From Planctomyces sp. SH-PL62 (lineage in GTDB: Bacteria; Planctomycetota; Planctomycetia; Isosphaerales; Isosphaeraceae): a DNA stretch of 64,000 bases. The DNA is taken from assembly GCF_001610895.1 (NCBI RefSeq), contig NZ_CP011273.1, positions 3,906,001 to 3,970,000 on the forward strand, read 5' to 3'. Every line of letters begins with the position of its first letter. Position 1 is the first letter of the stretch. Under the pieces are notes generated by a model. The model saw nothing but the letters and a program-made list of their open reading frames with translations. It was not told the origin of the DNA and ran no database searches. The position numbers were made by a program, and so were the translations under genes. Positions 1 through 64,000 of this stretch are shown piece after piece.

Positions 1-618
1 CTGTTCAGGTTCGAGCCTGGGGTCGCGCAGCCGGGCGGGCCAGGTCGCGGCGTCGCGAATCTTGGCCAGGCTGATCGTGATCGCCTCGGACGCGTTGACG
101 AAGGGGATCTGACGGATCAGGTCGGCGTCGACCGGCGCGTCGATCGACCGCAGCGCCGAGGGGGGGATTCGCGGGTCCGAGAGCTGGTCGAGGATCGCGT
201 TCAGGGCGTCCCCTTGCTGGACGTCCCGCGGGCTCGGATTATTCTGGATCCGGTCCATCTGCGCGTTGAAGGCGTCTTTGTTGCGGGCGATGTTGATGTC
301 GCGACGGCCGTAGTACTGCCGGGTGGCTTCCTTCTGGGACTCGTAGACGTACTCGTTCCATCGCATCACCGTATCGGTGTTGATGGAGTTGGCGACGGCG
401 GTCTTCTCGTTGTAGACCCCCGCCCCCATGTTGAACATGCCGAGGCCCTGGGCGACGCTCCCACCGACGGTTGAACCGGCCCCGCCCCAACCTCCCCAGC
501 CATAGCCGCCGTAACCGCCGGGGTAATGGCCGTAGCCCCACTGGGCGTGGGCGTCCACGGGCGAGAACGCCAGGGCGATCGCCAGTCCCAGCGCTGCGGG
601 AATCATTCGTCGAATCAT
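1..618 (-). CDS. exported Gly/Tyr/Trp-rich hypothetical protein, 3' end outside window
   Basis: The reading frame opens with ATG at 618 and stays open for 206 codons to the window edge, so the C-terminus is missing. Residues 1-25 form a signal peptide (basic MIRR start, hydrophobic core, cleavage likely after AHA). Residues 26-46 are a low-complexity stretch of Gly, Tyr and Trp (QWGYGHYPGGYGGYGWGG). The rest is hydrophilic and looks helical, with an Asn/Gln/Arg-rich centre. A GAGAGG element lies 7 bases before the ATG. I do not recognise the family; glycine-rich exported proteins of this form occur in planctomycetes, but no function follows. Composition, signal peptide and frame continuity make a real gene likely. 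Confidence 0.75.
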   Translation of the reverse strand, partial: MIRRMIPAALGLAIALAFSPVDAHAQWGYGHYPGGYGGYGWGGWGGAGSTVGGSVAQGLGMFNMGAGVYNEKTAVANSINTDTVMRWNEYVYESQKEATRQYYGRRDINIARNKDAFNAQMDRIQNNPSPRDVQQGDALNAILDQLSDPRIPPSALRSIDAPVDADLIRQIPFVNASEAITISLAKIRDAATWPARLRDPRLEPEQ

Positions 619-926
619 GTGACTACCTCTCGGGTGATCTCGGCGACGGCGAAGCGAGTTCAGTGGACGCGAATCGGAGTCCGGCGCGGTTCCACCCGAA
701 ATGACGCGGGGGCTCGCCGTTCGCCCCGCTCGGGGCCGCCACGAGCGGCCTTCGATCGCGAGGCAATCCCTACAATGACAGCCTGTTTTTCGAACTATAA
801 CACCGCGGCGGCGGAAATCCACACGATGCACCCGATCGCCCATCGATCCGAAGCAGCCGCCGATCCGCGAGCCTTCCGCTCCGATCGCCGGGGTATACGG
901 CCCTGCTGAGAGGAGGACGCAACGGC
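619..926. other. intergenic region, no gene seen
   Basis: The 308 bases between the two minus-strand genes hold no convincing coding frame. On the minus strand a TATAGT hexamer at 799-794 could be a -10 box for the exported protein that starts at 618, but no matching -35 is visible. Nothing else is recognisable. Confidence 0.4.
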
Positions 927-1325
927 TCAGACGTCGTCCAGGGGGACCAGATCGATCTCGGGAGGCTCGTCGGCGCCCTGGGGCGAAGCTGAAGTTCGTC
1001 GCGACGCGGAGGCCGGGGACGGCGAGGCCCCCCTGGGGATTTCCTCCTCGACGCGGAAGATCAGGGGGCCGATGGCGATCTCGTCGCCCCTGAAGAGCTG
1101 GGTTTCCGCGACGTCCCGACCGTTGACTCGCACGCCGTTGCGGCTGCCCAGGTCCCGGATGAACAGGCGGTCGTAGGCCAGGGCCAGGCAGCAGTGGCGG
1201 CGGGAAATTTTGGGGAGGTCCAGTCGAAGGTCGCATTCCCGATGACGGCCGACCAGATAAATCGGCCTCTGGAGCAGGATGCTCGGCCCGCTTCCTTTGA
1301 TCAGGGGCGTCAGCTTGAGGATCAT
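927..1325 (-). CDS. FHA domain protein
   Basis: A 132-residue cytoplasmic protein made almost entirely of one forkhead-associated domain, a phosphothreonine-binding fold. The family signature is present in order: Gly26-Arg27, Ser41-Arg-Arg-His44, and the DLGSRNGVRVNG strand at 58-69. Residues 100-132 are a disordered Ser/Ala/Pro tail ending in an acidic stretch. The ATG at 1325 overlaps the stop of the upstream gene in an ATGA, so the two are translationally coupled. No kinase or phosphatase is adjacent, so the phosphorylated partner is unknown. The domain call is firm; the role in signalling is inference. Confidence 0.85.
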   Translation of the reverse strand: MILKLTPLIKGSGPSILLQRPIYLVGRHRECDLRLDLPKISRRHCCLALAYDRLFIRDLGSRNGVRVNGRDVAETQLFRGDEIAIGPLIFRVEEEIPRGASPSPASASRRTSASPQGADEPPEIDLVPLDDV

Positions 1326-1879
1326 CCCGAGGAGTTCTCCGCATGGGAGTTCGCGACCTCGATCGGGGTCGAGTCGGAGGACTCCTCATCGTCCATCTTG
1401 ACGATGACCTGGATCCGACATCTCTGGGCTACCGATCTGGGGAGCTTCTCCCGAACAGCTGCGGCCAACTCCATCTCGCACAACGGGAAGGGCGTCGGGA
1501 GGGCCAGCGCCGCAACGCCGTCGGTGTGGGAGCCATTCGAGCGGACAGGGAGGAGGGGGTCGGCCGAGGAGGAATCGGCCAGCGTCCGGTCGTGGCCCAA
1601 CCCGTCGTCAAGGCGATAGCGGATGTGGGCGATCGAGAGCTCGTCGCCGACCTTGAGGCGTCCCATTTCGACGCGCTGGCCGTTGATCCGGATCCCGTTC
1701 GTGCTGCCCAGATCACGGACGAGGATGTCCCCACCGTCGTGCGTCATGCAGCAATGGTGTCGGGAGACTCGCAACGACTCCAAACGCGCATCGCACGCCG
1801 GGTGCCTCCCTACCACGATCATGGCGCGATCCAGGCTGATGTCTGGACCTTCGTCGAGGGCCACGAGTCGGGCGATCAT
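1322..1879 (-). CDS. FHA domain protein with C-terminal extension
   Basis: First gene of a two-gene unit. The FHA domain fills residues 5-90, with Gly24-Arg25, Ser39-Arg-His41 and DLGSTNGIRINGQ at 56-68, which are the phosphothreonine-binding loops. Residues 100-185 are a linker plus a short ordered-looking segment (MELAAAVREKLPRSVAQRC) of unknown function. I chose ATG at 1879 because GAGG lies 10 bases upstream; an in-frame ATG at 1930 would add 17 residues with no good ribosome binding site. Its stop overlaps the next gene's start by four bases. A TATAGT hexamer at 1955-1950 may be part of the promoter. Confidence 0.82.
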   Translation of the reverse strand: MIARLVALDEGPDISLDRAMIVVGRHPACDARLESLRVSRHHCCMTHDGGDILVRDLGSTNGIRINGQRVEMGRLKVGDELSIAHIRYRLDDGLGHDRTLADSSSADPLLPVRSNGSHTDGVAALALPTPFPLCEMELAAAVREKLPRSVAQRCRIQVIVKMDDEESSDSTPIEVANSHAENSSG

Positions 1880-2397
1880 GGGACTTGATCCTCGGACGAT
1901 TCCAAGAGAGAAATCATGCGGATCCCTCATCTCGGAAAGTCATCAAGCTACTATAAACGAGAGTCTGCTCGCTCATCCACCAGTCGAAAACACTAGTCTA
2001 CACGAAAGGCGTCATCCAAGTCCCCAGGGCGATCGAAGCCTCGGGTTCCATGACCTGGCCCGTTGCATCAACTTAACCGCATTCCCCCCCGGACGACGAC
2101 AAAAAATCCTCGAAGAAACCGCAGAAAATCTTGAAACCCTCTCGATTTGCTGGAAAACGACCGGAAAAACGCCGATTCAGTGAGCCATTCAAGAGCTTTA
2201 TAAGACTGGCCAAGATTCGGCAAGGGACCTCGACCATCCCGCAGGATTGTGATTGTATCGCTGAAGTCCAGTTCCGCAGGCGTTTTGCGGCTCTTTCCGT
2301 CGCCTCCTCAAGCCCCCTGCGAGGCCTCGATCCAGGCTTATGACCACCGGATGGCGTCGGCTTCACGAGTGTGAGCAGCCCTGTTGATTTTTATCGA
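1880..2397. other. intergenic region, AT-richer than surroundings
   Basis: About 520 bases between the FHA unit and the epimerase gene. It is visibly less GC-rich, with A-runs near 2100-2170. Short frames on both strands (for example 2073-2366 minus and 2131-2343 plus) lack ribosome binding sites and family features, and I do not call them. It probably holds the FHA promoter (minus-strand TATAGT at 1955-1950). A weak hairpin at 2382-2397 lies just past the epimerase stop. Confidence 0.4.
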
Positions 2398-3387
2398 CTA
2401 AAGAGGTCGGCCGGCTCGCAACCAATTGATGGCGTCGGCCAGAGATTCCCGAATGGGACGTGGATTGAGGCTGAGTTCCTGAAGACTCTTCGAGGAATCA
2501 AAGTGCATGAGGCGTCTCGCAAGCCTGAGCCCCGTCACGCTCGCCTTCGGCGAGACGCCCGAGACGTGATCGGCCCAGAACTCGCTGAGATGAGCGAATC
2601 CCAGGCCGATTGCGTAAGGAACGCGCCAACGCGGCACTGGCGATCCGGTCAATTCGGACAGGATATCCAGAAGTTCCACCAGCGCGAGGTTCGCGCCGCC
2701 CAGGAGGTATCGCCGACCAGGTCGGCCGACTTCCAGGACGCGGGCCAGGCCGATCGCGACGTCGCGAACGTCGATCAGGTTCAGCGTGCAGTCCATGACC
2801 GCCGGCAAGCTCCCGTTGCAAAAGTCGCGGATCAGTCGCGTGGGAGGGGAGCAGCCTCGATCGCCGGGGCCGACCGGCATGGTGGGGTTGGCGACGACGA
2901 CCGGCCGTCCCTCGCGGGCGAGTCCCATCGCGAAGTTCTCCGCGCGGAGCTTGGAGAGGCAGTACGGGCCTACCGCGTCGCTCTCCTCGATTCGCACGTC
3001 TTCATCAATCAACCCGGCGGCCCCCGACTTCGTCAGGATGCTCTCGGTGCTCGTGTGCAGGACGCGCTCCGCGCCCGCGTTCAGGGCCGCTTCCAGGACG
3101 TGAACCGTGCCCTGGTGGTTCACCGCCTCGAACTCGCGACGGTCGCGGAGCCAGAGGTTCGGGTTGGCGGCCAGGTGGTAGACGAACCGGCTCCCCCGCA
3201 GGGCTTCGTCGAGCCCTTCGCGACGCCGGATGTCGGCGAAGACCACCTCGACGCCTTCCGGCAAGTGGGCCACGCCGGCCCCGGGCCGCTCGACGACGCG
3301 GACCTGGCGTCCGAGGGCGATGAGATGCTCGACGAGGTGGCTGCCGATGAACCCCGCACCCCCCGTCACCGTCGATAGCCCGTTCAT
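2398..3387 (-). CDS. NAD-dependent sugar epimerase/dehydratase, HpnA-like
   Basis: A 329-residue extended short-chain dehydrogenase/reductase. The NAD-binding glycine motif GGAGFIG is at 9-15 and the catalytic Tyr142-x3-Lys146 (YCLSK) is present. The segment VVANPTMPVGPGD around 165-177 resembles the hopanoid-associated epimerase HpnA and dihydroflavonol reductase-like enzymes, which is why I lean that way. An AAGGGGG ribosome binding site sits just before ATG 3387. The start is 90 bases from the divergent ceramidase-like gene, so they may share a promoter region. No hopanoid cyclase genes lie in the window, so the pathway stays open; the SDR fold is certain. Confidence 0.85.
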   Translation of the reverse strand: MNGLSTVTGGAGFIGSHLVEHLIALGRQVRVVERPGAGVAHLPEGVEVVFADIRRREGLDEALRGSRFVYHLAANPNLWLRDRREFEAVNHQGTVHVLEAALNAGAERVLHTSTESILTKSGAAGLIDEDVRIEESDAVGPYCLSKLRAENFAMGLAREGRPVVVANPTMPVGPGDRGCSPPTRLIRDFCNGSLPAVMDCTLNLIDVRDVAIGLARVLEVGRPGRRYLLGGANLALVELLDILSELTGSPVPRWRVPYAIGLGFAHLSEFWADHVSGVSPKASVTGLRLARRLMHFDSSKSLQELSLNPRPIRESLADAINWLRAGRPL

Positions 3388-3477
3388 GAGCCCCCTTGTT
3401 TCCTTCGCATACGCGGACCTGTAGCATGTGGCGAATCAACGATCGAAAAGTCCGTTCGACCATTCGGAGTCGTCGAG

Positions 3478-4788
3478 ATGCCCCACGCTGGATTTCGCAC
3501 TCTGTCCTCGCGCGCCGTCGCGCTGGGCGCTTGCATCTCCGTCTTGCTGGCGACGGCCGCCACGCCGGCCAGGTCGGAGATTCTAGCAGGCGCGGCCGTC
3601 CGGGTCATCACGCCCGACCCGCTCCTTCCGGTCTCGGGCGGGATGGGGCCGACGAAACCCGCCGGCGAGAAGCGCGGGGAGTTGACGGCCCGGGCGCTCG
3701 TGCTCCGCAAAGGCGACGCCTCCGTCGGCGTCGTGGCCCTGGACCTGCTCGGATTTCCCTCGGTCCTTGGCGATCGCGTGCGGGCCAGGGTTCCTCGCCT
3801 CCCCGGCCCGAACATCCTGATCGGGTCCACACACACCCATAGCGCCCCGGACTGCTACGCGCTGCCGGACGGCAAGGGCGGGCATTCCGGCGATCTGGCC
3901 TACATGGACCTCGTCTGCGAACGGGCCGCCGAGGCCCTGAACGAAGCGCTGGACCGCCTTGAACCGGCGCGACTCCAGGTCGCGACCGGAGAGGCCCGAG
4001 GGAAGATCGCCTACAACTACTACGCCCCCGAACTCTACGACCGGCGGATGAGCGTCATCCGTGCGATCGCCCCGGACGGCAAGACCCTCGCCACCCTGGT
4101 CAACTATGCGATCCATCCCGAGGTGCTCGGCAATGGCCTGGGCATCCTGAGCCCGGATCTCGTGGGCCCGCTCTGCGAGACGATTGAGGCGGAGTCCGGC
4201 GGCGTCGCCCTGTTCGTCAACGGCGCCCAGGGGGGGATGGTCACCGCCGACAATCGCCGGCTCGTCGAACCGATCGACCCCGGCGGTGCTCACTCGAAGG
4301 ACGAGCGGAGCTGGGCCGAATGCCAGCGGATCGGCCGCCTGATGGCGACGGAGGCCCTGCGGATCGTCGCCGACGCTCCCGTTCAGGAAGACCCGAAGCT
4401 CGCGTGCCACGCAAGGACCGTCCGGTTCCCGGTCGAGTCCGACCTGATGTGGGCCGTCGTCACCGGCTCGCCACTCAGGTATCCGCACGGCGATGATCGG
4501 ACGGTCTCGGCCCGGATCAACCTGGTGGAAATGGGCGACGCCCAGATCTTGACGATCCCGGGCGAGGCCTTGCCCAACATCGGGTTCTACCTGAAGCGGA
4601 AGATGCGAGGGAAGCACAACCTGCTCTTCGGCCTGACCAACGACGCGTTCGGATACATCCTGACCCGCGTCGATTTCCAGAGCTTCCCGAGATATGACTA
4701 CATCTCCCGGACGTCGCTGGGCGAGGAGACGGGAGAAATCCTGATCGAGAACGCGCTGGGGCTCGTCGAAGAGGTCGCGAAACCTTGA
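3478..4788 (+). CDS. neutral/alkaline ceramidase-like secreted hydrolase
   Basis: A 436-residue protein with a signal peptide (residues 1-33, ending near PARS). It matches the N-terminal domain of neutral/alkaline non-lysosomal ceramidases, zinc amidases: STHTHSAPD at 117-125 supplies metal-binding histidines, His213 in NYAIHPEVLG is a further ligand candidate, NGAQGGM is at 248-254, and IPGEALPNIG follows later. It is shorter than full ceramidases (above 600 residues) and lacks their C-terminal domain, as in many planctomycete homologues. GGAG lies 8 bases before the ATG. The substrate may be another N-acyl lipid or amide; ceramide is not shown. Confidence 0.85.
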   Translation: MPHAGFRTLSSRAVALGACISVLLATAATPARSEILAGAAVRVITPDPLLPVSGGMGPTKPAGEKRGELTARALVLRKGDASVGVVALDLLGFPSVLGDRVRARVPRLPGPNILIGSTHTHSAPDCYALPDGKGGHSGDLAYMDLVCERAAEALNEALDRLEPARLQVATGEARGKIAYNYYAPELYDRRMSVIRAIAPDGKTLATLVNYAIHPEVLGNGLGILSPDLVGPLCETIEAESGGVALFVNGAQGGMVTADNRRLVEPIDPGGAHSKDERSWAECQRIGRLMATEALRIVADAPVQEDPKLACHARTVRFPVESDLMWAVVTGSPLRYPHGDDRTVSARINLVEMGDAQILTIPGEALPNIGFYLKRKMRGKHNLLFGLTNDAFGYILTRVDFQSFPRYDYISRTSLGEETGEILIENALGLVEEVAKP

Positions 4789-4797
4789 TCCGGCTCG

Positions 4798-6915
4798 TCA
4801 GCGCACCTCATAAAGATCCTGGTCCATCCCGATGGGCATCGGCCTGCCGAGGATTCCGGAGGCGACCCACTCCGCGAACCGCGCGGGCGTGACGAAGTCG
4901 GTGAATCCGTATCCCGCGGGGTCGCGGTGGCGGCGGATCTCCTTCCAGTCCACGTAGACGTGCGTGATCTTCCGATCGAGGAGGGTCCGCCTGAATTCCT
5001 CCGGGGTCTTTCCGGCGGCGAGCGTCTCGACCGTCTCGGGATTGAAGACGGTGTTGTAGAGGACCGGATGCCGGACGTGGAAGACGGCCGCCTGGCCAAT
5101 GAGGAGGATCTTCGCGTTCGGCGGGAGGTTGGCGTCGATCGCGGCCAGGGGGCCGTTCAGCCGTCGCGGGATGTCGTTTCGCAGGAACTCCAGGTCCCCC
5201 GTCCACTCGTTGAGCCCCGACAGCGCGGTGGACACGAACGCGAGGTTCGTCGCCACGGCCAGCGCGAGCACGCCGGCCCGGACGAACCGCCAGGCCAGCG
5301 ATTTCGTCCAGTCGGCCCCCAAACCGGCCATCACTGCGGCGGCGGGGAGCATCGGCAGCCAGAAGCGGTCGAGTCGGTGGGTCAGGAACCACCACGAGAC
5401 GAACATCCAAGCCAGGTAGATCGCCAGCCAGGCCGACACGCGCCGAAACCTCGGGTTCAGGAAGGCCAGGGGGGCGAACGCCGCGTACAGGGGTGACTGC
5501 CAGTCCGAGCGCCCGGCGACTTCGATCAGCGAGTAGCGGAACAGGGGCCACGTGATCGGCCTTGGGCCGTGGGCCCGGCTCCACTGCAACTCGCGGGCCT
5601 CGGTCCAGTCGCGACCCCCGAACACCGGATACGCCAGAGGATAGACCGGATTGCCGGTGTCGACCACGTTCTTGATCATCCAGGGACTCATGACGACGGC
5701 CCAGCCCAGGATGAAGGCGACCACCGGCCGCGCCGACCGCCCGCGCCAGGCTTCGACCACGCTGATAACACCGAACGGGATCACCGACGGCAAAATCGCC
5801 GTGTACTTGCATGCCATGGCTCCGCCGGCGAGAAAGCCCAGCATCGCCCACAGACGCGTCGGCGACGGCTCCGGGGAGCGCCGACCTTTCACGAAGGCCC
5901 AGAGCAGGGCGGCCTGGTAGCAGTTGAGCGGCCCTTCGACGTACGCGATGACTCCGAGCCGATAAATCCAGGGGGTCGACACGTAAATGAGAGCCGCCAG
6001 GCAACCGGCTCGCCAGGTTCCGAGTCGGCTCGCGGTCGAGGCGATCAAGACCGCCGCGCACGGCGCGTAAAGCGCGACGAGGAGCTGACCGACGAGCCCT
6101 CCCCACCACCAGTCGCCCAGGATCTCCATCCCGAGCAGGTGGAGCATCTCCACGCCGAACGGCATGTTCGTGTACACGTTGTGCGGGAGGAACGCGATCC
6201 GCCCGGCCTGGTAATACTCCTTCGGCCCCTGGAGATGGTAACTCAGGACGTCGAAATCGATGGCCGGCAGCATCGACCCCAGGAGCATCAAAACGACGAA
6301 CGGTGAGACGACCGCGGCGGCGATCGCCGCGCCCGGCTCGAACCGTGGACGCCCCCATCGCCAGAATTTCGAGCCGTAAGCCCCCGCGACGCCGACCACG
6401 ACGAGCGCCAGACGGACGAGCCAGGTGTTGGGGACCGCGAACCGGCCCACGATCATCGTCGCCAGGCCGAGGACGACCGTACCGAGCGCGTAGTCGATCG
6501 CGAGCCGCGTCGCGACTTCGCAGGTCGCTTCCATCCGGAACTTCCGGAGGAGCCAGTCGCCGATCCCGATCGCGGCCAAAACGGCGAGCGCCGCGGCGGC
6601 CACGATCGGCAGGCGTTGCGGGAGGTTTTCGAGGTGGCTCATCTCCTCCACGGCCTTCCCGAGCAGGGAGTCGTGGAAGGTCACGCCGGGGACCAGCCCG
6701 GGGAACGAATCCAGCAGCAAGATCCCGCGCGTGATCGCCCCCTTCGGCGAGGGGGCGTTGGGGAGCGGCTCCGACAGGAACCAGCCAAGCCAGCCCAGCT
6801 CCAGGAGCGCCAGGATGATGAGCGGCCAGCCGCTGCGTCGCATCAAGCCGAGGTGGGGGACGGGGGCGCTGGCGGCGGCCGTCGGCGGGCCGGGGACTCG
6901 TTCGCGGTTGTTCAT
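4798..6915 (-). CDS. multi-pass membrane glycosyltransferase, GT39/ArnT-like
   Basis: A 705-residue integral membrane protein with about twelve hydrophobic segments. The first periplasmic loop carries an acidic motif (AIDFDVLSYHLQGPKEYY) like that of GT-C glycosyltransferases (GT39, ArnT, PMT), which use polyprenyl-phosphate sugars. A later LDRFWLPMLPA segment also fits. It would act in the inner membrane, moving a sugar to the periplasmic face. I start at ATG 6915, one base after the upstream stop, rather than at GTG 6960 inside that gene. It is thus coupled to the UxaA-family gene, although the functions do not obviously connect. Acceptor and sugar cannot be named. Confidence 0.8.
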   Translation of the reverse strand: MNNRERVPGPPTAAASAPVPHLGLMRRSGWPLIILALLELGWLGWFLSEPLPNAPSPKGAITRGILLLDSFPGLVPGVTFHDSLLGKAVEEMSHLENLPQRLPIVAAAALAVLAAIGIGDWLLRKFRMEATCEVATRLAIDYALGTVVLGLATMIVGRFAVPNTWLVRLALVVVGVAGAYGSKFWRWGRPRFEPGAAIAAAVVSPFVVLMLLGSMLPAIDFDVLSYHLQGPKEYYQAGRIAFLPHNVYTNMPFGVEMLHLLGMEILGDWWWGGLVGQLLVALYAPCAAVLIASTASRLGTWRAGCLAALIYVSTPWIYRLGVIAYVEGPLNCYQAALLWAFVKGRRSPEPSPTRLWAMLGFLAGGAMACKYTAILPSVIPFGVISVVEAWRGRSARPVVAFILGWAVVMSPWMIKNVVDTGNPVYPLAYPVFGGRDWTEARELQWSRAHGPRPITWPLFRYSLIEVAGRSDWQSPLYAAFAPLAFLNPRFRRVSAWLAIYLAWMFVSWWFLTHRLDRFWLPMLPAAAVMAGLGADWTKSLAWRFVRAGVLALAVATNLAFVSTALSGLNEWTGDLEFLRNDIPRRLNGPLAAIDANLPPNAKILLIGQAAVFHVRHPVLYNTVFNPETVETLAAGKTPEEFRRTLLDRKITHVYVDWKEIRRHRDPAGYGFTDFVTPARFAEWVASGILGRPMPIGMDQDLYEVR

Positions 6916-6916
6916 G

Positions 6917-8488
6917 TCAAAGCGTCGGCCCGATGTTCCACGGAACGAACTCGTCCTCACCCATGCCGACCCGCTCGCTGCGGGTGGGCTCGCCGCCGGC
7001 GACGTCGAGGATCTGTTCGAAGAGTCGGCGGCCCACGCTCTCGACCGATTCGCCGGCGAGGATTGTCCCGGCGTCCAGGTCCATATCGTCCTTCATCTTC
7101 TCATACATCGGCGTGTTCGTGGCCACCTTGACGCAAGGGGTCGGCTTGAGGCCCAGCACGCTCCCCCGGCCCGTCGTGAAGACCAGGACGTTGGCGCCAC
7201 CGGCGACGAGGCCCGTGGTGCAGACCGGATCGTATCCCGGCGTGTCCATGAAAAACAGGCCGGGCCCTCGGACGGGTTCGGCGTACCCGATCACATCGAC
7301 CAGCGGGCTCGTGCCCGCCTTCGCCAGCGCCCCGAGCGATTTCTCATAGATCGTCGAGAGCCCGCCCGCCTTGTTGCCGGGGGACGGATTGTTGTTGATC
7401 TGGGCCCCGAACACCCCCGTATACCACTCCCACCACTTGATCCGCTCCACGAGCTTCCGCCCGACTTCGGCCGAAACGGCGCGTCGGGTCAAAAGGTGCT
7501 CCGCGCCGTAGATCTCCGTAGTCTCCCCCAGGACGGCCGCCCCCCCTTGGGCGATGAGGAGATCGGCCGCCACGCCGAGCGCGGGATTGGCCGTGACGCC
7601 GGAGTTGCCGTCGGAACCGCCGCATTCCAGGGCCAGGCAGAGTTTCGACGCCGGCTGCTCGGTCCGTCGCCAGGCGTCGGCCGCCGGCAACAACCCTTCC
7701 ACCGCCGCGACGGCCGCCTCAACCGTCCGGGCGACCCCGCCCTCCTCCTGGATCGTGAAGACGCGCGGCGGGAGGCTTTTCTCCGCGGCGGATTTGGCAC
7801 CCGCTTTGGGCGTCAGTCGGAGGTGCTGGGTCTCGATCAAATGCTGGGCGTAGGCGCCCTCGCATCCTAATCCCACCAGAACGTAGGCCGCGACGTTGGG
7901 ATGGTTCACGAAGCCGGCCAGAACGCGCTCCAGGATCTGATGATCGCTCCCCTCGAAAGGAAGCCCGCAGCCCCCCTTGTGCGTGATGGCGAACACGCCG
8001 TCGATGTTGGGATGCGACCTTCGGAAGTCGCGGCCCCGAAACCGCTCGGAAATGAAGCGCGAGGTGCTCGCCGAGCAGTTCACGGTGCTGACGACGGCGA
8101 TGTAATTCCGCGTCCCCACCCGCCCATCGGGGCGAAGATAGCCCCGAAAGGTCCGCGGAGCCTCCGGCTGTCGCCCCGGCGCTCGCTCCGAGGCGTAGGC
8201 GTAGTCTCGCTCGAACAGGTCGGCCCGGAGGTTCTGGACGTGGACGTGGTCCCCGGCCCGGATCGGCTTCGAGGCGAACCCGATCACCTGGCCGTACTTC
8301 CGAACCGGTGATCCCTCGGCCACGTCGCGGACGGCGAGCTTGTGCCCGAGCGCGATGGGCGCCAAGGCCTGGACCGAGACGCCGCCGACCTCGACACGCC
8401 CCCCCGCTGGGATCGGCGCGGGGGCCACGGCCACATCATCTTCGTCTCGCAGCAAGACGGCCTTGAACCTGCCCGATTCGGTCGCCAT
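6917..8488 (-). CDS. altronate dehydratase-family (UxaA/GarD) hydrolyase
   Basis: A 523-residue sugar-acid dehydratase. Residues 10-90 form the SAF domain that occurs at the N-terminus of altronate and galactarate dehydratases; the C-terminal catalytic region carries THKGGCGLP, CGGSDGNSG, INNNPSPGNKAGG and CTTGLVAGG, all typical of the family with its iron-binding cysteines. It would remove water from a hexonate or hexarate such as altronate in the cytoplasm. ATG 8488 is chosen over an adjacent in-frame GTG because GAGGG lies 7 bases upstream. No uronate isomerase or reductase lies nearby, so the exact substrate is not fixed. Confidence 0.9.
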   Translation of the reverse strand: MATESGRFKAVLLRDEDDVAVAPAPIPAGGRVEVGGVSVQALAPIALGHKLAVRDVAEGSPVRKYGQVIGFASKPIRAGDHVHVQNLRADLFERDYAYASERAPGRQPEAPRTFRGYLRPDGRVGTRNYIAVVSTVNCSASTSRFISERFRGRDFRRSHPNIDGVFAITHKGGCGLPFEGSDHQILERVLAGFVNHPNVAAYVLVGLGCEGAYAQHLIETQHLRLTPKAGAKSAAEKSLPPRVFTIQEEGGVARTVEAAVAAVEGLLPAADAWRRTEQPASKLCLALECGGSDGNSGVTANPALGVAADLLIAQGGAAVLGETTEIYGAEHLLTRRAVSAEVGRKLVERIKWWEWYTGVFGAQINNNPSPGNKAGGLSTIYEKSLGALAKAGTSPLVDVIGYAEPVRGPGLFFMDTPGYDPVCTTGLVAGGANVLVFTTGRGSVLGLKPTPCVKVATNTPMYEKMKDDMDLDAGTILAGESVESVGRRLFEQILDVAGGEPTRSERVGMGEDEFVPWNIGPTL

Positions 8489-8528
8489 CACGGTCCCTCG
8501 CGGAAAACGTTCCGAATTTCCAACACGA

Positions 8529-8568
8529 GCGAGGGAGCGAATCGGCCAGGGCCGGCTCGCTCCCTCGC
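8529..8568 (-). terminator. hairpin after sugar dehydrogenase gene
   Basis: A perfect 12-bp inverted repeat, GCGAGGGAGCGA at 8529-8540 against TCGCTCCCTCGC at 8557-8568, with a 16-base loop. It begins four bases beyond the stop of the minus-strand sugar dehydrogenase gene. No long T-run follows, so it is terminator-like by position and stem strength only. Confidence 0.5.
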
Positions 8569-8572
8569 GACT

Positions 8573-9841
8573 TCACTTCGACGCCGAGACGACCTCGTGA
8601 ATCCGGCCGTCGAAGGCCAGGATCAGAAGCTCGCCGTCGGGGGTCTCGGCGAATGATGCGATGTTCAGCTTCGTCTGCGGCGTCACTTCCAGCAACTCGC
8701 CGGTCGACGTCACCTTGCCATGCTCGTACTTCAGGCCCCAGACGCGGCCCGAGTCGTAGTCGCCGTAGACATAGAAGCCCTTGAGTTCGGGGATGGCCTC
8801 GCCGCGATAGACGTGGCCGCCGGTGATGCTCAGGCCGGCGTCCGGGCGGTCGGCCGTCGGCTTGTGGGGATACTCGGCCAGCGGCGGTCGGATCTTCGAC
8901 GCCGGGTCCGGCTTCTGTCGACGCTGGGGCTGGAAGGCGTGGAAGCCCTCGCGGATGCTCCAGCCATAATTGCCCCCCGAGTCGATCTTGTGGACCATTT
9001 CGTAAAGGTTTTGCCCGACGTCTCCGGCCCAGAGGTCGCCGGTCTCACGGTCGAAGCTGAATTTCCAGACGTTCCGCAGGCCGATGGCATAAACCTCCGG
9101 CGCCCAGTGGGCGTGGGCCTTCGACTTGACCGCCGGGTTGTCGGCCGGGATGCCGTAGGCCTTCCCCTCCGCCGGGTGATCGACGTCGATCCGCAGGATC
9201 GACCCGAACCAATCCTTGGGATTCTGGCCCGTGGACAGCGGATCGTCCCCCGCGCCGCCGTCTCCCAGCGTGATATAGAGGAATCCGTCGGGGCCGAACA
9301 CGATCGTCCCCCCGTTGTGGTTCTCCCAGCGATCCACGTCCGAGACCCAGATTCGCTCTTCGCTGGCCGGATCGGCCTTCAACGGGTCGTCCGACGAGAC
9401 GGTGAACCGCGAGACCACCGAACGCCGTTCGGGGCCGTCATTCGCCGAGTAGTAGACGAAGAACTGGCCGTTCTGCTTGTATTTCGGATGGAAAGCCAGG
9501 CCGAGCAAACCCTCCTCATTCCCCTTGTTGATCGGGTCCGGGAGCTCGAGGAAAAGCTTCTTCTCCGAGGTGTCTCGCGGGCTGGCCGGGAACGACCAGA
9601 TCTTGGCCTGGTGCTGCTCCACGACGAAATAGCGACTGCCGTCGTCCGCGGGGTAGTCCAGGGCGACCGGCCGGTCGAAGCGGAGGTTCGGGTAGGCGAC
9701 CTGGGTCTCCACGACAGGGAGGTGGGCGGCCTGACCGAAGGCCGGCGTCGCCGCCATGGTCAGCGCCAGGCAGGCGGCCGAGACGATCGGGACGGCCCCG
9801 GACCGGCTCAGGCGCGACGACTTTGAGGGGAAGGGATGCAA
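8573..9841 (-). CDS. secreted PQQ-dependent sugar dehydrogenase (GSDH family)
   Basis: A six-bladed beta-propeller enzyme of the glucose/sorbosone dehydrogenase family, oxidising sugars in the periplasm with PQQ. Family stretches are present: GLLGLAFHPKY, HNGGTIVFGPDGFLYITLGD, GSILRIDVD, IGLRNVWKFSFD, GDVGQNLYE and GGNYGW. No ATG precedes the signal peptide. TTG 9841 gives a normal signal (about 36 residues, ending TPAFG) and has GGAG nine bases upstream; TTG 9913 would add 24 non-signal residues. Length from 9841 is 422 residues, usual for soluble GSDH proteins. Substrate is unknown; PQQ biosynthesis genes are not in the window. Confidence 0.88.
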   Translation of the reverse strand: MHPFPSKSSRLSRSGAVPIVSAACLALTMAATPAFGQAAHLPVVETQVAYPNLRFDRPVALDYPADDGSRYFVVEQHQAKIWSFPASPRDTSEKKLFLELPDPINKGNEEGLLGLAFHPKYKQNGQFFVYYSANDGPERRSVVSRFTVSSDDPLKADPASEERIWVSDVDRWENHNGGTIVFGPDGFLYITLGDGGAGDDPLSTGQNPKDWFGSILRIDVDHPAEGKAYGIPADNPAVKSKAHAHWAPEVYAIGLRNVWKFSFDRETGDLWAGDVGQNLYEMVHKIDSGGNYGWSIREGFHAFQPQRRQKPDPASKIRPPLAEYPHKPTADRPDAGLSITGGHVYRGEAIPELKGFYVYGDYDSGRVWGLKYEHGKVTSTGELLEVTPQTKLNIASFAETPDGELLILAFDGRIHEVVSASK

Positions 9842-10266
9842 GAGCTTGATCTCCGAAGGGTGGCCCGATTCCAGTGACGCTCGCGGCTCGGCGTGCAAGA
9901 GCCGCGCCGACAACTAAAGTTGTGGGGAGGCGGGCCGCAAGTCAAGCCGCCGGCGACGGCCGCGCAGACGGAACTCGGGACGGCGAATTCCATAGGAATT
10001 GCTTGATGGGGAAATTTCGGTCTGGTACTTTGAATTCGGCATCATCGATTCCGATACATTCCCTTCATCGGAACCCGGCCTGGGACGACCGAGGTCGTTC
10101 GTCGCCGTCACGCCATGGTTCTTGTGTCCGTACTTGACGTTACGCCATACTAGCGCGCCCCCGCCGCTCGGACCCGCTCGCGCCGGCCCGTCGTCGTCGG
10201 ACGTGCCGCGTGGATCCAACGCGCGTCCCGTGCCCCCCTGCAAATCCTCCTGGGAGTTGTGTCGTC
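9842..10266. other. intergenic region upstream of pilus/secretion locus
   Basis: About 425 bases between divergent genes with no credible coding frame. It holds a perfect inverted repeat AATTCC-ATA-GGAATT at 9986-10000, which could be an operator, a weak promoter-like pair listed separately, and an AT-richer stretch at 10000-10060. It presumably carries promoters for both neighbours. Confidence 0.4.
10003..10031 (+). promoter_or_regulatory. candidate promoter for first PilB/GspE gene
   Basis: TTGATG (10003-10008) and TACTTT (10026-10031) are 17 bases apart, about 235 bases before the start. The -10 is poor, so this is only a candidate. Confidence 0.25.
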
Positions 10267-12003
10267 ATGGCCAAGAGTCGGGATTGGACCGAAATCCTCA
10301 TTCGACGCGGCGTGATCGGCCCCGATCAACTGAAGGAAGCGGAACGCTCCGGAGGGGAAGTCGAGGACGCGCTCGTCAAGCTCGGTTACGCCGACGCCAC
10401 CGACGTCGCCAAAGCCAAGGCCGAGCAACACGGCCTCCAGTATGTCGAACTCCGCGAGGTCGAGATCCCCGCCTCGGTGATCGGCAAGGTGCCCGAATCC
10501 CTCGCCCGCGAAAACATCGTCATGCCGATGGCGGAGAACGGCGGCTCGATTCGCGTCATCATGCATGATCCGATGGGCTTCGAGACCATCGAGAAGCTCC
10601 GCTTCGTCCTCAACCGTGAGATCGAGGTCGCTCTCGCCCCGCGCGAGGCGATCATCGAGGCCATCAATAAATACTATGGAGGTTCCGCCGGGGAGACCGA
10701 GTCGGTCGACACGATGCTCGGCGAATGGACCGACACCCAGATGGACTTCATGGAGGACGGCGAGGGGGGGAAACGCTCCACGACGAACACCCTCGAAGAG
10801 GGGGACGCGCCGGTCATCCGGCTGGTCCACCTCATCATCGAGGAGGCCGTCCGCAGCCGCGCTTCGGACATTCACATCGAGCCGTTCGCCGAGCGGGTCC
10901 GGATCCGCTATCGAGTCGACGGCGTGCTGATGGAACGCGACTCCGCCCCCCGGCGACTCCTCGGCGCCATGGTCAGCCGGCTCAAGATCATGGGCTCGAT
11001 CGACATCGCGGAGAAGCGGCGGCCCCAGGACGGCCGGATCAAGATCAACGTCGCGGGGAAGGACATCGACCTTCGCGTCAGCATCCTCCCCACCACGCAT
11101 GGCCAGTCGGTGGTCATGCGAATCCTGGATCGCGACAACATCAAGGTCAGCCTGCAGGACCTCGGCTTCTCGGACGAGGACTTCGCCCGGTTCAAGCAAC
11201 TCATCCGGCGGCCGAACGGCATCCTCCTGGTCACCGGACCGACCGGTTCGGGGAAGACGACGACGCTCTACGCCGCCCTCAACGAGTTGAACCGACCCGA
11301 CGTGAAGATCATCACGGCGGAGGACCCGGTGGAGTATTACCTCCCCGGAGTCAACCAGTGCGAGGTCAAAGCCAAGATCGGGATGACCTTCGCCCGCATC
11401 ATCCGGGCGATGCTCCGCCAGAATCCGAACATCCTCCTCGTGGGCGAAATCCGCGATCTGGAGACAGCGGAGACGGCGATCCAGGCCTCACTGACAGGAC
11501 ACTTGGTTTTCAGTACATTGCACACGAACGATGCGCCCAGCGCCATTACACGTCTGGTCGACGTCGGCATCCAACCGTTCCTCGTGGCCAGTTCCGTGCT
11601 TGCAGTTTTGGCTCAACGCTTGGTGCGAAAGGTCTGTCCCAAGTGCAAGGTTCGGTATGAGCCCCCGGCCCACGTCCTGGCCAGCCTGGGACTCCGTCCC
11701 GAGCTCGCCAAGAAAGCGAATTTCGCTCGAGGGAAGGGCTGCTCGAACTGCAACAAGAAGGGCTATCGGGGCCGTCTCGGGATCTACGAGTTGATGATCA
11801 TGAGCACCCAGGTCCGCGAGATGTCCTTCAAGGGCGAGTCGACAATGGCGATTCGTAAAGTCGCCCGAAAGCAGGGGATGCGCACACTCTTCGAGGACGG
11901 GGTGATCAAGGCGATCAAGGGGATTACCACCCTCGACGAGGTCTTGCGGATCACCCAGCACGACGTCAGCACCACGCCTCAGCCGGCGGCCGAGAAAAAG
12001 TAG
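10267..12003 (+). CDS. PilB/GspE-family assembly ATPase
   Basis: A 578-residue cytoplasmic motor ATPase for type IV pilus or type II secretion pseudopilus extension. It has the N-terminal MshE/T2SSE-N domain (about residues 10-150), a second N-domain with SRASDIHIEPF, Walker A GPTGSGKTT at 324-332, Asp and His boxes (AEDPVEYY, VFSTLHTNDAPSA), Walker B LLVGEIRDLETA, and a four-cysteine zinc site (Cys457, 460, 492, 495). I start at ATG 10267 (MAKSRDW), with GGGAG ten bases upstream, not at a site 57 bases earlier. It leads the locus and is one of two extension-type ATPases here; PilB or GspE cannot be decided from sequence alone. Confidence 0.92.
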   Translation: MAKSRDWTEILIRRGVIGPDQLKEAERSGGEVEDALVKLGYADATDVAKAKAEQHGLQYVELREVEIPASVIGKVPESLARENIVMPMAENGGSIRVIMHDPMGFETIEKLRFVLNREIEVALAPREAIIEAINKYYGGSAGETESVDTMLGEWTDTQMDFMEDGEGGKRSTTNTLEEGDAPVIRLVHLIIEEAVRSRASDIHIEPFAERVRIRYRVDGVLMERDSAPRRLLGAMVSRLKIMGSIDIAEKRRPQDGRIKINVAGKDIDLRVSILPTTHGQSVVMRILDRDNIKVSLQDLGFSDEDFARFKQLIRRPNGILLVTGPTGSGKTTTLYAALNELNRPDVKIITAEDPVEYYLPGVNQCEVKAKIGMTFARIIRAMLRQNPNILLVGEIRDLETAETAIQASLTGHLVFSTLHTNDAPSAITRLVDVGIQPFLVASSVLAVLAQRLVRKVCPKCKVRYEPPAHVLASLGLRPELAKKANFARGKGCSNCNKKGYRGRLGIYELMIMSTQVREMSFKGESTMAIRKVARKQGMRTLFEDGVIKAIKGITTLDEVLRITQHDVSTTPQPAAEKK

Positions 12004-12310
12004 TCTATCTTGGCGTGATACCGGTCGATGGGTAAGGGGAGCTTCCCCGCCAAGTCGGCCGGAGATCGTCGCTTCGCTCCGCCGAAGGCACGGAGCGGGA
12101 AGTATTCCAAGCACTTGCGCGCTTGATCCAGCCACGCCAGATCGAAATAATGAGGTAGGCCGAGAGGGGCGCGGTGCGATCGCCTAAGTCTCTCTCGGAC
12201 CTCAGGAATTCGATGGACGCCTGGTCTTCAGGACAAAGTCAACTCCAGCACGAAGCGGATCCGACGACCCGTCCACGTTCCATCGAGATCCAGGGGAGGC
12301 CAGTCACGGC
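12004..12310. other. intergenic region before pilT
   Basis: The 307 bases contain no gene. There is a 7-bp inverted repeat (CGCTCCG at 12075-12081, CGGAGCG at 12091-12097) without a T-run, and a good promoter-like element at 12123-12151, so pilT may be transcribed independently of the ATPase before it. Confidence 0.45.
12123..12151 (+). promoter_or_regulatory. candidate sigma70-type promoter of pilT
   Basis: TTGATC at 12123-12128 and AATAAT at 12146-12151 are separated by 17 bases. The -10 matches five of six consensus bases. The predicted transcript start near 12158 would leave a leader of about 150 bases before pilT. Confidence 0.5.
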
Positions 12311-13423
12311 ATGGGCACGATCCTCATCGACAAGCTCCTCCAGACGGTTTGCACGCAGCGCGCCAGCGACCTGCACCTGACCGTCGGTAGCCAGCCGATG
12401 CTGCGGCTGCACGGTCATATGCGCCCGCTCGCCACGAAGGTGCTCGAACCGCCCGACACGGTGGCGCTCATGAAGAGCATCACCCCCGAGCGCTGCCAGC
12501 AAGAGCTTCAGGAAGTGGGGGGGACCGACTTCGGGTTCGCCTTCGGCGAGATGGCTCGATTCCGCGTCGCCATTTTCAAGCAACGCGGCAACATCGGGCT
12601 GGTTCTCCGGCGGATTCCCAACGAGTTCCTCACGTTCGAGCAGCTCGGCCTGCCTTCGGTGATGGAAGAGTTGATCCAGCGCCCTCGCGGCTTGATCCTG
12701 GTCACCGGGCCCACGGGCTCGGGCAAGACGACCAGCCTGGCCTCGATGATCAACTGGATCAACCACAACATGGACCGGCACATCATCACGATCGAGGACC
12801 CGATCGAGTATTTCCACAAGCACCAGAAGTCGCTTGTGAATCAGCGCGAGATCGGGATCGACGTGCCGGACTTCCCCGAGGCGATCCGTCGCGCCCTCCG
12901 AATGGACCCGGACATCATCCTGGTCGGCGAAATGCGCGACCTGGCGACGATCCAGGCCGCCATCACCGCCGCCGAGACCGGTCACATCGTCTTCGGCACC
13001 CTGCACACGAACTCGGCGGAAGGGACGGTCAACCGGATCATCGACGTCTTCCCCAAGGAGCAGCAGGACCAGATCCGCACGCAGCTCTCGGTCGCGATCA
13101 TCGGGGTGCTCGCGCAGGCGCTTCTGCCGCGCAAGCCCAAGGGGCTGGTGGCCGCGTACGAGATGCTGGTGGTGACGCCGGCCATCTCGAACCTGATCCG
13201 CGAGAACAAGACGTACCGGATCGACTCCTCGATCCAGACCGGCCGCAAGCACGGCATGATCCTGCTGGACGACAGCCTCTTCAACCTCTGGAAGCAGGGG
13301 CTCGTCGAGGAGCAGGAGGTCCTCTACAAGTCGCGCAAGGTCAACGAGCTTCGCGAACGGATCGAGAACGCCAAGAAGGGCATCTTCGACGAGGAGGAAG
13401 GCGAGGAGGAAGGCGAAGGTTGA
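12311..13423 (+). CDS. pilT: PilT-family twitching/retraction ATPase
   Basis: A 370-residue hexameric ATPase that powers pilus retraction. The N-terminal PAS-like domain has RASDLHLTVG (17-26); Walker A GPTGSGKTT is at 133-141; the Asp box ITIEDPIEY, His box GTLHTNSA and Walker B IILVGEMRD all match PilT. The AIRRALRMDPD segment and absence of the cysteine zinc site separate it from PilB. The C-terminus carries an extra acidic tail (EEEGEEEGEG). GGGAGG lies 11 bases before the ATG. PilT next to two extension ATPases argues for a retractable pilus at least for part of this locus. Confidence 0.93.
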   Translation: MGTILIDKLLQTVCTQRASDLHLTVGSQPMLRLHGHMRPLATKVLEPPDTVALMKSITPERCQQELQEVGGTDFGFAFGEMARFRVAIFKQRGNIGLVLRRIPNEFLTFEQLGLPSVMEELIQRPRGLILVTGPTGSGKTTSLASMINWINHNMDRHIITIEDPIEYFHKHQKSLVNQREIGIDVPDFPEAIRRALRMDPDIILVGEMRDLATIQAAITAAETGHIVFGTLHTNSAEGTVNRIIDVFPKEQQDQIRTQLSVAIIGVLAQALLPRKPKGLVAAYEMLVVTPAISNLIRENKTYRIDSSIQTGRKHGMILLDDSLFNLWKQGLVEEQEVLYKSRKVNELRERIENAKKGIFDEEEGEEEGEG

Positions 13424-13779
13424 TCCGGGCCGTCCTCGGCGGGGCCCGGCTCCCCGGGCCTTGTGCAATCCCCGGCCCGCGCGTCACGAGGCGTCCGGGC
13501 CGATGTATCTAAGATGTACACGTTGAAATAGGTTCAAACGCGATTGGATCCGGCGGGCGGACGGGCTGGGGACGGCGGCGACCTTCGCGGCCGGCGCCCG
13601 GCGGGCCGCCCGCATCTCGAACCGCCGGCAAGGCGGACGCGACGCGGGAGGGCCGTCCCGGCCCTCCCGATCCTCTCTTCTCGACACCAAGACACGACAG
13701 GTCCGACGACGAGGCGTGGAAGGGGGCCCCTGGGGCCTCCCGGGGACGTCCCGCGCGTGAATCGATCGGGGGCGACGGC
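13424..13779. other. intergenic region between pilT and second assembly ATPase
   Basis: The 356 bases hold no gene. A hairpin follows the pilT stop. A short AT-rich island at 13500-13545 (GTATCTAAGATGTAC, then TTGAAATAGG) is the only promoter-like stretch, but I cannot place -35 and -10 boxes with confidence. Confidence 0.4.
13443..13460 (+). terminator. hairpin after pilT
   Basis: GGCCCGG (13443-13449) pairs perfectly with CCGGGCC (13454-13460) over a four-base loop, 20 bases past the pilT stop, followed by TTGTG. It is terminator-like but lacks a proper T-run. Confidence 0.4.
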
Positions 13780-15495
13780 ATGGCGCGACGGCTCGGCACG
13801 ATCATGGTCGACATGGGCTACCTCGACGAGGAAGGGCTGATGCGGGCCCTCGAGGAGCAGAAGCGCGGCGCCGGCGAGCTCCTCGGCAAGGTGATCGTCC
13901 GGCTCGGGCTGGCGAAGGAGGACCACGTCCTCAAGGCGCTCGGCGAGCTGCTGGGGATGAAGGTGATCCGGCTGGGGGACACGACGATCCCGGCCGAGAT
14001 GACCGAGCTGGTCAACGAGAGCATGGCGACGGCCTTCAAGGTCGTGCCGATCTCGCAGAGCAAGAAGGACAAGAGCGTCACGGTGGCCATGGCGGAGCCC
14101 CAGAACCCCTCGACCCTGTCCGACCTGGGGTTGTTCCTGGGGGTGCCGGTCAAGGGGGTGGTCTCGACCGAGGCCGACGTGACCGCCGCGATCGAGCGGA
14201 TCTACGCCGGCCACCACGAGTCGATCCAGGACGTCGTCAAGCAGATCGAGCAGGACAAGGGCCTGCAAAAGATGGCCGGGCGGAACGAGAACACGATCGA
14301 CCTCGAGGCCATCGAGGAGATGGCCGAGGCCGCGCCGGTGCGCAAGCTCCTGAACATGGTCCTGCTGCTGGCGATCAAGGACAAGGCGTCGGACATCCAC
14401 TTCGAGCCGTTCGAAGAGGAATACAAGATGCGGTACCGGGTGGACGGCATCCTATACGAGCTGGTCCCCCCGCCCCGGCACCTGGCCGCGGCGATCTCCA
14501 GCCGCATCAAGGTCATGTCCAACCTCGACATCGCCGAGCGGCGGCTCCCCCAGGACGGCAAGATCCAGCTGGCGCTGGGGGGCAACAGCGTGGACATCCG
14601 GGTGTCGACGCTGCCGACGATGTTCGGCGAGAGCGTCGTGCTGCGGATCCTCGACCGTTCGGTGGTCCAGCTCGACCTCAAGCGGCTGGGGATGCCGGGC
14701 GACACGCTGGTCCGCTGGATGGAGGTGATCCAGAAGCCCAACGGCATCATCCTGGTGACCGGGCCGACCTCCTCGGGCAAGACGACCACGCTCTACGCCA
14801 CGCTGAACGAGCTGAACAAGATCGAGGATAAGATCATCACGACCGAGGAGCCGGTCGAGTACGAGATCGAGGGGCTGATCCAGGTCCCGATCAACCCCGA
14901 GATCGGCGTGACCTTCGCGGCCTGCCTGCGGTCGATCCTGCGGCAGGACCCGGACAAGATCCTGGTGGGGGAGACTCGCGACCTGGAGACGGCCGAGATC
15001 TCGATCCAGGCCTCGCTCACCGGCCACGTCGTCTTCACCACGCTGCACACCAACGACGCCCCCTCGGCCGTGACGCGGCTCCGCGACATGGGCCTGCCGA
15101 CGTTCCTCATCACCGCCACGGTGGAGGCCGTGCTGGCCCAGCGGCTCGTCCGGCGGCTCTGCGCCAACTGCAAGACCGAGTTCATGCCCAGCCCCGAGGT
15201 GGTCATGGAATTGGGCCTGACCGCGGAGCAGGCCGCGGGCCAGAAGTGGTACTACGGCAAGGGCTGCGACCGCTGCAACAACACCGGCTACAAGGGCCGC
15301 CAGGGCATCTACGAGCTGATCGTGATGAACGACATCCTCCGCGACATGATCGTCGCCGAGGTCTCGCTCGACGACTTCCGCGAGGCCTGCCGGAAATACG
15401 GCATGAAGACCCTCCGCGAGGCCGGACTCGAGGCCATTCACGAAGGCCGGACCAGCATCGAAGAGATCATGCGCGAGACGATGACCGAGATCTGA
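13780..15495 (+). CDS. GspE/PilB-family assembly ATPase, second copy
   Basis: A 571-residue extension ATPase. The N-terminal MshE/T2SSE-N domain (1-150) begins MARRLGTIMVDMGYLDEEGL; the second N-domain has KASDIHFEPFE; Walker A is the variant GPTSSGKTT at 328-336 (Ser in place of the usual third Gly); TEEPVEYEI, VFTTLHTNDAPSA and ILVGETRDLETA complete the active site. A zinc site is formed by Cys461, 464, 496 and 499. It lies 67 bases before the PilC/GspF gene and leads straight into the pseudopilin genes, so this is the likelier motor for that apparatus. Codon use is more strictly G/C-ending than in the first ATPase. Confidence 0.92.
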   Translation: MARRLGTIMVDMGYLDEEGLMRALEEQKRGAGELLGKVIVRLGLAKEDHVLKALGELLGMKVIRLGDTTIPAEMTELVNESMATAFKVVPISQSKKDKSVTVAMAEPQNPSTLSDLGLFLGVPVKGVVSTEADVTAAIERIYAGHHESIQDVVKQIEQDKGLQKMAGRNENTIDLEAIEEMAEAAPVRKLLNMVLLLAIKDKASDIHFEPFEEEYKMRYRVDGILYELVPPPRHLAAAISSRIKVMSNLDIAERRLPQDGKIQLALGGNSVDIRVSTLPTMFGESVVLRILDRSVVQLDLKRLGMPGDTLVRWMEVIQKPNGIILVTGPTSSGKTTTLYATLNELNKIEDKIITTEEPVEYEIEGLIQVPINPEIGVTFAACLRSILRQDPDKILVGETRDLETAEISIQASLTGHVVFTTLHTNDAPSAVTRLRDMGLPTFLITATVEAVLAQRLVRRLCANCKTEFMPSPEVVMELGLTAEQAAGQKWYYGKGCDRCNNTGYKGRQGIYELIVMNDILRDMIVAEVSLDDFREACRKYGMKTLREAGLEAIHEGRTSIEEIMRETMTEI

Positions 15496-15562
15496 CCCCC
15501 GAGCCGACCCGCCCCGCGATCCGGAAGAACCACGCACCAACGCCCGCGGCAGGAGAAAGCCG

Positions 15563-16807
15563 ATGCCGACGTTCCAGTACGAAGCGATGGACCACACCGG
15601 GCGCGAGGTGAAGGACGCCATCGACGCCGCCACCCAGGAAGAAGCCCAGCAGCTCATCCGTCAGAAGGGCTTCTTCGTCACCAAGATCTCCGAGAAGGCC
15701 AAGAAGACCCGCCGCGCGGCGACCGCCAAGAAGGGGGGCCGGCGCAAGAAGAAGTCGTTCACGATCGGCCGGATCTCGACCAAGCAGCTCTGCACGTTCA
15801 CCCGGCAGCTCTCGACGCTGCAGGACGCCGGCCTGCCGATCCTCCGCAGCCTCAAGATCCTGGAAGGCCAGTGCAAGCCCGGCGTCCTCAAGAACGCCCT
15901 GGCGGACGTCGTCGAGGACATCGAGAGCGGCCAGACCCTCTCCGAGGCGTTCGCCAAGCATCCCAAGGCCTTCGACCGTCTCTACTGCAACATGATCAAG
16001 GCGGGCGAGGCCGGCGGCGCCCTGGAAGCCATCCTCCAGCGGCTCGCCGACTTCAAGGAGAAGGCCCAGTCGCTCAAGCGGAAGATCAAGGGGGCGATGG
16101 TCTACCCGATCGTCGTCATCTTCGTCGCCTGCGTGATCGTCGGCTTCATCCTCTACTTCATCATCCCCAAGTTCGAGGCCATCTTCAACGACTTCGGCGT
16201 CCCCCTGCCGAACATGACCAAGGTGCTGATCGAGGCCAGCCACTTCCTGATCAAGTACTTCTACATCGTGTTCCTGGCGCCGCTGTTCTTCTGGATGTTC
16301 ATCAAGCTCATGTACCGCAACAAGACCGGCGCGTACATCTGCGACCGCATCCTCCTCATGATCCCGGTCATGGGGACGATCGCCGAGAAGTCGACCGTGG
16401 CCCGGACCATGCGGACCCTGGGGACGCTCGTCCAGTCCGGCGTGCCGATCCTGGAAGCCCTCTCGATCGTCCGCGAGACGGCCGGCAACGCCGTCTTCGA
16501 ACGGGCCTTCACGCGGATCTACGAGAGCATCCGCGAGGGCGAGACCATCGCCCAGCCGCTCCGCGAGGCCCGGATCGTCGACGACATCGTCGTCAACATG
16601 ATCGACGTCGGCGAGGAGACGGGGGACCTGGACACCATGCTCAACAAGATCGCCGACAACTACGACGAAGAGGTCGAGGTGGCCGTCGAGTCGCTCGTCA
16701 GCCTCCTGGAGCCGATCATGATCGTCGTCCTCGGCGGCATCGTCGGCTTCATCGTCATCGCCCTGTTCCTCCCCCTGATCACGCTTATCACCAAGCTCTC
16801 GGGCTGA
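15563..16807 (+). CDS. PilC/GspF-family inner membrane platform protein
   Basis: A 414-residue polytopic protein of the T2SSF fold, the membrane platform that couples the ATPase to pilin assembly. Two copies of the cytoplasmic helical domain are visible (about 70-190 and 275-395), each with the family turn of Gly, Glu and Gly (GEAGGALEAILQRLA; GEETGDLDTMLNKIA). Membrane spans lie near 175-195, 225-250 and 380-405. A basic insert (KKGGRRKKKS) precedes the first domain. AGGAG lies upstream of ATG 15563. It sits between the ATPase and the prepilin genes, the normal order. Confidence 0.93.
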   Translation: MPTFQYEAMDHTGREVKDAIDAATQEEAQQLIRQKGFFVTKISEKAKKTRRAATAKKGGRRKKKSFTIGRISTKQLCTFTRQLSTLQDAGLPILRSLKILEGQCKPGVLKNALADVVEDIESGQTLSEAFAKHPKAFDRLYCNMIKAGEAGGALEAILQRLADFKEKAQSLKRKIKGAMVYPIVVIFVACVIVGFILYFIIPKFEAIFNDFGVPLPNMTKVLIEASHFLIKYFYIVFLAPLFFWMFIKLMYRNKTGAYICDRILLMIPVMGTIAEKSTVARTMRTLGTLVQSGVPILEALSIVRETAGNAVFERAFTRIYESIREGETIAQPLREARIVDDIVVNMIDVGEETGDLDTMLNKIADNYDEEVEVAVESLVSLLEPIMIVVLGGIVGFIVIALFLPLITLITKLSG

Positions 16808-16819
16808 GGCCGGGCCGGC

Positions 16820-16843
16820 GGGGGGCGGCCCTGTCCGCCCCCC
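16820..16843 (+). terminator. strong hairpin between pilC/gspF and prepilin genes
   Basis: GGGGGGCGG (16820-16828) pairs perfectly with CCGCCCCCC (16835-16843) around a six-base loop, 12 bases past the platform-protein stop. No T-run follows. It may attenuate or process the transcript between motor genes and pilin genes. Confidence 0.4.
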
Positions 16844-16983
16844 TCGAAGGCCGCGTCGTCGGGCCGGGCGGATCCGGCCCGACGCTTGAAAATTTCGAGA
16901 AACGTCGTACTTCGATACGTGAGAACGGACCCGCCGCGACGGCCCCTTCGGCCCTCGCCCCGGCTCCTCGGAGGCCCGGACCG

Positions 16984-18156
16984 ATGACTCGCCCCTCGAC
17001 CCGCCGACGCACCCCGACCGGCCCCGACCGGCGCGGCTTCACGCTGGTGGAGCTGCTGGTCGTCTTCGTCATCCTCTCGATCCTGATCGCCCTGCTCCTG
17101 CCGGCGATCAACGGCGCGGTCCGCACGGCCAAGAACACCGCCGCCTCGACCAACCTCAAGCAGCTCGACCAGGCCCTCGCCGCCTTCAAGTCGAAGTACG
17201 GCGACTATCCCCCCAGCCGGGTGATCCTCTACGAGAACGGCTACTTCCAGACCAGCGACACCACCGCCCTCGCGGGCGCCGCCCCCCAGGCCGACATGAC
17301 CCGCGGCCAGCTCGCCCAGCGTTCGCTGATGTACCTGAGGAAGTGCTTCCCCAAGGTTACGTTCAGCACCTCGGGGGCCGTCTGGACGGCGACCGACAAG
17401 CAGTGGTACGACTTCAACGGCAACGGCGTGTTCGAGACGACCCCCTACATCCTCCAGGGGCATCAGGCCCTGGTCTTCTTCCTCGGCGGGCTGCCGCAGG
17501 CCATGGGCGACGGCACCTACGCCATGACCGGCTTCGCGAAGAACCCGGCCAATCCGTTCACGCCCAGCGTCCCCCCGACCACCCCGGTCGCCGCCCCCAC
17601 GTTCTTCAGCAACAACCGCGAGACGCCGCTGTTCGAGTTTGCCGCCGACCGCCTCCAGGTCCAGGACCCGACCGCCGCCGTCCTCTTCCCCGGCTACATG
17701 GACAGCCTGGGCAACTCGCTGGGGGCCGACCAGATCAACTTCATCGCCTACTTCAGCGCCTACGGCAACAACGCCTACGACCCCAACGACGTCAACTTCC
17801 CGACCGAGCTGGACGGCAGCCTCCCCGCGGCCCCGATCCTCTCCCGGATCAACGTGCGGTTCCCGGTCCGGACGGCGGCCAGCGCGACGACGACCAACAT
17901 CGCCGTCTCCCCCTCGCCGAACCCGTACACCAACACGACGACGAACGCGGCGGCCGTGGGCTACATCAACCCCCAGACCTACCAGCTCATCTCGTCGGGC
18001 GTGGACGGGCAGTTCGGGCCCGGCGGCCAGTACAAGCCGAACGCCACGACCGGCGTGCTGCCGTTCGACGCGGCGACCACGGTCTCGGCGGACCTGAACG
18101 TCCGCCTCCGCGAGAAGGACAACCTGACCAACTTCCACGGCGGTCGGCTCGACTGA
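16984..18156 (+). CDS. prepilin-type protein, GspG-like
   Basis: A 390-residue exported pseudopilin. A short basic leader ends at Gly18, then FTLVELLVV follows with Glu23 at mature position +5: the class III prepilin cleavage and methylation site. The hydrophobic helix (19-45) and the KSKYGDYPPSR turn after it resemble GspG, but the globular domain is more than twice the usual size (GspG is about 140 residues). It is first in the pseudopilin series and may be the main fibre subunit. I start at ATG 16984; the open frame extends upstream only as an overlap with the platform gene in another frame. Confidence 0.88.
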   Translation: MTRPSTRRRTPTGPDRRGFTLVELLVVFVILSILIALLLPAINGAVRTAKNTAASTNLKQLDQALAAFKSKYGDYPPSRVILYENGYFQTSDTTALAGAAPQADMTRGQLAQRSLMYLRKCFPKVTFSTSGAVWTATDKQWYDFNGNGVFETTPYILQGHQALVFFLGGLPQAMGDGTYAMTGFAKNPANPFTPSVPPTTPVAAPTFFSNNRETPLFEFAADRLQVQDPTAAVLFPGYMDSLGNSLGADQINFIAYFSAYGNNAYDPNDVNFPTELDGSLPAAPILSRINVRFPVRTAASATTTNIAVSPSPNPYTNTTTNAAAVGYINPQTYQLISSGVDGQFGPGGQYKPNATTGVLPFDAATTVSADLNVRLREKDNLTNFHGGRLD

Positions 18157-18226
18157 TCGGCGGCCCCCACGAACGCGAGATTCCCACGGGCCCGGGGCCG
18201 TCCCGGGCCGGACGCGAAGGCCGGAG

Positions 18227-19906
18227 ATGGATGCGAACATGACGACCTCTCCCCGAAACACGATCCTCGACCCCCGGGGCGCCCCCCCGAGGCGCGGGTT
18301 CACGCTGATCGAGCTGATCGTCGTGATGACGATCATCGGGATCATCGTCACGCTCATCCTGATCGCCTCTCGCGACGGCATCCGCCAGGCCGAGGTCCGG
18401 GCCACCCAGGCCCTGATCCTCAAGCTGGAGTCGGGCCTCAACGACCGGCTCGACGCCCTCATGCAGCTCCGCCCCGACCCCAACTTCACCCACGGCTACC
18501 TGGCGGGGGTCTACCCCACGGGGGGCGGCAACGAGGCCGACGGCGCCCCTTACATGACCCCCCCCGCGCTCTTGCCCACCGGCTATCCCGACACCAAGGT
18601 CCGCACCACCGGGCGGGCCCTGGCATTCGCCGTGGCCGACTATCTCAAGAGCGAGATGCCCGACGTCTTCGTCATCCAGCACGGGCTCTCGGGCACGCCC
18701 GGAAGCCAGGACTACCCGATCAACTTCGCCGCCCAGCCGTTCCCGGGGACCGCCATCAACGCCCAGGGGAATTACGTCCTCCCGCTGGGGCACGCGGTGC
18801 AGGGGCCTCGCGGCGTCGACGCCGTGACGAACTGGGCCACCGGTTACGGCGACGGCAACATCAGCACCGGCATCTTCTACTCGTCGAACCCCCAGCTCGG
18901 GCTGACCGGCCGGGGGATCTACGGCGCCTCGTATTCGGTGGCGGCGGGGATCTACAAGAACCTCGGCTATCTGCCGGCCGGCTACGACATGGTCGACAAC
19001 AACAACAACGGGCTGATCGACGAGTGGAGCGAGGGGGTCGACGGCACGAACGAGGCCGACGTCCTCGCCCGGCTTGGTCAGCACACGCACGAGACGGCGC
19101 GGTCGGAGATGCTCTACGCGTTGCTGGTCGAGGGGCAGGGGCCCCTGGGCTCGATCTTCAACGCCGACGACTTCAGCGACCGCGAGGTCCGCGACACCGA
19201 CAACGACGGGCTCCCCGAGTTCGTCGACGCCTGGGGCAAGCCGCTCCAGTTCTTCCGCTGGCCCATGCTCTACCACTCCGACACCCAGCGCGGGCAGAAC
19301 ATCGGCCCCGACCTGACCGACGCGGCCGCCCCGCTCCGACTGCTCCGCCCGTACGACTCGATCTACCAGGCCCGCGAGCAGAACCCGCTCGACCCCAACC
19401 AGACCCTCATGGCGCCCGATTGGTGGCTGGAGTCGGAGAACGTCTCCCCCTTCGCCGCCGGACCGGGGACCCCGATCAATTCCAGCGGCGGGGTGGTCGC
19501 CTTCGAGACCTACTTCCACCGACTTACCGAGCCGATGCAATACACCACGGCGTCCACCGACGCGGCGAAATACTGGGATCGGGGCGGCTACACCGGCCTG
19601 GGCTACCGGCGGGCCTTCTTCAGCAAGCCGTTGATCCTCTCGGGGGGGCCCGACCAGCGGCCGGGGGTGGCGATGTTCCCCAATCCCTTGTCGCTGGGGA
19701 CGATCGACACGGCCGTCGCCGGCCTGATCTCGTTCGAGAACAACGCCATGCCATTCGACCCGAACGAGGTCGGACTCACGCCGAGCGGCGTGATCCCGGC
19801 GGCGAAGTTCGAGATGCTGGGCAACCCGAAGTCGTTCGAGCTCTGGGACGCCGGCCAGGACGACGTCACCAACCACAACGTCAACCTCGTCGGATCGGGA
19901 GGCTGA
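18227..19906 (+). CDS. large prepilin-type protein with Ca-loop-like motifs
   Basis: 559 residues. The prepilin site is Gly24|Phe25 with Glu29 at +5 (GFTLIELIVV). The globular part is unrelated to any standard pseudopilin I can name and contains two acidic loops of the DxDxDG type: DNNNNGLIDE at 257-266 and DTDNDGLPEFVD at 323-334, which look like EF-hand or thrombospondin type 3 calcium sites. ATG 18227 and ATG 18239 are both possible starts, since GGAG at 18223 serves either. Four bases separate its stop from the next ATG, so the genes are co-translated. It is probably a minor pseudopilin. Confidence 0.85.
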   Translation: MDANMTTSPRNTILDPRGAPPRRGFTLIELIVVMTIIGIIVTLILIASRDGIRQAEVRATQALILKLESGLNDRLDALMQLRPDPNFTHGYLAGVYPTGGGNEADGAPYMTPPALLPTGYPDTKVRTTGRALAFAVADYLKSEMPDVFVIQHGLSGTPGSQDYPINFAAQPFPGTAINAQGNYVLPLGHAVQGPRGVDAVTNWATGYGDGNISTGIFYSSNPQLGLTGRGIYGASYSVAAGIYKNLGYLPAGYDMVDNNNNGLIDEWSEGVDGTNEADVLARLGQHTHETARSEMLYALLVEGQGPLGSIFNADDFSDREVRDTDNDGLPEFVDAWGKPLQFFRWPMLYHSDTQRGQNIGPDLTDAAAPLRLLRPYDSIYQAREQNPLDPNQTLMAPDWWLESENVSPFAAGPGTPINSSGGVVAFETYFHRLTEPMQYTTASTDAAKYWDRGGYTGLGYRRAFFSKPLILSGGPDQRPGVAMFPNPLSLGTIDTAVAGLISFENNAMPFDPNEVGLTPSGVIPAAKFEMLGNPKSFELWDAGQDDVTNHNVNLVGSGG

Positions 19907-19910
19907 GACC

Positions 19911-21392
19911 ATGAAGCGCCTTACGCCGCCGCGATCCGCCGGACGCCCGCTTCGCGGCTTCACCCTGGTGGAACTGCTGGTCGTGCTGCTGATCGTCGGC
20001 ATCATCGCCGCCGTGGCCTTGCCCGTGGTCATCCCGGCGATCAGCCACCGCCAGGTCAGCGAGTCGGCCCGGATCGTCCAGGGGGGCCTGATCGCCGCCC
20101 GCGACGCCGCCCTGCGGACGAACACGCCCCACGGCATCCGCTTCCTCCCCGATTCGACCTATAACGGGATCGATCCGAACGAGCCCAATCCACTCCTTCG
20201 AGGGCAGATCAACCCCTTCCGCACCCTGGCCTCGAATCGGTTCATCCCAATCGAGCAGCCGCCGGGATACTCGGAGGGGAAGGTCTTCCTGAACACCACA
20301 ACGAGGGCCTTCAACCTCCAGTTCGACAACGCTCCCTCCCTGACGGGGCCGGGGGGCCTGCCCAGTGCCGCGGTCTATGACTCCGGCCGGCTGTTGATGA
20401 TCATCCAGTCGAGGTTTCGGACGGTCTACGACAGCTCGGGGAATCCGCTCTACCCCCTCGAATCGCCGACTTCGTGGTTCTGGAACGTCCGCAAGGGGGA
20501 CAAGATCCAGGTCAACAATACCGGGCCGTTCTTCACCGTCGTCGGCCCGATGGACTTCGACAACCCGGAGAAGTTCGTCAACGTGGATCCGGCGGCACCG
20601 GCGCTCTGGTTCAACCATCCGGTCAGCGGGTCGAAGTATTACCCCGAGTTCCTCTTCGTCGTCAACGGTGAGGACGATGACAAGGACGGGTACATCGACA
20701 ATGGCTACGACGGGCTCGACAACAACCTGATCAACGGCATCGACGACCTCGGCGAATGGTCGGAGGCGGAAAAATGGCCGGCCGCTTTCATGACCGCTAG
20801 CCCGAGCGTGGTGGGCCAAGCGTTCAACGGCGTCCCCTACACGATCATCCGTCGGCCGGTGCCGTCGCCGGGGGCGCGGGAGACGGTGCTGCCGTCGAAC
20901 GTGGTGGTGGACTTGACCACGTCGTTCCTGACGGCCGAGCGGTCGCGGCTGCCGGTCGATCCCTACTCCGGGAACGTGGACATCCTGCTCGACCCCAGCG
21001 GCCGGGTGGTGCCGTCGACCCAGTATTCGAGCCCCGCGTCGTTCGGGATGGCCTCGTCGTTCTATCACATCTGGCTGGCGGAGCGGAGCGACCTGGCGGA
21101 GGTGCAGACGACGGGGACGGCGCCCAACGTGACCGCCGTGCCGTTGATCTCGGGGAGGGACTTTCTCTTGCCGATGCCGCTGGGCCAGAACTTCGGGGCC
21201 TCTCCCAACGCCTACGACGCGTTGGTGGACGCGAATCCCACGCTCCCGTACCTGAAGGGGGAGATGCGGCTGCTGACGCTGTTCACCCGGACCGGGAACC
21301 TCATGACGACCGACCGCCCCGTGTTCGACGTGACCACGGTGGAACGGCCCTACCACGCTCCGCAGCTCGGCGAACAGGGAGACACGCCATGA
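19911..21392 (+). CDS. large prepilin-type protein, GspH-like N-terminus
   Basis: 493 residues. The cleavage site is Gly16|Phe17, Glu21 at +5 (GFTLVELLVVLLIVG). After the helix, ISHRQVSESARIVQGGLIAARDAALRT is like the GspH/FimT region. An acidic cluster DDDKDGYIDNGYDGLDNN at 255-272 suggests a calcium loop. GspH proteins are usually 150-190 residues, so this one is much extended. GGAGG lies just before the start, and its last four bases (ATGA) overlap the next gene. It would sit in or near the tip of the pseudopilus. Confidence 0.86.
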   Translation: MKRLTPPRSAGRPLRGFTLVELLVVLLIVGIIAAVALPVVIPAISHRQVSESARIVQGGLIAARDAALRTNTPHGIRFLPDSTYNGIDPNEPNPLLRGQINPFRTLASNRFIPIEQPPGYSEGKVFLNTTTRAFNLQFDNAPSLTGPGGLPSAAVYDSGRLLMIIQSRFRTVYDSSGNPLYPLESPTSWFWNVRKGDKIQVNNTGPFFTVVGPMDFDNPEKFVNVDPAAPALWFNHPVSGSKYYPEFLFVVNGEDDDKDGYIDNGYDGLDNNLINGIDDLGEWSEAEKWPAAFMTASPSVVGQAFNGVPYTIIRRPVPSPGARETVLPSNVVVDLTTSFLTAERSRLPVDPYSGNVDILLDPSGRVVPSTQYSSPASFGMASSFYHIWLAERSDLAEVQTTGTAPNVTAVPLISGRDFLLPMPLGQNFGASPNAYDALVDANPTLPYLKGEMRLLTLFTRTGNLMTTDRPVFDVTTVERPYHAPQLGEQGDTP

Positions 21393-22837
21393 TCCGACCC
21401 GGCGACCACTCCGACCGGCCGGGCCGTTCCGGCATCACGCTGACGGAAGTCCTGATCGGGATCATGATCCTCGGGGTCGGCCTGATCTCGATCGCGACCC
21501 TGTTCCCGATCGGCATCATGCGTCTGCGCGAGGCCCAGCGGCAGTCGCGCTCGGCGCTCCTGTTCGAGTCGGCCGCCGCCGACATGGCCGCGCGGAACCT
21601 CGTCAGCGCCGATTCGTTCGTCTACGCCGACTTGCTGAACATCTATGCGAGCGGCGCGTCGTGGTATCCCTGCCAGGTGAACCCGAGGACGCCCGACGGC
21701 CTGTTCAACCCCCTGCTGCAAGACGCCGCGTCCTACGGAGGCGACGTCTACACCGGCGTCGCCCCGACCGACCTGGTCGGGCTCGACACGACCAACCCGA
21801 TTTTCCACGTGCGCGGCAGCTCCGGGCTCCCGTTCGCCTACGACCCGCTCTGGCGATACAAGATGACCATGTATCCCCACGACGCCGCCGGCCTGGGCAG
21901 CGTGTCCGAGGGCCGCTTCGGTTCGGGGATCGGCTTCATCCGCGACGACCCGGGCGGCGGGGCCCCCAGCGCCCACGGGCTCCAGCGGCTCACGAACTTC
22001 AACGGCCGGGTCAAGAGCAGCTACACCAGCGGCGGCGTCGCCTACCCCATCTACTTCATGCAGACGACGAACACCATCCCGTCGATCTTCGTCTCGCCCG
22101 AGGACGTGGTCTGGAACGAGATCAACAATCCGACGAACAAGAGCCCGGTCCTCCCCGACCGGACGATCAGCGGCAATGGCGAATCCGTGAACGACTGGCG
22201 GTTCTCCTGGCTGTTCACCGGCCGGTTGACCAGCTCCAGCAACGCGGCGACCTTCGACGGCGACCTGGTGATCTACGAGAACCGCTCGTTCGACCTGGAG
22301 TTGATGAAGAGCCCCCTCGACGGCACCACCGACGTCTACAAGCCGGCCGACGAGACGGTCGTGGAGGCCGTGTACGGCTACAGCACGAAGGTGAGCGTCG
22401 TCGCCGGCAACACCGTCGGCTACGGCACGGCGTCCGACCGCACGGTGCTCCTGCGCTGGCCTGCCGCGATGGCCGACCCGGTCGTCAAGAACGGGGACTG
22501 GATCTGCGACGTGACCTATGAGCGCCAGCAACTCGTCGCCTTCGACCCGAGCTCCGGCGGCGGCCGATTCGTGGGCGTCCCCAACCCGCTCAACGGCGGC
22601 AAGTGGGACAACATGCCGGCGCAGCGGGCGTTCTGGTATCAGGTCGTCAAGCACTCGCCGGCCGTGACGGACGCGCAGCTCGGCGCCGCCTATCGCAGCA
22701 TGGTGGTGCAGGTCAACTCGACGCTACGCGCCCGGACGCCGCTGGTCCAGTCGTCCGGCGAGCCGGCGGTCGTGAACGCGGCCCTGATCGCGCCCCACGT
22801 CGTCAACGTGATCCCCCAGACCATCGTCATCCATTAA
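21389..22837 (+). CDS. large prepilin-type protein, GspI/PilV-like N-terminus
   Basis: 482 residues. The prepilin site is Gly15|Ile16 with Glu20 at +5 (GITLTEVLIGIMILGVG), and the helix ends with FPIGIMRLREAQ. The ITLTEVLIG form is closest to PilV/GspI minor pilins. The remaining 420 residues form a beta-rich globular region with no recognised domain. It overlaps the previous gene by four bases, so translation is coupled. As with its neighbours, size is two to three times the family norm. Confidence 0.86.
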   Translation: MIRPGDHSDRPGRSGITLTEVLIGIMILGVGLISIATLFPIGIMRLREAQRQSRSALLFESAAADMAARNLVSADSFVYADLLNIYASGASWYPCQVNPRTPDGLFNPLLQDAASYGGDVYTGVAPTDLVGLDTTNPIFHVRGSSGLPFAYDPLWRYKMTMYPHDAAGLGSVSEGRFGSGIGFIRDDPGGGAPSAHGLQRLTNFNGRVKSSYTSGGVAYPIYFMQTTNTIPSIFVSPEDVVWNEINNPTNKSPVLPDRTISGNGESVNDWRFSWLFTGRLTSSSNAATFDGDLVIYENRSFDLELMKSPLDGTTDVYKPADETVVEAVYGYSTKVSVVAGNTVGYGTASDRTVLLRWPAAMADPVVKNGDWICDVTYERQQLVAFDPSSGGGRFVGVPNPLNGGKWDNMPAQRAFWYQVVKHSPAVTDAQLGAAYRSMVVQVNSTLRARTPLVQSSGEPAVVNAALIAPHVVNVIPQTIVIH

Positions 22838-22973
22838 TGAACTGACGTGACCTCGATCGAGTCCCGTCGCGCGGGGCTCGGCCGTCGCATCGCCGCGATC
22901 GTTCGACCCGCTCCCCGCCCGCCGCGCCGTCCCTTTCGGGGCCGGGCGGGCCTTCCCGTGCAGGGGCCCAGTC

Positions 22974-25271
22974 GTGAAGCTCTACCGCCGCATGAACACG
23001 AAACTCCGCCGCCGCCGACGAGGCGTGACGCTCGTCGAGATGCTGGTCACGCTGGCCGTGCTCCTGCTCATGATGGCGCTCGTCGTCCAGATCTTCCAGG
23101 CGGCGACCGGCTCCATGAACGCCGCGCAGGTCTACCAGCGGCTCGACGACGACCTGCGGCGGGTCGACTCCACGCTCCGCTCCGACCTCGCCGGGGTCAC
23201 CGCCAAGCTCACTCCCCCGAACGACCCGAAGGACAATCGGGGCTACCTCGAATACGGCGAGAACGAGTACGCCGACAACGACGGCGAGGACGTCGACGAC
23301 TACATCCGATTCACCGCTAAGGCCCCCGCCGGCCGCCCCTTCACCGGCCGCATGTGGACCAAGCCGGCCAACGTGCTGGACGGGACGGGCGCGTCGGTGC
23401 CGATGTATTCGGATCTGCTGTCCGTCGATGCGCGCAAGGAGTCCCAACCTGTCACGGTCACCAGCGAGTATGCGGAGATCATCTACTTCCTCCGCAACGG
23501 CAACCTCTACCGCCGCGTGCTGCTGGTCGCCCCGGAGTTGCAGTCGAGGATCGTGAACAGCTACTCGGACACCACGGTCGCGAACACCAACCTGGGCTAT
23601 TTCCCCATGTCGCCGGGCGGCGCGCCGACGTTCGCCTGGGGCTTCTTCCCCAATCCCCTGGGGGCCCTGAAGGTGAGCTGGCAGGGGGTGAACGACCTCT
23701 CGGCCCGGCCTGCGGCCCGGGGCCTGGCGTCCGACACCGGCGCCAACAACTCCGTGGTCCTGAACACGCTCGCCGACCTAACCGACCGCCACAACCGCTT
23801 CGCCATGCCGCGGTTCTCCGACGACTTCATCCTCGCCAACGGCGCGGCCGGGCCGGACGGCATCCCCGACGACGCCAACGGCGACAACGTGCCGGACTGG
23901 TACCCCACGCTCTATCCGAACGTCATCGACGATTCGATCGCCGGAGGCGTGACGACGCGGGGGCTCTGGAACGTCCAGGACCCGAGCAACGCGATCACCG
24001 GCAACGGCAACCTGTTCCCCCGGCGCGCCAGCCTGGGGTTCCCGTTCGTCTTCCGGGGCGCCTATTCGCAGGCCCAGGCCCTGAACAATTACGCCTTCGG
24101 CTGGATCCACGCGCCCGCCCCCTTCGCCACCACCGGCGTCGGGGCGTCGCCTCCGATCTACCAGTTCGACCTCGATCCGGTCAACTATCTGAGATATCTG
24201 AACCACAACCCGCTGGACCTCGGCGACAACCTCCCGGCGCCGAACACTTCCAGAGGCAACTGGCAGAACCTTCAGTCGCTCTGGCAGTTCCCGACGTGGC
24301 GCGAGACCCTGGCGCCGGAGTGGAACGACCCGACCTTCCGGATCAATCAACCGGCCGTCGGCCATGCGTTCCCCAACGGCCTCGCGCCGCTCGATCCCGC
24401 CTCCGAGGTCGCTTTCGGCCACGTCGACCGGTCGTCCGCCCGCCGCGCGACGCTCCTGCCCCCCCTGACGGCCGACTGGCGCGGCGGGCGCAAGGCTCAG
24501 CCCTACACCGACGGCACGGGCTCGGACACCGGTTTCTTCAGCGGGGACCCGACGGACCCCCTGTGGGCGGGCTACAGCTGGGAGGACGACCTGATCCTGA
24601 CCAACGTCCGCAGCTTCGACATCAAGGCGTTCGACCCGGCCCTGGCCGACTACGCCGACCTCGGCTGGGGCGACGACTGGCGGGTCACGGACGGCCCGAA
24701 TCGACTCCCCGGCGCGCGGGCGGTCGAAGGGGCCACCAGCATCGGGGAATTTAAGTATCTAGGAACCAACAACATACTCCCCTATCTCCGGGGCAACATC
24801 GACGCCGTCCGCCGCGCGTTCCCGATCTTCACCAGCCCCATCGCCTACGCCTTCATCAAGGGCTCGGCGTACAACGCGGTGGAGCAGACGTTCGCCCACG
24901 AGGGCCGGATGCCGCCGCTGGTGAACGACTGGCGGTTCGACGCCCAGTACGGGGCCGCCGCCGCGGGCACCTACGACGCCGCCGTCTACCCGAACTACGA
25001 CGGCAACATCGGCGACGACTCGCCCGGCGTGGCCCGGCTGCGGCGGGTCTGGGACTCCTGGTCGACGACCTACAGCAAGGCGCCGGCGACCGGCGTGCGG
25101 AGCGACGGGTTCCCGTACGGCCCGCCGTTCACGCCGCCGATCTACCCCTCGTATCCGCCGCCGTACCCGGCTCCGCTGCGGGGGGTCCAGATCCAGATCC
25201 GGGTGACCGACCCGACCAATCAACGCATCAAGGTTCTCACGATTCGTCAGGATTTCACGGATAAGCTCTGA
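22974..25271 (+). CDS. very large prepilin-type protein, GspJ-like
   Basis: 765 residues. Prepilin site Gly17|Val18, Glu22 at +5 (GVTLVEMLVTLAVL), after an unusually basic leader (RRRRR). The stretch following the helix (MNAAQVYQRLDDDLRRVDSTLRSDLAG, then EIIYFLRNGNLYRRVLL) resembles GspJ, normally about 200 residues. A DDANGDNVPD loop at 299-308 is a possible calcium site. GTG 22974 has AGGGG seven bases upstream; ATG 22992 is the alternative. A Pro/Tyr-rich stretch lies near the C-terminus. The gene is 136 bases from the previous one. Confidence 0.86.
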   Translation: MKLYRRMNTKLRRRRRGVTLVEMLVTLAVLLLMMALVVQIFQAATGSMNAAQVYQRLDDDLRRVDSTLRSDLAGVTAKLTPPNDPKDNRGYLEYGENEYADNDGEDVDDYIRFTAKAPAGRPFTGRMWTKPANVLDGTGASVPMYSDLLSVDARKESQPVTVTSEYAEIIYFLRNGNLYRRVLLVAPELQSRIVNSYSDTTVANTNLGYFPMSPGGAPTFAWGFFPNPLGALKVSWQGVNDLSARPAARGLASDTGANNSVVLNTLADLTDRHNRFAMPRFSDDFILANGAAGPDGIPDDANGDNVPDWYPTLYPNVIDDSIAGGVTTRGLWNVQDPSNAITGNGNLFPRRASLGFPFVFRGAYSQAQALNNYAFGWIHAPAPFATTGVGASPPIYQFDLDPVNYLRYLNHNPLDLGDNLPAPNTSRGNWQNLQSLWQFPTWRETLAPEWNDPTFRINQPAVGHAFPNGLAPLDPASEVAFGHVDRSSARRATLLPPLTADWRGGRKAQPYTDGTGSDTGFFSGDPTDPLWAGYSWEDDLILTNVRSFDIKAFDPALADYADLGWGDDWRVTDGPNRLPGARAVEGATSIGEFKYLGTNNILPYLRGNIDAVRRAFPIFTSPIAYAFIKGSAYNAVEQTFAHEGRMPPLVNDWRFDAQYGAAAAGTYDAAVYPNYDGNIGDDSPGVARLRRVWDSWSTTYSKAPATGVRSDGFPYGPPFTPPIYPSYPPPYPAPLRGVQIQIRVTDPTNQRIKVLTIRQDFTDKL

Positions 25272-25382
25272 CGACGACGAAGAAATTCGGAACGCGCGGA
25301 CGCCCGACGGCGTCGAAACCAGGCCGGGCGGGGCGACGGACGCCGACGACACGAGACGAGACGAGGAAGCAGGGGGACGACC

Positions 25383-28300
25383 ATGACGACCAGTGCGTAT
25401 CGGAATCGACGTCGCGAGCGGCGGGGGGTCATCCTGATCCTCGTCCTCGGCGTGCTGGGGCTGATGGCGGTGATCGGCGTGACGTTCGCCACGTTCACCG
25501 GGCAGTCGCGGATCGCCAGCCGGAGCTTCGCCCAGTCGAAGATCCAGCCCCAGAGCGAGCAGCTCATGGAGTTCGCCCTGTCGCAGCTGATCAGCGACAC
25601 CAACGACGTCCGCTCGGCCATCCGGGGTCACAGCCTGGCCCGCGATATGTTCGGCAACGACGCCGGCAAGAACGGCTATCTCGACGCCCGCCCCGACGGC
25701 GCCCGGACGGCCCCCGGCAACAACTCGTTCTTCTACGTCACCCGGATCGTGGCGGGGGCGCTGCCCGGCCAGTACATCCTGAACACGAACATCCCCGAAG
25801 GCGACCCGCTGTTCTACGGGTACAACTTCCTGCGGTGGACGATCCGGGTCGGCTACGTGGGGAGCCCGCCCCCCACCGGCGTCACCGGCGCGATCAACCA
25901 GACCTTCGAGGTGGTCGGCGACGGCGGCTTCGTCGCGGGCTCGACGAACCCCCGCCAGCTGACGGTCGTGATCGCGCCGACGGACGTGAGCACGAATCTG
26001 AGGAATCTCAACAACATCTCGACGACGTTCCCGACGGGGACCAACACGGTCACCCCGGCGAGCCGGCTCGTGCCGAACCTGAACGCCACGTTCTCCACCC
26101 AGTTCCGGTTCATCCTCGACGGCCGCTGGCTCCACGCCTTCAACGGCCCCGGCAAGTCCACGAAGGCGAAGTACGCCAACTTCCGGTACAACCTGGACAT
26201 GCCCGGGGCCGTGGGGATGGACGAGGACTACGACGCCGTCGACCTGGAGAACTGGTTCCTGGCCATGCAAAGCGCGGACGGCCAGGTCATCATCCCGTCG
26301 TTCCACCGTCCGGCCAACCTCCGCTACGAGCCGGGCGTCCTCAACGATTGGGAAGACCTCCCCGCCGACACCGCGGTCGTCCGTCGCGAAAAGATCTCAC
26401 GGCTCCTCCGCCCCCGACAGGCCGACGGCCACGACCCCGTGGCGTTCCCCGATCTGATCCCCGACGCGACCACCGGCCAGATCACCTTCGACGTCGACAA
26501 CGACGGCGACGGGGTCTCGGACTCGGTCTGGGTGGACCTCGGCTACCCCGCCCGCCGCAACGCCCAGGGGACCCTGTACAAGCCCCTCTTCGCCTTCATG
26601 GTCGTCGGCCTCAACGGCCGGATCCCGCTCAACACCGCCGGCAACCTGGCGGGACGAGGGACCGGCGAGGAGTCCAACGCCACCCACGCCTCCCACCTCG
26701 GCAACTCGGTCAGCGAGATCGACCCGACGTACGGCCTGCAGAACGCGCTCTACCCCGGCTACGGGCAGGCCGATTCCTCGACTCTCGACGTCCGATTGAC
26801 CCAGCTCCGGAACATCCTGGCCGGCACCCGGCCCCAGGCTGACCCGAAGAAACCCGACATGACGGGTCAGGTCAACGGCGATGTCAACCTTGTCCAGATG
26901 GGCTGGCAGGACACCGCGCAAACCATTCCGATCTACACTTCGATGCCCAACGGCATCACCGACGTGGGGGACGTGGACTCCGCCGGAAACACGCCGCCGA
27001 CCGCCCCGGTCGTCCGCAAGACCAACCCGGTGGCCGGCCGCTGGGGCGAGCCTGAATCGGTCCCCGGCGGTCAATACACCCCCCTGGGCACGAACTACAG
27101 CAACGAGGTCCGTCCGGGCTACTCGATCAGCATCTACGACTATTTCGGCGGCGGCGGCGTGCCGGCCGACGCGGCCGACGACGACTTCAACTCGTTCGAC
27201 GTGTATCCGACCGCGTCGATCACTCCCCCCCGCGTCGGCGAAATCAACGACGCGGACTTCTACGACCCCGCCGGCGCCCTGCTGCTCCCCGTCGAGCGGA
27301 TGCGCCGCTTCCTGACGCCGGTCGACCTGAACGGCTCGGGCTCGGTGAGCCGCTGGAACTCCCGCGGCGGCGCGAGGAGCGGGGCTGACTACTGGGGACG
27401 CGTCGAGTACCGCGGCTACTATCGCCCCCCCGGCCTGCCGGGGCTGATCGACCCCGCCAACGGCCAGATCCTGTACCCGTGGGCGAGCGGCGACACCTAC
27501 CCGAACGCCATGCCCAGCAGTGCGAACGTCACGAACAGGCTCGCGCATAACAACAACATCCTCCACGGCTACGAGTCGTTCCTGAACCCGAACGCCCGCG
27601 GCGCCCCCCAGCGTGCCGGCGGCATCCTGGCCTACCAGGACTCGACCGCCACGCCCCCGCTGGCGATCGGCGCGCCGACGAAGATGCCGACCTACAACGG
27701 CGAGATCAACTCGGGGCTCCAGTACACCTATAACGACGTCGACGAAACCGGGACCCCGATCTCCGTCACCGTCAACAGCCGGTCCGACGGCCTGAACGAG
27801 GCCGACGAGCTGAACCTCTACAACCCGAACCCGAACCTCGACTCGCCGTTCAGCCACGCGGACCTGGAATGGCTCTACCGCCGCCAGGACGCCGACGGCG
27901 CCTCGCTGGGGAGCCGGCTCGCCTCCCTGGCCCCGATCAGCTTCCTGAACGACCAGGACGGCCTGCGTCGGCGGCGGCTCTACGCGATCGAGTCGTGGGA
28001 GAGCAACGCCTACGCCTGGGCCAACGACAACCCCGTCGACGCCTTGAACAACCCCCTCTTCCCGTCGAACAGCCGGTTCGCCTCCGGGGCCAACGCCAAC
28101 ATGGCGAACATCTCGGCGACGACCTCCACGCCGGCCCTGGCCCAGCGCGGGCGGAAGATCAACCTGAACATGCCGCTGCCGGTCTCGAACGACCCCAACG
28201 AGCCGATCCGCCGCAAGTGGATCACCGACGCCTACCAGTTGATGAAGACCGTGCTGCCGCCGCGGGCCGTCGACACGCCCGAGGAGCTGGCGCAGCTCGG

Positions 28301-31300
28301 GCAGTACCTCGTCAACCTGGTCGACTTCCGCGACCCCGACTGCACCATGACCCGCTGGGTCAACCCGGACGTCTTCCTCGTCCCCGTCGGCCGGATGACG
28401 CCCGTCAACGCGCTCCCCGTCCTCTCGTTCACCAACCCGAGCGGCGCGGTCCCCCTTGAGCAGTTCGGGATGGAGTTCAACCCGATCGCGATCAACGAGG
28501 TCCTCGCCTATTCGTACGCCCGCAAGGAGGGCGTCGGCCCGGGCGTGAACACCGGCCGATTTTTCGTGGAACTGGTGAACACGCTGACCCGGCCCGAAAC
28601 CGGCGAGCGCCTTCCTCGGTATCCGGGCGACCCCTTCAACAACGCCAGCCAGGTCAACCTCAGCGGCTTCAATTCAACCGCCGCCGCCCCCTACGACGGG
28701 GCCTGCTGGGACCTGATCTTCACCGAGGACCTCCCCGGCAGCCGCCCCGAGCCGTTCAGCGGCCAGCTCCAGCCGGGCGCCGTGGTCCACAGCCTGACGC
28801 CCCTGAGCCGGGCCGCGTTCACCCCGGCGGCCGACGCCGTCCTCAACCCCCTGCCGCGCCAGAAGGGGGGCTCGGCCGCCGACTTCTTCGGGTCGGCGAC
28901 CGACCCCAAGTACATCGCGACGATCGCCAACGCCTTCCCCGGGACCGGTACCGAGGCCGACAGCGAGACCAAGCCGGTCGCGGCGAATCTCCCCGGCACC
29001 GCCAACCTCTTCACGCTGGCCACCGCCTACGACCCGGTGAACCCGACCGCCGCGCCCACGCTCACCTTGCCGGCCGGAGTCCTTCCGAAGACGATCACCG
29101 GGGCGCCCGTCACGGTGATCCCGCCCAAGATCACTCGGATCGCGGGCCAGGCGACCTACTACTGGGTCTGCCTGCGACGTCCCGCCAACCCGATGGCCCC
29201 GGTCTCGGCCAACAACCCGATGATCGTCGTGGACAGCATGCGGTTCCCGTACATCGACGCCGGCGGCACCGTTCGGACCGACTCCACCCCCAATCCGACG
29301 ACCGACCCCAACCGCGTGGACCTCGTCAGCGCCAAGGGGGACAACGACATCTATTCGTATCAGCGGATGCAGCCGTATCGCGGCGGCCAGGCCGTCCCGG
29401 TGATCGGCGCGACGACCGGCAACATCGACCCCCGCTACGGCTACACCGAGCAGATCGCCGCCCCGATCACGACCCTGGGGGGGATGATCAACTACGGCAC
29501 GGGTACGACCCAGCAGGACGGCTCGCTGGGCCCCCAGGTCTCCAGGGGGACGATCTACCACACCCTGGGGCTCCCGAACGACGGCACGATCGCCGGCGCG
29601 AATCCGGCCGAGTACTGGGACTTTTTCCCGTTCCACGACCGCGACTTCACCAGCCCCTTCGAGCTGACCCTCGTGCCGGGCGTCGGCCCCGGGATGTTCA
29701 CCAAGCACTTCGCGGAGTTCGCCCCCACCGCGTCCAATGAATCCGGCTTCAAGGCGGCGGCGGCCGGCACCCTCGCCACCACCCGCTCGGGGCTCGTCAG
29801 GCCTATCCTGGTGACCGGGGCGGGCTCGCCCTGCGCCAGCGATCAACTGGCCCAACTGCTCCTGTATCGAGGCGCGAGCAGCCCCGTCGAGCCCCACACG
29901 TATCCCTACCTGGTCGACAAGTTCTTCTACACGGCGGCCGGGGCGTCGGGGATCACGGATACGCTCTACACCTCGCCGACCGCCGCGGCGACCGTCGGCG
30001 GCTACGCCGGCGACGGCTGGTTCAAGATGTTCGAGTTCTTCGAGGTCCCCAGCCAGATGGCCGGCGCCATCGGCTCGGTCGCCCAGGGGACGAACTTCGA
30101 CTGGGCCCGCCAGGACCTCAAGGCCGGCCTCATGAACCTGAACCTGATCATCGACGAGGAGGCGTTCCTCGCCCTCCTCGGCAAGCAGGACATGTCGGGC
30201 TCGCCCCCCACGTTCCAGCAGCGGTTGATGAATCCCTACATGCTGCCGCTCCCCTCCGATTTCTCGCCGGCCTACTCCGGGTTCACGGGGGGACTCTGGT
30301 CGGGCCCGCTGACGACCGGCCACCCGACGACCCCGATCATCGTGTCGGCGATCACCGCCGACGGCTCGCCGGCCTACGCCTACCCGATGCAGAACGTCGG
30401 GACGGTCGCTCCCGAGCCGGACTCGACTTCGCTCCAGAACCGGATGAAGGCCGCGTTCGCCCAGTTCCTCTGGACGCGGCACGGCGGGTCGGGCTTCCTT
30501 TTCGGCTTCGGCGAAGGGGCCACCGGGCAGAACATGGCGATCTCGCTCCCCACGCCCCCCACGCCGGCCGCCCCCTTCAACGCCACGTTCCTGACCCAGA
30601 TCCCGGCCGAGCGGCCCTTCCGCTCGCTGTCGTACCCCGACATCGGGGCCACGCCTATGCGGCCCGCGGCGCTGCCGCCCTCGGGCTACACCGACCCCGT
30701 CTTCGATTCGGCGAACCCCTGGGTGTCGTTCGATCCCGGCTTCCGCAGCCTGCTCAGGTTCCCCGGCTTCGATCGACTCGTCGGCCCGATCAGCACCGCC
30801 GCCGCGACGGTCCTGCCGCCGCCGATCCCGACGCGACGCCTCTTCCAGCTGCCGGACGCATTCACCGGCACCTCGATGAGCAACGCCAGCGTCCTGGGCA
30901 GCCCCTACATCAACCGCCTCAGCCCGGTCGGGGCCGGCAACCCGGCGATCGGCGCCATGCCGCCGATCCTCATGGCGTCCGACAACCTGGCGAGGAACAT
31001 CAACGACGGCGCGATCAACCTGTTCATCCCCGATACGAACACGCCGGCGACGTACGACAACGTCGACCACGGCCGCGGCGGTGCCAACCCCAACCTGACC
31101 CAGCACCCCTACTTCCGCAGCGAGCTGATGCAGCGGGTGCTGAACCTGACGACGGTGCGGACGCACCAGTACGCGGTCTGGATCACGGTCGGCTTCTTCG
31201 AGGTCAAGCGCGAAGGGGACATCGCCATGATCGGCAGTGCGTACCCGCAGGCGGCCTTCGACGTGCTGGGCCCGGAGATCGGGGCGTCGACCGCCGAGAA

Positions 31301-31412
31301 CACCCGTTATCGCAGCTTCTTCGTGGTGGATCGGCTCAAGCTCACGGGGTTCGACCCCGAGTCCGTGGGCGCGTTCCGGCCCGCCGTGGTGTATCGTCGG
31401 ACCATCGAGTAA
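25383..31412 (+). CDS. giant 2009-residue GspK-like pseudopilin
   Basis: The N-terminus has a basic leader, Gly15|Val16 and a hydrophobic helix ([20 protein letters not shown]), but position +5 is Leu20, not Glu. Lack of Glu5 is the hallmark of GspK, the pseudopilus tip subunit, and the gene is at the GspK place after the GspJ-like gene. GspK is normally about 300-330 residues, so this protein is about six times larger. It contains a [11 protein letters not shown] calcium-type loop at 370-380 and long Asn/Pro/Thr-rich beta-like stretches; I recognise no further named domain. GGGGA lies upstream of the ATG. One uninterrupted frame of 6 kb supports a genuine gene. Confidence 0.85.
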
Positions 31413-31415
31413 AGC

Positions 31416-31436
31416 CCGGCCCGGGGGCCGGTTCTC
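31416..31436 (+). terminator. terminator-like hairpin after the giant pseudopilin gene
   Basis: CCGGCC (31416-31421) pairs with GGCCGG (31426-31431) over a CGGG loop, followed by TTCTC. It starts four bases past the stop codon. Confidence 0.45.
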
Positions 31437-31461
31437 GTCACAGGCGAGACGGCCGAACGTA

Positions 31462-31491
31462 TTGTGTTAGGGGTCGATGTCTCGATACGAT
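31462..31491 (+). promoter_or_regulatory. candidate promoter of the DUF1559 gene
   Basis: TTGTGT (31462-31467) and TACGAT (31486-31491) are 18 bases apart and about 45 bases before the start codon. With a hairpin just upstream, this suggests the DUF1559 gene has its own transcript. Confidence 0.4.
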
Positions 31492-31534
31492 TCCGGTAGT
31501 CTCGTTCTCTCCGTCTACTGAAAGGACCGCCTTC

Positions 31535-32791
31535 ATGAAGCCCCGTCGTCGTCGCCAAGGTTTCACGCTGATCGAGCTGCTGGTCGTCATCAGCATCATC
31601 GGCGTCCTGGTCGGTCTGCTGCTGCCGGCCATCCAGTCGGCCCGCGAGGCCGCCCGCCGCGCCCAGTGCCAGAACAACCTCAAGAACATCGGACTGGCGC
31701 TCAACAACTTCGCCATCCGCAAGGGCGCCTACCCGCCGGCCGGCACCTTCTTCGAGGCCCCGCCGGCCACCGCGACGGACGCGCTCACGTCGGTGCTCTA
31801 CCAGGCCCAGGCCTCGGGCGCCACGACCGTCGCCCCCCGCGCCGCGAAGAGCTGGGTGGTCGAGATCCTCCAGGACCTCGACCAGGCCGACCTGGCGAAC
31901 AACTGGACCCATGAGCTGAACTACCTGGCGACGACCGCCCCCGGCACCTCGACGCCGAACGGCCTCATCTCCAGGACCGCGCTCGCCATCCTGCGATGCC
32001 CGGACGACGCCAACTTCACCCCCAACGAGGGCAACCTGAGCTACGCCGCCAACGGCGGGTTCGCCCGGTTCGCGGCCGCCCCCCTCCAGTGGAAGGGGTT
32101 CACGATGGACGGCGACTCGGCCGGCGGCAGCCAGTCCACGCTCCTGAAGTGGGATTCGGCCGGCGCCCTGGCACAGGGCGTCAACCAGAAGCTCGGCGTC
32201 ATGTTCATCAACTCGATCTACAACAACAACTCCGGGATCGCCACCGACACCCCGACGGCCATCCCCGGCGCCATCAACGGCCGCAACCCCGGCTGGGGCG
32301 GGACGAAGACCACCACCGCGAGCATCGTCGACGGCTCGGGCTCGACCGTTCTCATCGGCGAGAGCACCCTGGTGGGCTACTCGACCGGTACGGCCTACTC
32401 CGGCATGGTCGAGACCAACTGGGCCGCCCCCTGGCCGACCTTCGCCCTGTTCATGGGCTCGGACGACATCTGCGGCGCCGCCGGAGCCTGCAACACCAGC
32501 CTGGCCGACGGCACCAACGCCACCGACTCCACCCTGTGGGCGGCCGCCAACCGGGTCGGCAACTATGAGAACATCGGCTACGGCCAGGCCCTGACGATCA
32601 AGGGGACCTTCCCCTTCGTGACCAGCGGCCACCCCAACGGCAGCAACTTCGCCTTCTGCGACGGCTCCGTCCGGTTCATCAACAACTCGATCGACGGCAC
32701 CGTCTACGCCAAGATCCTCACCCCGGCCGGCAGCAAGCTCCCGGTCCCCTTCAAGCAGCAGCCGGTCAGCCAGGACGCCTTCATCAACTGA
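31535..32791 (+). CDS. DUF1559 (SBP-bac-10-like) prepilin-type protein
   Basis: A 418-residue member of the DUF1559 family, which is greatly expanded in planctomycetes. The prepilin site is Gly9|Phe10 with Glu14 at +5 ([17 protein letters not shown]). The helix is followed by the family block [21 protein letters not shown], and the C-terminus has the H-x9-DG motif ([12 protein letters not shown]). Family function is not established; these proteins are exported and thought to be pilin-like or surface-associated. AAAGGA lies eight bases before the ATG. A hairpin before it and a strong terminator after it make this a separate unit at the end of the pseudopilin locus. Confidence 0.95.
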
Positions 32792-32846
32792 GCCGGACGA
32801 CGGCTTGATCGGATGACGGCCTGAACGAGACGACGGGCCCCCCTCG

Positions 32847-32888
32847 ACCCGTCCGGCGAGCCCCCAAGGCGCGCCGGACGGGTTGTTT
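32847..32888 (+). terminator. rho-independent terminator after the DUF1559 gene
   Basis: ACCCGTCCGGCG (32847-32858) pairs perfectly with CGCCGGACGGGT (32872-32883), followed by TTGTTT. This is the clearest terminator in the window and closes the pilus/secretion locus. Confidence 0.75.
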
Positions 32889-32933
32889 CGCGCCCAGGCC
32901 GAAGGATATCGTGGCCGATCGGGGACTAGGTGG

Positions 32934-32961
32934 TTGACTCGCCGCCGCTTTCGGGTAGAGT
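32934..32961 (+). promoter_or_regulatory. sigma70-type promoter of tRNA-Ile
   Basis: TTGACT (32934-32939) and TAGAGT (32956-32961) are 16 bases apart and end 19 bases before the tRNA. The spacing to the mature 5' end fits a short leader. Confidence 0.6.
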
Positions 32962-32980
32962 AACTCCTGTCCCAAGCAAA

Positions 32981-33054
32981 GGGCGCATAGCTCAGTTGGC
33001 TAGAGCGTACCCCTGATAAGGGTAAGGTCCCAGGTTCGAATCCTGGTGCGCCCA
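32981..33054 (+). tRNA. tRNA-Ile (anticodon GAT)
   Basis: A 74-base cloverleaf folds fully: acceptor GGGCGCA/TGCGCCC with discriminator A, D-arm GCTC/GAGC, anticodon stem TACCC/GGGTA presenting loop CTGATAA, and T-arm CCAGG-TTCGAAT-CCTGG. Anticodon GAT at positions 34-36 reads AUC/AUU. CCA is not encoded. It stands alone, not inside an rRNA operon as this tRNA often does. Confidence 0.97.
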
Positions 33055-33116
33055 TTTGCCGCCTCTCCCGCCTCGTTTTTCCTCTTTCCGATTTGGGCCC
33101 CCTCTCAAGGCCCACC

Positions 33117-33146
33117 CTTTCACCCGGCGGTTGGCCGGGCTAGAAT
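33117..33146 (+). promoter_or_regulatory. weak candidate promoter of the esterase gene
   Basis: TAGAAT at 33141-33146 is a good -10; the paired CTTTCA at 33117-33122, 18 bases away, is poor. It lies about 90 bases before the start. Confidence 0.3.
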
Positions 33147-33238
33147 CATCGGCCGTTCCCCTCGGCCTCGATCCTGATTCAAGGCCGGTGGAGATCCTCC
33201 ACGCTCCCGAGCCTTCTCCCACCTCAGGAATGCGCCCG

Positions 33239-34867
33239 ATGATGCGACGCCGATCGACTCGTCTCCATCTTGCTTCATGGACCCTGCTGCTCGGCGTCAT
33301 CGCGTCCGGCGCGGCGTCGGCCGACGAGGTCCCCAGGGGGGAAGTGCAGAAGCACGAGTTCGCCGCCTCCTCGATCTTCCCGGGCACCACCCGCGACTAC
33401 TGGATCTACATCCCCAAGCAGTACGATCCGTCGAAGCCCGCCTGCCTGTTCGTCTGCCAGGACGGGCTCCAGTACGACGCCCCGGCGGTGTTCGACGACC
33501 TGATCGCGAAGGGGGAGATCCCCGTCCTCATCGGGGTCTTCGTGATGCACGGCCGGGTCAAGGCTCCGTCCGACGGGGCTCTCGACCGCTTCAACCGCAG
33601 CCTGGAATACGACGGCCTCGGCGACGCCTACGCCCGCTTCCTGACCGATGAGCTGCTGCCGGACGTCGAGAAGCGGCAGGCGGCCGACGGCCGGCCGATC
33701 CGCCTCTCGAAGGACGGGAACGACCGGGCGATCGGCGGTTCGAGCAGCGGGGCCGTCTGCGCGTTCACCGCCGCCTGGGAGCGCCCCGAGTCCTTCCGCC
33801 GGGTCTTCAGCGCCATCGGCACTTACGTCGGCCTTCGCGGCGGCAACGACTACCCGACCCTGATCCGCAAGTACGAGCCGAAGCCCCTCCGCGTCTTCCT
33901 GGAGGACGGCTCCAACGACCTGAACATCTACGGCGGCGACTGGTGGATGGCCAACCAGGAGATGGAGCGGGCGCTGACCTACGCGGGCTATGAAGTCGCC
34001 CACGTCTGGGGCGACGGCGGCCACAGTTCCAAGCACGCGACGGAGATCTTCCCCGAGGCGATGCGATGGCTCTGGAAGGGCTGGCCTGCCGCCGTCCAGG
34101 CCGGCTCGCGCTCTGACAAGCTCCAGGAGGTCGTGATCGGCGGCGAGGGCTGGACGGTCGCGGCCGAGGGCGTGGATGCGGCCTCGATCGCCGTGGACCC
34201 CTCAGGCGACGTCTACGTCAGCGACGCCGCCGCTTCGCGGATCAGCCGGATCGGGGCCGACGGCCGGGTCGAGCCCGTCGCCGATCGTCCCGAAGCGATC
34301 GTGGACGCGCTCGCGGGCCGGATCACGCGGAATGACGGCGCGCGGTTTCAGCTCCTCCCCAGCGCCGACGAGTCGCCGACCGGCGGACGCCGGATCGAGG
34401 CCCGGACGCCCGAAGGCGCGGCGGTGATCTCAAATACGGGGATCGCGGGGGCCGAGAGCCTCGTACTCTCGCCCGATGAATCGCTGCTCTACATCGCGGA
34501 CGCGACGAGTCGATGGGTCTATAGCTTCCAGGTCCAGCCCGACCTTTCGCTCCAGTTCGGCCAGAAGTACTACCATCTCCATCTCCCGGACGACGCCCGC
34601 GACGCCGGGACCTCCGGCCTCTGCGTCGATCGCGACGGCCGGCTCTATGCGGCCACGACTCTGGGCGTCCAGGTCTGCGACCAGGCGGGTCGTGTCAACG
34701 TGGTCATCCCCACCCCCGGGGGTGCCGCCGACGCCGTGACGTTCGGCGGGCCGGATTTCGACGTTCTGTATGCGACGAGCGGAAACGTCGTCTACAAGCG
34801 GCGTGTGAAGCCTCACGGCGTGCATGGTTTCACTCCTCCGCACAAGCCTGTGGCTCCTCGTCTTTAA
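33239..34867 (+). CDS. secreted esterase fused to SMP-30-like beta-propeller
   Basis: A 542-residue exported two-domain protein. After a signal peptide (to about residue 28), residues 45-285 form an enterochelin esterase/esterase-D-like alpha/beta hydrolase: nucleophile motif GGSSSG at 166-171 (Ser169), an acidic FLEDGSNDL around 220-228, and the histidine in WGDGGHSSKHA (His262). Residues 290-525 form a gluconolactonase/SMP-30 or NHL-like propeller (VDPSGDVYVSDAA, LSPDESLLYIAD, VDRDGRLYAATTLGVQV). Such fusions are common among planctomycete hydrolases and probably act on carbohydrate esters outside the cytoplasm. ATG 33239 has AGGA nine bases upstream, which decides it over ATG 33230. Confidence 0.88.
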   Translation: MMRRRSTRLHLASWTLLLGVIASGAASADEVPRGEVQKHEFAASSIFPGTTRDYWIYIPKQYDPSKPACLFVCQDGLQYDAPAVFDDLIAKGEIPVLIGVFVMHGRVKAPSDGALDRFNRSLEYDGLGDAYARFLTDELLPDVEKRQAADGRPIRLSKDGNDRAIGGSSSGAVCAFTAAWERPESFRRVFSAIGTYVGLRGGNDYPTLIRKYEPKPLRVFLEDGSNDLNIYGGDWWMANQEMERALTYAGYEVAHVWGDGGHSSKHATEIFPEAMRWLWKGWPAAVQAGSRSDKLQEVVIGGEGWTVAAEGVDAASIAVDPSGDVYVSDAAASRISRIGADGRVEPVADRPEAIVDALAGRITRNDGARFQLLPSADESPTGGRRIEARTPEGAAVISNTGIAGAESLVLSPDESLLYIADATSRWVYSFQVQPDLSLQFGQKYYHLHLPDDARDAGTSGLCVDRDGRLYAATTLGVQVCDQAGRVNVVIPTPGGAADAVTFGGPDFDVLYATSGNVVYKRRVKPHGVHGFTPPHKPVAPRL

Positions 34868-35173
34868 AGCCCCCCAGATCGTTCGTCTTCCCAGGAATGA
34901 CGATCCGAGGCGTCTGGGAGGTCAGAAACGTCCCTGTCGGAGCCTCTAATGACGTATTGGCGCGACATGGCGTCGAATTCGGGAAACATGAGACTTTCGC
35001 CGGCACAACTCGCCCTATTTCGCGTAGATCAGGAGGCGAAGTTCCGCCCTCCCCGACCGGCGGGGGGGATCGCCGCTTCGGGTCCCCGGTTCGTGAGCAT
35101 TGACGAGCCGGGTGGCGGTGGCCGCATCGAGGGACATCCCTGGTATGCGGCTCGTTGGTTGAGGAAGGTGAAC
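34868..35173. other. intergenic region after the esterase gene
   Basis: No gene is apparent in these 306 bases, although a frame is open from 34949 into the small protein gene. Just past the esterase stop is an imperfect long hairpin (CCCAGATCGT at 34873-34882 with ACGATC at 34900-34905 and TCTGGG at 34913-34918), which may terminate transcription. No promoter could be fixed. Confidence 0.4.
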
Positions 35174-35380
35174 ATGAACGACGCGCGATCCCAGAGTCCG
35201 ACCATCGTGTTGCGGATCAGCGACGGCTCGCGCCTGGTGCGTCAGGCTTTCGCGGACTTCGGGCAGGCGTCCCGAAGTGCCGAGGCCTACGCGAGAGAGG
35301 GGTTCATGGTCGACATGGTGTCGGCCACGGGGACGTTCCTCATGGATTTCGAGCCCCTCCGCCGCGGCCTGGCGGTCTGA
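35174..35380 (+). CDS. small hypothetical protein, 68 aa
   Basis: A 68-residue protein preceded by an extended Shine-Dalgarno sequence, GAGGAAGGTG, three bases before ATG 35174. The frame is open further upstream, but that part has no start with a binding site and reads like untranslated DNA. The sequence is soluble and mixed (MNDARSQSPTIVLRISDGSR at the start, then an Ala/Arg/Glu-rich helix), with no signal or membrane segment. A UUCG-capped hairpin follows the stop. I do not recognise the family; the strong binding site and following hairpin are the main evidence for a real gene. Confidence 0.6.
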   Translation: MNDARSQSPTIVLRISDGSRLVRQAFADFGQASRSAEAYAREGFMVDMVSATGTFLMDFEPLRRGLAV

Positions 35381-35385
35381 GCCTG

Positions 35386-35399
35386 GGGCCTTCGGGCCC
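35386..35399 (+). terminator. UUCG-loop hairpin after the small gene
   Basis: GGGCC-TTCG-GGCCC at 35386-35399, six bases past the stop. UUCG tetraloops are exceptionally stable; no T-run follows. Confidence 0.35.
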
Positions 35400-35622
35400 G
35401 TGGAATCGGCCGGAAAGTCGTGCGAACGACGAGTCGAGGGCGAGAAAACCTCGAAAACCCTGGATTTTCGGGAGTCGGCCCTGATTTTCTCTGGAGGTTT
35501 GCGGCATAATCGTCGAAAACGATCGGCAGGAGCCACGACGACCACTCTTCAATGGGGAGGGAGGATTCGACCGGCTCGCCAGACGTTAGGCGTCGATCTT
35601 TCTGCAAAAGGGTGATTCTCCC

Positions 35623-36012
35623 ATGGCCAAGAAAGCCGCTCCCAAGGCCGCGGAACCCAAGGCGGCCCCGGCCCCGGCCCCGGCCGCGAAGGCTGCTGCC
35701 AAGCCGGCCGCGAAGCCCGCGACCAAGACCGAGATCTTCACCGCTCTCGCCGCGAAGACGAACCTGAGCAAGAAGGATATCGCCGGGGTTTTCGAGGCGA
35801 TGTCCGAGCTGATCGAGAAGGAGATCGGCAAGAAGGGCCCCGGGCTGTTCGTCCTCCCCGGCCTGCTGAAGATCAAGGTCGTCCACAAGCCGGCCACCAA
35901 GGCCCGCCCGGGCTTCAACCCGGCGACCAAGGAGCAGATCATGATCAAGGCCAAGCCCGCGAGCAAGGTCGTCAAGGTCCAGCCGCTCAAGGCCCTCAAG
36001 GACCTCATCTGA
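35623..36012 (+). CDS. HU-family DNA-binding protein with Lys/Ala/Pro-rich N-terminal tail
   Basis: 129 residues. Residues 2-34 are a low-complexity basic tail of Ala, Lys and Pro with repeated AAKPAAKPA units, similar in composition to histone H1 tails. Residues 35-129 are a full HU/IHF domain, ending with GFNPATKEQIMIKAKPASKV and KPLKALKDL-like sequence, the DNA-contacting arm and C-terminal helix. It would bend and compact DNA in the nucleoid. AAGGG lies 11 bases before the ATG. A CATAAT hexamer at 35505-35510 is a possible -10 box, but no -35 is clear. A long hairpin follows the gene. Confidence 0.92.
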   Translation: MAKKAAPKAAEPKAAPAPAPAAKAAAKPAAKPATKTEIFTALAAKTNLSKKDIAGVFEAMSELIEKEIGKKGPGLFVLPGLLKIKVVHKPATKARPGFNPATKEQIMIKAKPASKVVKVQPLKALKDLI

Positions 36013-36044
36013 GCTGTCGCTCCGATCAGGCTCGTCGTTGAACG

Positions 36045-36097
36045 ACCGCGTCAGGCCACCCGGATCGGGACGCCGCCTGACGCGGTTCGTCGTTTCC
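36045..36097 (+). terminator. terminator after the HU gene
   Basis: ACCGCGTCAGGC (36045-36056) pairs perfectly with GCCTGACGCGGT (36075-36086), followed by TCGTCGTTT. The loop itself contains CCCG/CGGG. It lies between convergent genes and may work in both directions. Confidence 0.55.
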
Positions 36098-36144
36098 GGC
36101 CCGACCCCCGGATCGATGGGGGGCGGCCGTCGTCGTCGATCGAA

Positions 36145-37104
36145 TCAGCGACCGATCGTCCGATCCCGGCGCCAGGCCACGAAGCGGTCGAGCCCCTCGC
36201 GGAGCGGCGTGTTCGGGGCGTAGCCCAGTTCCCGGACGGCCGCGGAGACGTCGGCGAACGTCTGTCGGACGTCGCCCGGCTGCTCGGGAGCGCGCCGGAT
36301 GATCGCCGGCTTCCCCAGCGCGGCGGCCAGGGTCTCGATCATCTCGCGAAGCTCGACCGGGTGGGAGTTCCCCAGGTTGTAGAGCTTCAGCCCGGCGCAG
36401 CGGTCGATCGCCCGGACGACGCCGTCGACGATGTCGCCGACGTACGTGTAGTCGCGCCGGGTGGATCCGTCGCCGAACATGACGACGGGCTCTCCCCGCT
36501 CGATCCGGTCCGCGAACAGCGATACGGCCAGGTCAGGACGGTTGCGGGGCCCGTAGGCCGTGAAGAACCGCAGGCCGGTGATCGGCAGGCCGTGGAGATG
36601 GTGGAACACGTGGGCCATCAACTCGCAGGCCCGCTTGGACGCGGCGTAGGGGCTGACGGGACGCTCGACCGGGTCGGTCTCGCGGAACGGCCCCTCGTCG
36701 CGGTCCCCATAGACGCTCGAACTCGACGCGTAGACGAACCGGGGCCGCGGCTCCAGCCCGGCGGCGGCCGAGAGCCAGTTCACGGTCCCCAGCACGTTGA
36801 CCTCGGTGTAGAGGGCCGGCGCGGCGATACTCGGCCGGACCCCGGCGCGGGCCGCCAGATGGGCGATCGCGTCGGGCCGGGCCTCCCGCACCAGCGCGTC
36901 CACGGCGGCGGCGTCGCGGACGTCCATCTCCACGAGCCGGAACCCCGGGCGGCCCGAGGCCCCGGCCAGGTTGGCTTCCTTGACGGCGCGGGGGTAGTAG
37001 GCGTCGAAGTCGTCGACCACCACGACCTCATGGCCGTCGTCCAGCAGGCGGTCGACGAGATGCGAGCCGATGAACCCCGCGCCTCCGGTGACGATGGTCC
37101 TCAT
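36145..37104 (-). CDS. NAD-dependent epimerase/dehydratase, UDP-glucuronate 4-epimerase-like
   Basis: A 319-residue extended SDR enzyme. GGAGFIGSH near the N-terminus binds NAD, SSSSVYGD and the catalytic SPYAASK (Tyr-x3-Lys) are in place, and LRFFTAYGPRNRPDLAV with GDGSTRRDYTYVGDIVDG matches nucleotide-sugar epimerases, closest in feel to UDP-glucuronate 4-epimerases. It would change the sugar moiety of a UDP-sugar for surface polysaccharide. ATG 37104 overlaps the stop of the upstream glycosidase-like gene (ATGA), so I choose it although the frame is open further upstream. It is last in a three-gene minus-strand unit. Confidence 0.9.
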   Translation of the reverse strand: MRTIVTGGAGFIGSHLVDRLLDDGHEVVVVDDFDAYYPRAVKEANLAGASGRPGFRLVEMDVRDAAAVDALVREARPDAIAHLAARAGVRPSIAAPALYTEVNVLGTVNWLSAAAGLEPRPRFVYASSSSVYGDRDEGPFRETDPVERPVSPYAASKRACELMAHVFHHLHGLPITGLRFFTAYGPRNRPDLAVSLFADRIERGEPVVMFGDGSTRRDYTYVGDIVDGVVRAIDRCAGLKLYNLGNSHPVELREMIETLAAALGKPAIIRRAPEQPGDVRQTFADVSAAVRELGYAPNTPLREGLDRFVAWRRDRTIGR

Positions 37105-39983
37105 TCGGCGATCAGCTCCCAGTGGATCGTGGGCGTCCGACCGTCGACGATCAGCGCGACTCCCTCGCCGTCCGAGAGCGTCTCGACCTGCGCCGGCTTG
37201 ACGCGAGCCCCGGCGCCGTCGAGGGCGAAGGCCTTGATCGTCCCCTTGCGACGCCACTCGACGCGGGCGCGGACCGGCTCCTGGAGGAGCGGCGGGCGGC
37301 CCGGATCGGCGGCCTCGCGCTTCCAGGGATCGACCCAGCGATAGCCGGTCGGCTCGACGCGGGCGATCGTCGTGACGAGCAACCGCCCGGCCCGTTCGAT
37401 CGGCTCGGTCCCGACCGACGAGGCCACGACCACCGCGAACGGCGACTCGGACGCGACGCTCAAGGTCGGGAACGTCGCCCCGGCGTCGCCGTTCCAGCCG
37501 GCGATCCCCTGGGTGTACGGCGTGTCGACGACCAGACGGCCCTGGGAAGGGTCCCAGCCCGGAGGGAGCGCCTTGCGGCGCGGCGCATTGCGGGCGGGCG
37601 CGGTCTCGCGGCCGGTCGCGGGCTCGCGTCCTCGGAGCAGGATGGATGCGGCGTGGGGCCAGAGGGCGTAGACCTGGGGGGTCCCGTTGGCCACCTCGGG
37701 GAGCTGGAAGATATCCTCGCCCCCCGCGGTCCCGACGGGCCCGTCGCCCCAGACCTTGGGATGGACGAAGACGCCGCGGCGGACCAGCGCGTCCCAGTCT
37801 TCCTGAAGGGCCGTCGCCGACGCCAGCAACTGGTCGGCCGCCTCGTTGGGGAAGGCCCAGGCGCCCTGAGTCTGCGGGCACCACTGGCCCACCACGTAAG
37901 GCCGGCCTTCGGCCAGCTTGCGCGAGGCCCCGGCGACGAGCCCGCCGTCCCCGCTCCAAAGCTGAGACCGGAAATCAGGACCGAGCCAGGGCGAGGGGTT
38001 CCAGTATAGCCGGTCGTCGATCAGGTCGAGGCCCGTGGCGACGAGCGAGGACGCGAACTCCGGTTCCCGCCGCCAGTGCGACACCGAGGCCACGGGCGCC
38101 TTGAGACCGGCCTTGCGAAGCTGATCCGCCCAGCCGGCGTAATGGGCCGACTCGATCGAATGCCAGAGCCGCCGGCCCGAGAGCCCCCGCGTCTTCTCGG
38201 CCCGCGCCCGAAGTTCCGCCCCGTACGAGGCGGGGAGCGAGTCCGGGCGGTCGATCAGGTCGAACAGCGAGGCCTCGCCCGCGAGCGTCACCCAGGCCAG
38301 GCCGGGGGAGTCGCGGAGCGCCCGGCCGGTTTCCGCGTTGGGATGGGACAGGAGCGCGAGCGAGGCGTCCACGTTGAGCTTGCCGATGGTCGGGTCCAGC
38401 ACGGCCGCGGGCCCGCCGCCGGGGGGGAGCAGGCCGGCCGACTTCACGCCGTCGTCGCTTCGAAACCGACGCCCGCCCAGGAGTTCCAGGGCGACGTAGA
38501 TCCCCCGCTTCTCCAGGGCGGCGATCAGGTGGTCTAGCCTCTCCAGGGCCACCGGATCGAACTCCCGCGTGTCGTCCCGGACGTCGTCGAAGAGGCTCCG
38601 GTCGGGGCCGAGGGGCGTGTCGAGCTCGCCGAGGCGGACGAGGTTGACGCCCGATCGCGCCAGGCGGTCGGCCAGTTCGTCGGCCTTGTCGGCCTCCTGG
38701 AAGGCGGCCGGCGGCAGGAGCTGGACGCCGAAGAATCGGGCCCGGCCGCCGTTCTGGAAAGCCAGCCGACCGTCCTTCACGACCACGTTCCCCTTCGAGC
38801 CCGCCGGGGAGGGGGACAGGAACGAGAAGTCCAGGGCCGACCCGGCGGCGATCGTCGCGGCGGGCTCGTGCGGGTGCCAGCCGATGACATCGTCGGCCGT
38901 CTGGAAGGGGCTCCAGGAGCCGAGCTCCGGGTTCGGCGCGGCGGCGATGCGGACGTCGTCGATGCGGATCGAGCCGACGCCGTCGGACTTCTCGAACTGG
39001 ACGACGGCCCGCACCGCCCCGCGAGGGACCGGGACCACCGTGCGCTGGGCCCTCCAGTCGAACGAGCCGGACCACTGGAACGCCGGCTCGCCGCCGCGAC
39101 GCCCCCCCAGGGGCTCGCCTTGCTCGTCGAGGTAGTAGAAGACCGCGCCGGCGCCACCGGAGCCGCGAAGGCCCTGGCCCCGCGCGTACAGCGACAGCTC
39201 CAGGCCGTTGAAGCCCTCCACCGGCAAGGCCAGTCCGGTCAGGACCCTCGCTCCGGAGCGAGACAGCTCGATCGCCGAGTCCGATTCGCGACCGGGCGAG
39301 ATGCGGGCGGCGTCGTTGTCGACGGTCCAGTAGGAGGGCGACGGGTCGCCCAGCTCGAAGTCGCCGTTGACCACCAGATTCGTCGTCTCGACGGTCTGGC
39401 GGGGGATCAGCTCGAAGGTCAGTCCGTCGACGTCGAGCCGACCGGACGCGCCCATCAGGCCGACGGACATGATGGCGTCGTGGGTGCCGGGGGGGACGGG
39501 GATCCGCTTGGCGACGCGGGTCCATCGGTCGCCGACCGAGCGGGTCCAGGGTCCCATCGTCCCTCGGGAAAGTTGCCTGAGCTCGTCGCCCAGGAAGTCG
39601 ATCAGGAGGCTGGGCTCCTCGCCCACGCGCTCGCCGTACTCGATGTCCTTGAGGCGGACCCAGAGGCCCAGGACGATGGCCTCCACCTTGCGGCCGTCGA
39701 CGCCGAAGGCGCGGCTGAGCCGGGCGGGGCGGCCGCGACGTTCGCAGGCGAAGCGGACGAAATGCGGGCCGGCCGCGCCGCCGGTCGTCTCGATCGCGGC
39801 GTCGCGGGCGTTGTACCAGCCGTCGGGCACGCCGTCGGCGTTGGCGTCGAGTTCGAGGTCGTCGCGGGCCGGGGGGGGCGGGCGGAGGATCTCGCCGGCC
39901 GGTTCCTGGGCGGCTCCGGCCGCGGAGAAGGCCCACGCCAGGCAGAGCGCGAGCGACAAGGAAAGCGGCGTCGTCTTGGTCAC
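37101..39983 (-). CDS. secreted carbohydrate-binding, TIM-barrel glycosidase-like protein
   Basis: 960 residues with a signal peptide (ends near AAGAAQ). Two jelly-roll, carbohydrate-binding-like regions are suggested at about 45-200 and 205-350 (the second with NLVVNGDFELGDPSPSYW and a Gly-rich FYYLDEQGEPL strand). A barrel-like region follows (about 395-720), opening with RFFGVQLLPPAAF and LARSGVNLVRLGELD, as in GH5/GH-A relatives; a beta domain closes the protein. I cannot point to a certain catalytic Glu pair. GTG 39983 has GGAG seven bases upstream and is preferred to GTG 40004. The gene is 39 bases after pcm and overlaps the epimerase gene. Confidence 0.8.
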   Translation of the reverse strand: MTKTTPLSLSLALCLAWAFSAAGAAQEPAGEILRPPPPARDDLELDANADGVPDGWYNARDAAIETTGGAAGPHFVRFACERRGRPARLSRAFGVDGRKVEAIVLGLWVRLKDIEYGERVGEEPSLLIDFLGDELRQLSRGTMGPWTRSVGDRWTRVAKRIPVPPGTHDAIMSVGLMGASGRLDVDGLTFELIPRQTVETTNLVVNGDFELGDPSPSYWTVDNDAARISPGRESDSAIELSRSGARVLTGLALPVEGFNGLELSLYARGQGLRGSGGAGAVFYYLDEQGEPLGGRRGGEPAFQWSGSFDWRAQRTVVPVPRGAVRAVVQFEKSDGVGSIRIDDVRIAAAPNPELGSWSPFQTADDVIGWHPHEPAATIAAGSALDFSFLSPSPAGSKGNVVVKDGRLAFQNGGRARFFGVQLLPPAAFQEADKADELADRLARSGVNLVRLGELDTPLGPDRSLFDDVRDDTREFDPVALERLDHLIAALEKRGIYVALELLGGRRFRSDDGVKSAGLLPPGGGPAAVLDPTIGKLNVDASLALLSHPNAETGRALRDSPGLAWVTLAGEASLFDLIDRPDSLPASYGAELRARAEKTRGLSGRRLWHSIESAHYAGWADQLRKAGLKAPVASVSHWRREPEFASSLVATGLDLIDDRLYWNPSPWLGPDFRSQLWSGDGGLVAGASRKLAEGRPYVVGQWCPQTQGAWAFPNEAADQLLASATALQEDWDALVRRGVFVHPKVWGDGPVGTAGGEDIFQLPEVANGTPQVYALWPHAASILLRGREPATGRETAPARNAPRRKALPPGWDPSQGRLVVDTPYTQGIAGWNGDAGATFPTLSVASESPFAVVVASSVGTEPIERAGRLLVTTIARVEPTGYRWVDPWKREAADPGRPPLLQEPVRARVEWRRKGTIKAFALDGAGARVKPAQVETLSDGEGVALIVDGRTPTIHWELIAE

Positions 39984-40022
39984 GGGGGATCTCCGTCGCG
40001 TCACCTGGCGTCCGGGCGGTCG

Positions 40023-40832
40023 TCAGTCGGCCTTCGGGGCGGGGGCCGCGGCCTCGCCGGGCTTCGGCTCGGCCTTCTCCTTGAGCGCCTGTCCGGTCAT
40101 GGGGACGAACAGGGTGGGCTTGAGTTCCTTGTCGATCAGCTTGCCGTCCCGCTTGATCACCAGGTGCACGATCTGGTTGAAGCGGTCGCCCAGGGGGATC
40201 ACCATCCGTCCCCCTTCCTTGAGTTGGTCGATCAGCGGCTTGGGGATGCGCTGGGGGGCGCAGGTCACGATGATGGCGTCGAAGGGGGCGGCGTCGGGCC
40301 AGCCTTCGTAGCCGTCGCCGACCTTCGTGTGGATGTTGGTGTATCCCAGCTCCTTGTGGACCTTCGCGGCCCGTTCGCCGAGCGGGGCGTGGATCTCGAC
40401 CGAATAGACGTCCTTCACGAGCCGCGAGAGGATCGCCGACTGGTAGCCGGAGCCGGTGCCGACCTCATAAACCTTGTCGGTCGGCTTGGGGTCGAGGACC
40501 TCGGTCATGAAGGCGACGTCGTAGGGGGGGGTGATCGTCTGGCCCTCGCCGATCGGGATCGACTCGTCGTCGTAGGCCTGGCGGTCGGTCTCCGGCGGCA
40601 GGAAGCGGTGGCGGGGGACGGTGCGGAAGGCGTCCAGCACGCGCGGGTCCTTGATCCCACGCTCGACGAGGTGCCGCTGCACCATCCGCGCGCGAGGCCG
40701 GGCCGTCGGATCGTCGGCCGGGGCCTTGGCCGATTCCTGGGCCCGGGCGGCCAGGCCGCACGCCAGGATCGTCAGGAACGTCAGGAATCCGGCCGGTCCC
40801 GAAGTCGAACCTTTCCTGAAGTGTCGTCTCAT
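40023..40832 (-). CDS. pcm: exported protein-L-isoaspartate O-methyltransferase
   Basis: 269 residues. The core (45-250) is a PCMT: RHRFLPP, the substrate loop GEGQTITPPYDVAFMTE (95-111) and the S-adenosylmethionine motif VYEVGTGSGYQ (121-131), followed by FDAIIVTCAPQRIP. It methylates isoaspartyl residues so that damaged proteins can be repaired. Unlike cytoplasmic Pcm it has an N-terminal signal-like sequence (RKGSTSG, then a hydrophobic core to LAARAQ at about 31) and an Ala/Pro/Lys-rich tail. GGAAGGGAG precedes ATG 40832. It heads the unit with the glycosidase-like and epimerase genes. Confidence 0.9.
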   Translation of the reverse strand: MRRHFRKGSTSGPAGFLTFLTILACGLAARAQESAKAPADDPTARPRARMVQRHLVERGIKDPRVLDAFRTVPRHRFLPPETDRQAYDDESIPIGEGQTITPPYDVAFMTEVLDPKPTDKVYEVGTGSGYQSAILSRLVKDVYSVEIHAPLGERAAKVHKELGYTNIHTKVGDGYEGWPDAAPFDAIIVTCAPQRIPKPLIDQLKEGGRMVIPLGDRFNQIVHLVIKRDGKLIDKELKPTLFVPMTGQALKEKAEPKPGEAAAPAPKAD

Positions 40833-41156
40833 CGAAGTCTCCCTTCCTCGAACAAAACGCCTCGACGTGAAACCCCAAGTTTACCACGTCCCCGCCGAGA
40901 GCTTCATCGGGAGGGCCGGAGGTCGGCCGCTTTTCGAGGACCGGCGTCGAGACCGGCCGCAAGGCCCCGTGAACCGTCGCAAGCCTTATTGGTGGAAATC
41001 GGCCCCGACGCTATGATGAACCCGGAGGCGACGGCGTCGATTTTCGACCGGACCGTTTCCGCGTCGCCGGATACTCGGCGCGATCCCCTCGGGACGCCGG
41101 GGGTGTTCCCTCTCCAGGAAGGCGACGGCCGGATTCGTCCGTCGCCGGGGCTCGGG
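40833..41156. other. divergent intergenic region between pcm and glycosyltransferase
   Basis: The 324 bases hold no gene. The plus strand has a promoter-like pair at 40989-41017. The in-frame ATG-ATG at 41013 overlaps that -10 box and lacks a ribosome binding site, so I do not extend the glycosyltransferase to it. Nothing clear was found for pcm on the minus strand beyond its strong ribosome binding site. Confidence 0.4.
40989..41017 (+). promoter_or_regulatory. candidate promoter of the GT21-like gene
   Basis: TATGAT at 41012-41017 matches five of six -10 bases; TTGGTG at 40989-40994 lies 17 bases upstream. The leader would be about 135 bases. Confidence 0.4.
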
Positions 41157-42410
41157 ATGAGCATGACCTCCTACCAGACCGCCGACTTGCTGCTTGGGCT
41201 CGTGGCCGCCGTCGCCGTGGCGTCGACCCTCGCGTCGACGTGCTGCCTCCTCTGGGTCACGAGGCGGGCGCGGAACCTCCCCGACCACACCCCGCCGGTC
41301 ACGATCTTCAAGCCCCTCAAGGGGCTCGACGAGGAGCTTGAGGCGAACCTCGCCAGCTTCTTCGCGCTCGACTATCCGACGTACCAGCTCCTCTTCTGCG
41401 TGGCCGACGCCGCCGACCCCGCGGCGGCCGTGGTCCGCAAGCTGATGGAGGAGCACCCGGAGCAGGACGCGAGGCTGGTGGTCGGCTGCCCGCCGTTCGG
41501 CCTCAATCCCAAGGTCGAGAGCCTGGCGGCGATGGAGCCGTTCCGCCGTCACGACATCCTCCTCATCAGCGACTCGAACGTCCGCGCCCAACCCACCTAC
41601 CTCCGCGAGACGGCCTGTCACCTGGCCGACCCGAGCGTGGGGCTGGTCACGAACCTGTTCGTCGGCAAGGGGGAGATCCACGCCGGAGCGGTGATGGAGA
41701 ACCTCCAGCTCAACGGCTTCATCGCCGGCGGCATGGCGATGGCGTCGATGCTGGGGGTGACCTGCGTCGTGGGCAAATCGATGATGCTCCGGGCCTCGGT
41801 CCTGGAGGCGATCGGCGGATTCGCGGCGGTGCGCAACCTGCTGGCGGAGGACCAGGTGATCGGGATGCTCGTCCGCAAGGCCGGGTATTCGATCCGCCTG
41901 AGCCGCCACGTCATCGAGAACGTGAACCGTCGCCGAGGCTTCACCTGGTTCCTCAATCGACACTCGCGCTGGTACAAGATCCGCCGGCGACTGGCCCTGC
42001 CGGTCTTCGCCGTCGAGCCGCTTTCGAACCTGGCGGCGATCGGGCTGGTCTGGGCCTTCTCGGGCGATTCCGGCTTCGCCTGGGGCGGTCTCCTGGGGCT
42101 GGTCGGCCTGGGGATGGCTCGCGACGCGATCCAGACGCGATGGCTGGGCGGCTCGTTCCCCAAGCTCCGCCACCTGATCTACAGCCCGATCAAGGACCTG
42201 ATGCTCCTGCCGCTCTGGTTCGACGCCCTCCTGAACAGCCACGTCCAGTGGCGGGGGCATCGCTTCTACGTCGGCCGGCTCACGCGGCTCATGCCCGACC
42301 CGACGGCTCGTCCGCCCGTCCGCTCCGGGCGCCGATCGCCGCGCGTCCACGGCGGCTCGCCCCCGCCGCATCGTCCGACCGAGGAGACGAGCGCCCCCGC
42401 TTCGGAATGA
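41157..42410 (+). CDS. ceramide glucosyltransferase-like (GT21/HpnI-type) glycosyltransferase
   Basis: A 417-residue membrane glycosyltransferase with an N-terminal span (10-35) and C-terminal spans (about 280-330). The GT-A catalytic signature of ceramide glucosyltransferases is complete: FKPLKGLDEELEANLASFF (51-69), D84 in VADAAD, the SDSN at 138-141, EDQ at 231-233 and R-H-S-R-W at 268-272. The bacterial relatives include HpnI, which acts on hopanoid precursors. It would add a sugar to a lipid at the inner membrane. ATG 41157 and ATG 41163 are equally possible. The C-terminal 45 residues are Arg/Pro-rich and disordered. Confidence 0.88.
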   Translation: MSMTSYQTADLLLGLVAAVAVASTLASTCCLLWVTRRARNLPDHTPPVTIFKPLKGLDEELEANLASFFALDYPTYQLLFCVADAADPAAAVVRKLMEEHPEQDARLVVGCPPFGLNPKVESLAAMEPFRRHDILLISDSNVRAQPTYLRETACHLADPSVGLVTNLFVGKGEIHAGAVMENLQLNGFIAGGMAMASMLGVTCVVGKSMMLRASVLEAIGGFAAVRNLLAEDQVIGMLVRKAGYSIRLSRHVIENVNRRRGFTWFLNRHSRWYKIRRRLALPVFAVEPLSNLAAIGLVWAFSGDSGFAWGGLLGLVGLGMARDAIQTRWLGGSFPKLRHLIYSPIKDLMLLPLWFDALLNSHVQWRGHRFYVGRLTRLMPDPTARPPVRSGRRSPRVHGGSPPPHRPTEETSAPASE

Positions 42411-42530
42411 GTGGACTCCAGGGTTCCCATTCTCGGATCCTTGTGTCAGAATTTTCATCGGCCGTCTGCGCTCGTCGAGGCCCGTCGTGAGACGTTCGCG
42501 GAGGTCCCTCGGTCCGGAAAGGATCCCTTG

Positions 42531-44147
42531 ATGGAAGAAGAGCCAGGCGCATCGGAATCCGATGCCTCCGAAGACCCCGACCCTGATCGAACATCCCCCC
42601 CGACGCCCCGGCGGCCCTCCCGCCGCTCCCGCGCGGCGTCTCTCCTGGTCGTGAGCCTGCTCACGATCGCCCTCCCGTCCGCCTTCGAATCGTCCGCCCG
42701 AGCCGACGCGCTCGGCGAGGTTCGCGCGCGCAAGGTCCTGCGCTACGGCAGCGACATGGAAGGGGGCGGTCCCTACGCCTTCCCCGACCCCGCCTCGCCT
42801 CGATCGGTCGCGGGCTTCGAAGTCGAGATGATGGAGCTGCTGGCCCGCGACCTGGGCGCGACGGCCGAGTTCTCGCAAGGGCCCTGGGACAAGCTCCTCT
42901 CCGTCCTCGACGCCGGCCGGTTCGACGTCGTGGTCAACGGTTATGAATGGACCGACGTCCGCTCGCGAGACTACCTGGCGACCCGGCCCTACTACATCTA
43001 TCAACTCCAGCTCATGGGACCCCGAGGGAGCCCGATCCGCTCGTGGGGCGAGTTGCGGTCGAAGTCCGCCCCCGAGGGTCGGCGATGGCGGGTGGGGGTC
43101 CTGGTCGGTTCCGCGGCCGACGTCTTCGCGGAGGAGCAGGCCGGCGACGCGATCGAGGTCGTCCGGTTCGACGGCGCCACCGACGCCATGCTCGCGACCC
43201 AGAACGGCCAGTACGACTTCACCCTTCAGGACGTGCCCGCGGCGCTCTTCTACAAGGACCGCTTCCCCGGCCTTGAAGCCCTCGGCCCCCCCGTTTCGCA
43301 CGGTTACTACGTCCTCTACACCCGGAAGTCCGACGTCGCCCTGCGCGACGCCCTGGACCAGGGGGTCGGCCGATTGGCCGCCTCCGGCGAGCTGCGCCGG
43401 ATCTTCGAGAAATACGGGATCTGGAACGACCTCCAGGGGGAGCTGGCCGATTTCGCGGGACCGCTCGAACCCGCCTCGGGCCAGTTCTCGGCGAGGGGGT
43501 GGGAGCTGCTGGCGAGGTATCGGGGCCGACTCCTCGACGCGGCCAGGGTGACCCTGTTCCTGTCGTTCGGGTCGATGCCGCTGGCCATGATGATCGGCCT
43601 GGCGGTGGCGCTCGGGCGGATGTACGGGCCGGGCTGGCTCCGGGGCCTGCTGGCGGCCTACGTCGAGCTGATCCGGGGCACGCCGCTGATGCTCCAGCTT
43701 TACGTCCTGTTCTTCGTGCTGAAGCTCCCCCCGTGGGTGGCGGGGATCGCCGGGCTCGCCCTGAACTATTCGGCGTACGAGGCCGAGATCTACCGAGCCG
43801 GGCTCCAGGCGGTCCCTCGCGGGCAGATGGAGGCGGCGATGGCGCTGGGGATGTCGCGGTGGACGGCGCTGCGGCGGGTGGTGATCCCGCAGGCGGTCCG
43901 GATCGTGATCCCGCCGGTCTCCAACGACTTCATCGCCCTGTTCAAGGACACCTCCGTCTGCTCGGTGATCACCCTCGTCGAGTTGACGAAGCAGTATTCG
44001 ATCCTGGCCAACAGCACGGGCGGCGTGGTCGAGTTCGCGGCGGCGACGGCCGCGATCTACCTGGCGATGAGCTTGCCGCTTTCCTGGTTCTCGCGATGGT
44101 CCGAGCGGCGTCTGGGCGCCGAAGGCGTGAAGGGGGGGATCGCATGA
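42531..44147 (+). CDS. amino acid ABC transporter: fused binding protein and permease
   Basis: 538 residues joining a family 3 periplasmic binding domain (about 62-290) to a His/Glu/Gln/Arg-type permease domain (about 325-530). The binding domain has RYGSDMEGGGPYAF, VAGFEVEMMELLARDLG and NGYEWTDVRSRDYLATRPYY; the permease has ELIRGTPLMLQLYVLFFVL and the EAA loop (EIYRAGLQAVPRGQMEAAMA), which docks the ATPase. An N-terminal acidic then Arg/Pro-rich stretch (1-35) precedes the signal-like hydrophobic segment (35-58) and is unusual. AAAGGA lies seven bases before ATG 42531. It is coupled to the ATPase gene by an ATGA overlap. Likely substrate: a polar amino acid. Confidence 0.92.
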   Translation: MEEEPGASESDASEDPDPDRTSPPTPRRPSRRSRAASLLVVSLLTIALPSAFESSARADALGEVRARKVLRYGSDMEGGGPYAFPDPASPRSVAGFEVEMMELLARDLGATAEFSQGPWDKLLSVLDAGRFDVVVNGYEWTDVRSRDYLATRPYYIYQLQLMGPRGSPIRSWGELRSKSAPEGRRWRVGVLVGSAADVFAEEQAGDAIEVVRFDGATDAMLATQNGQYDFTLQDVPAALFYKDRFPGLEALGPPVSHGYYVLYTRKSDVALRDALDQGVGRLAASGELRRIFEKYGIWNDLQGELADFAGPLEPASGQFSARGWELLARYRGRLLDAARVTLFLSFGSMPLAMMIGLAVALGRMYGPGWLRGLLAAYVELIRGTPLMLQLYVLFFVLKLPPWVAGIAGLALNYSAYEAEIYRAGLQAVPRGQMEAAMALGMSRWTALRRVVIPQAVRIVIPPVSNDFIALFKDTSVCSVITLVELTKQYSILANSTGGVVEFAAATAAIYLAMSLPLSWFSRWSERRLGAEGVKGGIA

Positions 44148-44890
44148 TCGAGGTTGCGGGACTGGTCAAGCGGCATGGCGCGGTCGAGGTGCTGCGCGGC
44201 GTGGACCTCGGCGTGGCGAAGGGGGAGGTGGCGTGCCTCATCGGCCCGTCCGGGAGCGGCAAGAGCACGTTCCTGCGCTGCCTCAACGGCCTGGAGCGAT
44301 TCCAGGGGGGGCGGGTGGACATCGACGACCTGGAGCTGAACGCCGGCCAGACTCCGGCCGAGCACGCGCGGCAGGCGCGTCGGGTCTGCCGCCGGGTGGG
44401 GATGGTCTTCCAGTCCTTCAACCTGTTCGCCCATCAAAACGTGCTGCAGAACGTGATCGAGGCGCCGATCCACGTGTTGGGCCTTCGCCGCGACGAGGCG
44501 GCGGAGCGGGCGCGGAAGCTCCTGGACCGCGTCGGCCTGGGGGATCGTCTGGACGCCCGGCCGAGGGAGCTGTCGGGGGGCCAGCAGCAGCGGGTGGCGA
44601 TCGCCCGGGCGCTGGCGATGGAGCCCCAGGTGATGCTGTTCGACGAGCCCACGAGCGCCCTGGACCCCCGGATGACGGGCGAGGTGCTCGCCGTCATGAC
44701 CGACCTGGCCCGGGACGGCCTGACGATGATCGTGGTGACCCACGCGATGGGGTTCGCCCGCAAGGTCGCGAGCGTGGTCCACGTCTTCGGCGAGGGCCGC
44801 GTGGTCGAGTCCGGGCCGCCGGCCCAGGTGTTCGAGGCCCCCGCGCACGAGGCGACCCGGAGCCTCCTCGCGGAAGCCCGGGCCGCTTGA
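44144..44890 (+). CDS. amino acid ABC transporter ATP-binding protein
   Basis: A 248-residue cytoplasmic ATPase of the GlnQ/HisP type. Walker A GPSGSGKST is at 34-42, the Q-loop in GMVFQSFNLFAHQNVLQN, the signature LSGGQQQRVAIARALA, Walker B VMLFDEPTSALDP and the switch histidine in VVTHAMGFARK. It energises the fused binding-protein/permease encoded immediately upstream; the ATG lies in an ATGA overlap with that stop. The frame is open upstream but in overlap with the permease gene, so the coupled ATG is chosen. Together the two genes form a complete importer, since the fused subunit can dimerise. Confidence 0.95.
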   Translation: MIEVAGLVKRHGAVEVLRGVDLGVAKGEVACLIGPSGSGKSTFLRCLNGLERFQGGRVDIDDLELNAGQTPAEHARQARRVCRRVGMVFQSFNLFAHQNVLQNVIEAPIHVLGLRRDEAAERARKLLDRVGLGDRLDARPRELSGGQQQRVAIARALAMEPQVMLFDEPTSALDPRMTGEVLAVMTDLARDGLTMIVVTHAMGFARKVASVVHVFGEGRVVESGPPAQVFEAPAHEATRSLLAEARAA

Positions 44891-44909
44891 TTCGAGGGAC
44901 TTCGGCTCG

Positions 44910-45697
44910 TCAGCGGGGCAGGGGGGCGGGGACGTAATCCGACCGCGTGACCGGCTGCGACTGGATGATGACCGGGGCCGACCGGCCCGGCACGATGTAC
45001 TGGATGTCGCCGCGGGCGCGAGGCCGGGCGTTGGGATCGGCCTCGTTCGGCGTCCGAACCGCGGCCTTGTCCTCGCTCCGGTTCAGCGCGTCGGCGAGCG
45101 CCTCCCAGCGGCGGATGCCCGCCTCGATGCGTCCCAGGCGGGCCTTGAGCTGCGCCGATTCCTCGCGAAGGACCTTGAGCTGCTCCTCGGCTTCCTTGCG
45201 GTTCCGCTCCACGAACGACCGAGCCCGCGCGTCCGGGTCGTCGATCGAGGCGCGGGGCCTCGCGGCCGGCTCGTCCAGCACGGTCGAGGCGGGGGCCAGG
45301 TCGCGGGCGGGGGGGAGCGGATTGGAGGCCGGCTCATCAACCAGGGCGGGGGCCGGGGAAGGTGCGGGCGCGGGCGTCGGGTCCGGCGGGAGGCCGATCT
45401 TGAGCGAGGGCTCGTCGGGCGCGGGGGGAAGTTCCTTGAGGGGCTCGGGCTCGGTGGGGGCCGGCGCGGCGTCGGGCAGGGCGGGCGGGTCCTGAGGCTT
45501 CGGCTCGGGGGTCGGCGGCGGGGCCGGCGCCGGGAGCGGGTCCTCGAGGGCGGCGATGGCGGGGCCTCGGGGAGCCCCGGCGCGAGGGGGTCGTCCTGCA
45601 GGTCGGAGGTCGCGATCGACGAGGTCGTCGCGAGCGCCATGAAGCCGATCACTCCGAGTACGCCCAGGCCGCGAGCGATGCGCGTCGGCGTCACCAT
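44910..45697 (-). pseudogene. frameshifted gene for secreted Pro-rich coiled-coil protein
   Basis: The start has a perfect binding site (AAGGAGG, nine bases before ATG 45697) and encodes a signal peptide (MVTPTRIARGLGVLGVIGFM, hydrophobic to about residue 30). After about 46 codons, near 45550-45575, this frame turns into Arg/Pro/Ser-rich nonsense. The -1 frame then gives a sensible protein: Pro/Ala/Glu-rich, then a charged coiled coil (RKEAEEQLKVLREESAQLKA), ending RSDYVPAPLPR at 44910. Adding one C to the GGCCCCGCC run at about 45557-45565 would join them. Either a real frameshift or a sequencing error; no start codon explains the second frame alone. Function unknown. Confidence 0.7.
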
Positions 45698-45866
45698 GAC
45701 ATCCTTCCTCCTTGATGCGATGCGATCCGGCGTCCGTGCCGGGCTGTTCGTCCAGCCCGAGGTTGATCGGCCGGGAGTCTAGCCCGAGTGGGGCCGCTTG
45801 CCAAGGGGAAGTCGGCGGACGGCGGACGCGACGCCGGGCGGGGCCGCCGCGTCCGCACGTCGGGCG

Positions 45867-47243
45867 TCAGTTGCGGAGGCTGGACAGCGGCGCGGGGATG
45901 CGTCCGCCGTGGCGGACGAACTCGGCGGAGCCGCCGGCGGCGTGGATGGGGAGGATGTCCATCTCGCCGAAGAGGCCGCCGAACACGGCCCGGTCGCCGG
46001 CCTTCTTGCCCGGGACCGGGATCACCCGGACGGCCGTCGTCTTGTGGTTGATCACGCCGATGGCGACCTCGTCGGCGATCAGGGCCGAGAGGGTCTCGGC
46101 GTCGGTGTCGCCGGGGACGGCGATCATGTCCAGGCCGACGGAGCAGACGGCCGTCATCGCCTCGAGCTTCGCGAGGGTCAGGTCGCCGACCTCCACGGCG
46201 CGGGCGAGGGCGGAATCCTCGCTGACGGCCACGAACGCGCCGGAGAGCCCGCCGACGCTGGAGCTGGCGAAGCTCCCGCCTTTCTTCACCGCGTCGTTCA
46301 GCAAGGCCAGGGCGGCGGTCGAGCCCGGCCCGCCCAGCCGCGACACGCCCATCGCCTGGAGGATCTCGCCGACGCTGTCGCCGATCTGGGGCGTCGGGGC
46401 CAGCGAGAGGTCGACGATGCCGAAGGCGACGCCCAGCCGGGCGGCGACCTCGCGGCCGATCAGCTCGCCCACCCGGGTCACCCGGAAGGCCGTGCTCTTG
46501 ATCTCCTCGGCGATGTCGCCCAGGGTCGGCTTGACGGGCGAATGCGCGACGAGGTCCTCGACGGCCGCCTTGACCACCCCCGGCCCGCTCACGCCGATGT
46601 TGATCACGCAGTCGGTCTCGCCCGCGCCGTGGAAGGCGCCGGCCATGAAGGGGTTGTCGTTGGGGGCGTTGCCGAAGATCACGAGCTTGGCGCAGCCGAA
46701 GCCGTCGTGGTCCCGGGTCCGCTCGGCGGTCTCCTTCAGGACGTGCCCCAATGCGGCGATCGCGTCCATGTTGATCCCGGCCGCCGTGGTCCCGACGTTC
46801 ACCGACGAGCAGACCCGCTGGGTCGTCGAGAGGACCTCCGGGAGCGCGGCGATCAGCCGGCGCTCGCTGTCGGTCCAGCCCTTCTGCACCAGCGCGGTGA
46901 AGCCGCCGACGAGGTCCACCTCGACCTCGGCCGCCACGGCGTCGAGCGTCCGGGCCACGGCCAGGAGGCCCTCGGACTTCTGGCCGGCGGCGACCCGGCC
47001 GATCGGGCTGACGGCGATCCGACGGTTCACGATCGGGATGCCGTAGCGGGCCTCCACCTCGCGGCAGACGACCCGGAGCCGACCGGCGTAGTGGATCAGG
47101 CGGGCCCGGATGCGGTCGCACAGGACCGCGACGTCGGGCGAGGCGCAGGGGGCCAGGTCGATGCCCATCGTCACCGTCCGCACGTCCAGCTTATGCTGGC
47201 GGATCATGCTGAGCGTGGCCAGGACGTCTTCAGTGCGATGCAA
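45867..47243 (-). CDS. UPF0210/DUF711 (PFL) family protein
   Basis: 458 residues, the full length of the UPF0210 family, whose biochemical function is unknown; structures resemble glycyl-radical or formate-lyase-like folds. Family stretches seen are the N-terminal EDVLATLSMI, VNVGTTAAGINMDAIAALG, NAPNDNPFMAGAFHG, and SSSVGGLSGAFVAVSEDS. The start is TTG 47243: AAGGAG lies six bases upstream and the family normally begins at this point. It overlaps the end of the ACT-domain gene by 14 bases. The pair UPF0210 plus ACT protein is conserved in many bacteria, which supports a shared, amino-acid-related role. Confidence 0.93.
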   Translation of the reverse strand: MHRTEDVLATLSMIRQHKLDVRTVTMGIDLAPCASPDVAVLCDRIRARLIHYAGRLRVVCREVEARYGIPIVNRRIAVSPIGRVAAGQKSEGLLAVARTLDAVAAEVEVDLVGGFTALVQKGWTDSERRLIAALPEVLSTTQRVCSSVNVGTTAAGINMDAIAALGHVLKETAERTRDHDGFGCAKLVIFGNAPNDNPFMAGAFHGAGETDCVINIGVSGPGVVKAAVEDLVAHSPVKPTLGDIAEEIKSTAFRVTRVGELIGREVAARLGVAFGIVDLSLAPTPQIGDSVGEILQAMGVSRLGGPGSTAALALLNDAVKKGGSFASSSVGGLSGAFVAVSEDSALARAVEVGDLTLAKLEAMTAVCSVGLDMIAVPGDTDAETLSALIADEVAIGVINHKTTAVRVIPVPGKKAGDRAVFGGLFGEMDILPIHAAGGSAEFVRHGGRIPAPLSSLRN

Positions 47244-47853
47244 GGGAGTCTCCTTGGCTGCGAAGCGCGGCGGCGAGGCGGACGGGGCTGGGCTCGGTGG
47301 TGGCGGCGAAGATGTCCTCGTGCTGGACGAAGGCCTCCAGCTTGTGGGCGCGGCCGTAGCGCTCCAGCTCCGACCGGATCGCGGCCGGCGTCAGGTCGTG
47401 GGGGATCAGGGCCTCCATCACCAGCGAGAACCGGGGGCCGTCGACCCGCGCGTGGAGGTCGACGATGTTCGCCCCGTGGGCCGCCAGCGAGCCGGCGATG
47501 CTGTGGACGATCCCCGGGCTGTCGTCGCCCAGAACCGTGAGGATGAACCGCTCGCCGCCCGCCGCCTGGGGCTCGGCGAGGCCGTCCTTGATCTCGGTGA
47601 CCTGGACTTGCAGGTCGAACCGCTTGCCCCGCTCGTGGATCGCCTCGACGATCTGCTCGCGGGTGCGGGGCGTGGGGAAATCCGCCTCGAGGATGATGGT
47701 GAAGTATCCCCGCATGACCGTCTGGCTCAGCTCCAGGACGTTGCCGCCGAGGTCGAGCAAGGCCCCCGTCACCGAGTAGACGATGCCGACTCGGTCGGCC
47801 GCGGTGACGGATATCATGTAGCTGCTCATGGCCGGATTTGAATCGCCTTTCAT
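47230..47853 (-). CDS. tandem ACT-domain regulatory protein, GcvR-like
   Basis: 207 residues with two ACT domains: about 12-95 (VTAADRVGIVYSVTGALLDLG, MRGYFTIILEAD) and 105-190 (VLGDDSPGIVHSIAGSLAAHG, GPRFSLVMEALIP). ACT domains bind amino acids; this arrangement is like the glycine cleavage repressor GcvR. ATG 47853 overlaps the stop of the DUF423 gene (ATGA) and I take it as coupled; ATG 47829 (MSSYMIS) is an alternative nearer the domain. It overlaps the UPF0210 gene downstream. The ligand is not known; no gcv genes lie in the window. Confidence 0.88.
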   Translation of the reverse strand: MKGDSNPAMSSYMISVTAADRVGIVYSVTGALLDLGGNVLELSQTVMRGYFTIILEADFPTPRTREQIVEAIHERGKRFDLQVQVTEIKDGLAEPQAAGGERFILTVLGDDSPGIVHSIAGSLAAHGANIVDLHARVDGPRFSLVMEALIPHDLTPAAIRSELERYGRAHKLEAFVQHEDIFAATTEPSPVRLAAALRSQGDSLASH

Positions 47854-48302
47854 CGAGATGAGTTGATGGACGCGGACGCGACGGGCTCGCGGTCGGACGA
47901 GACCTGGACGGGGGCGGGGCGCGCGCCGGCCGGACCGGCCGCGACGGCCAGGGCCGCCCAGCCGACGAGGATCAGGACGCCGCCGATGGGCGTGATCGCC
48001 CCGAGCCACCGCTGCCCCGAGACGCCCAGGGCGTACAGCGTGCCCGAGAAGATCATCGAGCCGACCAGGAAGGCCCAGCCCGCGACCGACAGGGCGGGCC
48101 CCGACCGGCCGGAGAGCTGGAGCAGCCCCACGGTGACCAGGGCGAGGGCCATGTACATGTGATACTGGGCCCCGGTCTGGAAGTTGGCGAGCTGGCCCGT
48201 CGCCTCCAGCCGCTCCTTGAGGCCGTGGGCGCCGAAGGCCCCCGTCGCGACCGCCAGGAAGCCCCAGACGGCGCCGATCCTCAGCCAGAATCCCTCAGTC
48301 AT
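47850..48302 (-). CDS. DUF423 membrane protein
   Basis: 150 residues with four hydrophobic spans, matching the DUF423 (YgdD) family: LRIGAVWGFLAVATGAFGAHGL at the N-terminus, FQTGAQYHMYMALALVTVG, AGWAFLVGSMIFSGTLYAL and ITPIGGVLILVGWAAL. The C-terminus adds a short polar tail of about 30 residues. Function of the family is unknown; it sits in the inner membrane. The gene is 57 bases after folC and its stop overlaps the start of the ACT-domain gene, so it belongs to this minus-strand unit. Confidence 0.92.
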   Translation of the reverse strand: MTEGFWLRIGAVWGFLAVATGAFGAHGLKERLEATGQLANFQTGAQYHMYMALALVTVGLLQLSGRSGPALSVAGWAFLVGSMIFSGTLYALGVSGQRWLGAITPIGGVLILVGWAALAVAAGPAGARPAPVQVSSDREPVASASINSSR

Positions 48303-48359
48303 CGTTTCCGTTCCTCCAGGCTTTCGCAGGCCGTCGATCGGCCGTCCGATCGGTCGTGG

Positions 48360-49754
48360 TCATCTCGCGGTCGGGCCGATGACGGGGGCCGGCGCGCGGC
48401 CCAGGACGACGGCCCTCGCCTCGGCGGCGAGGAACAGCGAGCCGGTCACGCAGATCAGGCCGTCGGGGCCGGTCAGGCCGCGGGCGGCGGCCAGGGCCTC
48501 GGCGGGATCCTGGGCCACGATCATGGGGAGGCCGTCGATCGCCTCGGCCGTCGCCGCGACCTCCTCGGCCGGGACGGCCCTCGGATTGTGGACGTATCGG
48601 GTGGCGATCCGGTTCGTGAAAAGCGGCAGCAAGGCCCGGAGCTGACCCCCCAGGTCCTTGTCGCGGGTGGTGCCGAACACCAGGGTGCGCGGGCAGGGGG
48701 GGAAGTGGGCCCGGAGCGTCTCGGCCAGGGCGATCGCCGACGCCTCGTTGTGGGCGCCGTCGACGACGAGCCAGGGGGACGACTCCATCACCTCCACCCG
48801 CGCCGGCCAGGCGAGCCCCGCGAACCCCCGGGCGACGGCCTCGCGGTCGACGGCCAGGCTCGGGTCGGCGTCGGCCAGGGCGTCGAGCCCGGCGATCGCC
48901 ACGGCCATGTTGTGGGCCTGGTGGGGGCCGAGGAGCGGCACGTCGAGCACGCCCCAGTCGTTGCGCCAGGTCCGCACGGCCGCGCGGCCGGGGGTCGGCC
49001 GGTCGATCGGCGGGACGGGCCCGATCGCCTCGCAATGGAAGTCGACCTCGATCTCGCGGAGCGGGGCGCGGCGGGCCTTCGCGACCCGTCGGATCGCGTC
49101 GCGGGATTCGGCCTCCTGGACGCCGCTCACGGCGGGGGTCGCCCGCTTGATGATGCCCGCCTTCTCGATCGCGATCGCCCCCAGGGTGTCGCCGAGCTGC
49201 CGGGTGTGGTCCAGGGCGATGCTGGTCACCATCGCGACCAGGGGACGGACCACGTTGGTCGAATCCAGCCGCCCCCCCATGCCGACCTCCAGCACGACGG
49301 CCCCGGCTCGACGGCGGGCGAAATGCAGCAGGGCCATCGCCGTGGTGATCTCGAAGAACGTCGCTCCGAACCGCCGCGAGCCCGACTCGTCGGCCTCCAT
49401 CGCCTCGACCGCCTCGCGGACCTCGTGGACCAGCGCGACCAGCTCGTCGGTGGCGATCGCCCGACCGTCGACCTGGTAGCGCTCCTCCAGCCGCTCCAGA
49501 TGGGGCGAGATGTAGAGGCCGGTGCGGACGCCCGAGGCCGTGAGCGCGGCGGCCATCATGGCGGCCGTCGACCCCTTCCCCTTGGTCCCCGCGACGTGGA
49601 CGATCCGAAGCCCGCGATGGGGGTCGCCCAGCCGCTTAAGGAGCCGGCGCATGCGGCCCAGTCGGAGGTCGGCGAGCGTCTTGGGCATCCCCTCGCGCTC
49701 GTAGTCGAGCCGACTGAAGAGATAGCCGAGGGCGTCCTGGTAGGCGTCGAGCAT
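48360..49754 (-). CDS. folC: bifunctional folylpolyglutamate/dihydrofolate synthase
   Basis: 464 residues. FolC ligates glutamate to dihydropteroate or folates in the cytoplasm. Family motifs: N-terminal MPKTLADLRLGRMRRLLKRL, ATP-binding HVAGTKGKGSTA, YISPHLERLEER, the metal-binding acidic region EVGMGGRLDSTNVV, SIALDHTRQLGDTL, and VVDGAHNEASA in the C-terminal Mur-ligase-like domain. ATG 49754 begins the recognisable domain; the ribosome binding site is not obvious. The gene lies 83 bases downstream of a receiver-domain gene and upstream of DUF423, ACT and UPF0210 genes. Confidence 0.95.
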   Translation of the reverse strand: MLDAYQDALGYLFSRLDYEREGMPKTLADLRLGRMRRLLKRLGDPHRGLRIVHVAGTKGKGSTAAMMAAALTASGVRTGLYISPHLERLEERYQVDGRAIATDELVALVHEVREAVEAMEADESGSRRFGATFFEITTAMALLHFARRRAGAVVLEVGMGGRLDSTNVVRPLVAMVTSIALDHTRQLGDTLGAIAIEKAGIIKRATPAVSGVQEAESRDAIRRVAKARRAPLREIEVDFHCEAIGPVPPIDRPTPGRAAVRTWRNDWGVLDVPLLGPHQAHNMAVAIAGLDALADADPSLAVDREAVARGFAGLAWPARVEVMESSPWLVVDGAHNEASAIALAETLRAHFPPCPRTLVFGTTRDKDLGGQLRALLPLFTNRIATRYVHNPRAVPAEEVAATAEAIDGLPMIVAQDPAEALAAARGLTGPDGLICVTGSLFLAAEARAVVLGRAPAPVIGPTAR

Positions 49755-49837
49755 GGCGGATCCGAATGAGGTCGAGTTCGACTCTTCCAGGGCCGGGAGC
49801 CGCCTTGGACCGGCGTCGAGGGGGCCGAGGCGAGCGG

Positions 49838-50227
49838 CTAGGTGGAGGCCGAATCCAGGAGGGTCTGGACCTTCGACCCCAGGTCGGCCAGCGAGAGGTC
49901 CTTCGTCCAGTAGGCGGCGACACCCAGGGCGAAGCCTTCGAGGCGGGTGTCGGCGTCGCGCTGGTGGGTCAGCATGACGACTTTCAGGCCGATGGCCTCC
50001 CGGGCGTCCCGGATCTGCTCCAGGACCTCCAGGCCGTTGAGGACCGGCATCCAGTGGTCGAGCAGCAGCAGGTCGGGATGGTGCGTCCTCACCATCGAGG
50101 TCGCCTCCGCGCCGTCGGCCGCCTCCCAGACGACGTAGCCGCAACGTCGCAGGTATTCGGCGTACAGGGCCCGGAGGTCGGGCTCGTCCTCGGCCAGTAC
50201 GATGATCGCGCCCACGGCGTTCCCCAC
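49838..50227 (-). CDS. single-domain response regulator
   Basis: 129 residues forming one CheY-like receiver domain with no output domain. The phosphorylation pocket is complete: Glu13-Asp14, phosphoacceptor Asp57 in LLLLDHWMP, Thr87 and Lys109. It would pass a phosphoryl signal by protein contact. The start is GTG 50227 with TGGAG four bases upstream. The nearest histidine kinase is 4 kb away on the same strand and is not in the same unit, so the partner is unknown. Confidence 0.9.
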   Translation of the reverse strand: MGNAVGAIIVLAEDEPDLRALYAEYLRRCGYVVWEAADGAEATSMVRTHHPDLLLLDHWMPVLNGLEVLEQIRDAREAIGLKVVMLTHQRDADTRLEGFALGVAAYWTKDLSLADLGSKVQTLLDSAST

Positions 50228-50403
50228 CGATCTCCAGGATTCGTGACCGGGCCGTCGTCCGGCCGCTGCCGACGATTACCCACAGCATAACCTCCCGGCC
50301 GTCAGATCCGCCACGCCCGAAAACTTTCCCAGGCCGGCTCGGCCCGGCCCGGTCGTCACCCCGTCGCAGCACGCCCCCCGACCCGCCGGCGACGGAGCGA
50401 ACC

Positions 50404-50599
50404 CGAAATTGGCTTCGATTTCGGCGAGGCGAATCCAGGTGATTGCGTCATAACTTCAATTGGGAAAATTCTTTAAGATCGGTTTTGGGCTGCGAGGATT
50501 GGGTTCGATCGGCGCGAAACGTAGGGATGTTTGGGCACCGGCGGCACCCGTCCGACCCGTGGCCGCTGATCCGACTGAACGGCTTCGAAATTGGCTTCG
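50404..50599. repeat. 14-base direct repeat pair, 182 bases apart
   Basis: CGAAATTGGCTTCG occurs at 50404-50417 and again at 50586-50599. A second pair, ATTGGGTTCG, is 183 bases apart at 50498 and 50681, so the spacing is shared. This may be the trace of an old duplication of a 182-base unit, or paired binding sites. Confidence 0.5.
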
Positions 50600-50906
50600 T
50601 TCGTCCTGGCTCATGAACCAAGCCAATCGTCGTAAGATACTAACAGATTGAGTTTTGTGATCGCAATCCGGCGGATCGCGATTGGGTTCGTTCGGCGGAA
50701 ATCAATGGCGATGCGGCGTGGAACCTCGTTCCGTGCTGGGCCGCGGCAGGGGTGACGGTGGAGGGCGACGACCACCGAATCCGGATTGCCAAGGAGCGAG
50801 GGGCGCGGAGCGTCCCGTAACTTGAGGATGCGGCCTGATGCGCGATCGGGGAGCGGACCGCTCGGAGAAATCGGCGCCGGGGGGAAGCGGGGGAGGGCGT
50901 GAACGC

Positions 50907-50936
50907 TTGACCCTCGAACGAGTTCGCCGATACGAT
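50907..50936 (+). promoter_or_regulatory. candidate promoter of thiSG
   Basis: TTGACC (50907-50912, five of six matches) and TACGAT (50931-50936) are 18 bases apart. The transcript would start near 50943, leaving a leader of about 150 bases. Confidence 0.5.
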
Positions 50937-50955
50937 GGGGCGGTCCGGGACCGAG

Positions 50956-50985
50956 GCCGGGAGTCCCCGGCGGGCCGGGCGTTTT
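50956..50985 (+). promoter_or_regulatory. attenuator-like alternative hairpins in thiSG leader
   Basis: GCCGGG (50956-50961) can pair with CCCGGC (50966-50971). The same CCCGG (50966-50970) can instead pair with CCGGG (50975-50979), and this second hairpin is followed by CG and TTTT (50982-50985). The two folds exclude each other, as in an antiterminator and terminator pair. GC-rich DNA makes chance hairpins common. Confidence 0.3.
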
Positions 50986-51093
50986 CAGGACACCATATTA
51001 GGGAGCGAACCGCTGGCGCGCGGGAGGCTTGAGAGCCGGAATTCTCAGGGTTTCATCGGCGGGAAGGCGGGTCGCCAGGCGGTGGAATCGATC

Positions 51094-52125
51094 GTGGAGA
51101 TCACGCTCAACGGTCAGAAGCGCGACGTGCCGGACGCCTTGACGGTCGCCCGACTGCTCGGCCTGCTGGAACTGAAGCCCGAACACGTCGCGGTCGAGCG
51201 GAATCGCGACCTCGTGACCCGTTCGCGGCACGAGGAGACTGAGATCGACCCGGGCGACGAGATCGAGATCGTCACCCTGGTCGGCGGCGGAGCGCCGGAT
51301 GAGGGCTCGCCGGCCCCGGCCCCCCTGACCATCGGATCGCACACCGTGCGAAGCCGTCTGTTCGTGGGGACCGGCAAGTACACGACCCTGGAACTGATGC
51401 GCGAGTGCCTGGAGGCTAGCGGGGCCGACGTGGTCACGGTGGCCGTCCGTCGCGAGCGGCTGTTCGACCGCGAGGGCCGCAACCTGCTGGACTTCGTCGA
51501 CCCGGCCCGGTTCACGATCCTCCCGAACACGGCGGGCTGCTACAACGCCGAGGATTCGCTCCGCACCGCCCGCCTGGGCCGCGAGCTGCTCCAGGGCCTG
51601 GGCAACCCCGGGGCCGACTGGGTGAAGCTGGAGGTCCTGGCCGACCCCCGGACGCTCCTCCCCGACCCGGTCGCGACCCTCGAATCGACGAAGGTGCTCG
51701 TGGCCGAAGGGTTCCAGGTCCTCTGTTACACCAGCGACGACCCGATCATGGCCCGTCGGCTCAAGGAGGCCGGGGCGGCGGCGGTCATGCCGGCGGGGAG
51801 CCCGATCGGCAGCGGCCAGGGGGTCCTCAACCCCAACAACATCCGGATCATCCTGGAAGACCTGAAGGCCGACGACCCGTCGTACCCGGTGATCATCGAC
51901 GCCGGCGTGGGGACGGCCAGCGACGTCGCGTTGGCGATGGAACTGGGCTGCGACGGCGTGCTGCTGAACACCGGCATCGCCGGCGCGACCGACCCGCTGC
52001 GGATGGCCCACGCCATGCGGCTGGCCGTCGAGGCCGGTCGGCTCGCCGCCGGGGCCGGGCGGATCCCCAGGAAGCTGTACGCCACCGCATCGAGCCCGAC
52101 CCAGGGAATGCTCGGGCGCAATTGA
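51094..52125 (+). CDS. thiG: ThiS-ThiG fusion: sulfur carrier plus thiazole synthase
   Basis: 343 residues. Residues 1-66 are a complete ThiS (starts with [13 protein letters not shown], ends VGGG at 63-66), the same length as stand-alone ThiS. After a linker rich in Pro and Ala (67-80), residues 80-343 are Thi[11 protein letters not shown], the Schiff-base lysine Lys178 in [22 protein letters not shown] and [17 protein letters not shown]. ThiG builds the thiazole phosphate of thiamin from deoxyxylulose phosphate, using sulfur carried on the ThiS C-terminus. GTG 51094 is chosen because it gives ThiS its normal start; GTG 51082 is possible. Bifunctional ThiS-ThiG proteins are known in databases. 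Confidence 0.9.
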
Positions 52126-52185
52126 GCCTTGACCGAGCCGGCGCCCGTCGGGCCGCTCCACCCCCTACCACGGACGACGCGACGC

Positions 52186-54168
52186 ATGCCATTGGACCCC
52201 GCCTCGATCCTCGGGCCCGATGGCGCGGTCGCCCGCCGGCTCTCCCGCTATGAAGTGCGAGACGAGCAGCTTCGCATGGCCGACGCCGTCGCGCGCGCCA
52301 TCGAGGGGGGGGGCCACCTGATGGTCGAGGCCGGGACGGGGGTCGGCAAGAGCTTCGCCTACCTCGTGCCGGCGATCCTCGCGGCGGTCGAGATGAAGAA
52401 GAAGGTCGTCGTCTCGACCCACACGATCGCGCTCCAGGAGCAGTTGCTCCGCAAGGACATCCCGTTCCTGCGCTCGGTCATGCCCCAGGAGTTCTCGGCC
52501 GTCCTGGTCAAGGGGCGGGGGAATTACATCAGCCTGCGACGGATGGACGTGGCGGCGTCGCGCGCGGGGTCGACTTTCCACCGGCCCGAGGAGTTCGACC
52601 AGCTCGCCGAGATGCGGGTCTGGGCGGGCCAGACGCCGGACGGGACGCGGTCGGACCTGGATTTCAAGCCGCTCCCCTCGGTCTGGGACGCCGTGCAGAG
52701 CGAGAACGGGAACTGCCTGGGCCGCCAGTGCCCGCGCCAGAAGGAGTGCTTCTACTTCCAGGCCCGGCGGCGGATCTGGACGGCCAACATCCTGATCGTC
52801 AACCACGCCCTGTTCGTCAGCGACCTGGCGATGCGGGCCTCGGGCTATGGGCTGCTCCCGGATTACGACGTGGCGATCTTCGACGAGGCGCACACGCTGG
52901 AGGCGGTGGCGGGGGAGCACCTGGGGATTCAGGTCTCGAACGTCGGCGTCGATTACACGCTCTCTCGGCTCTACAACGAGCGGACCAAGAAGGGGTCGCT
53001 GGCGTTTTACGGCCTGTCGGACGCCGTCGCCCAGGTCCGACAGGCCCGGACGGCGGCCGACGACTTCTTCGAGTCCGTGGCCCAGTGGCATGGGAGGCAG
53101 TCGACCCCCACGGCGCGGGTGCGGAATCCCCTGGAGGTTTCGACGGCGCTGGTGGAGGAGCTTCGCAAGCTGTCGACGGCCATCGACCGGGGTGCCGAGA
53201 CGATCGAGTCGGCCGAGCATCACATCGAGCTGTCCGCCGCCGGCGAACGCTGCGACGCCCTGGCGGACCAGGTCCAGAGCTGGGTCAAGCAGGGGATCGA
53301 GCAGCAGGTGTACTGGGTCGAGTCCGAGGCCGGCCCCCGCCGCCGGGTGCGGCTGGCGTCCGCCCCGCTGGACGTCGGGCCGACGCTGCGGCGGACCCTG
53401 TTCGAGCAGACGCCGACCTGCATCCTGACCTCGGCGACGCTCTGCGTGGGCTCGCCGCCGAAGTTCGAGTTCCTCAAGGCCCGGCTCGGGCTGACGCGGG
53501 CCGAGACCCTGGCGCTGGGGAGCCCGTTCGACTACCCGAACCAGGTCAAGATCCACCTGGCGCGGAACCTCCCCGACCCGTCCTCGCAGCCCCAGGACTT
53601 CGAGCGCGACGTGATCGGCGCGATCGCGCACTACCTGGAACGGACCCAGGGGAAGGCGTTCGTCCTGTTCACCTCGTACAAGATGCTGGAGGCCGCGGCG
53701 CGGGCGCTGACGCCCTGGCTGGCCGAGCGGAACATCGCCCTGTTCGCCCAGAGCGACGGCCTGCCTCGATCGAAGATGGTGGAGGCGTTCAAGAGCGACG
53801 TGAACAGCGTCATCTTCGGGGCGGACAGCTTCTGGCAGGGGGTCGACGTGCCGGGCGAGAGCCTCTCGAACGTCATCATCGTCCGGCTGCCGTTCTCGGT
53901 CCCCACCCACCCGCTGCTGGAGGCCCGGCTGGAGGACATCCGCCGCCGGGGCGGGAACCCGTTCGTCGAGTACCAGATCCCGGAGGCCGTCATCAAGCTG
54001 AAGCAGGGGTTCGGCCGCCTGATCCGCACCCGGACCGACCGGGGCATCGTGGCGATCCTCGATCCCCGCGTCCTGACCAAGCCGTACGGCAAGACCTTCC
54101 TCAACTCGCTCCCCGACTGTCCCCGGATCGTCGACAAGGACGACTTCGCGAGGCCCTCCGCCCGCTGA
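52186..54168 (+). CDS. dinG: DinG/XPD-family ATP-dependent DNA helicase
   Basis: 660 residues, superfamily 2. Walker A EAGTGVGKS is at 48-56, DEAH at 233-236, and motifs V/VI appear as VIFGADSFWQGVDVPG and QGFGRLIRTRTDRG. Cys177, Cys182 and Cys188 (in GNCLGRQCPRQKEC) suggest the iron-sulfur cluster of DinG/YoaA helicases; a fourth cysteine is not obvious. It unwinds DNA, including R-loops and replication-blocking structures, 5' to 3'. ATG 52186 is preferred to TTG 52129, which would add 19 Pro-rich residues. It is 60 bases from thiSG on the same strand and converges with the histidine kinase gene. Confidence 0.9.
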   Translation: MPLDPASILGPDGAVARRLSRYEVRDEQLRMADAVARAIEGGGHLMVEAGTGVGKSFAYLVPAILAAVEMKKKVVVSTHTIALQEQLLRKDIPFLRSVMPQEFSAVLVKGRGNYISLRRMDVAASRAGSTFHRPEEFDQLAEMRVWAGQTPDGTRSDLDFKPLPSVWDAVQSENGNCLGRQCPRQKECFYFQARRRIWTANILIVNHALFVSDLAMRASGYGLLPDYDVAIFDEAHTLEAVAGEHLGIQVSNVGVDYTLSRLYNERTKKGSLAFYGLSDAVAQVRQARTAADDFFESVAQWHGRQSTPTARVRNPLEVSTALVEELRKLSTAIDRGAETIESAEHHIELSAAGERCDALADQVQSWVKQGIEQQVYWVESEAGPRRRVRLASAPLDVGPTLRRTLFEQTPTCILTSATLCVGSPPKFEFLKARLGLTRAETLALGSPFDYPNQVKIHLARNLPDPSSQPQDFERDVIGAIAHYLERTQGKAFVLFTSYKMLEAAARALTPWLAERNIALFAQSDGLPRSKMVEAFKSDVNSVIFGADSFWQGVDVPGESLSNVIIVRLPFSVPTHPLLEARLEDIRRRGGNPFVEYQIPEAVIKLKQGFGRLIRTRTDRGIVAILDPRVLTKPYGKTFLNSLPDCPRIVDKDDFARPSAR

Positions 54169-54180
54169 TCCGTCGCCCGG

Positions 54181-54200
54181 CCCGATCCGATCCGATCGGG
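54181..54200. terminator. bidirectional terminator-like hairpin
   Basis: CCCGATC (54181-54187) pairs with GATCGGG (54194-54200) around a six-base loop, in the 37-base gap between the convergent helicase and histidine kinase genes. Confidence 0.4.
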
Positions 54201-54205
54201 GGGGG

Positions 54206-55090
54206 TCAGGCGGCGCCGGCCTGGGTCGAGGCGTCGAGATCGGAGGGGGGGGGGCAAGCGGGGAGGAGCAGGGTGAAGGTGGAGCCCTGGCCCCTTCGGC
54301 TCTCGGCCCGGATCCGGCCGTGGTGGGCCTCGACGATGTCCCGGCAGACGGCGAGCCCGAGGCCCGTCCCGCCCAGGCCGGCGGCGTCGGGGCCGGTCTT
54401 CGTGGAGAAGAAGGGCTCGAAGATGCTCCTGAGGTGCTCGGGGGCGATCCCCACCCCCTGATCGGCGACGCTCAGCTCGACCATCCGGCCGGAGGGGTCG
54501 ACCGCCAGGCGGAGCCGCAGGACGCCCCCTTCGGGCATGGCCTGGCGGGCGTTGATCAGCAGGTTGATCAGGACCTGCTGGATCTGGATCGCGTTGACCC
54601 TGGCGAAGGGACGACTGGCGATCTGGAGGTCGAGCCGAGCCCGGTTGCGGGTCAGATCCTTGCCGACCAGTCGGAGGACGTCCTCGACCAACCGGCCGAG
54701 GTCGACCGGCTCGCGATGATTCGGGTCGCGTCCCGGCCGGGAGAGTCCGAGCATGCTGCCGGTGATCGTCGTGGCGCGCTGGGCGCCTTCGAGGATCCGC
54801 TTCAGCGCCCGCTCGCGGTAATCGGGGTCGGGGTTGCGGAGGCCGAGCTTGGCGTAGTTGAGGATCGGGGTCAGGGCGTTGTTCAGCTCGTGGAAGACGC
54901 CGCCGGCGAGGATCCCCAGGCTGCTGATCCGTTGCAGCGCCGTGACCTGTCGGCGAAGGGCCTCGACCTGATCCAGGGTCGAAGTCGACTGGTCGGTCTC
55001 GGTCTCGGTCTCGGGCGAGAGCCTGGGCTCGGGCGAGATCGAGAGGGGTTCGACGTGTCGTTCGGCGTGGGATTTGATCATGCGCGACAT
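54206..55090 (-). CDS. soluble sensor histidine kinase
   Basis: 294 residues without membrane spans or a recognisable sensor domain. A short acidic/Thr-rich N-terminus and coiled coil (DQVEALRRQVTALQRISSLG) lead into the HisKA region with phospho-acceptor His67 in GGVFHELNNALTPILNYAKL. The HATPase part has the N box (NLLINARQAMPEGG), G1 (VADQGVGIAPE) and G2 (GGTGLGLAVCRDIV). The NtrB-like FHELNN form is typical of kinases partnering NtrC-type or stand-alone receivers. ATG 55090 has AGGAGG eleven bases upstream. No regulator is adjacent; the receiver gene 4 kb away is a possible partner. Confidence 0.92.
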   Translation of the reverse strand: MSRMIKSHAERHVEPLSISPEPRLSPETETETDQSTSTLDQVEALRRQVTALQRISSLGILAGGVFHELNNALTPILNYAKLGLRNPDPDYRERALKRILEGAQRATTITGSMLGLSRPGRDPNHREPVDLGRLVEDVLRLVGKDLTRNRARLDLQIASRPFARVNAIQIQQVLINLLINARQAMPEGGVLRLRLAVDPSGRMVELSVADQGVGIAPEHLRSIFEPFFSTKTGPDAAGLGGTGLGLAVCRDIVEAHHGRIRAESRRGQGSTFTLLLPACPPPSDLDASTQAGAA

Positions 55091-55272
55091 GGCCCCGGCG
55101 ACCTCCTGACCTGGGTTGGCGACCACTTTTCGTATCGGCTCGAAACGGCGTCGAAATCAGTTTGTCGACGGCTCGGATTCGATCGGACGAAGGGGCGGTG
55201 GGACCAGGGAGGATAGGGGGCGCAGGGCCGTATCTCAGGGTCGCGGCGGCTCGGAAACGGGGGTCGGCCGGG

Positions 55273-56403
55273 TCACTTGAGCTGGGCCGTTTCGCCCTCC
55301 TGGGAGCGGGGGGGATCGGTGGCCTTGACCGGCCATTCCCAGGGGATGAGGCGGATTCCGTTGGACAGGATGACGCGGGGGACGGCGTCGAGGTGGTCGG
55401 CCATGAGGGGCGGGAGGACCTTGCGGCCGTCGCTCCAGTAGCCCAGGTTCGTGAACGCCTCGGAGTCGGCGGCGGCCTCGTCGAGGGTCCGTCCGGCGTA
55501 AGCGGCCTCGAGGGTCTGGTCGGCGACCCGCCAGAACCCGGCGCGGTCCAGCGCGTTGACCTCTCCCATGCTCAACTGGAGGTTGCGGAGGATCCCCTCG
55601 CCGTTGTCGAGCTTCGGATTGGCCCCGGAAGGGGCGGTGTGCTCGGCGATCAGCGGAGGGAAGCCGTGGCGATCCGACCGGAACAGCAGGTATCGCTTCC
55701 GCGAGCGCGGGACCGACGTGGCCTGGGCGAAGATCTGACGGCCTCGCAGGTCGCCGACGAGGACGTCCTCCTCTCCCACCGCGACGACGAGGAGCGTGGA
55801 GGCGGGGATCTCGGAGAGCAACGGCTCGCGGGTGGGGAGGACCTCGCCCGGGAAGAACGCCAGGGTCGCCTTCACCTCGGGGAGCCCGTGGCGAGGGTTG
55901 GCCGAGAGGGCCGCCAGCTGCGCCGCGAGGTTCCCGCCGGCCGAATGGCCGATGAGCGCGAACTTGCCCGGCTCGGGCCGGACGTGCCCGCGACCTCCTT
56001 CGAGGACCACGAGGGCGTCCCGCACCGCGTGCAGGGCGTTGGGGAGGAAGTCGCGGGGGAGGGTTCCCACGTTGTTTTGATAGCGAGGGAAGACGACCGT
56101 CGAGCCGTTGCGGACCAGATGATCGATCCAGGCGCCATAGATGGCGGGATTCACCGAGAACCAGCCGTGGAGGAACACCACCACCGGCGCGCGCTCGGGC
56201 TTGGGGTCGGCGGGCTCATAGAGCAGGTAAGAGCGGGGTCCGGTGCCCATCTCATGTCGAGCCACGCGGCCGTGGGGCGGCGGCGACTCCTCGGCCTTCC
56301 CCCTGGTCGGCCGCGAATTCGGCTCCCCGGCGATCGCGTCGGGGTGGATGTTCAGGATGAGCGCCAACGCGCTCGCGGCGACGATTCGCAACGTGTGGTT
56401 CAT
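55273..56403 (-). CDS. secreted alpha/beta hydrolase (PET hydrolase/chlorophyllase-like)
   Basis: 376 residues with a signal peptide (MNHTLRIVAASALALI, cleavage near IAG). The fold is shown by VVVFLHGWFSVNP (oxyanion region), nucleophile elbow LIGHSAGGNLAAQL, an acidic residue in GEEDVLVGD and the histidine in SDRHGFPP. It resembles dienelactone hydrolase/PETase/chlorophyllase-type lipase folds, but the substrate cannot be named. ATG 56403 is chosen from three close ATGs because AGGG lies six bases upstream. A promoter with a perfect -35 box lies just upstream. Confidence 0.85.
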   Translation of the reverse strand: MNHTLRIVAASALALILNIHPDAIAGEPNSRPTRGKAEESPPPHGRVARHEMGTGPRSYLLYEPADPKPERAPVVVFLHGWFSVNPAIYGAWIDHLVRNGSTVVFPRYQNNVGTLPRDFLPNALHAVRDALVVLEGGRGHVRPEPGKFALIGHSAGGNLAAQLAALSANPRHGLPEVKATLAFFPGEVLPTREPLLSEIPASTLLVVAVGEEDVLVGDLRGRQIFAQATSVPRSRKRYLLFRSDRHGFPPLIAEHTAPSGANPKLDNGEGILRNLQLSMGEVNALDRAGFWRVADQTLEAAYAGRTLDEAAADSEAFTNLGYWSDGRKVLPPLMADHLDAVPRVILSNGIRLIPWEWPVKATDPPRSQEGETAQLK

Positions 56404-56471
56404 GGCCATCCCTGGCATTCACGCCGGACTTCCCGTCCGGCAAGGCCGTTCCATCCCGGTCGAACGACGGG

Positions 56472-56501
56472 ATAGTTTGCCTATCTTGCGCGATCTGTCA
56501 A
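56472..56501 (-). promoter_or_regulatory. promoter of the alpha/beta hydrolase gene
   Basis: On the minus strand TTGACA (56501-56496) is a perfect -35; AACTAT (56477-56472) lies 18 bases downstream. The -35 overlaps the last codons of the dehydrogenase gene. The leader would be about 60 bases. Confidence 0.5.
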
Positions 56502-57586
56502 TCTCGGTGGTCGGTCGATTCTCGGCGCGCGAACGCGCCGATGAAGCAGGGCTTCAGACGTTCGTCCTCATCCAGGAGTGAGATCGCCCGATCGACGGCC
56601 CCTTCTTGAGAAAGGACGGTGTAAAAATCCTCCTTGATCGAAGGGGCGAGCCGGATGGCGCGGGACCATTCGTCTCGGGAGAAGGGATCGTCCCGGATCT
56701 GGTCCCAGAAGCCGGTTTGGTCGAACAGGCGGTCGATGCGCTCGCTCTGATTTCGCTGGAGGAGGCTCATGAGGTAGGTGGCGACTCCGACCTGGAGGCC
56801 GTGGAGGCGCGGCCGCTCGGCGATGGCGTCGAGGGCGTGGGAGATCAGATGCTCGCTGCCGCTGGCCGGTCGCGACGAGCCGCAGATCTCCATGGCGACG
56901 CCGTTGAACATCAGAGACGTGCTCAGCAACTGCGCGCCCTGGATGTCGAACGAGGGTTGTCCCAGGAACTGGTAGACCGTGGCGTCGGAGAGCAGGGCGG
57001 CGAAGTCGTCGACCGGCTCGCCGACGGCGTGGAACGCCAGCTTCCAGTCGTGGATGGCGGTGATCTTCGAGGCCAGGTCGCCGATGCCCGAGAGCCAGAG
57101 GGACCTGGGGGCGTCCTTGCAGACCTCCAGGTCGACCACCACCGCGAACGGCAGCGCCGCGGCCAGCGACTTGCGCCGACCCTGGACGGTCAGGCTCGAT
57201 TGGGGGCTGCAAAACCCGTCGTTCGAGAGCGAGGTCGGCGTGGCGTAGTAGGGGAGCCGGGCCAGGAAGGCGACGTACTTGGCGACGTCCAGGGCCTTCC
57301 CTCCCCCGAGTCCGACGACGGCCTTGATCTCCTTGCGGACGCCCGCGAACAGCTCGGCCGCCCGCTCGAACGAGGCGTCGTCGACCTCGATCCAGTCGTC
57401 GCAGGCGACGCCCTCCGCCGCGAACGATTCCCGCACCCGATCGACGTAGGCCGGGACCATCCCCCGGCTGACGAGCACCATCGCGCGGGAGTGGGCGTTT
57501 CGCTTCAGATAGAGCCCGAGGCGGTCCAGCGCCCCGGACTTGACCCGGACCAGCGAGGGGATCGCGATCTGCGTTTTCAAGGTCAT
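56498..57586 (-). CDS. egsA: sn-glycerol-1-phosphate dehydrogenase (EgsA/AraM family)
   Basis: 362 residues of the iron-containing alcohol dehydrogenase fold. GLGGGKALDVAKY at 92-104 binds the nucleotide; TPTSLSNDGFCSP (117-128), GIGDLASKITAIHDWKLA (167-184), His246 and His262 form the metal and substrate site typical of glycerol-1-phosphate dehydrogenases. The enzyme reduces dihydroxyacetone phosphate to G1P, the backbone of archaeal lipids; bacterial homologues also exist (AraM). The start codon overlaps the stop of the HAD phosphatase (ATGA), with GGAGG immediately before the ATG. Whether it feeds lipid synthesis here is inference. Confidence 0.9.
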   Translation of the reverse strand: MTLKTQIAIPSLVRVKSGALDRLGLYLKRNAHSRAMVLVSRGMVPAYVDRVRESFAAEGVACDDWIEVDDASFERAAELFAGVRKEIKAVVGLGGGKALDVAKYVAFLARLPYYATPTSLSNDGFCSPQSSLTVQGRRKSLAAALPFAVVVDLEVCKDAPRSLWLSGIGDLASKITAIHDWKLAFHAVGEPVDDFAALLSDATVYQFLGQPSFDIQGAQLLSTSLMFNGVAMEICGSSRPASGSEHLISHALDAIAERPRLHGLQVGVATYLMSLLQRNQSERIDRLFDQTGFWDQIRDDPFSRDEWSRAIRLAPSIKEDFYTVLSQEGAVDRAISLLDEDERLKPCFIGAFARRESTDHRD

Positions 57587-58281
57587 CCTCCTTTCGCCAC
57601 CGCGGGCGTCGCTCCGCAGAGTCTTTCGGCGACCTCCGACCAGCGTTCGTAAGGGACGAACCCGAGCCCCTGTTCCGTGAGCGTCCTCGCCAGGTCGCCG
57701 CGGGCGAATCGAAGGGATTCGGGGACGAGCTTGGCCGCCTCCTGGTCCGGGAAGCCGTCGCCGGCGAAAGCGACTCGGCGTCCCTCGCCGAGCCCGTGCC
57801 GGACGACGCCCGCCTTGTCGACCCCCAACTCGTTGCAGAAGAACGGTCCCGGCGGCGGGGGCTCCATCATCAGCCCCCGGCCCGGCTCGAACCGCCCCGG
57901 GTTGGAGTAGACCGGGATGTCGACTCCCGCCTTGCCGAGCAGGATGTCGATGTACCAGGCGCAGCCGGCCGAGGTCACGACCACGTCCCATCCGGCCCGA
58001 TCCAGCTCGCGCAGGCATTCGGCGAGTCGGGGCTCCAGGTGCATCTGGTCCACGACGTTCAGGATCGCCCGCTCGTCGTCCCGGATGTGGGAGAAATAAG
58101 CCTGGAGCGCCTGGAAGTGGGTCAGGCGTCCGGCCCGGTACTCCCCCCAGTAGTCCGGGAGGTCGGCGGGGAGGAGCTGCTTGATCGCGAGTTGGTAGAA
58201 GTCTTCGCGGGTCAGGGTGCCGTCGAAGTCGGTGACCAGCAGGGAACGCGGGGGCGTGGCGGGGCTGGGATCGTGGGACAT
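57583..58281 (-). CDS. HAD-superfamily phosphatase (MtnX/SerB-like)
   Basis: 232 residues. Motif I DFDGTLT at 18-24 (nucleophile Asp18, acid Asp20), motif II in VVVTSAGCAWYID, and motif IV GDGFPDQEAA give a complete HAD active site with a helical cap (about 30-90) like phosphoserine phosphatase or MtnX. It would remove phosphate from a small metabolite. The four-base overlap with the G1P dehydrogenase gene implies a joint pathway; a glycerol-phosphate or a related compound is a reasonable but unproven substrate. The ribosome binding site of ATG 58281 is weak. Confidence 0.85.
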   Translation of the reverse strand: MSHDPSPATPPRSLLVTDFDGTLTREDFYQLAIKQLLPADLPDYWGEYRAGRLTHFQALQAYFSHIRDDERAILNVVDQMHLEPRLAECLRELDRAGWDVVVTSAGCAWYIDILLGKAGVDIPVYSNPGRFEPGRGLMMEPPPPGPFFCNELGVDKAGVVRHGLGEGRRVAFAGDGFPDQEAAKLVPESLRFARGDLARTLTEQGLGFVPYERWSEVAERLCGATPAVAKGG

Positions 58282-58345
58282 TGCATTCGAACTCGGCGAG
58301 GGGGCGAGGGGAGGGACGACGCGCCGTCGAGCCTCGGCTCGTCGA

Positions 58346-58374
58346 CTTGACCGGGGAATCGGGAGCCTCCATAA
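58346..58374 (+). promoter_or_regulatory. sigma70-type promoter of the metal-efflux operon
   Basis: TTGACC (58346-58351) and CATAAT (58369-58374), each matching five of six consensus bases, are exactly 17 bases apart. The transcript start near 58381 gives a 50-base leader before the His-rich gene. This is the best-formed protein-gene promoter in the window. Confidence 0.65.
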
Positions 58375-58430
58375 TAACGGCTAGACGTGGATTTGGGGAT
58401 GCGGCCTGAAACGGGGGGTGGGGAACGAGC

Positions 58431-58955
58431 GTGAGGCGCTGGAATCGGCCGAACAACTTGGTCGCTCGGGCGCTCGGGCTCATCCTGCTGATCCCCGGCC
58501 TGCTCCAGGTTCCGCTCCCCCAGGCGGACTTCCACATCATCCGGCATCATCACGGCGCCGGCGAAGTCTGCCTTCAGCACGACCATCTGCTGAAATGGCA
58601 TCCCCAGGCGGAGGACGGCGAAGGCGTGGCCGTGCTGCACTGGCACTGGCTCCCGCCGAAGTCGCTCGATCCTTCGCTCCTCGACCAGGATGCGCGGATG
58701 TTCCCCGCGCTGCATGCGCACGAGGTCGACGCCCCGCAACCGGACCTGACCGTCGGCCCCATCTTCACGCGCGACAGTCGCGGACGGGACGACGTCCGTG
58801 ACGACCTCGCCGCGAGTCTAGGCTTCGCGCCCGGCGAGGCCGCATGGATAGGCCTTGCACCCCTCCCCCTCGCGCGATCGGCGCCCTGCGCGATCGCGTC
58901 GGATGAGCCTGCGTCCGCGACGCTCCAGTCGCGACTCGTGCGCTGGAATTGCTGA
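58431..58955 (+). CDS. His-rich exported protein, first gene of the RND efflux operon
   Basis: 174 residues. An N-terminal hydrophobic segment (LVARALGLILLIPGLLQVPL) is a signal peptide or anchor. Residues 35-97 contain eleven histidines, among them RHHHG, QHDH, LHWHW and LHAHE, plus one cysteine, which suggests binding of a transition metal. The C-terminus is ordinary and ends with a second cysteine. GTG 58431 has GGGGA about seven bases upstream. Placed directly before the adaptor and pump genes and after a strong promoter, it may be a periplasmic metal-binding accessory. I know no named family. Confidence 0.75.
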   Translation: MRRWNRPNNLVARALGLILLIPGLLQVPLPQADFHIIRHHHGAGEVCLQHDHLLKWHPQAEDGEGVAVLHWHWLPPKSLDPSLLDQDARMFPALHAHEVDAPQPDLTVGPIFTRDSRGRDDVRDDLAASLGFAPGEAAWIGLAPLPLARSAPCAIASDEPASATLQSRLVRWNC

Positions 58956-59199
58956 AGCCTCCAGGCTCGTCGGGGACGCCTGCGCGTTCGTCGTCCAGAC
59001 CCGACCTGGGGAAGCTCTCGTCCGTCCCGGCCGCCCCACGGCCCTCGGACGAATCCGCCCTGGGTTGATCGTACGACGAAGGCCGCCGCGCCGCCCCGCC
59101 GCCTGCCATCCTGCGTGGGGGACCGTTCGCTCGGTCCCGTGCGCCTGCTCTCGACGGGATATGGATGAGGCCCCTTCGGCGATTTCGCGCGGAGTCGTA

Positions 59200-60771
59200 A
59201 TGATGTCGATCGCTCTGTCTCAGCGTCAGCCGACGCACCGAAGTTCCTGGTGGACGCTGGCGCCGTGGATCGCCTCGGGCGTCCTGCTCATCGTGCTGGC
59301 GCTCCACCTGACGATGGACCTACCCGGCCATCTCACCCGGATCGGCGCGGCTTCGGCCGCGGCCGTGGAAGCAACTCGGGCCGCCGACGTCGCCTCGCCC
59401 GGGCGAGCGGACGGCCCGCCGACGGTCCACCTGTCGCCGTCGAAGGTCGAGGCGGCCGGTATCACCGTCGCCAAGGTGGGCGTCGAGCAGCTGCCGACCG
59501 AACTGGGCGTGGCCGGTCGGATCGAGGTCAACGCGGACCGTCGGGTCGAGATTCGCTCGCGGGCCGCGGGCATCGTCCGCGAGGTTCACGTCCTGCTCGG
59601 CCGGAAGGTCAAGAAGGGCGATCCGCTGGTCACGCTGGACAGTCCCGACGTCGGCACCGCGCGGCTCAACCTCCGAGCCCGCCAGCGCGAGCTGCTCACG
59701 GCGAGGGTCGAGGCCGCGTGGAAGGAGGACATCGCCGGGACCGTCGCTCGGCTGATCCCGGAGATCTCCAAGGGGGTCGACCCCGGGGTGCTGGAGAAGC
59801 AATTCGCCGACAAGCCCCTGGGCTCGTTCCGCGGCCTCCTCCTCCAGACCTACTCCGAGTTCGACATCGCCACCCATGAGGAGGAGAAGACCCTCAACCT
59901 CCGCAGCCAGAACGTCATCGGCGAGCATCCGGCCATCGTCGCCCGGCACACGCGGCAGGGCCTCCAGGCCAAGCTCTACTCCACGATCGAGCAGGCCCGG
60001 TTCGACGCCGAACAGCAGCGACGGCTCGCCGACCAGGCCCTCAAGCTGGCCGAGTCGGCGGTCGTCGACGCCGGCCAGCGGCTGCGCATCCTGGGCGTCG
60101 ACGAGGACATCCAGGAGCTCCTGGACCACGCCGACCGGGCCCAGGACGCCGCGAGGGACGAGGACGTGACGGCCTATCGCATCGTCGCGCCCTTCGACGG
60201 CACGATCATCACCAAGTCGGCCGTCCCCAGCCAGCGGGCCGATCCCATCGACATGCTGTTCGTCCTGGCCGACCTGAGCAACGTCTGGGTCACGGCCAAC
60301 ATCCCCGAATCCGACCTCGCCAAGATCCCCACGATCAAGGGGGGGACCGTCCGGCTCACCGCCACCGCGTTTCCCGATCGGATCTTCGAGGCCGAACTCC
60401 TCTCCGTCGGCGCGATGCTCGACCCGACGACGCGGACGGTCCCGCTCCTGGCGCGGACCGAGAACCCGGATGGACTGCTCCGACCGGGGATGTTCACGCG
60501 GATCCTCTTCGACGGCCCGGCCGCCGAGCCCGCGTTGACGATCCCGTCGGCCGCGATCGTCGAGATCGAGGGCCGCACGGCCGTCTTCCAGCCCGGCGGC
60601 GGCCCGACCGAGGCCCCGTCGTTCGCCCTCCGCAACATCGACGTCGGCCGGCGAGTCGGCGACCGGGTCGTCGTCGCGTCGGGGCTTCGCGAGGGGGACG
60701 CCGTCGTCGCCAAGGGCGCCTTCGTCCTCAAGAGCGAGCTGATCCTCGAGAACGAGCCCGAGGAAGACTGA
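59200..60771 (+). CDS. RND efflux periplasmic adaptor, CzcB/CusB-type
   Basis: 523 residues, a membrane fusion protein. One membrane anchor lies at about 18-41. The lipoyl half-motifs are seen (RSRAAGIVREVHVLLGRKVKKGDPLVTLDSPD, then YRIVAPFDGTIITKSAV), flanking a long alpha-hairpin of about 170 residues, then beta-barrel and membrane-proximal domains (LADLSNVWVTANIPESDLAKI, PGMFTRILFDG). The hairpin is longer than usual. GGAG lies five bases before ATG 59200 (eight before ATG 59203). It bridges the inner-membrane pump encoded 71 bases downstream to an outer membrane channel not seen here. Confidence 0.9.
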   Translation: MMSIALSQRQPTHRSSWWTLAPWIASGVLLIVLALHLTMDLPGHLTRIGAASAAAVEATRAADVASPGRADGPPTVHLSPSKVEAAGITVAKVGVEQLPTELGVAGRIEVNADRRVEIRSRAAGIVREVHVLLGRKVKKGDPLVTLDSPDVGTARLNLRARQRELLTARVEAAWKEDIAGTVARLIPEISKGVDPGVLEKQFADKPLGSFRGLLLQTYSEFDIATHEEEKTLNLRSQNVIGEHPAIVARHTRQGLQAKLYSTIEQARFDAEQQRRLADQALKLAESAVVDAGQRLRILGVDEDIQELLDHADRAQDAARDEDVTAYRIVAPFDGTIITKSAVPSQRADPIDMLFVLADLSNVWVTANIPESDLAKIPTIKGGTVRLTATAFPDRIFEAELLSVGAMLDPTTRTVPLLARTENPDGLLRPGMFTRILFDGPAAEPALTIPSAAIVEIEGRTAVFQPGGGPTEAPSFALRNIDVGRRVGDRVVVASGLREGDAVVAKGAFVLKSELILENEPEED

Positions 60772-60842
60772 CCCGCCGCCCCCGTCGCATCCTCCCCCTC
60801 CAGGCCCCCGCGCCCGAAAACCGTCCCCACGATGGGAAGCCC

Positions 60843-63800
60843 ATGCTCAACGCCATCATCGAGTGGTCGCTCAACAACCGCTTCTTCGTCCTGGCCGGCA
60901 CGGCCCTGGTCGCGGGGATGGGCGTCTTCGCGGCGCTTCACCTGCCGATCGACGCGGTCCCCGACCTGACCAACGTCCAGGTTCAGGTCATCACGGAGGC
61001 CCCGGCCCTATCGCCGCTGGAGGTGGAGTCGCTCCTGTCGTTCCCGGTCGAGGCGGCCATGAGCGGCCTGCCGGACGTCGAGCAGATCCGATCGGTCTCC
61101 AAGTTCGGGATCTCGGTCGTGACGATCGTGTTCCACGAGGGGACCGACATCCTCCGAGCCCGGCAGCTCGTCAGCGAGCGCATCCCCCGCGCCGCGGAGG
61201 CGATCCCCGCGAACTACGGCAAGCCGACCCTGGGGCCGATCGCCACCGCGCTGGGGGAGGTCTTCCAGTTCCAGGTGAAGGCCGCGGCCGGGTCCGGGAT
61301 CACGGCGATGGAGCTGCGGTCGATCCTCGATTGGTTCGTCGCCTATCAGCTCCGCAAGGTGCCCGGCGTCACCGAGATCAACGCCCACGGCGGCGAGCTG
61401 AAGACCTATCAGGTCGAGGTCGACCCGGACAAGCTGGGCCCGTACAAGCTCTCGATCACCGACCTCTTCCAGGCCCTCCGCGACAACAACGCCAACGTCG
61501 GCGGCGGCTACCTCGTCCACGAGGGGGAGGCCCGCTACATCCGGGGCGTGAGCCAGGCCCGGTCGTCGGAGGACATCGCGGCGATCGTGGTCGACGAGCG
61601 CGACGGCGTGCCGGTCACCATCGGCAGCGTGGCTTCGGTCCACCCCGCGGCCATGATCCGCTCCGGGGTGGCCACCCGCGACGGTGAGGGCGAGGTCGTC
61701 GTCGGCCTGGTCATGATGCTCATCGGCCAGAACGGACGCCGCGTGGTCGAGGACGTGAAGGCCGAGATCGCCGAGCTCCAGAATTCGCTCCCCGAGGGGG
61801 TGACGATCGAGGCCCTCTACGACCGCACCCACCTGATCAGCGACACGCTGGACACCGTCCTGCACAACCTGACCGCGGGGGGCGTGCTGGTCATCGTCGT
61901 CCTGCTGGTGATGCTGGGGAACCTCCGGGGCGGCCTGATCGTGGCCCTGGCGATCCCGCTCTCGATGCTGTTCGCGGCCGACGTGATGTACATGACCGGC
62001 GTCTCGGCCAGCCTGATGAGCCTGGGCGCGATCGACTTCGGCCTGATCGTCGACAGCTCGGTCATCATGGTCGAGAACTGCGTGCGCCGGCTCTCCCACG
62101 AGGGGGGGACGAGGCCCAAGCAGGAGATCATCCTCGACGCCGCCGTGGAGGTCCGCAAGCCGACCATGTACGGCGAGCTGATCATCGCCATCGTCTATCT
62201 GCCGATCCTGGCGCTCCAGGGGCAGGAGGGGAAGCTGTTCCGACCGATGGCCCTGACCGTGATCTTCGCGCTGGCGGGCTCGCTGATCCTCTCATTGACC
62301 TTCATGCCGGTGATGGCCTCGCTGGGGCTCAGCTCGAAGCCGAGGGAGAAGGAGCTCTGGCTGATCCGCGGGATCAAGCGATTCTACGTGCCGATCCTCG
62401 ACGTCTTCATCGCGCGGCCGTTCCTGGCCATGGGGACGGCCCTCGCGCTGATCGGCGTGAGTCTGCCGATCGGCGCCAACCTCGGGGCCGAATTCATGCC
62501 CAAGCTCAACGAGGGCGATCTCCTGGTCGAAGCCGTGCAGATCCCCTCGGCGCCGCTGGAGCGGGCCGTGACGATCTCCACCCAGATCGAGAACCTCCTC
62601 AAGGAATTCCCCGAGGTGCGGACGGTCTTCTGCAAGACGGGCCGGCCCGAGATCGCCAACGACGTGATGGGCGTCCACCAGACCGACGTCTGGACCATGC
62701 TCAAACCCCGCGAGGAGTGGCGCGAGGGGATGACGCGAGACCGCCTCATCGAGGAGATGGACGCGGCCCTCTCCGAGAACGTCCCCGGCGTGAAGTTCGG
62801 CTTCAGCCAGCCGATCGAGATGCGGGTCAACGAGCTGGTGGCGGGCGTCAAGAGCGACGTCGCCGCCCTGATCTACGGCCCCGACCTCGACGTCCTCCGC
62901 CGCAAGGCGGCCGAGATCGAGCGCGTCCTTTCCCGGATCCCCGGCGCGCACGACGTGAAGGTCCCCTCGGCGGGGCGGCTGCCGCTCCTGAAGATCGCCG
63001 TCCGCCGCGATCAGCTCGCCCGCTACGGCATCAAGGCGTCGGACGTGCTCGACATCGTCTCGGCCCTGGGCGGGACGACCGTCGGCACGGTGTTCGAGGG
63101 CCAGATCCGCCGCCCCTTGCAGATCCGCCTGCCGCTCTCGTGGCGCGACGACGCCGAGAAGATCGGCTCGATCCGGGTGATCGACTCCCTGGGCCGTCCG
63201 ATCCCGCTCAAGGACCTGACCGACATCACCATGGAGGAGGGCCCCAGCGAGGTCGAGCGCGAGAACATCGAACGCCGGGCCTACGTCGGCGTGAACGTCC
63301 GGGGCCGCGACATGGCGGGGTTCGTCCACGAGGCCGAGCGGGCGATCGCGGAGCAGGTGGACCTTCCCGCCGGTTACATCCTCCGCTGGGGCGGGCAGTT
63401 CGAGCACCTGGAATCGGCCGAGAAGCGGCTCCTGGTCGTCGCGTCGGTCGCGCTGGTGTTGTTGTTCCTGCTCCTCTACAGCTCGTTCAAGTCGATGCGG
63501 CTGTCGCTCCTGATCTTCACCGCCGTGCCGACCGCGGCGACCGGCGGCGTGTTCGCGCTGGCCGCGCGGGGGCTGCCGTTCTCGATCTCGGCGGCCGTCG
63601 GCTTCATCGCGCTGTTCGGCGTGGCCGTGCTCAACGGCCTGGTCTGGGTCAGCGCCGTGGAACACCTGCGACACGACGGCCACGAGTCCCACGACGCCGC
63701 GCGGGAGGCGTCCATCGTCCGCCTCCGCCCGATCCTGATGACGGCCCTGGTCGCCGGCCTGGGCTTCATCCCGATGGCCCTCGCCACCACCCCCGGCGCC

Positions 63801-63929
63801 GAGATCCAGCGACCGCTGGCGACCGTCGTCATCGGCGGCCTGTTCACCTCGACTCTCCTGACCACCCTCGTGCTCCCCTCCATCTACCCCTGGTTCGCGC
63901 CGAAGGAACACAGCCACTTCGGGGCGTAA
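60843..63929 (+). CDS. czcA: heavy-metal efflux RND permease, CzcA/CusA family
   Basis: 1028 residues, the full length of HME-RND pumps, with the large periplasmic loops and twelve spans. N-terminal LPIDAVPDLTNVQVQVITEAP and PEVRTVFCKTGRPEIANDVMG are family hallmarks. The proton-relay span reads IDFGLIVDSSVIMVENCVRR; the D-F-G...D...E form is that of CzcA-type Zn/Co/Cd pumps rather than the Cu/Ag CusA type. It exports metal with the adaptor upstream, driven by the proton gradient across the inner membrane. Metal choice is inferred from that motif only. Confidence 0.93.
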   Translation: MLNAIIEWSLNNRFFVLAGTALVAGMGVFAALHLPIDAVPDLTNVQVQVITEAPALSPLEVESLLSFPVEAAMSGLPDVEQIRSVSKFGISVVTIVFHEGTDILRARQLVSERIPRAAEAIPANYGKPTLGPIATALGEVFQFQVKAAAGSGITAMELRSILDWFVAYQLRKVPGVTEINAHGGELKTYQVEVDPDKLGPYKLSITDLFQALRDNNANVGGGYLVHEGEARYIRGVSQARSSEDIAAIVVDERDGVPVTIGSVASVHPAAMIRSGVATRDGEGEVVVGLVMMLIGQNGRRVVEDVKAEIAELQNSLPEGVTIEALYDRTHLISDTLDTVLHNLTAGGVLVIVVLLVMLGNLRGGLIVALAIPLSMLFAADVMYMTGVSASLMSLGAIDFGLIVDSSVIMVENCVRRLSHEGGTRPKQEIILDAAVEVRKPTMYGELIIAIVYLPILALQGQEGKLFRPMALTVIFALAGSLILSLTFMPVMASLGLSSKPREKELWLIRGIKRFYVPILDVFIARPFLAMGTALALIGVSLPIGANLGAEFMPKLNEGDLLVEAVQIPSAPLERAVTISTQIENLLKEFPEVRTVFCKTGRPEIANDVMGVHQTDVWTMLKPREEWREGMTRDRLIEEMDAALSENVPGVKFGFSQPIEMRVNELVAGVKSDVAALIYGPDLDVLRRKAAEIERVLSRIPGAHDVKVPSAGRLPLLKIAVRRDQLARYGIKASDVLDIVSALGGTTVGTVFEGQIRRPLQIRLPLSWRDDAEKIGSIRVIDSLGRPIPLKDLTDITMEEGPSEVERENIERRAYVGVNVRGRDMAGFVHEAERAIAEQVDLPAGYILRWGGQFEHLESAEKRLLVVASVALVLLFLLLYSSFKSMRLSLLIFTAVPTAATGGVFALAARGLPFSISAAVGFIALFGVAVLNGLVWVSAVEHLRHDGHESHDAAREASIVRLRPILMTALVAGLGFIPMALATTPGAEIQRPLATVVIGGLFTSTLLTTLVLPSIYPWFAPKEHSHFGA

Positions 63930-63946
63930 CTCGACGGAGCCGCAAC

Positions 63947-64000
63947 ATGGACCGCGAGCCATCGGAGATCGGCCTCGCCGCAGCCGAACGACATCCGCCT
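63947..64000 (+). CDS. start of next gene of the efflux operon, cut by window end
   Basis: ATG 63947 follows GGAG by seven bases and lies 17 bases after the pump stop. Only 18 codons are visible (MDREPSEIGLAAAERHPP), with no signal peptide yet, so no product can be assigned. Position suggests membership of the efflux operon. Confidence 0.5.
   Translation, partial: MDREPSEIGLAAAERHPP

Follow-up and report, generated by a model that had tools for sequence, protein, structure and literature searches.

An operon in the 64,000-nucleotide stretch of Planctomyces sp. SH-PL62 DNA analysed here (the window) probably encodes a type IV filament machine capable of retraction, in which a T2SS-type pseudopilin set has heads enlarged by insertions, as judged from sequence comparison. 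The sequence-only reading had described six consecutive plus-strand genes for proteins of 390 to 2009 residues with prepilin-type N-termini, in an order resembling G, (x), H, I, J, K. All six open reading frames were found (G1 to G6, Table 1). Order and N-termini together give the reading G-G'-H-I-J-K, in which the "(x)" is refined to a second GspG-like protein (G2), and a set of the GspG-to-GspK type with enlarged heads is supported by profile comparison and gene order. The outsized six-gene set is more than a product of chance, since outsized orthologues occur in the same order in 20 of 20 order-level loci.

Table 1. Motor, pseudopilin and DUF1559 genes in the window, with putative products and the matches on which these are based.
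Gene	Putative product	Position	Strand	Basis
E1	PilB/GspE-type assembly ATPase, MshEN domain, 597 aa	10210..12003	+	Pfam T2SSE 2.9e-137, MshEN 1.6e-20
T	PilT-type retraction ATPase, 370 aa	12311..13423	+	TIGR01420 449.9 bits
E2	Second PilB/GspE-type ATPase, MshEN domain, 571 aa	13780..15495	+	Pfam T2SSE 3.6e-135
F	PilC/GspF inner-membrane platform, 414 aa	15563..16807	+	Pfam T2SSF 4.9e-71
G1	GspG-like pseudopilin, 390 aa	16984..18156	+	TIGR01710 N-terminus; GspG-co-linear globular part
G2	Second GspG-like pseudopilin, 559 aa	18227..19906	+	N_methyl 2.1e-8; globular part vs GspG
G3	GspH-like pseudopilin, 493 aa	19911..21392	+	TIGR01708 GspH, residues 15-82, under cut-off
G4	GspI/PilV-like pseudopilin, 482 aa	21389..22837	+	TIGR02523 PilV, under cut-off; AlphaFold model
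G5	GspJ/PilW-like pseudopilin, 765 aa	22974..25271	+	N_methyl 3.7e-6; N-terminus best with GspJ
G6	Giant GspK-like pseudopilin, 2009 aa	25383..31412	+	Co-linear GspK segments between large insertions
G7	DUF1559 (PF07596) prepilin-like protein, 418 aa	31535..32791	+	SBP_bac_10 9.2e-37 plus N_methyl (Pfam)

The six proteins are roughly two- to sixfold larger than ordinary pseudopilins (GspG, H, I, J and K of E. coli K-12 have 145, 169, 125, 195 and 327 residues), and as a set they bear the class III prepilin signature of basic leader, Gly, hydrophobic helix and Glu5. Pfam N_methyl was matched by G1 to G5 at E values of 7e-9 to 1.4e-3, the match of G4 (18.5 bits) lying below the 21.2-bit cut-off, and Glu5 is present in these five. 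G6 gave no Pfam N_methyl match, and Glu5 is absent from it as it is from E. coli GspK (GVILILVLG versus GVALLIVLM). When N-termini were compared with profiles of the five classes, those of G1, G2, G4, G5 and G6 ranked GspG, GspG, GspI, GspJ and GspK first, respectively.

By profile comparison G1 and G2 are homologous to GspG, globular parts included. The globular part of G1 is co-linear with GspG (71.7, shuffle maximum 16.1) and that of G2 scored 42.8 (shuffle maximum 21.8), with 0/60 shuffles reaching the score in either case and with a canonical GspG profile built from three sequences only. The N-terminus of G1 matched the NCBIfam GspG model TIGR01710 at 1.6e-13, below the cut-off. Pfam T2SSG was likewise under cut-off in the window's G1, beside a weak DUF7311 match, and gave E <= 1 in seven of the ten G1 alignment members. 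For the N-terminus of G2, GspG came first in the profile comparison, but NCBIfam puts GspH above GspG.

The same kind of comparison indicates that G6 is a GspK homologue with a core split by large insertions, and it is placed outside the curated families since its chain of GspK segments is significant, yet no cut-off of a curated GspK model was passed. The co-linear chain scored 110.8, while the best of 100 shuffles gave 27.8 (0/100 reached it) and the GspG to GspJ profiles at most 23.8; the motif positions are 925, 980, 1427, 1582 and 1928. For the profile of standard GspK, 20 stretches were fetched around hits picked for standard size, of which 12 yielded GspK, four gave other canonical pseudopilins and four nothing usable. 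Pfam T2SSK was matched neither by the whole protein nor by 15 orthologues or five pieces of G6, the pieces giving only the HHH motif (0.19 and 0.68), and G6 matched neither NCBIfam GspK nor any of the PDB sequences. NCBIfam GspK was found in two of six relatives (21.8 and 11.7 bits, cut-off 130); an out-of-class orthologue of 1365 residues, in the same operon, matched it at 1.1e-4, under the cut-off. A T2SSK search of the organism's own genome returned one match (5.0e-4) which direct searches with G6 did not place in that protein, so that a further GspK-like gene may exist elsewhere in the genome.

G3, G4 and G5 have prepilin-type N-termini, and the class labels H, I and J would follow from these N-termini and the gene order. 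The GspH match of G3 and the PilV match of G4 in Table 1 have E values of 2.7e-10 and 1.5e-4. The N-terminus of G3 placed GspG above GspH in the profile comparison, the score of its globular part with GspH was reached by 2/60 shuffles, and Pfam GspH appeared in 2 of 17 G3 alignment members (best 0.011). For the globular parts of G4 with GspI and of G5 with GspJ the score was reached by 42/60 and 7/60 shuffles, and other classes scored higher for both. Among PDB sequences G4 had no match below 0.3, and G5 matched only the N-termini of geopilins (0.0018 and 0.017).

That the globular domains might prove to be standard enzymes, a possibility raised by the sequence-only reading against itself, was not borne out. 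An enzyme or other unrelated family was rejected for G1 to G6, for which Pfam gave only N_methyl and the weak T2SSG and DUF7311 matches in G1; the alignment members showed scattered weak Pfam hits and no enzyme family. Structure prediction, also proposed in that reading, gave for G4 an AlphaFold model (pLDDT 73.6, pTM 0.75) with a helix at residues 18-68 followed by a beta-rich head, while the model of G6 1-1196 was poor (pLDDT 56). Fold searches with G4 and G6 1-1196 returned nothing at E <= 0.001 and listed no pilin, a negative that carries no weight against any fold. The best VIA Z scores, 7.6 for G6 1-1196 and 6.8 for G4, were to beta-barrel domains and lie inside the stated noise of the tool. 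For these reasons no claim is made for a ferredoxin-reductase-like barrel at G6 95-250.

The conserved row of genes starts at E1, and the order E1-T-E2-F-G1...G6 was seen in all 20 order-level loci, as far as the fetched stretches reach; gene 2 is missing in two of them, and one stretch covers genes 4-6 only. Gene order is also kept in 18/18 loci at class level, with G5 not in place in 10 of the 18 and not found in 8 of the 18, and in 4/16 loci outside the class, both samples having been picked among genomes with a match. Of 35 genomes sampled from the remaining orders of Planctomycetia, 34 were found to carry the giant GspK. The expectation of a gene order conserved in relatives is thus confirmed, whereas the phrase "special to this lineage" has to be given up for a system that is class-wide and extends to some loci beyond the class. 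The alignments used 10 of 11 rows for G1, 14/15 for G2, 17/19 for G3, 18/18 for G4, 19/21 for G5 and 15/18 for G6, orthologues being excluded when their motif was unclear or another match competed, and further rows omitted by choice. Untruncated G6 orthologues of the order are single frames of 1849-2570 residues in which invariant residues occur from end to end, and across the class the size is 1403-2909 residues. In a high-GC genome with many long spurious opposite-strand ORFs the giant sizes could be suspected to be annotation artefacts from fused or frame-shifted neighbours, but the conserved open frames refute this, and we give it practically no weight.

The PilT gene passes the curated NCBIfam cut-off (449.9 versus 319.1 bits), and its top PDB matches are also PilT. 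A search for the type IVa genes found PilT, PilB, PilC, PilM and secretin, with F as near to GspF as to PilC. PilM (PilM_2 7e-35) and a secretin (4.7e-26), which the sequence-only reading had proposed to look for outside the window, were found there, away from the operon, in one cluster where the two genes between them have no Pfam match. This PilM has 827 residues, of which the Pfam model spans 340, and the secretin has 1460. PilM was present in 19/19 operon-bearing genomes, chosen by us. Another secretin was set aside as a Tad component, a judgement made by eye on the surrounding genes and on ATPase and T2SSF hits at that place.

With the T2SS GspG-K of E. coli K-12 the operon has in common the order after E and F, the class III N-termini, a GspK lacking Glu5 and the GspG and GspK segments of the globular parts; it differs in the roughly two- to sixfold greater size of the proteins, in having two GspG-like genes, and in the addition of PilT and a second ATPase. 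With the type IVa pilus it shares the PilT and PilB types, the PilC/GspF platform, a separate PilM and a secretin, but it has T2SS-type pseudopilins and two MshEN ATPases, and its outsized PilM and secretin are encoded elsewhere. It could alternatively be a T2SS exporting folded enzymes, in which the enlarged pseudopilus is a piston for the wide planctomycete periplasm and PilT merely resets it. This is in line with an E-F-G-H-I-J-K order the same as in E. coli gsp, with the homology of G1, G2 and G6 to GspG, GspG and GspK, and with the F platform, which by score appears slightly nearer to GspF (TIGR02120, 408 bits, cut-off 424) than to PilC (388 bits, cut-off 700) and to that small extent counts against a pilus. 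However, PilT is conserved within the operon, which is unusual for a T2SS, and PilM is here a separate protein, a trait of type IVa pili. Also E2 has PilB as its best PDB match (513 bits, GspE 409), with NCBIfam scores of 614 for PilB and 597 for GspE, each below its cut-off. We regard such a secretion system as possible but doubtful.

The G-K proteins could instead prime a filament with its main subunit among some hundred DUF1559 paralogues with varied binding domains. The genome has 107 PF07596 matches, a DUF1559 gene follows G6 in 10/10 other Isosphaerales loci read downstream, and P. limnophila has 68 paralogues, two of them essential (PMC10632474). At class level, however, the gene was seen after G6 in only 6/18 loci as far as these were read, the remaining DUF1559 genes lie dispersed along the chromosome, and a separate cluster with three T2SSF, one T2SSE and three DUF1559 genes could serve them; the R. 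baltica work, in the part available, treats DUF1559 as solute-binding (PMC2754498). Taken together, a dedicated DUF1559 platform seems improbable.

A prepilin-type cassette with one very large member, as here, is also formed by the Verru_Chthon families TIGR02596, TIGR02599 and TIGR02600 (the last with 1296 positions), which from the name we take to belong to Verrucomicrobia. TIGR02596 matched G3 (1.4e-9) and G1 (1.5e-6) at the N-termini only and under cut-off, and TIGR02600 was absent among the hits of G6 and six class and phylum relatives. Cassette protein A (TIGR02600) was rejected, with 0/10 genomes over the cut-off of 332.3 and four weak places (best E 3.7e-4), all outside the operon. In P. 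limnophila, the locus Plim_0410-0401 begins with four type II secretion genes, after which come six proteins described as planctomycete-specific and without known function (PMC10632474). Its layout matches that of the present operon, and on this basis the two loci are putatively equivalent, though one of those six proteins, the sixth, could be something other than G5, since G5 was not found in 8 of 18 class-level loci. Modular pilins (PilB of S. sanguinis, CofB, GspK) consist of a pilin module with extra domains and are thought to be tip-located; GspK with its inserted alpha-domain is already counted among them, and the most extreme multi-domain case of the survey has 860 residues with added repeats (PMC8179133). 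Compared with the examples in the accessible part of that survey, here the whole set is enlarged, class-wide, and the insertions lie within the GspK core.

In the retractile filament machine that we favour, the two extension ATPases, the PilT retraction ATPase and the PilC/GspF platform would be the motor. By homology, the prepilins would be cleaved, the I-J-K proteins would make the tip from which assembly begins, and the shaft would consist of G, G', H and possibly the DUF1559 pilin-like proteins. The resulting filament would be thicker, bear a very large tip and be pulled back by PilT, and the separately encoded PilM and 1460-residue secretin are its likely partners. On the surface it might bind polymers and draw them in, which fits the pili-like 12-nm fibres of crateriform structures that bind dextran-gold (PMC5394234). 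Taken alone, a role in polymer handling and in these dextran-binding fibres is a tentative candidate function. It is more speculative still that the operon builds the crateriform complex together with its 12-nm fibres, using a giant GspI-J-K tip and interchangeable DUF1559 proteins, and that polysaccharides are bound and pulled into the periplasm; an enlarged retractile filament of this kind would span the wide periplasm. In R. baltica arrays, according to the available excerpt, pilM, pilT, pilC and pilB were induced. P. limnophila stays viable when three pilQ-like genes are deleted together (PMC11958385, in the part available), a finding hard to reconcile with an indispensable machine should these genes encode its secretins.

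In the portions of the literature consulted no assignment of genes to crateriform structures, their fibres or large-polymer uptake was found, and a class-wide motor operon makes this question testable gene by gene. Of its six previously unrecognised members, three are GspG or GspK homologues and the rest prepilins. Pilin heads, GspK foremost, can apparently grow far with the core kept, beyond the modular pilins covered in the accessible part of the survey (PMC8179133), and such growth would show why curated models miss these proteins.

The six consecutive plus-strand genes at 16984-31412 (G1 to G6) encode products of 390, 559, 493, 482, 765 and 2009 residues. The sequence-only reading had described them as outsized genes with prepilin-like N-termini in a G-to-K-like order, and this is borne out by the open reading frames, the Pfam N_methyl matches and the comparison with E. 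coli K-12, where E and F are likewise followed by G-H-I-J-K, of 145, 169, 125, 195 and 327 residues against 390-2009 here. The N-methylation motif and Glu5 are present in G1 to G5, with the score of G4 (18.5 bits) under the 21.2 cut-off; G6 begins with a hydrophobic, prepilin-like stretch that lacks Glu5, as does E. coli GspK. Upstream of the first ATPase gene, at 8720-9826 on the plus strand, lies a 368-residue open reading frame without Pfam match.

Genes flanking the six prepilin-like genes, and GspK-like marks in G6 (residue positions)
Feature	Position	Content
E1	upstream of G1	T2SSE ATPase with MshEN (Pfam)
T	between E1 and E2	PilT
E2	upstream of F	second T2SSE ATPase with MshEN (Pfam)
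F	directly before the G genes	T2SSF platform (Pfam)
G7	downstream of G6	DUF1559 prepilin-like gene
GspK-like mark in G6	925	KINLN
GspK-like mark in G6	980	VDFRDPD
GspK-like mark in G6	1427	ELTLVPG
GspK-like mark in G6	1582	12 residues, letters not shown
GspK-like mark in G6	1928	

The globular parts were scored co-linearly, after removal of the first 40 mature residues, against shuffled sequences and small canonical profiles (3 GspG, 2 GspH, 5 GspI, 5 GspJ and 13 GspK, the last made up of the E. coli protein and 12 planctomycete sequences retrieved with Pfam T2SSK). G6, whose N-terminus is also closest to GspK in profile comparison, reached 110.8 with GspK (shuffle maximum 27.8; none of 100 shuffles reached the score) and 23.8 at most with the GspG to GspJ profiles, and had no match in NCBIfam. 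The spread of the GspK-like marks over G6 indicates that insertions are placed between core segments; these segments, marked partly by eye, have a mean top-residue frequency of 0.75 vs 0.47 for the rest, and the one at 1427 also touches Pfam HHH (0.19, far under cut-off). An out-of-class orthologue of 1365 residues in the same operon matches NCBIfam GspK at 1.1e-4, far under cut-off.

G1 and G2 are both closest to GspG at the N-terminus, and their globular parts scored 71.7 (shuffle maximum 16.1, 60 shuffles) and 42.8 (21.8) with that class. In NCBIfam, G1 matches GspG (1.6e-13, under cut-off), and GspH (3.2e-7) is ahead of GspG (3.3e-5) for G2. The N-terminus of G3 scores 96.0 with GspG and 93.8 with GspH, the GspH alignment being longer; NCBIfam GspH matches at 2.7e-10, under cut-off, and the globular score with the two-sequence GspH profile, 16.0, was reached by 2 of 60 shuffles. 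G4 and G5 have GspI- and GspJ-like N-termini respectively. The globular part of G4 scored 8.5 with GspI (reached by 42/60 shuffles) and higher, 15.2, with GspJ, and that of G5 15.4 with GspJ (7/60) and higher, 17.8, with GspH; in NCBIfam G4 matches PilV (1.5e-4, under cut-off), and G5 matches GspH (6.6e-4) and general prepilin models. The G4 model, of fair confidence (pLDDT 73.6, pTM 0.75), shows a single long helix over residues 18-68 and a head rich in beta structure, for which fold searches gave no significant match. The model of G6 1-1196 was poor (pLDDT 56) and its fold matches were set aside. D-x-[DN]-x-[DN]-G loops, possible calcium sites, occur in 15/15 orthologues of G2, 18/19 of G3 and 18/18 of G6, less regularly for G5 (12/21) and G1 (7/11), and in none of 18 for G4.

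In the order Isosphaerales, G6 is matched in 37 of 45 genomes (24/26 among those of good quality), and the E-T-E-F-G1..G6 order is kept in 20 loci for the genes inside each fetched stretch, one of which covers genes 4-6 only. G2 is missing from two of these loci, and in L049 the gene-1 frame, first labelled G7, was treated as G1. Across the phylum the G6 N-terminus profile, with at most five candidates scored per genome, matched 86/292 genomes: the source genome itself (6.78 Mb, 5 contigs), a single member of its family, 34 of the 35 genomes sampled from the other orders in the class, and 50 outside the class, where the matches listed are confined to the first ~110 profile positions. The suggestion that the set is special to this lineage therefore fails; the initial observation was right and its breadth understated. 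Among loci picked from genomes with a match, gene order is conserved in 18/18 at class level and in 4/16 outside the class (L147, L149, L153, L160); of these four, L153 alone has a frame that gene 2 matches best. Class-level G6 frames range from 1403 (near a contig start) to 2909 residues. Gene 5 was not found between genes 4 and 6 in 10 of the 18; two place it after gene 6, and in the other eight none was found within 10 kb downstream. The remaining 12 out-of-class loci each contain a giant GspK-like frame, and the stretches read around it show no motor genes. One out-of-class locus, L157 (genome G055), has a tandem of two such frames (3504-9648; 1011 and 1032 residues), and motor genes were not found in the stretch read. 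Ordinary GspK is likewise widespread in the phylum, Pfam T2SSK matching 176/292 genomes; the source genome has one such match (5.0e-4), apparently not G6.

A check for PilM and secretin outside the window found both, in one cluster elsewhere in the genome. Of two Pfam secretin matches, the first is surrounded by genes resembling a Tad cluster; the second, of 1460 residues (4.7e-26), adjoins an 827-residue PilM (PilM_2, 7e-35) and two proteins that match no Pfam family, which presumably occupy the places of PilN and PilO. PilM is present in all 19 hand-picked operon-bearing genomes, as a weak match in one. The gene that separates the PilN-like position from the large secretin has GMMGSG-type repeats at its end (L063, 4399-6534; L054, 14396-16000). 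A DUF1559 gene follows G6 in 10/10 Isosphaerales loci read downstream, and PF07596 (DUF1559) has 107 matches over contigs C1-C3 of the source genome, a few being split pieces of one gene. Three DUF1559 genes (314-323 residues) lie near three T2SSF proteins and one T2SSE ATPase at 44-9515 of L066 (C1:5212000-5231900), forming another compact, filament-like cluster that has candidate pilins of its own. At C1:5695424-5698590 three prepilin-motif matches stand close together (frames of 263-305 residues, one weak, E 0.06) and are not among the DUF1559 matches. L064 (C1:2214000-2233900) holds a second T2SSE pair at ~8433-11699; the match of one member is PilT-sized, and the pair has no neighbouring T2SSF match.

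Among the motor proteins, PilT scores over its cut-off and E2 is nearer PilB, a leaning to type IVa pili; F is mixed, and the pseudopilins lean to T2SS. The retention of PilT inside the operon argues for retraction, and taken together these leanings make us somewhat favour a type IV filament that can retract and has a pseudopilin set of T2SS type. By homology, a prepilin peptidase would cleave the G set, E1/E2 and F would assemble the subunits, and filament assembly would begin from a tip made of G4-G5-G6. A filament whose shaft subunits carry such large heads would be expected to be thicker than usual.

An essential-gene study of P. limnophila describes Plim_0410-0401 as four genes for type II secretion together with six proteins that are specific to planctomycetes and have no known function (PMC10632474), an arrangement that matches the layout of this operon. 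Large planctomycete crateriform structures, at least some of which connect the outer and inner membrane, are reported to bear 12-nm pili-like fibres at which dextran-gold was mainly found (PMC5394234). R. baltica pilM, pilT, pilC and pilB are induced under salt stress (PMC2754498), and in P. limnophila a triple deletion of pilQ-like genes is viable (PMC11958385). Open-licence literature searches returned only S. sanguinis PilB work for planctomycete GspK, no title treating such a pseudopilin set, and no mention of Verru_Chthon. Any function of the operon is thus far hypothetical; what it comprises is a set of GspG-to-K-type proteins enlarged by insertions, encoded with pilus-type motor genes in an operon that is conserved across the class.
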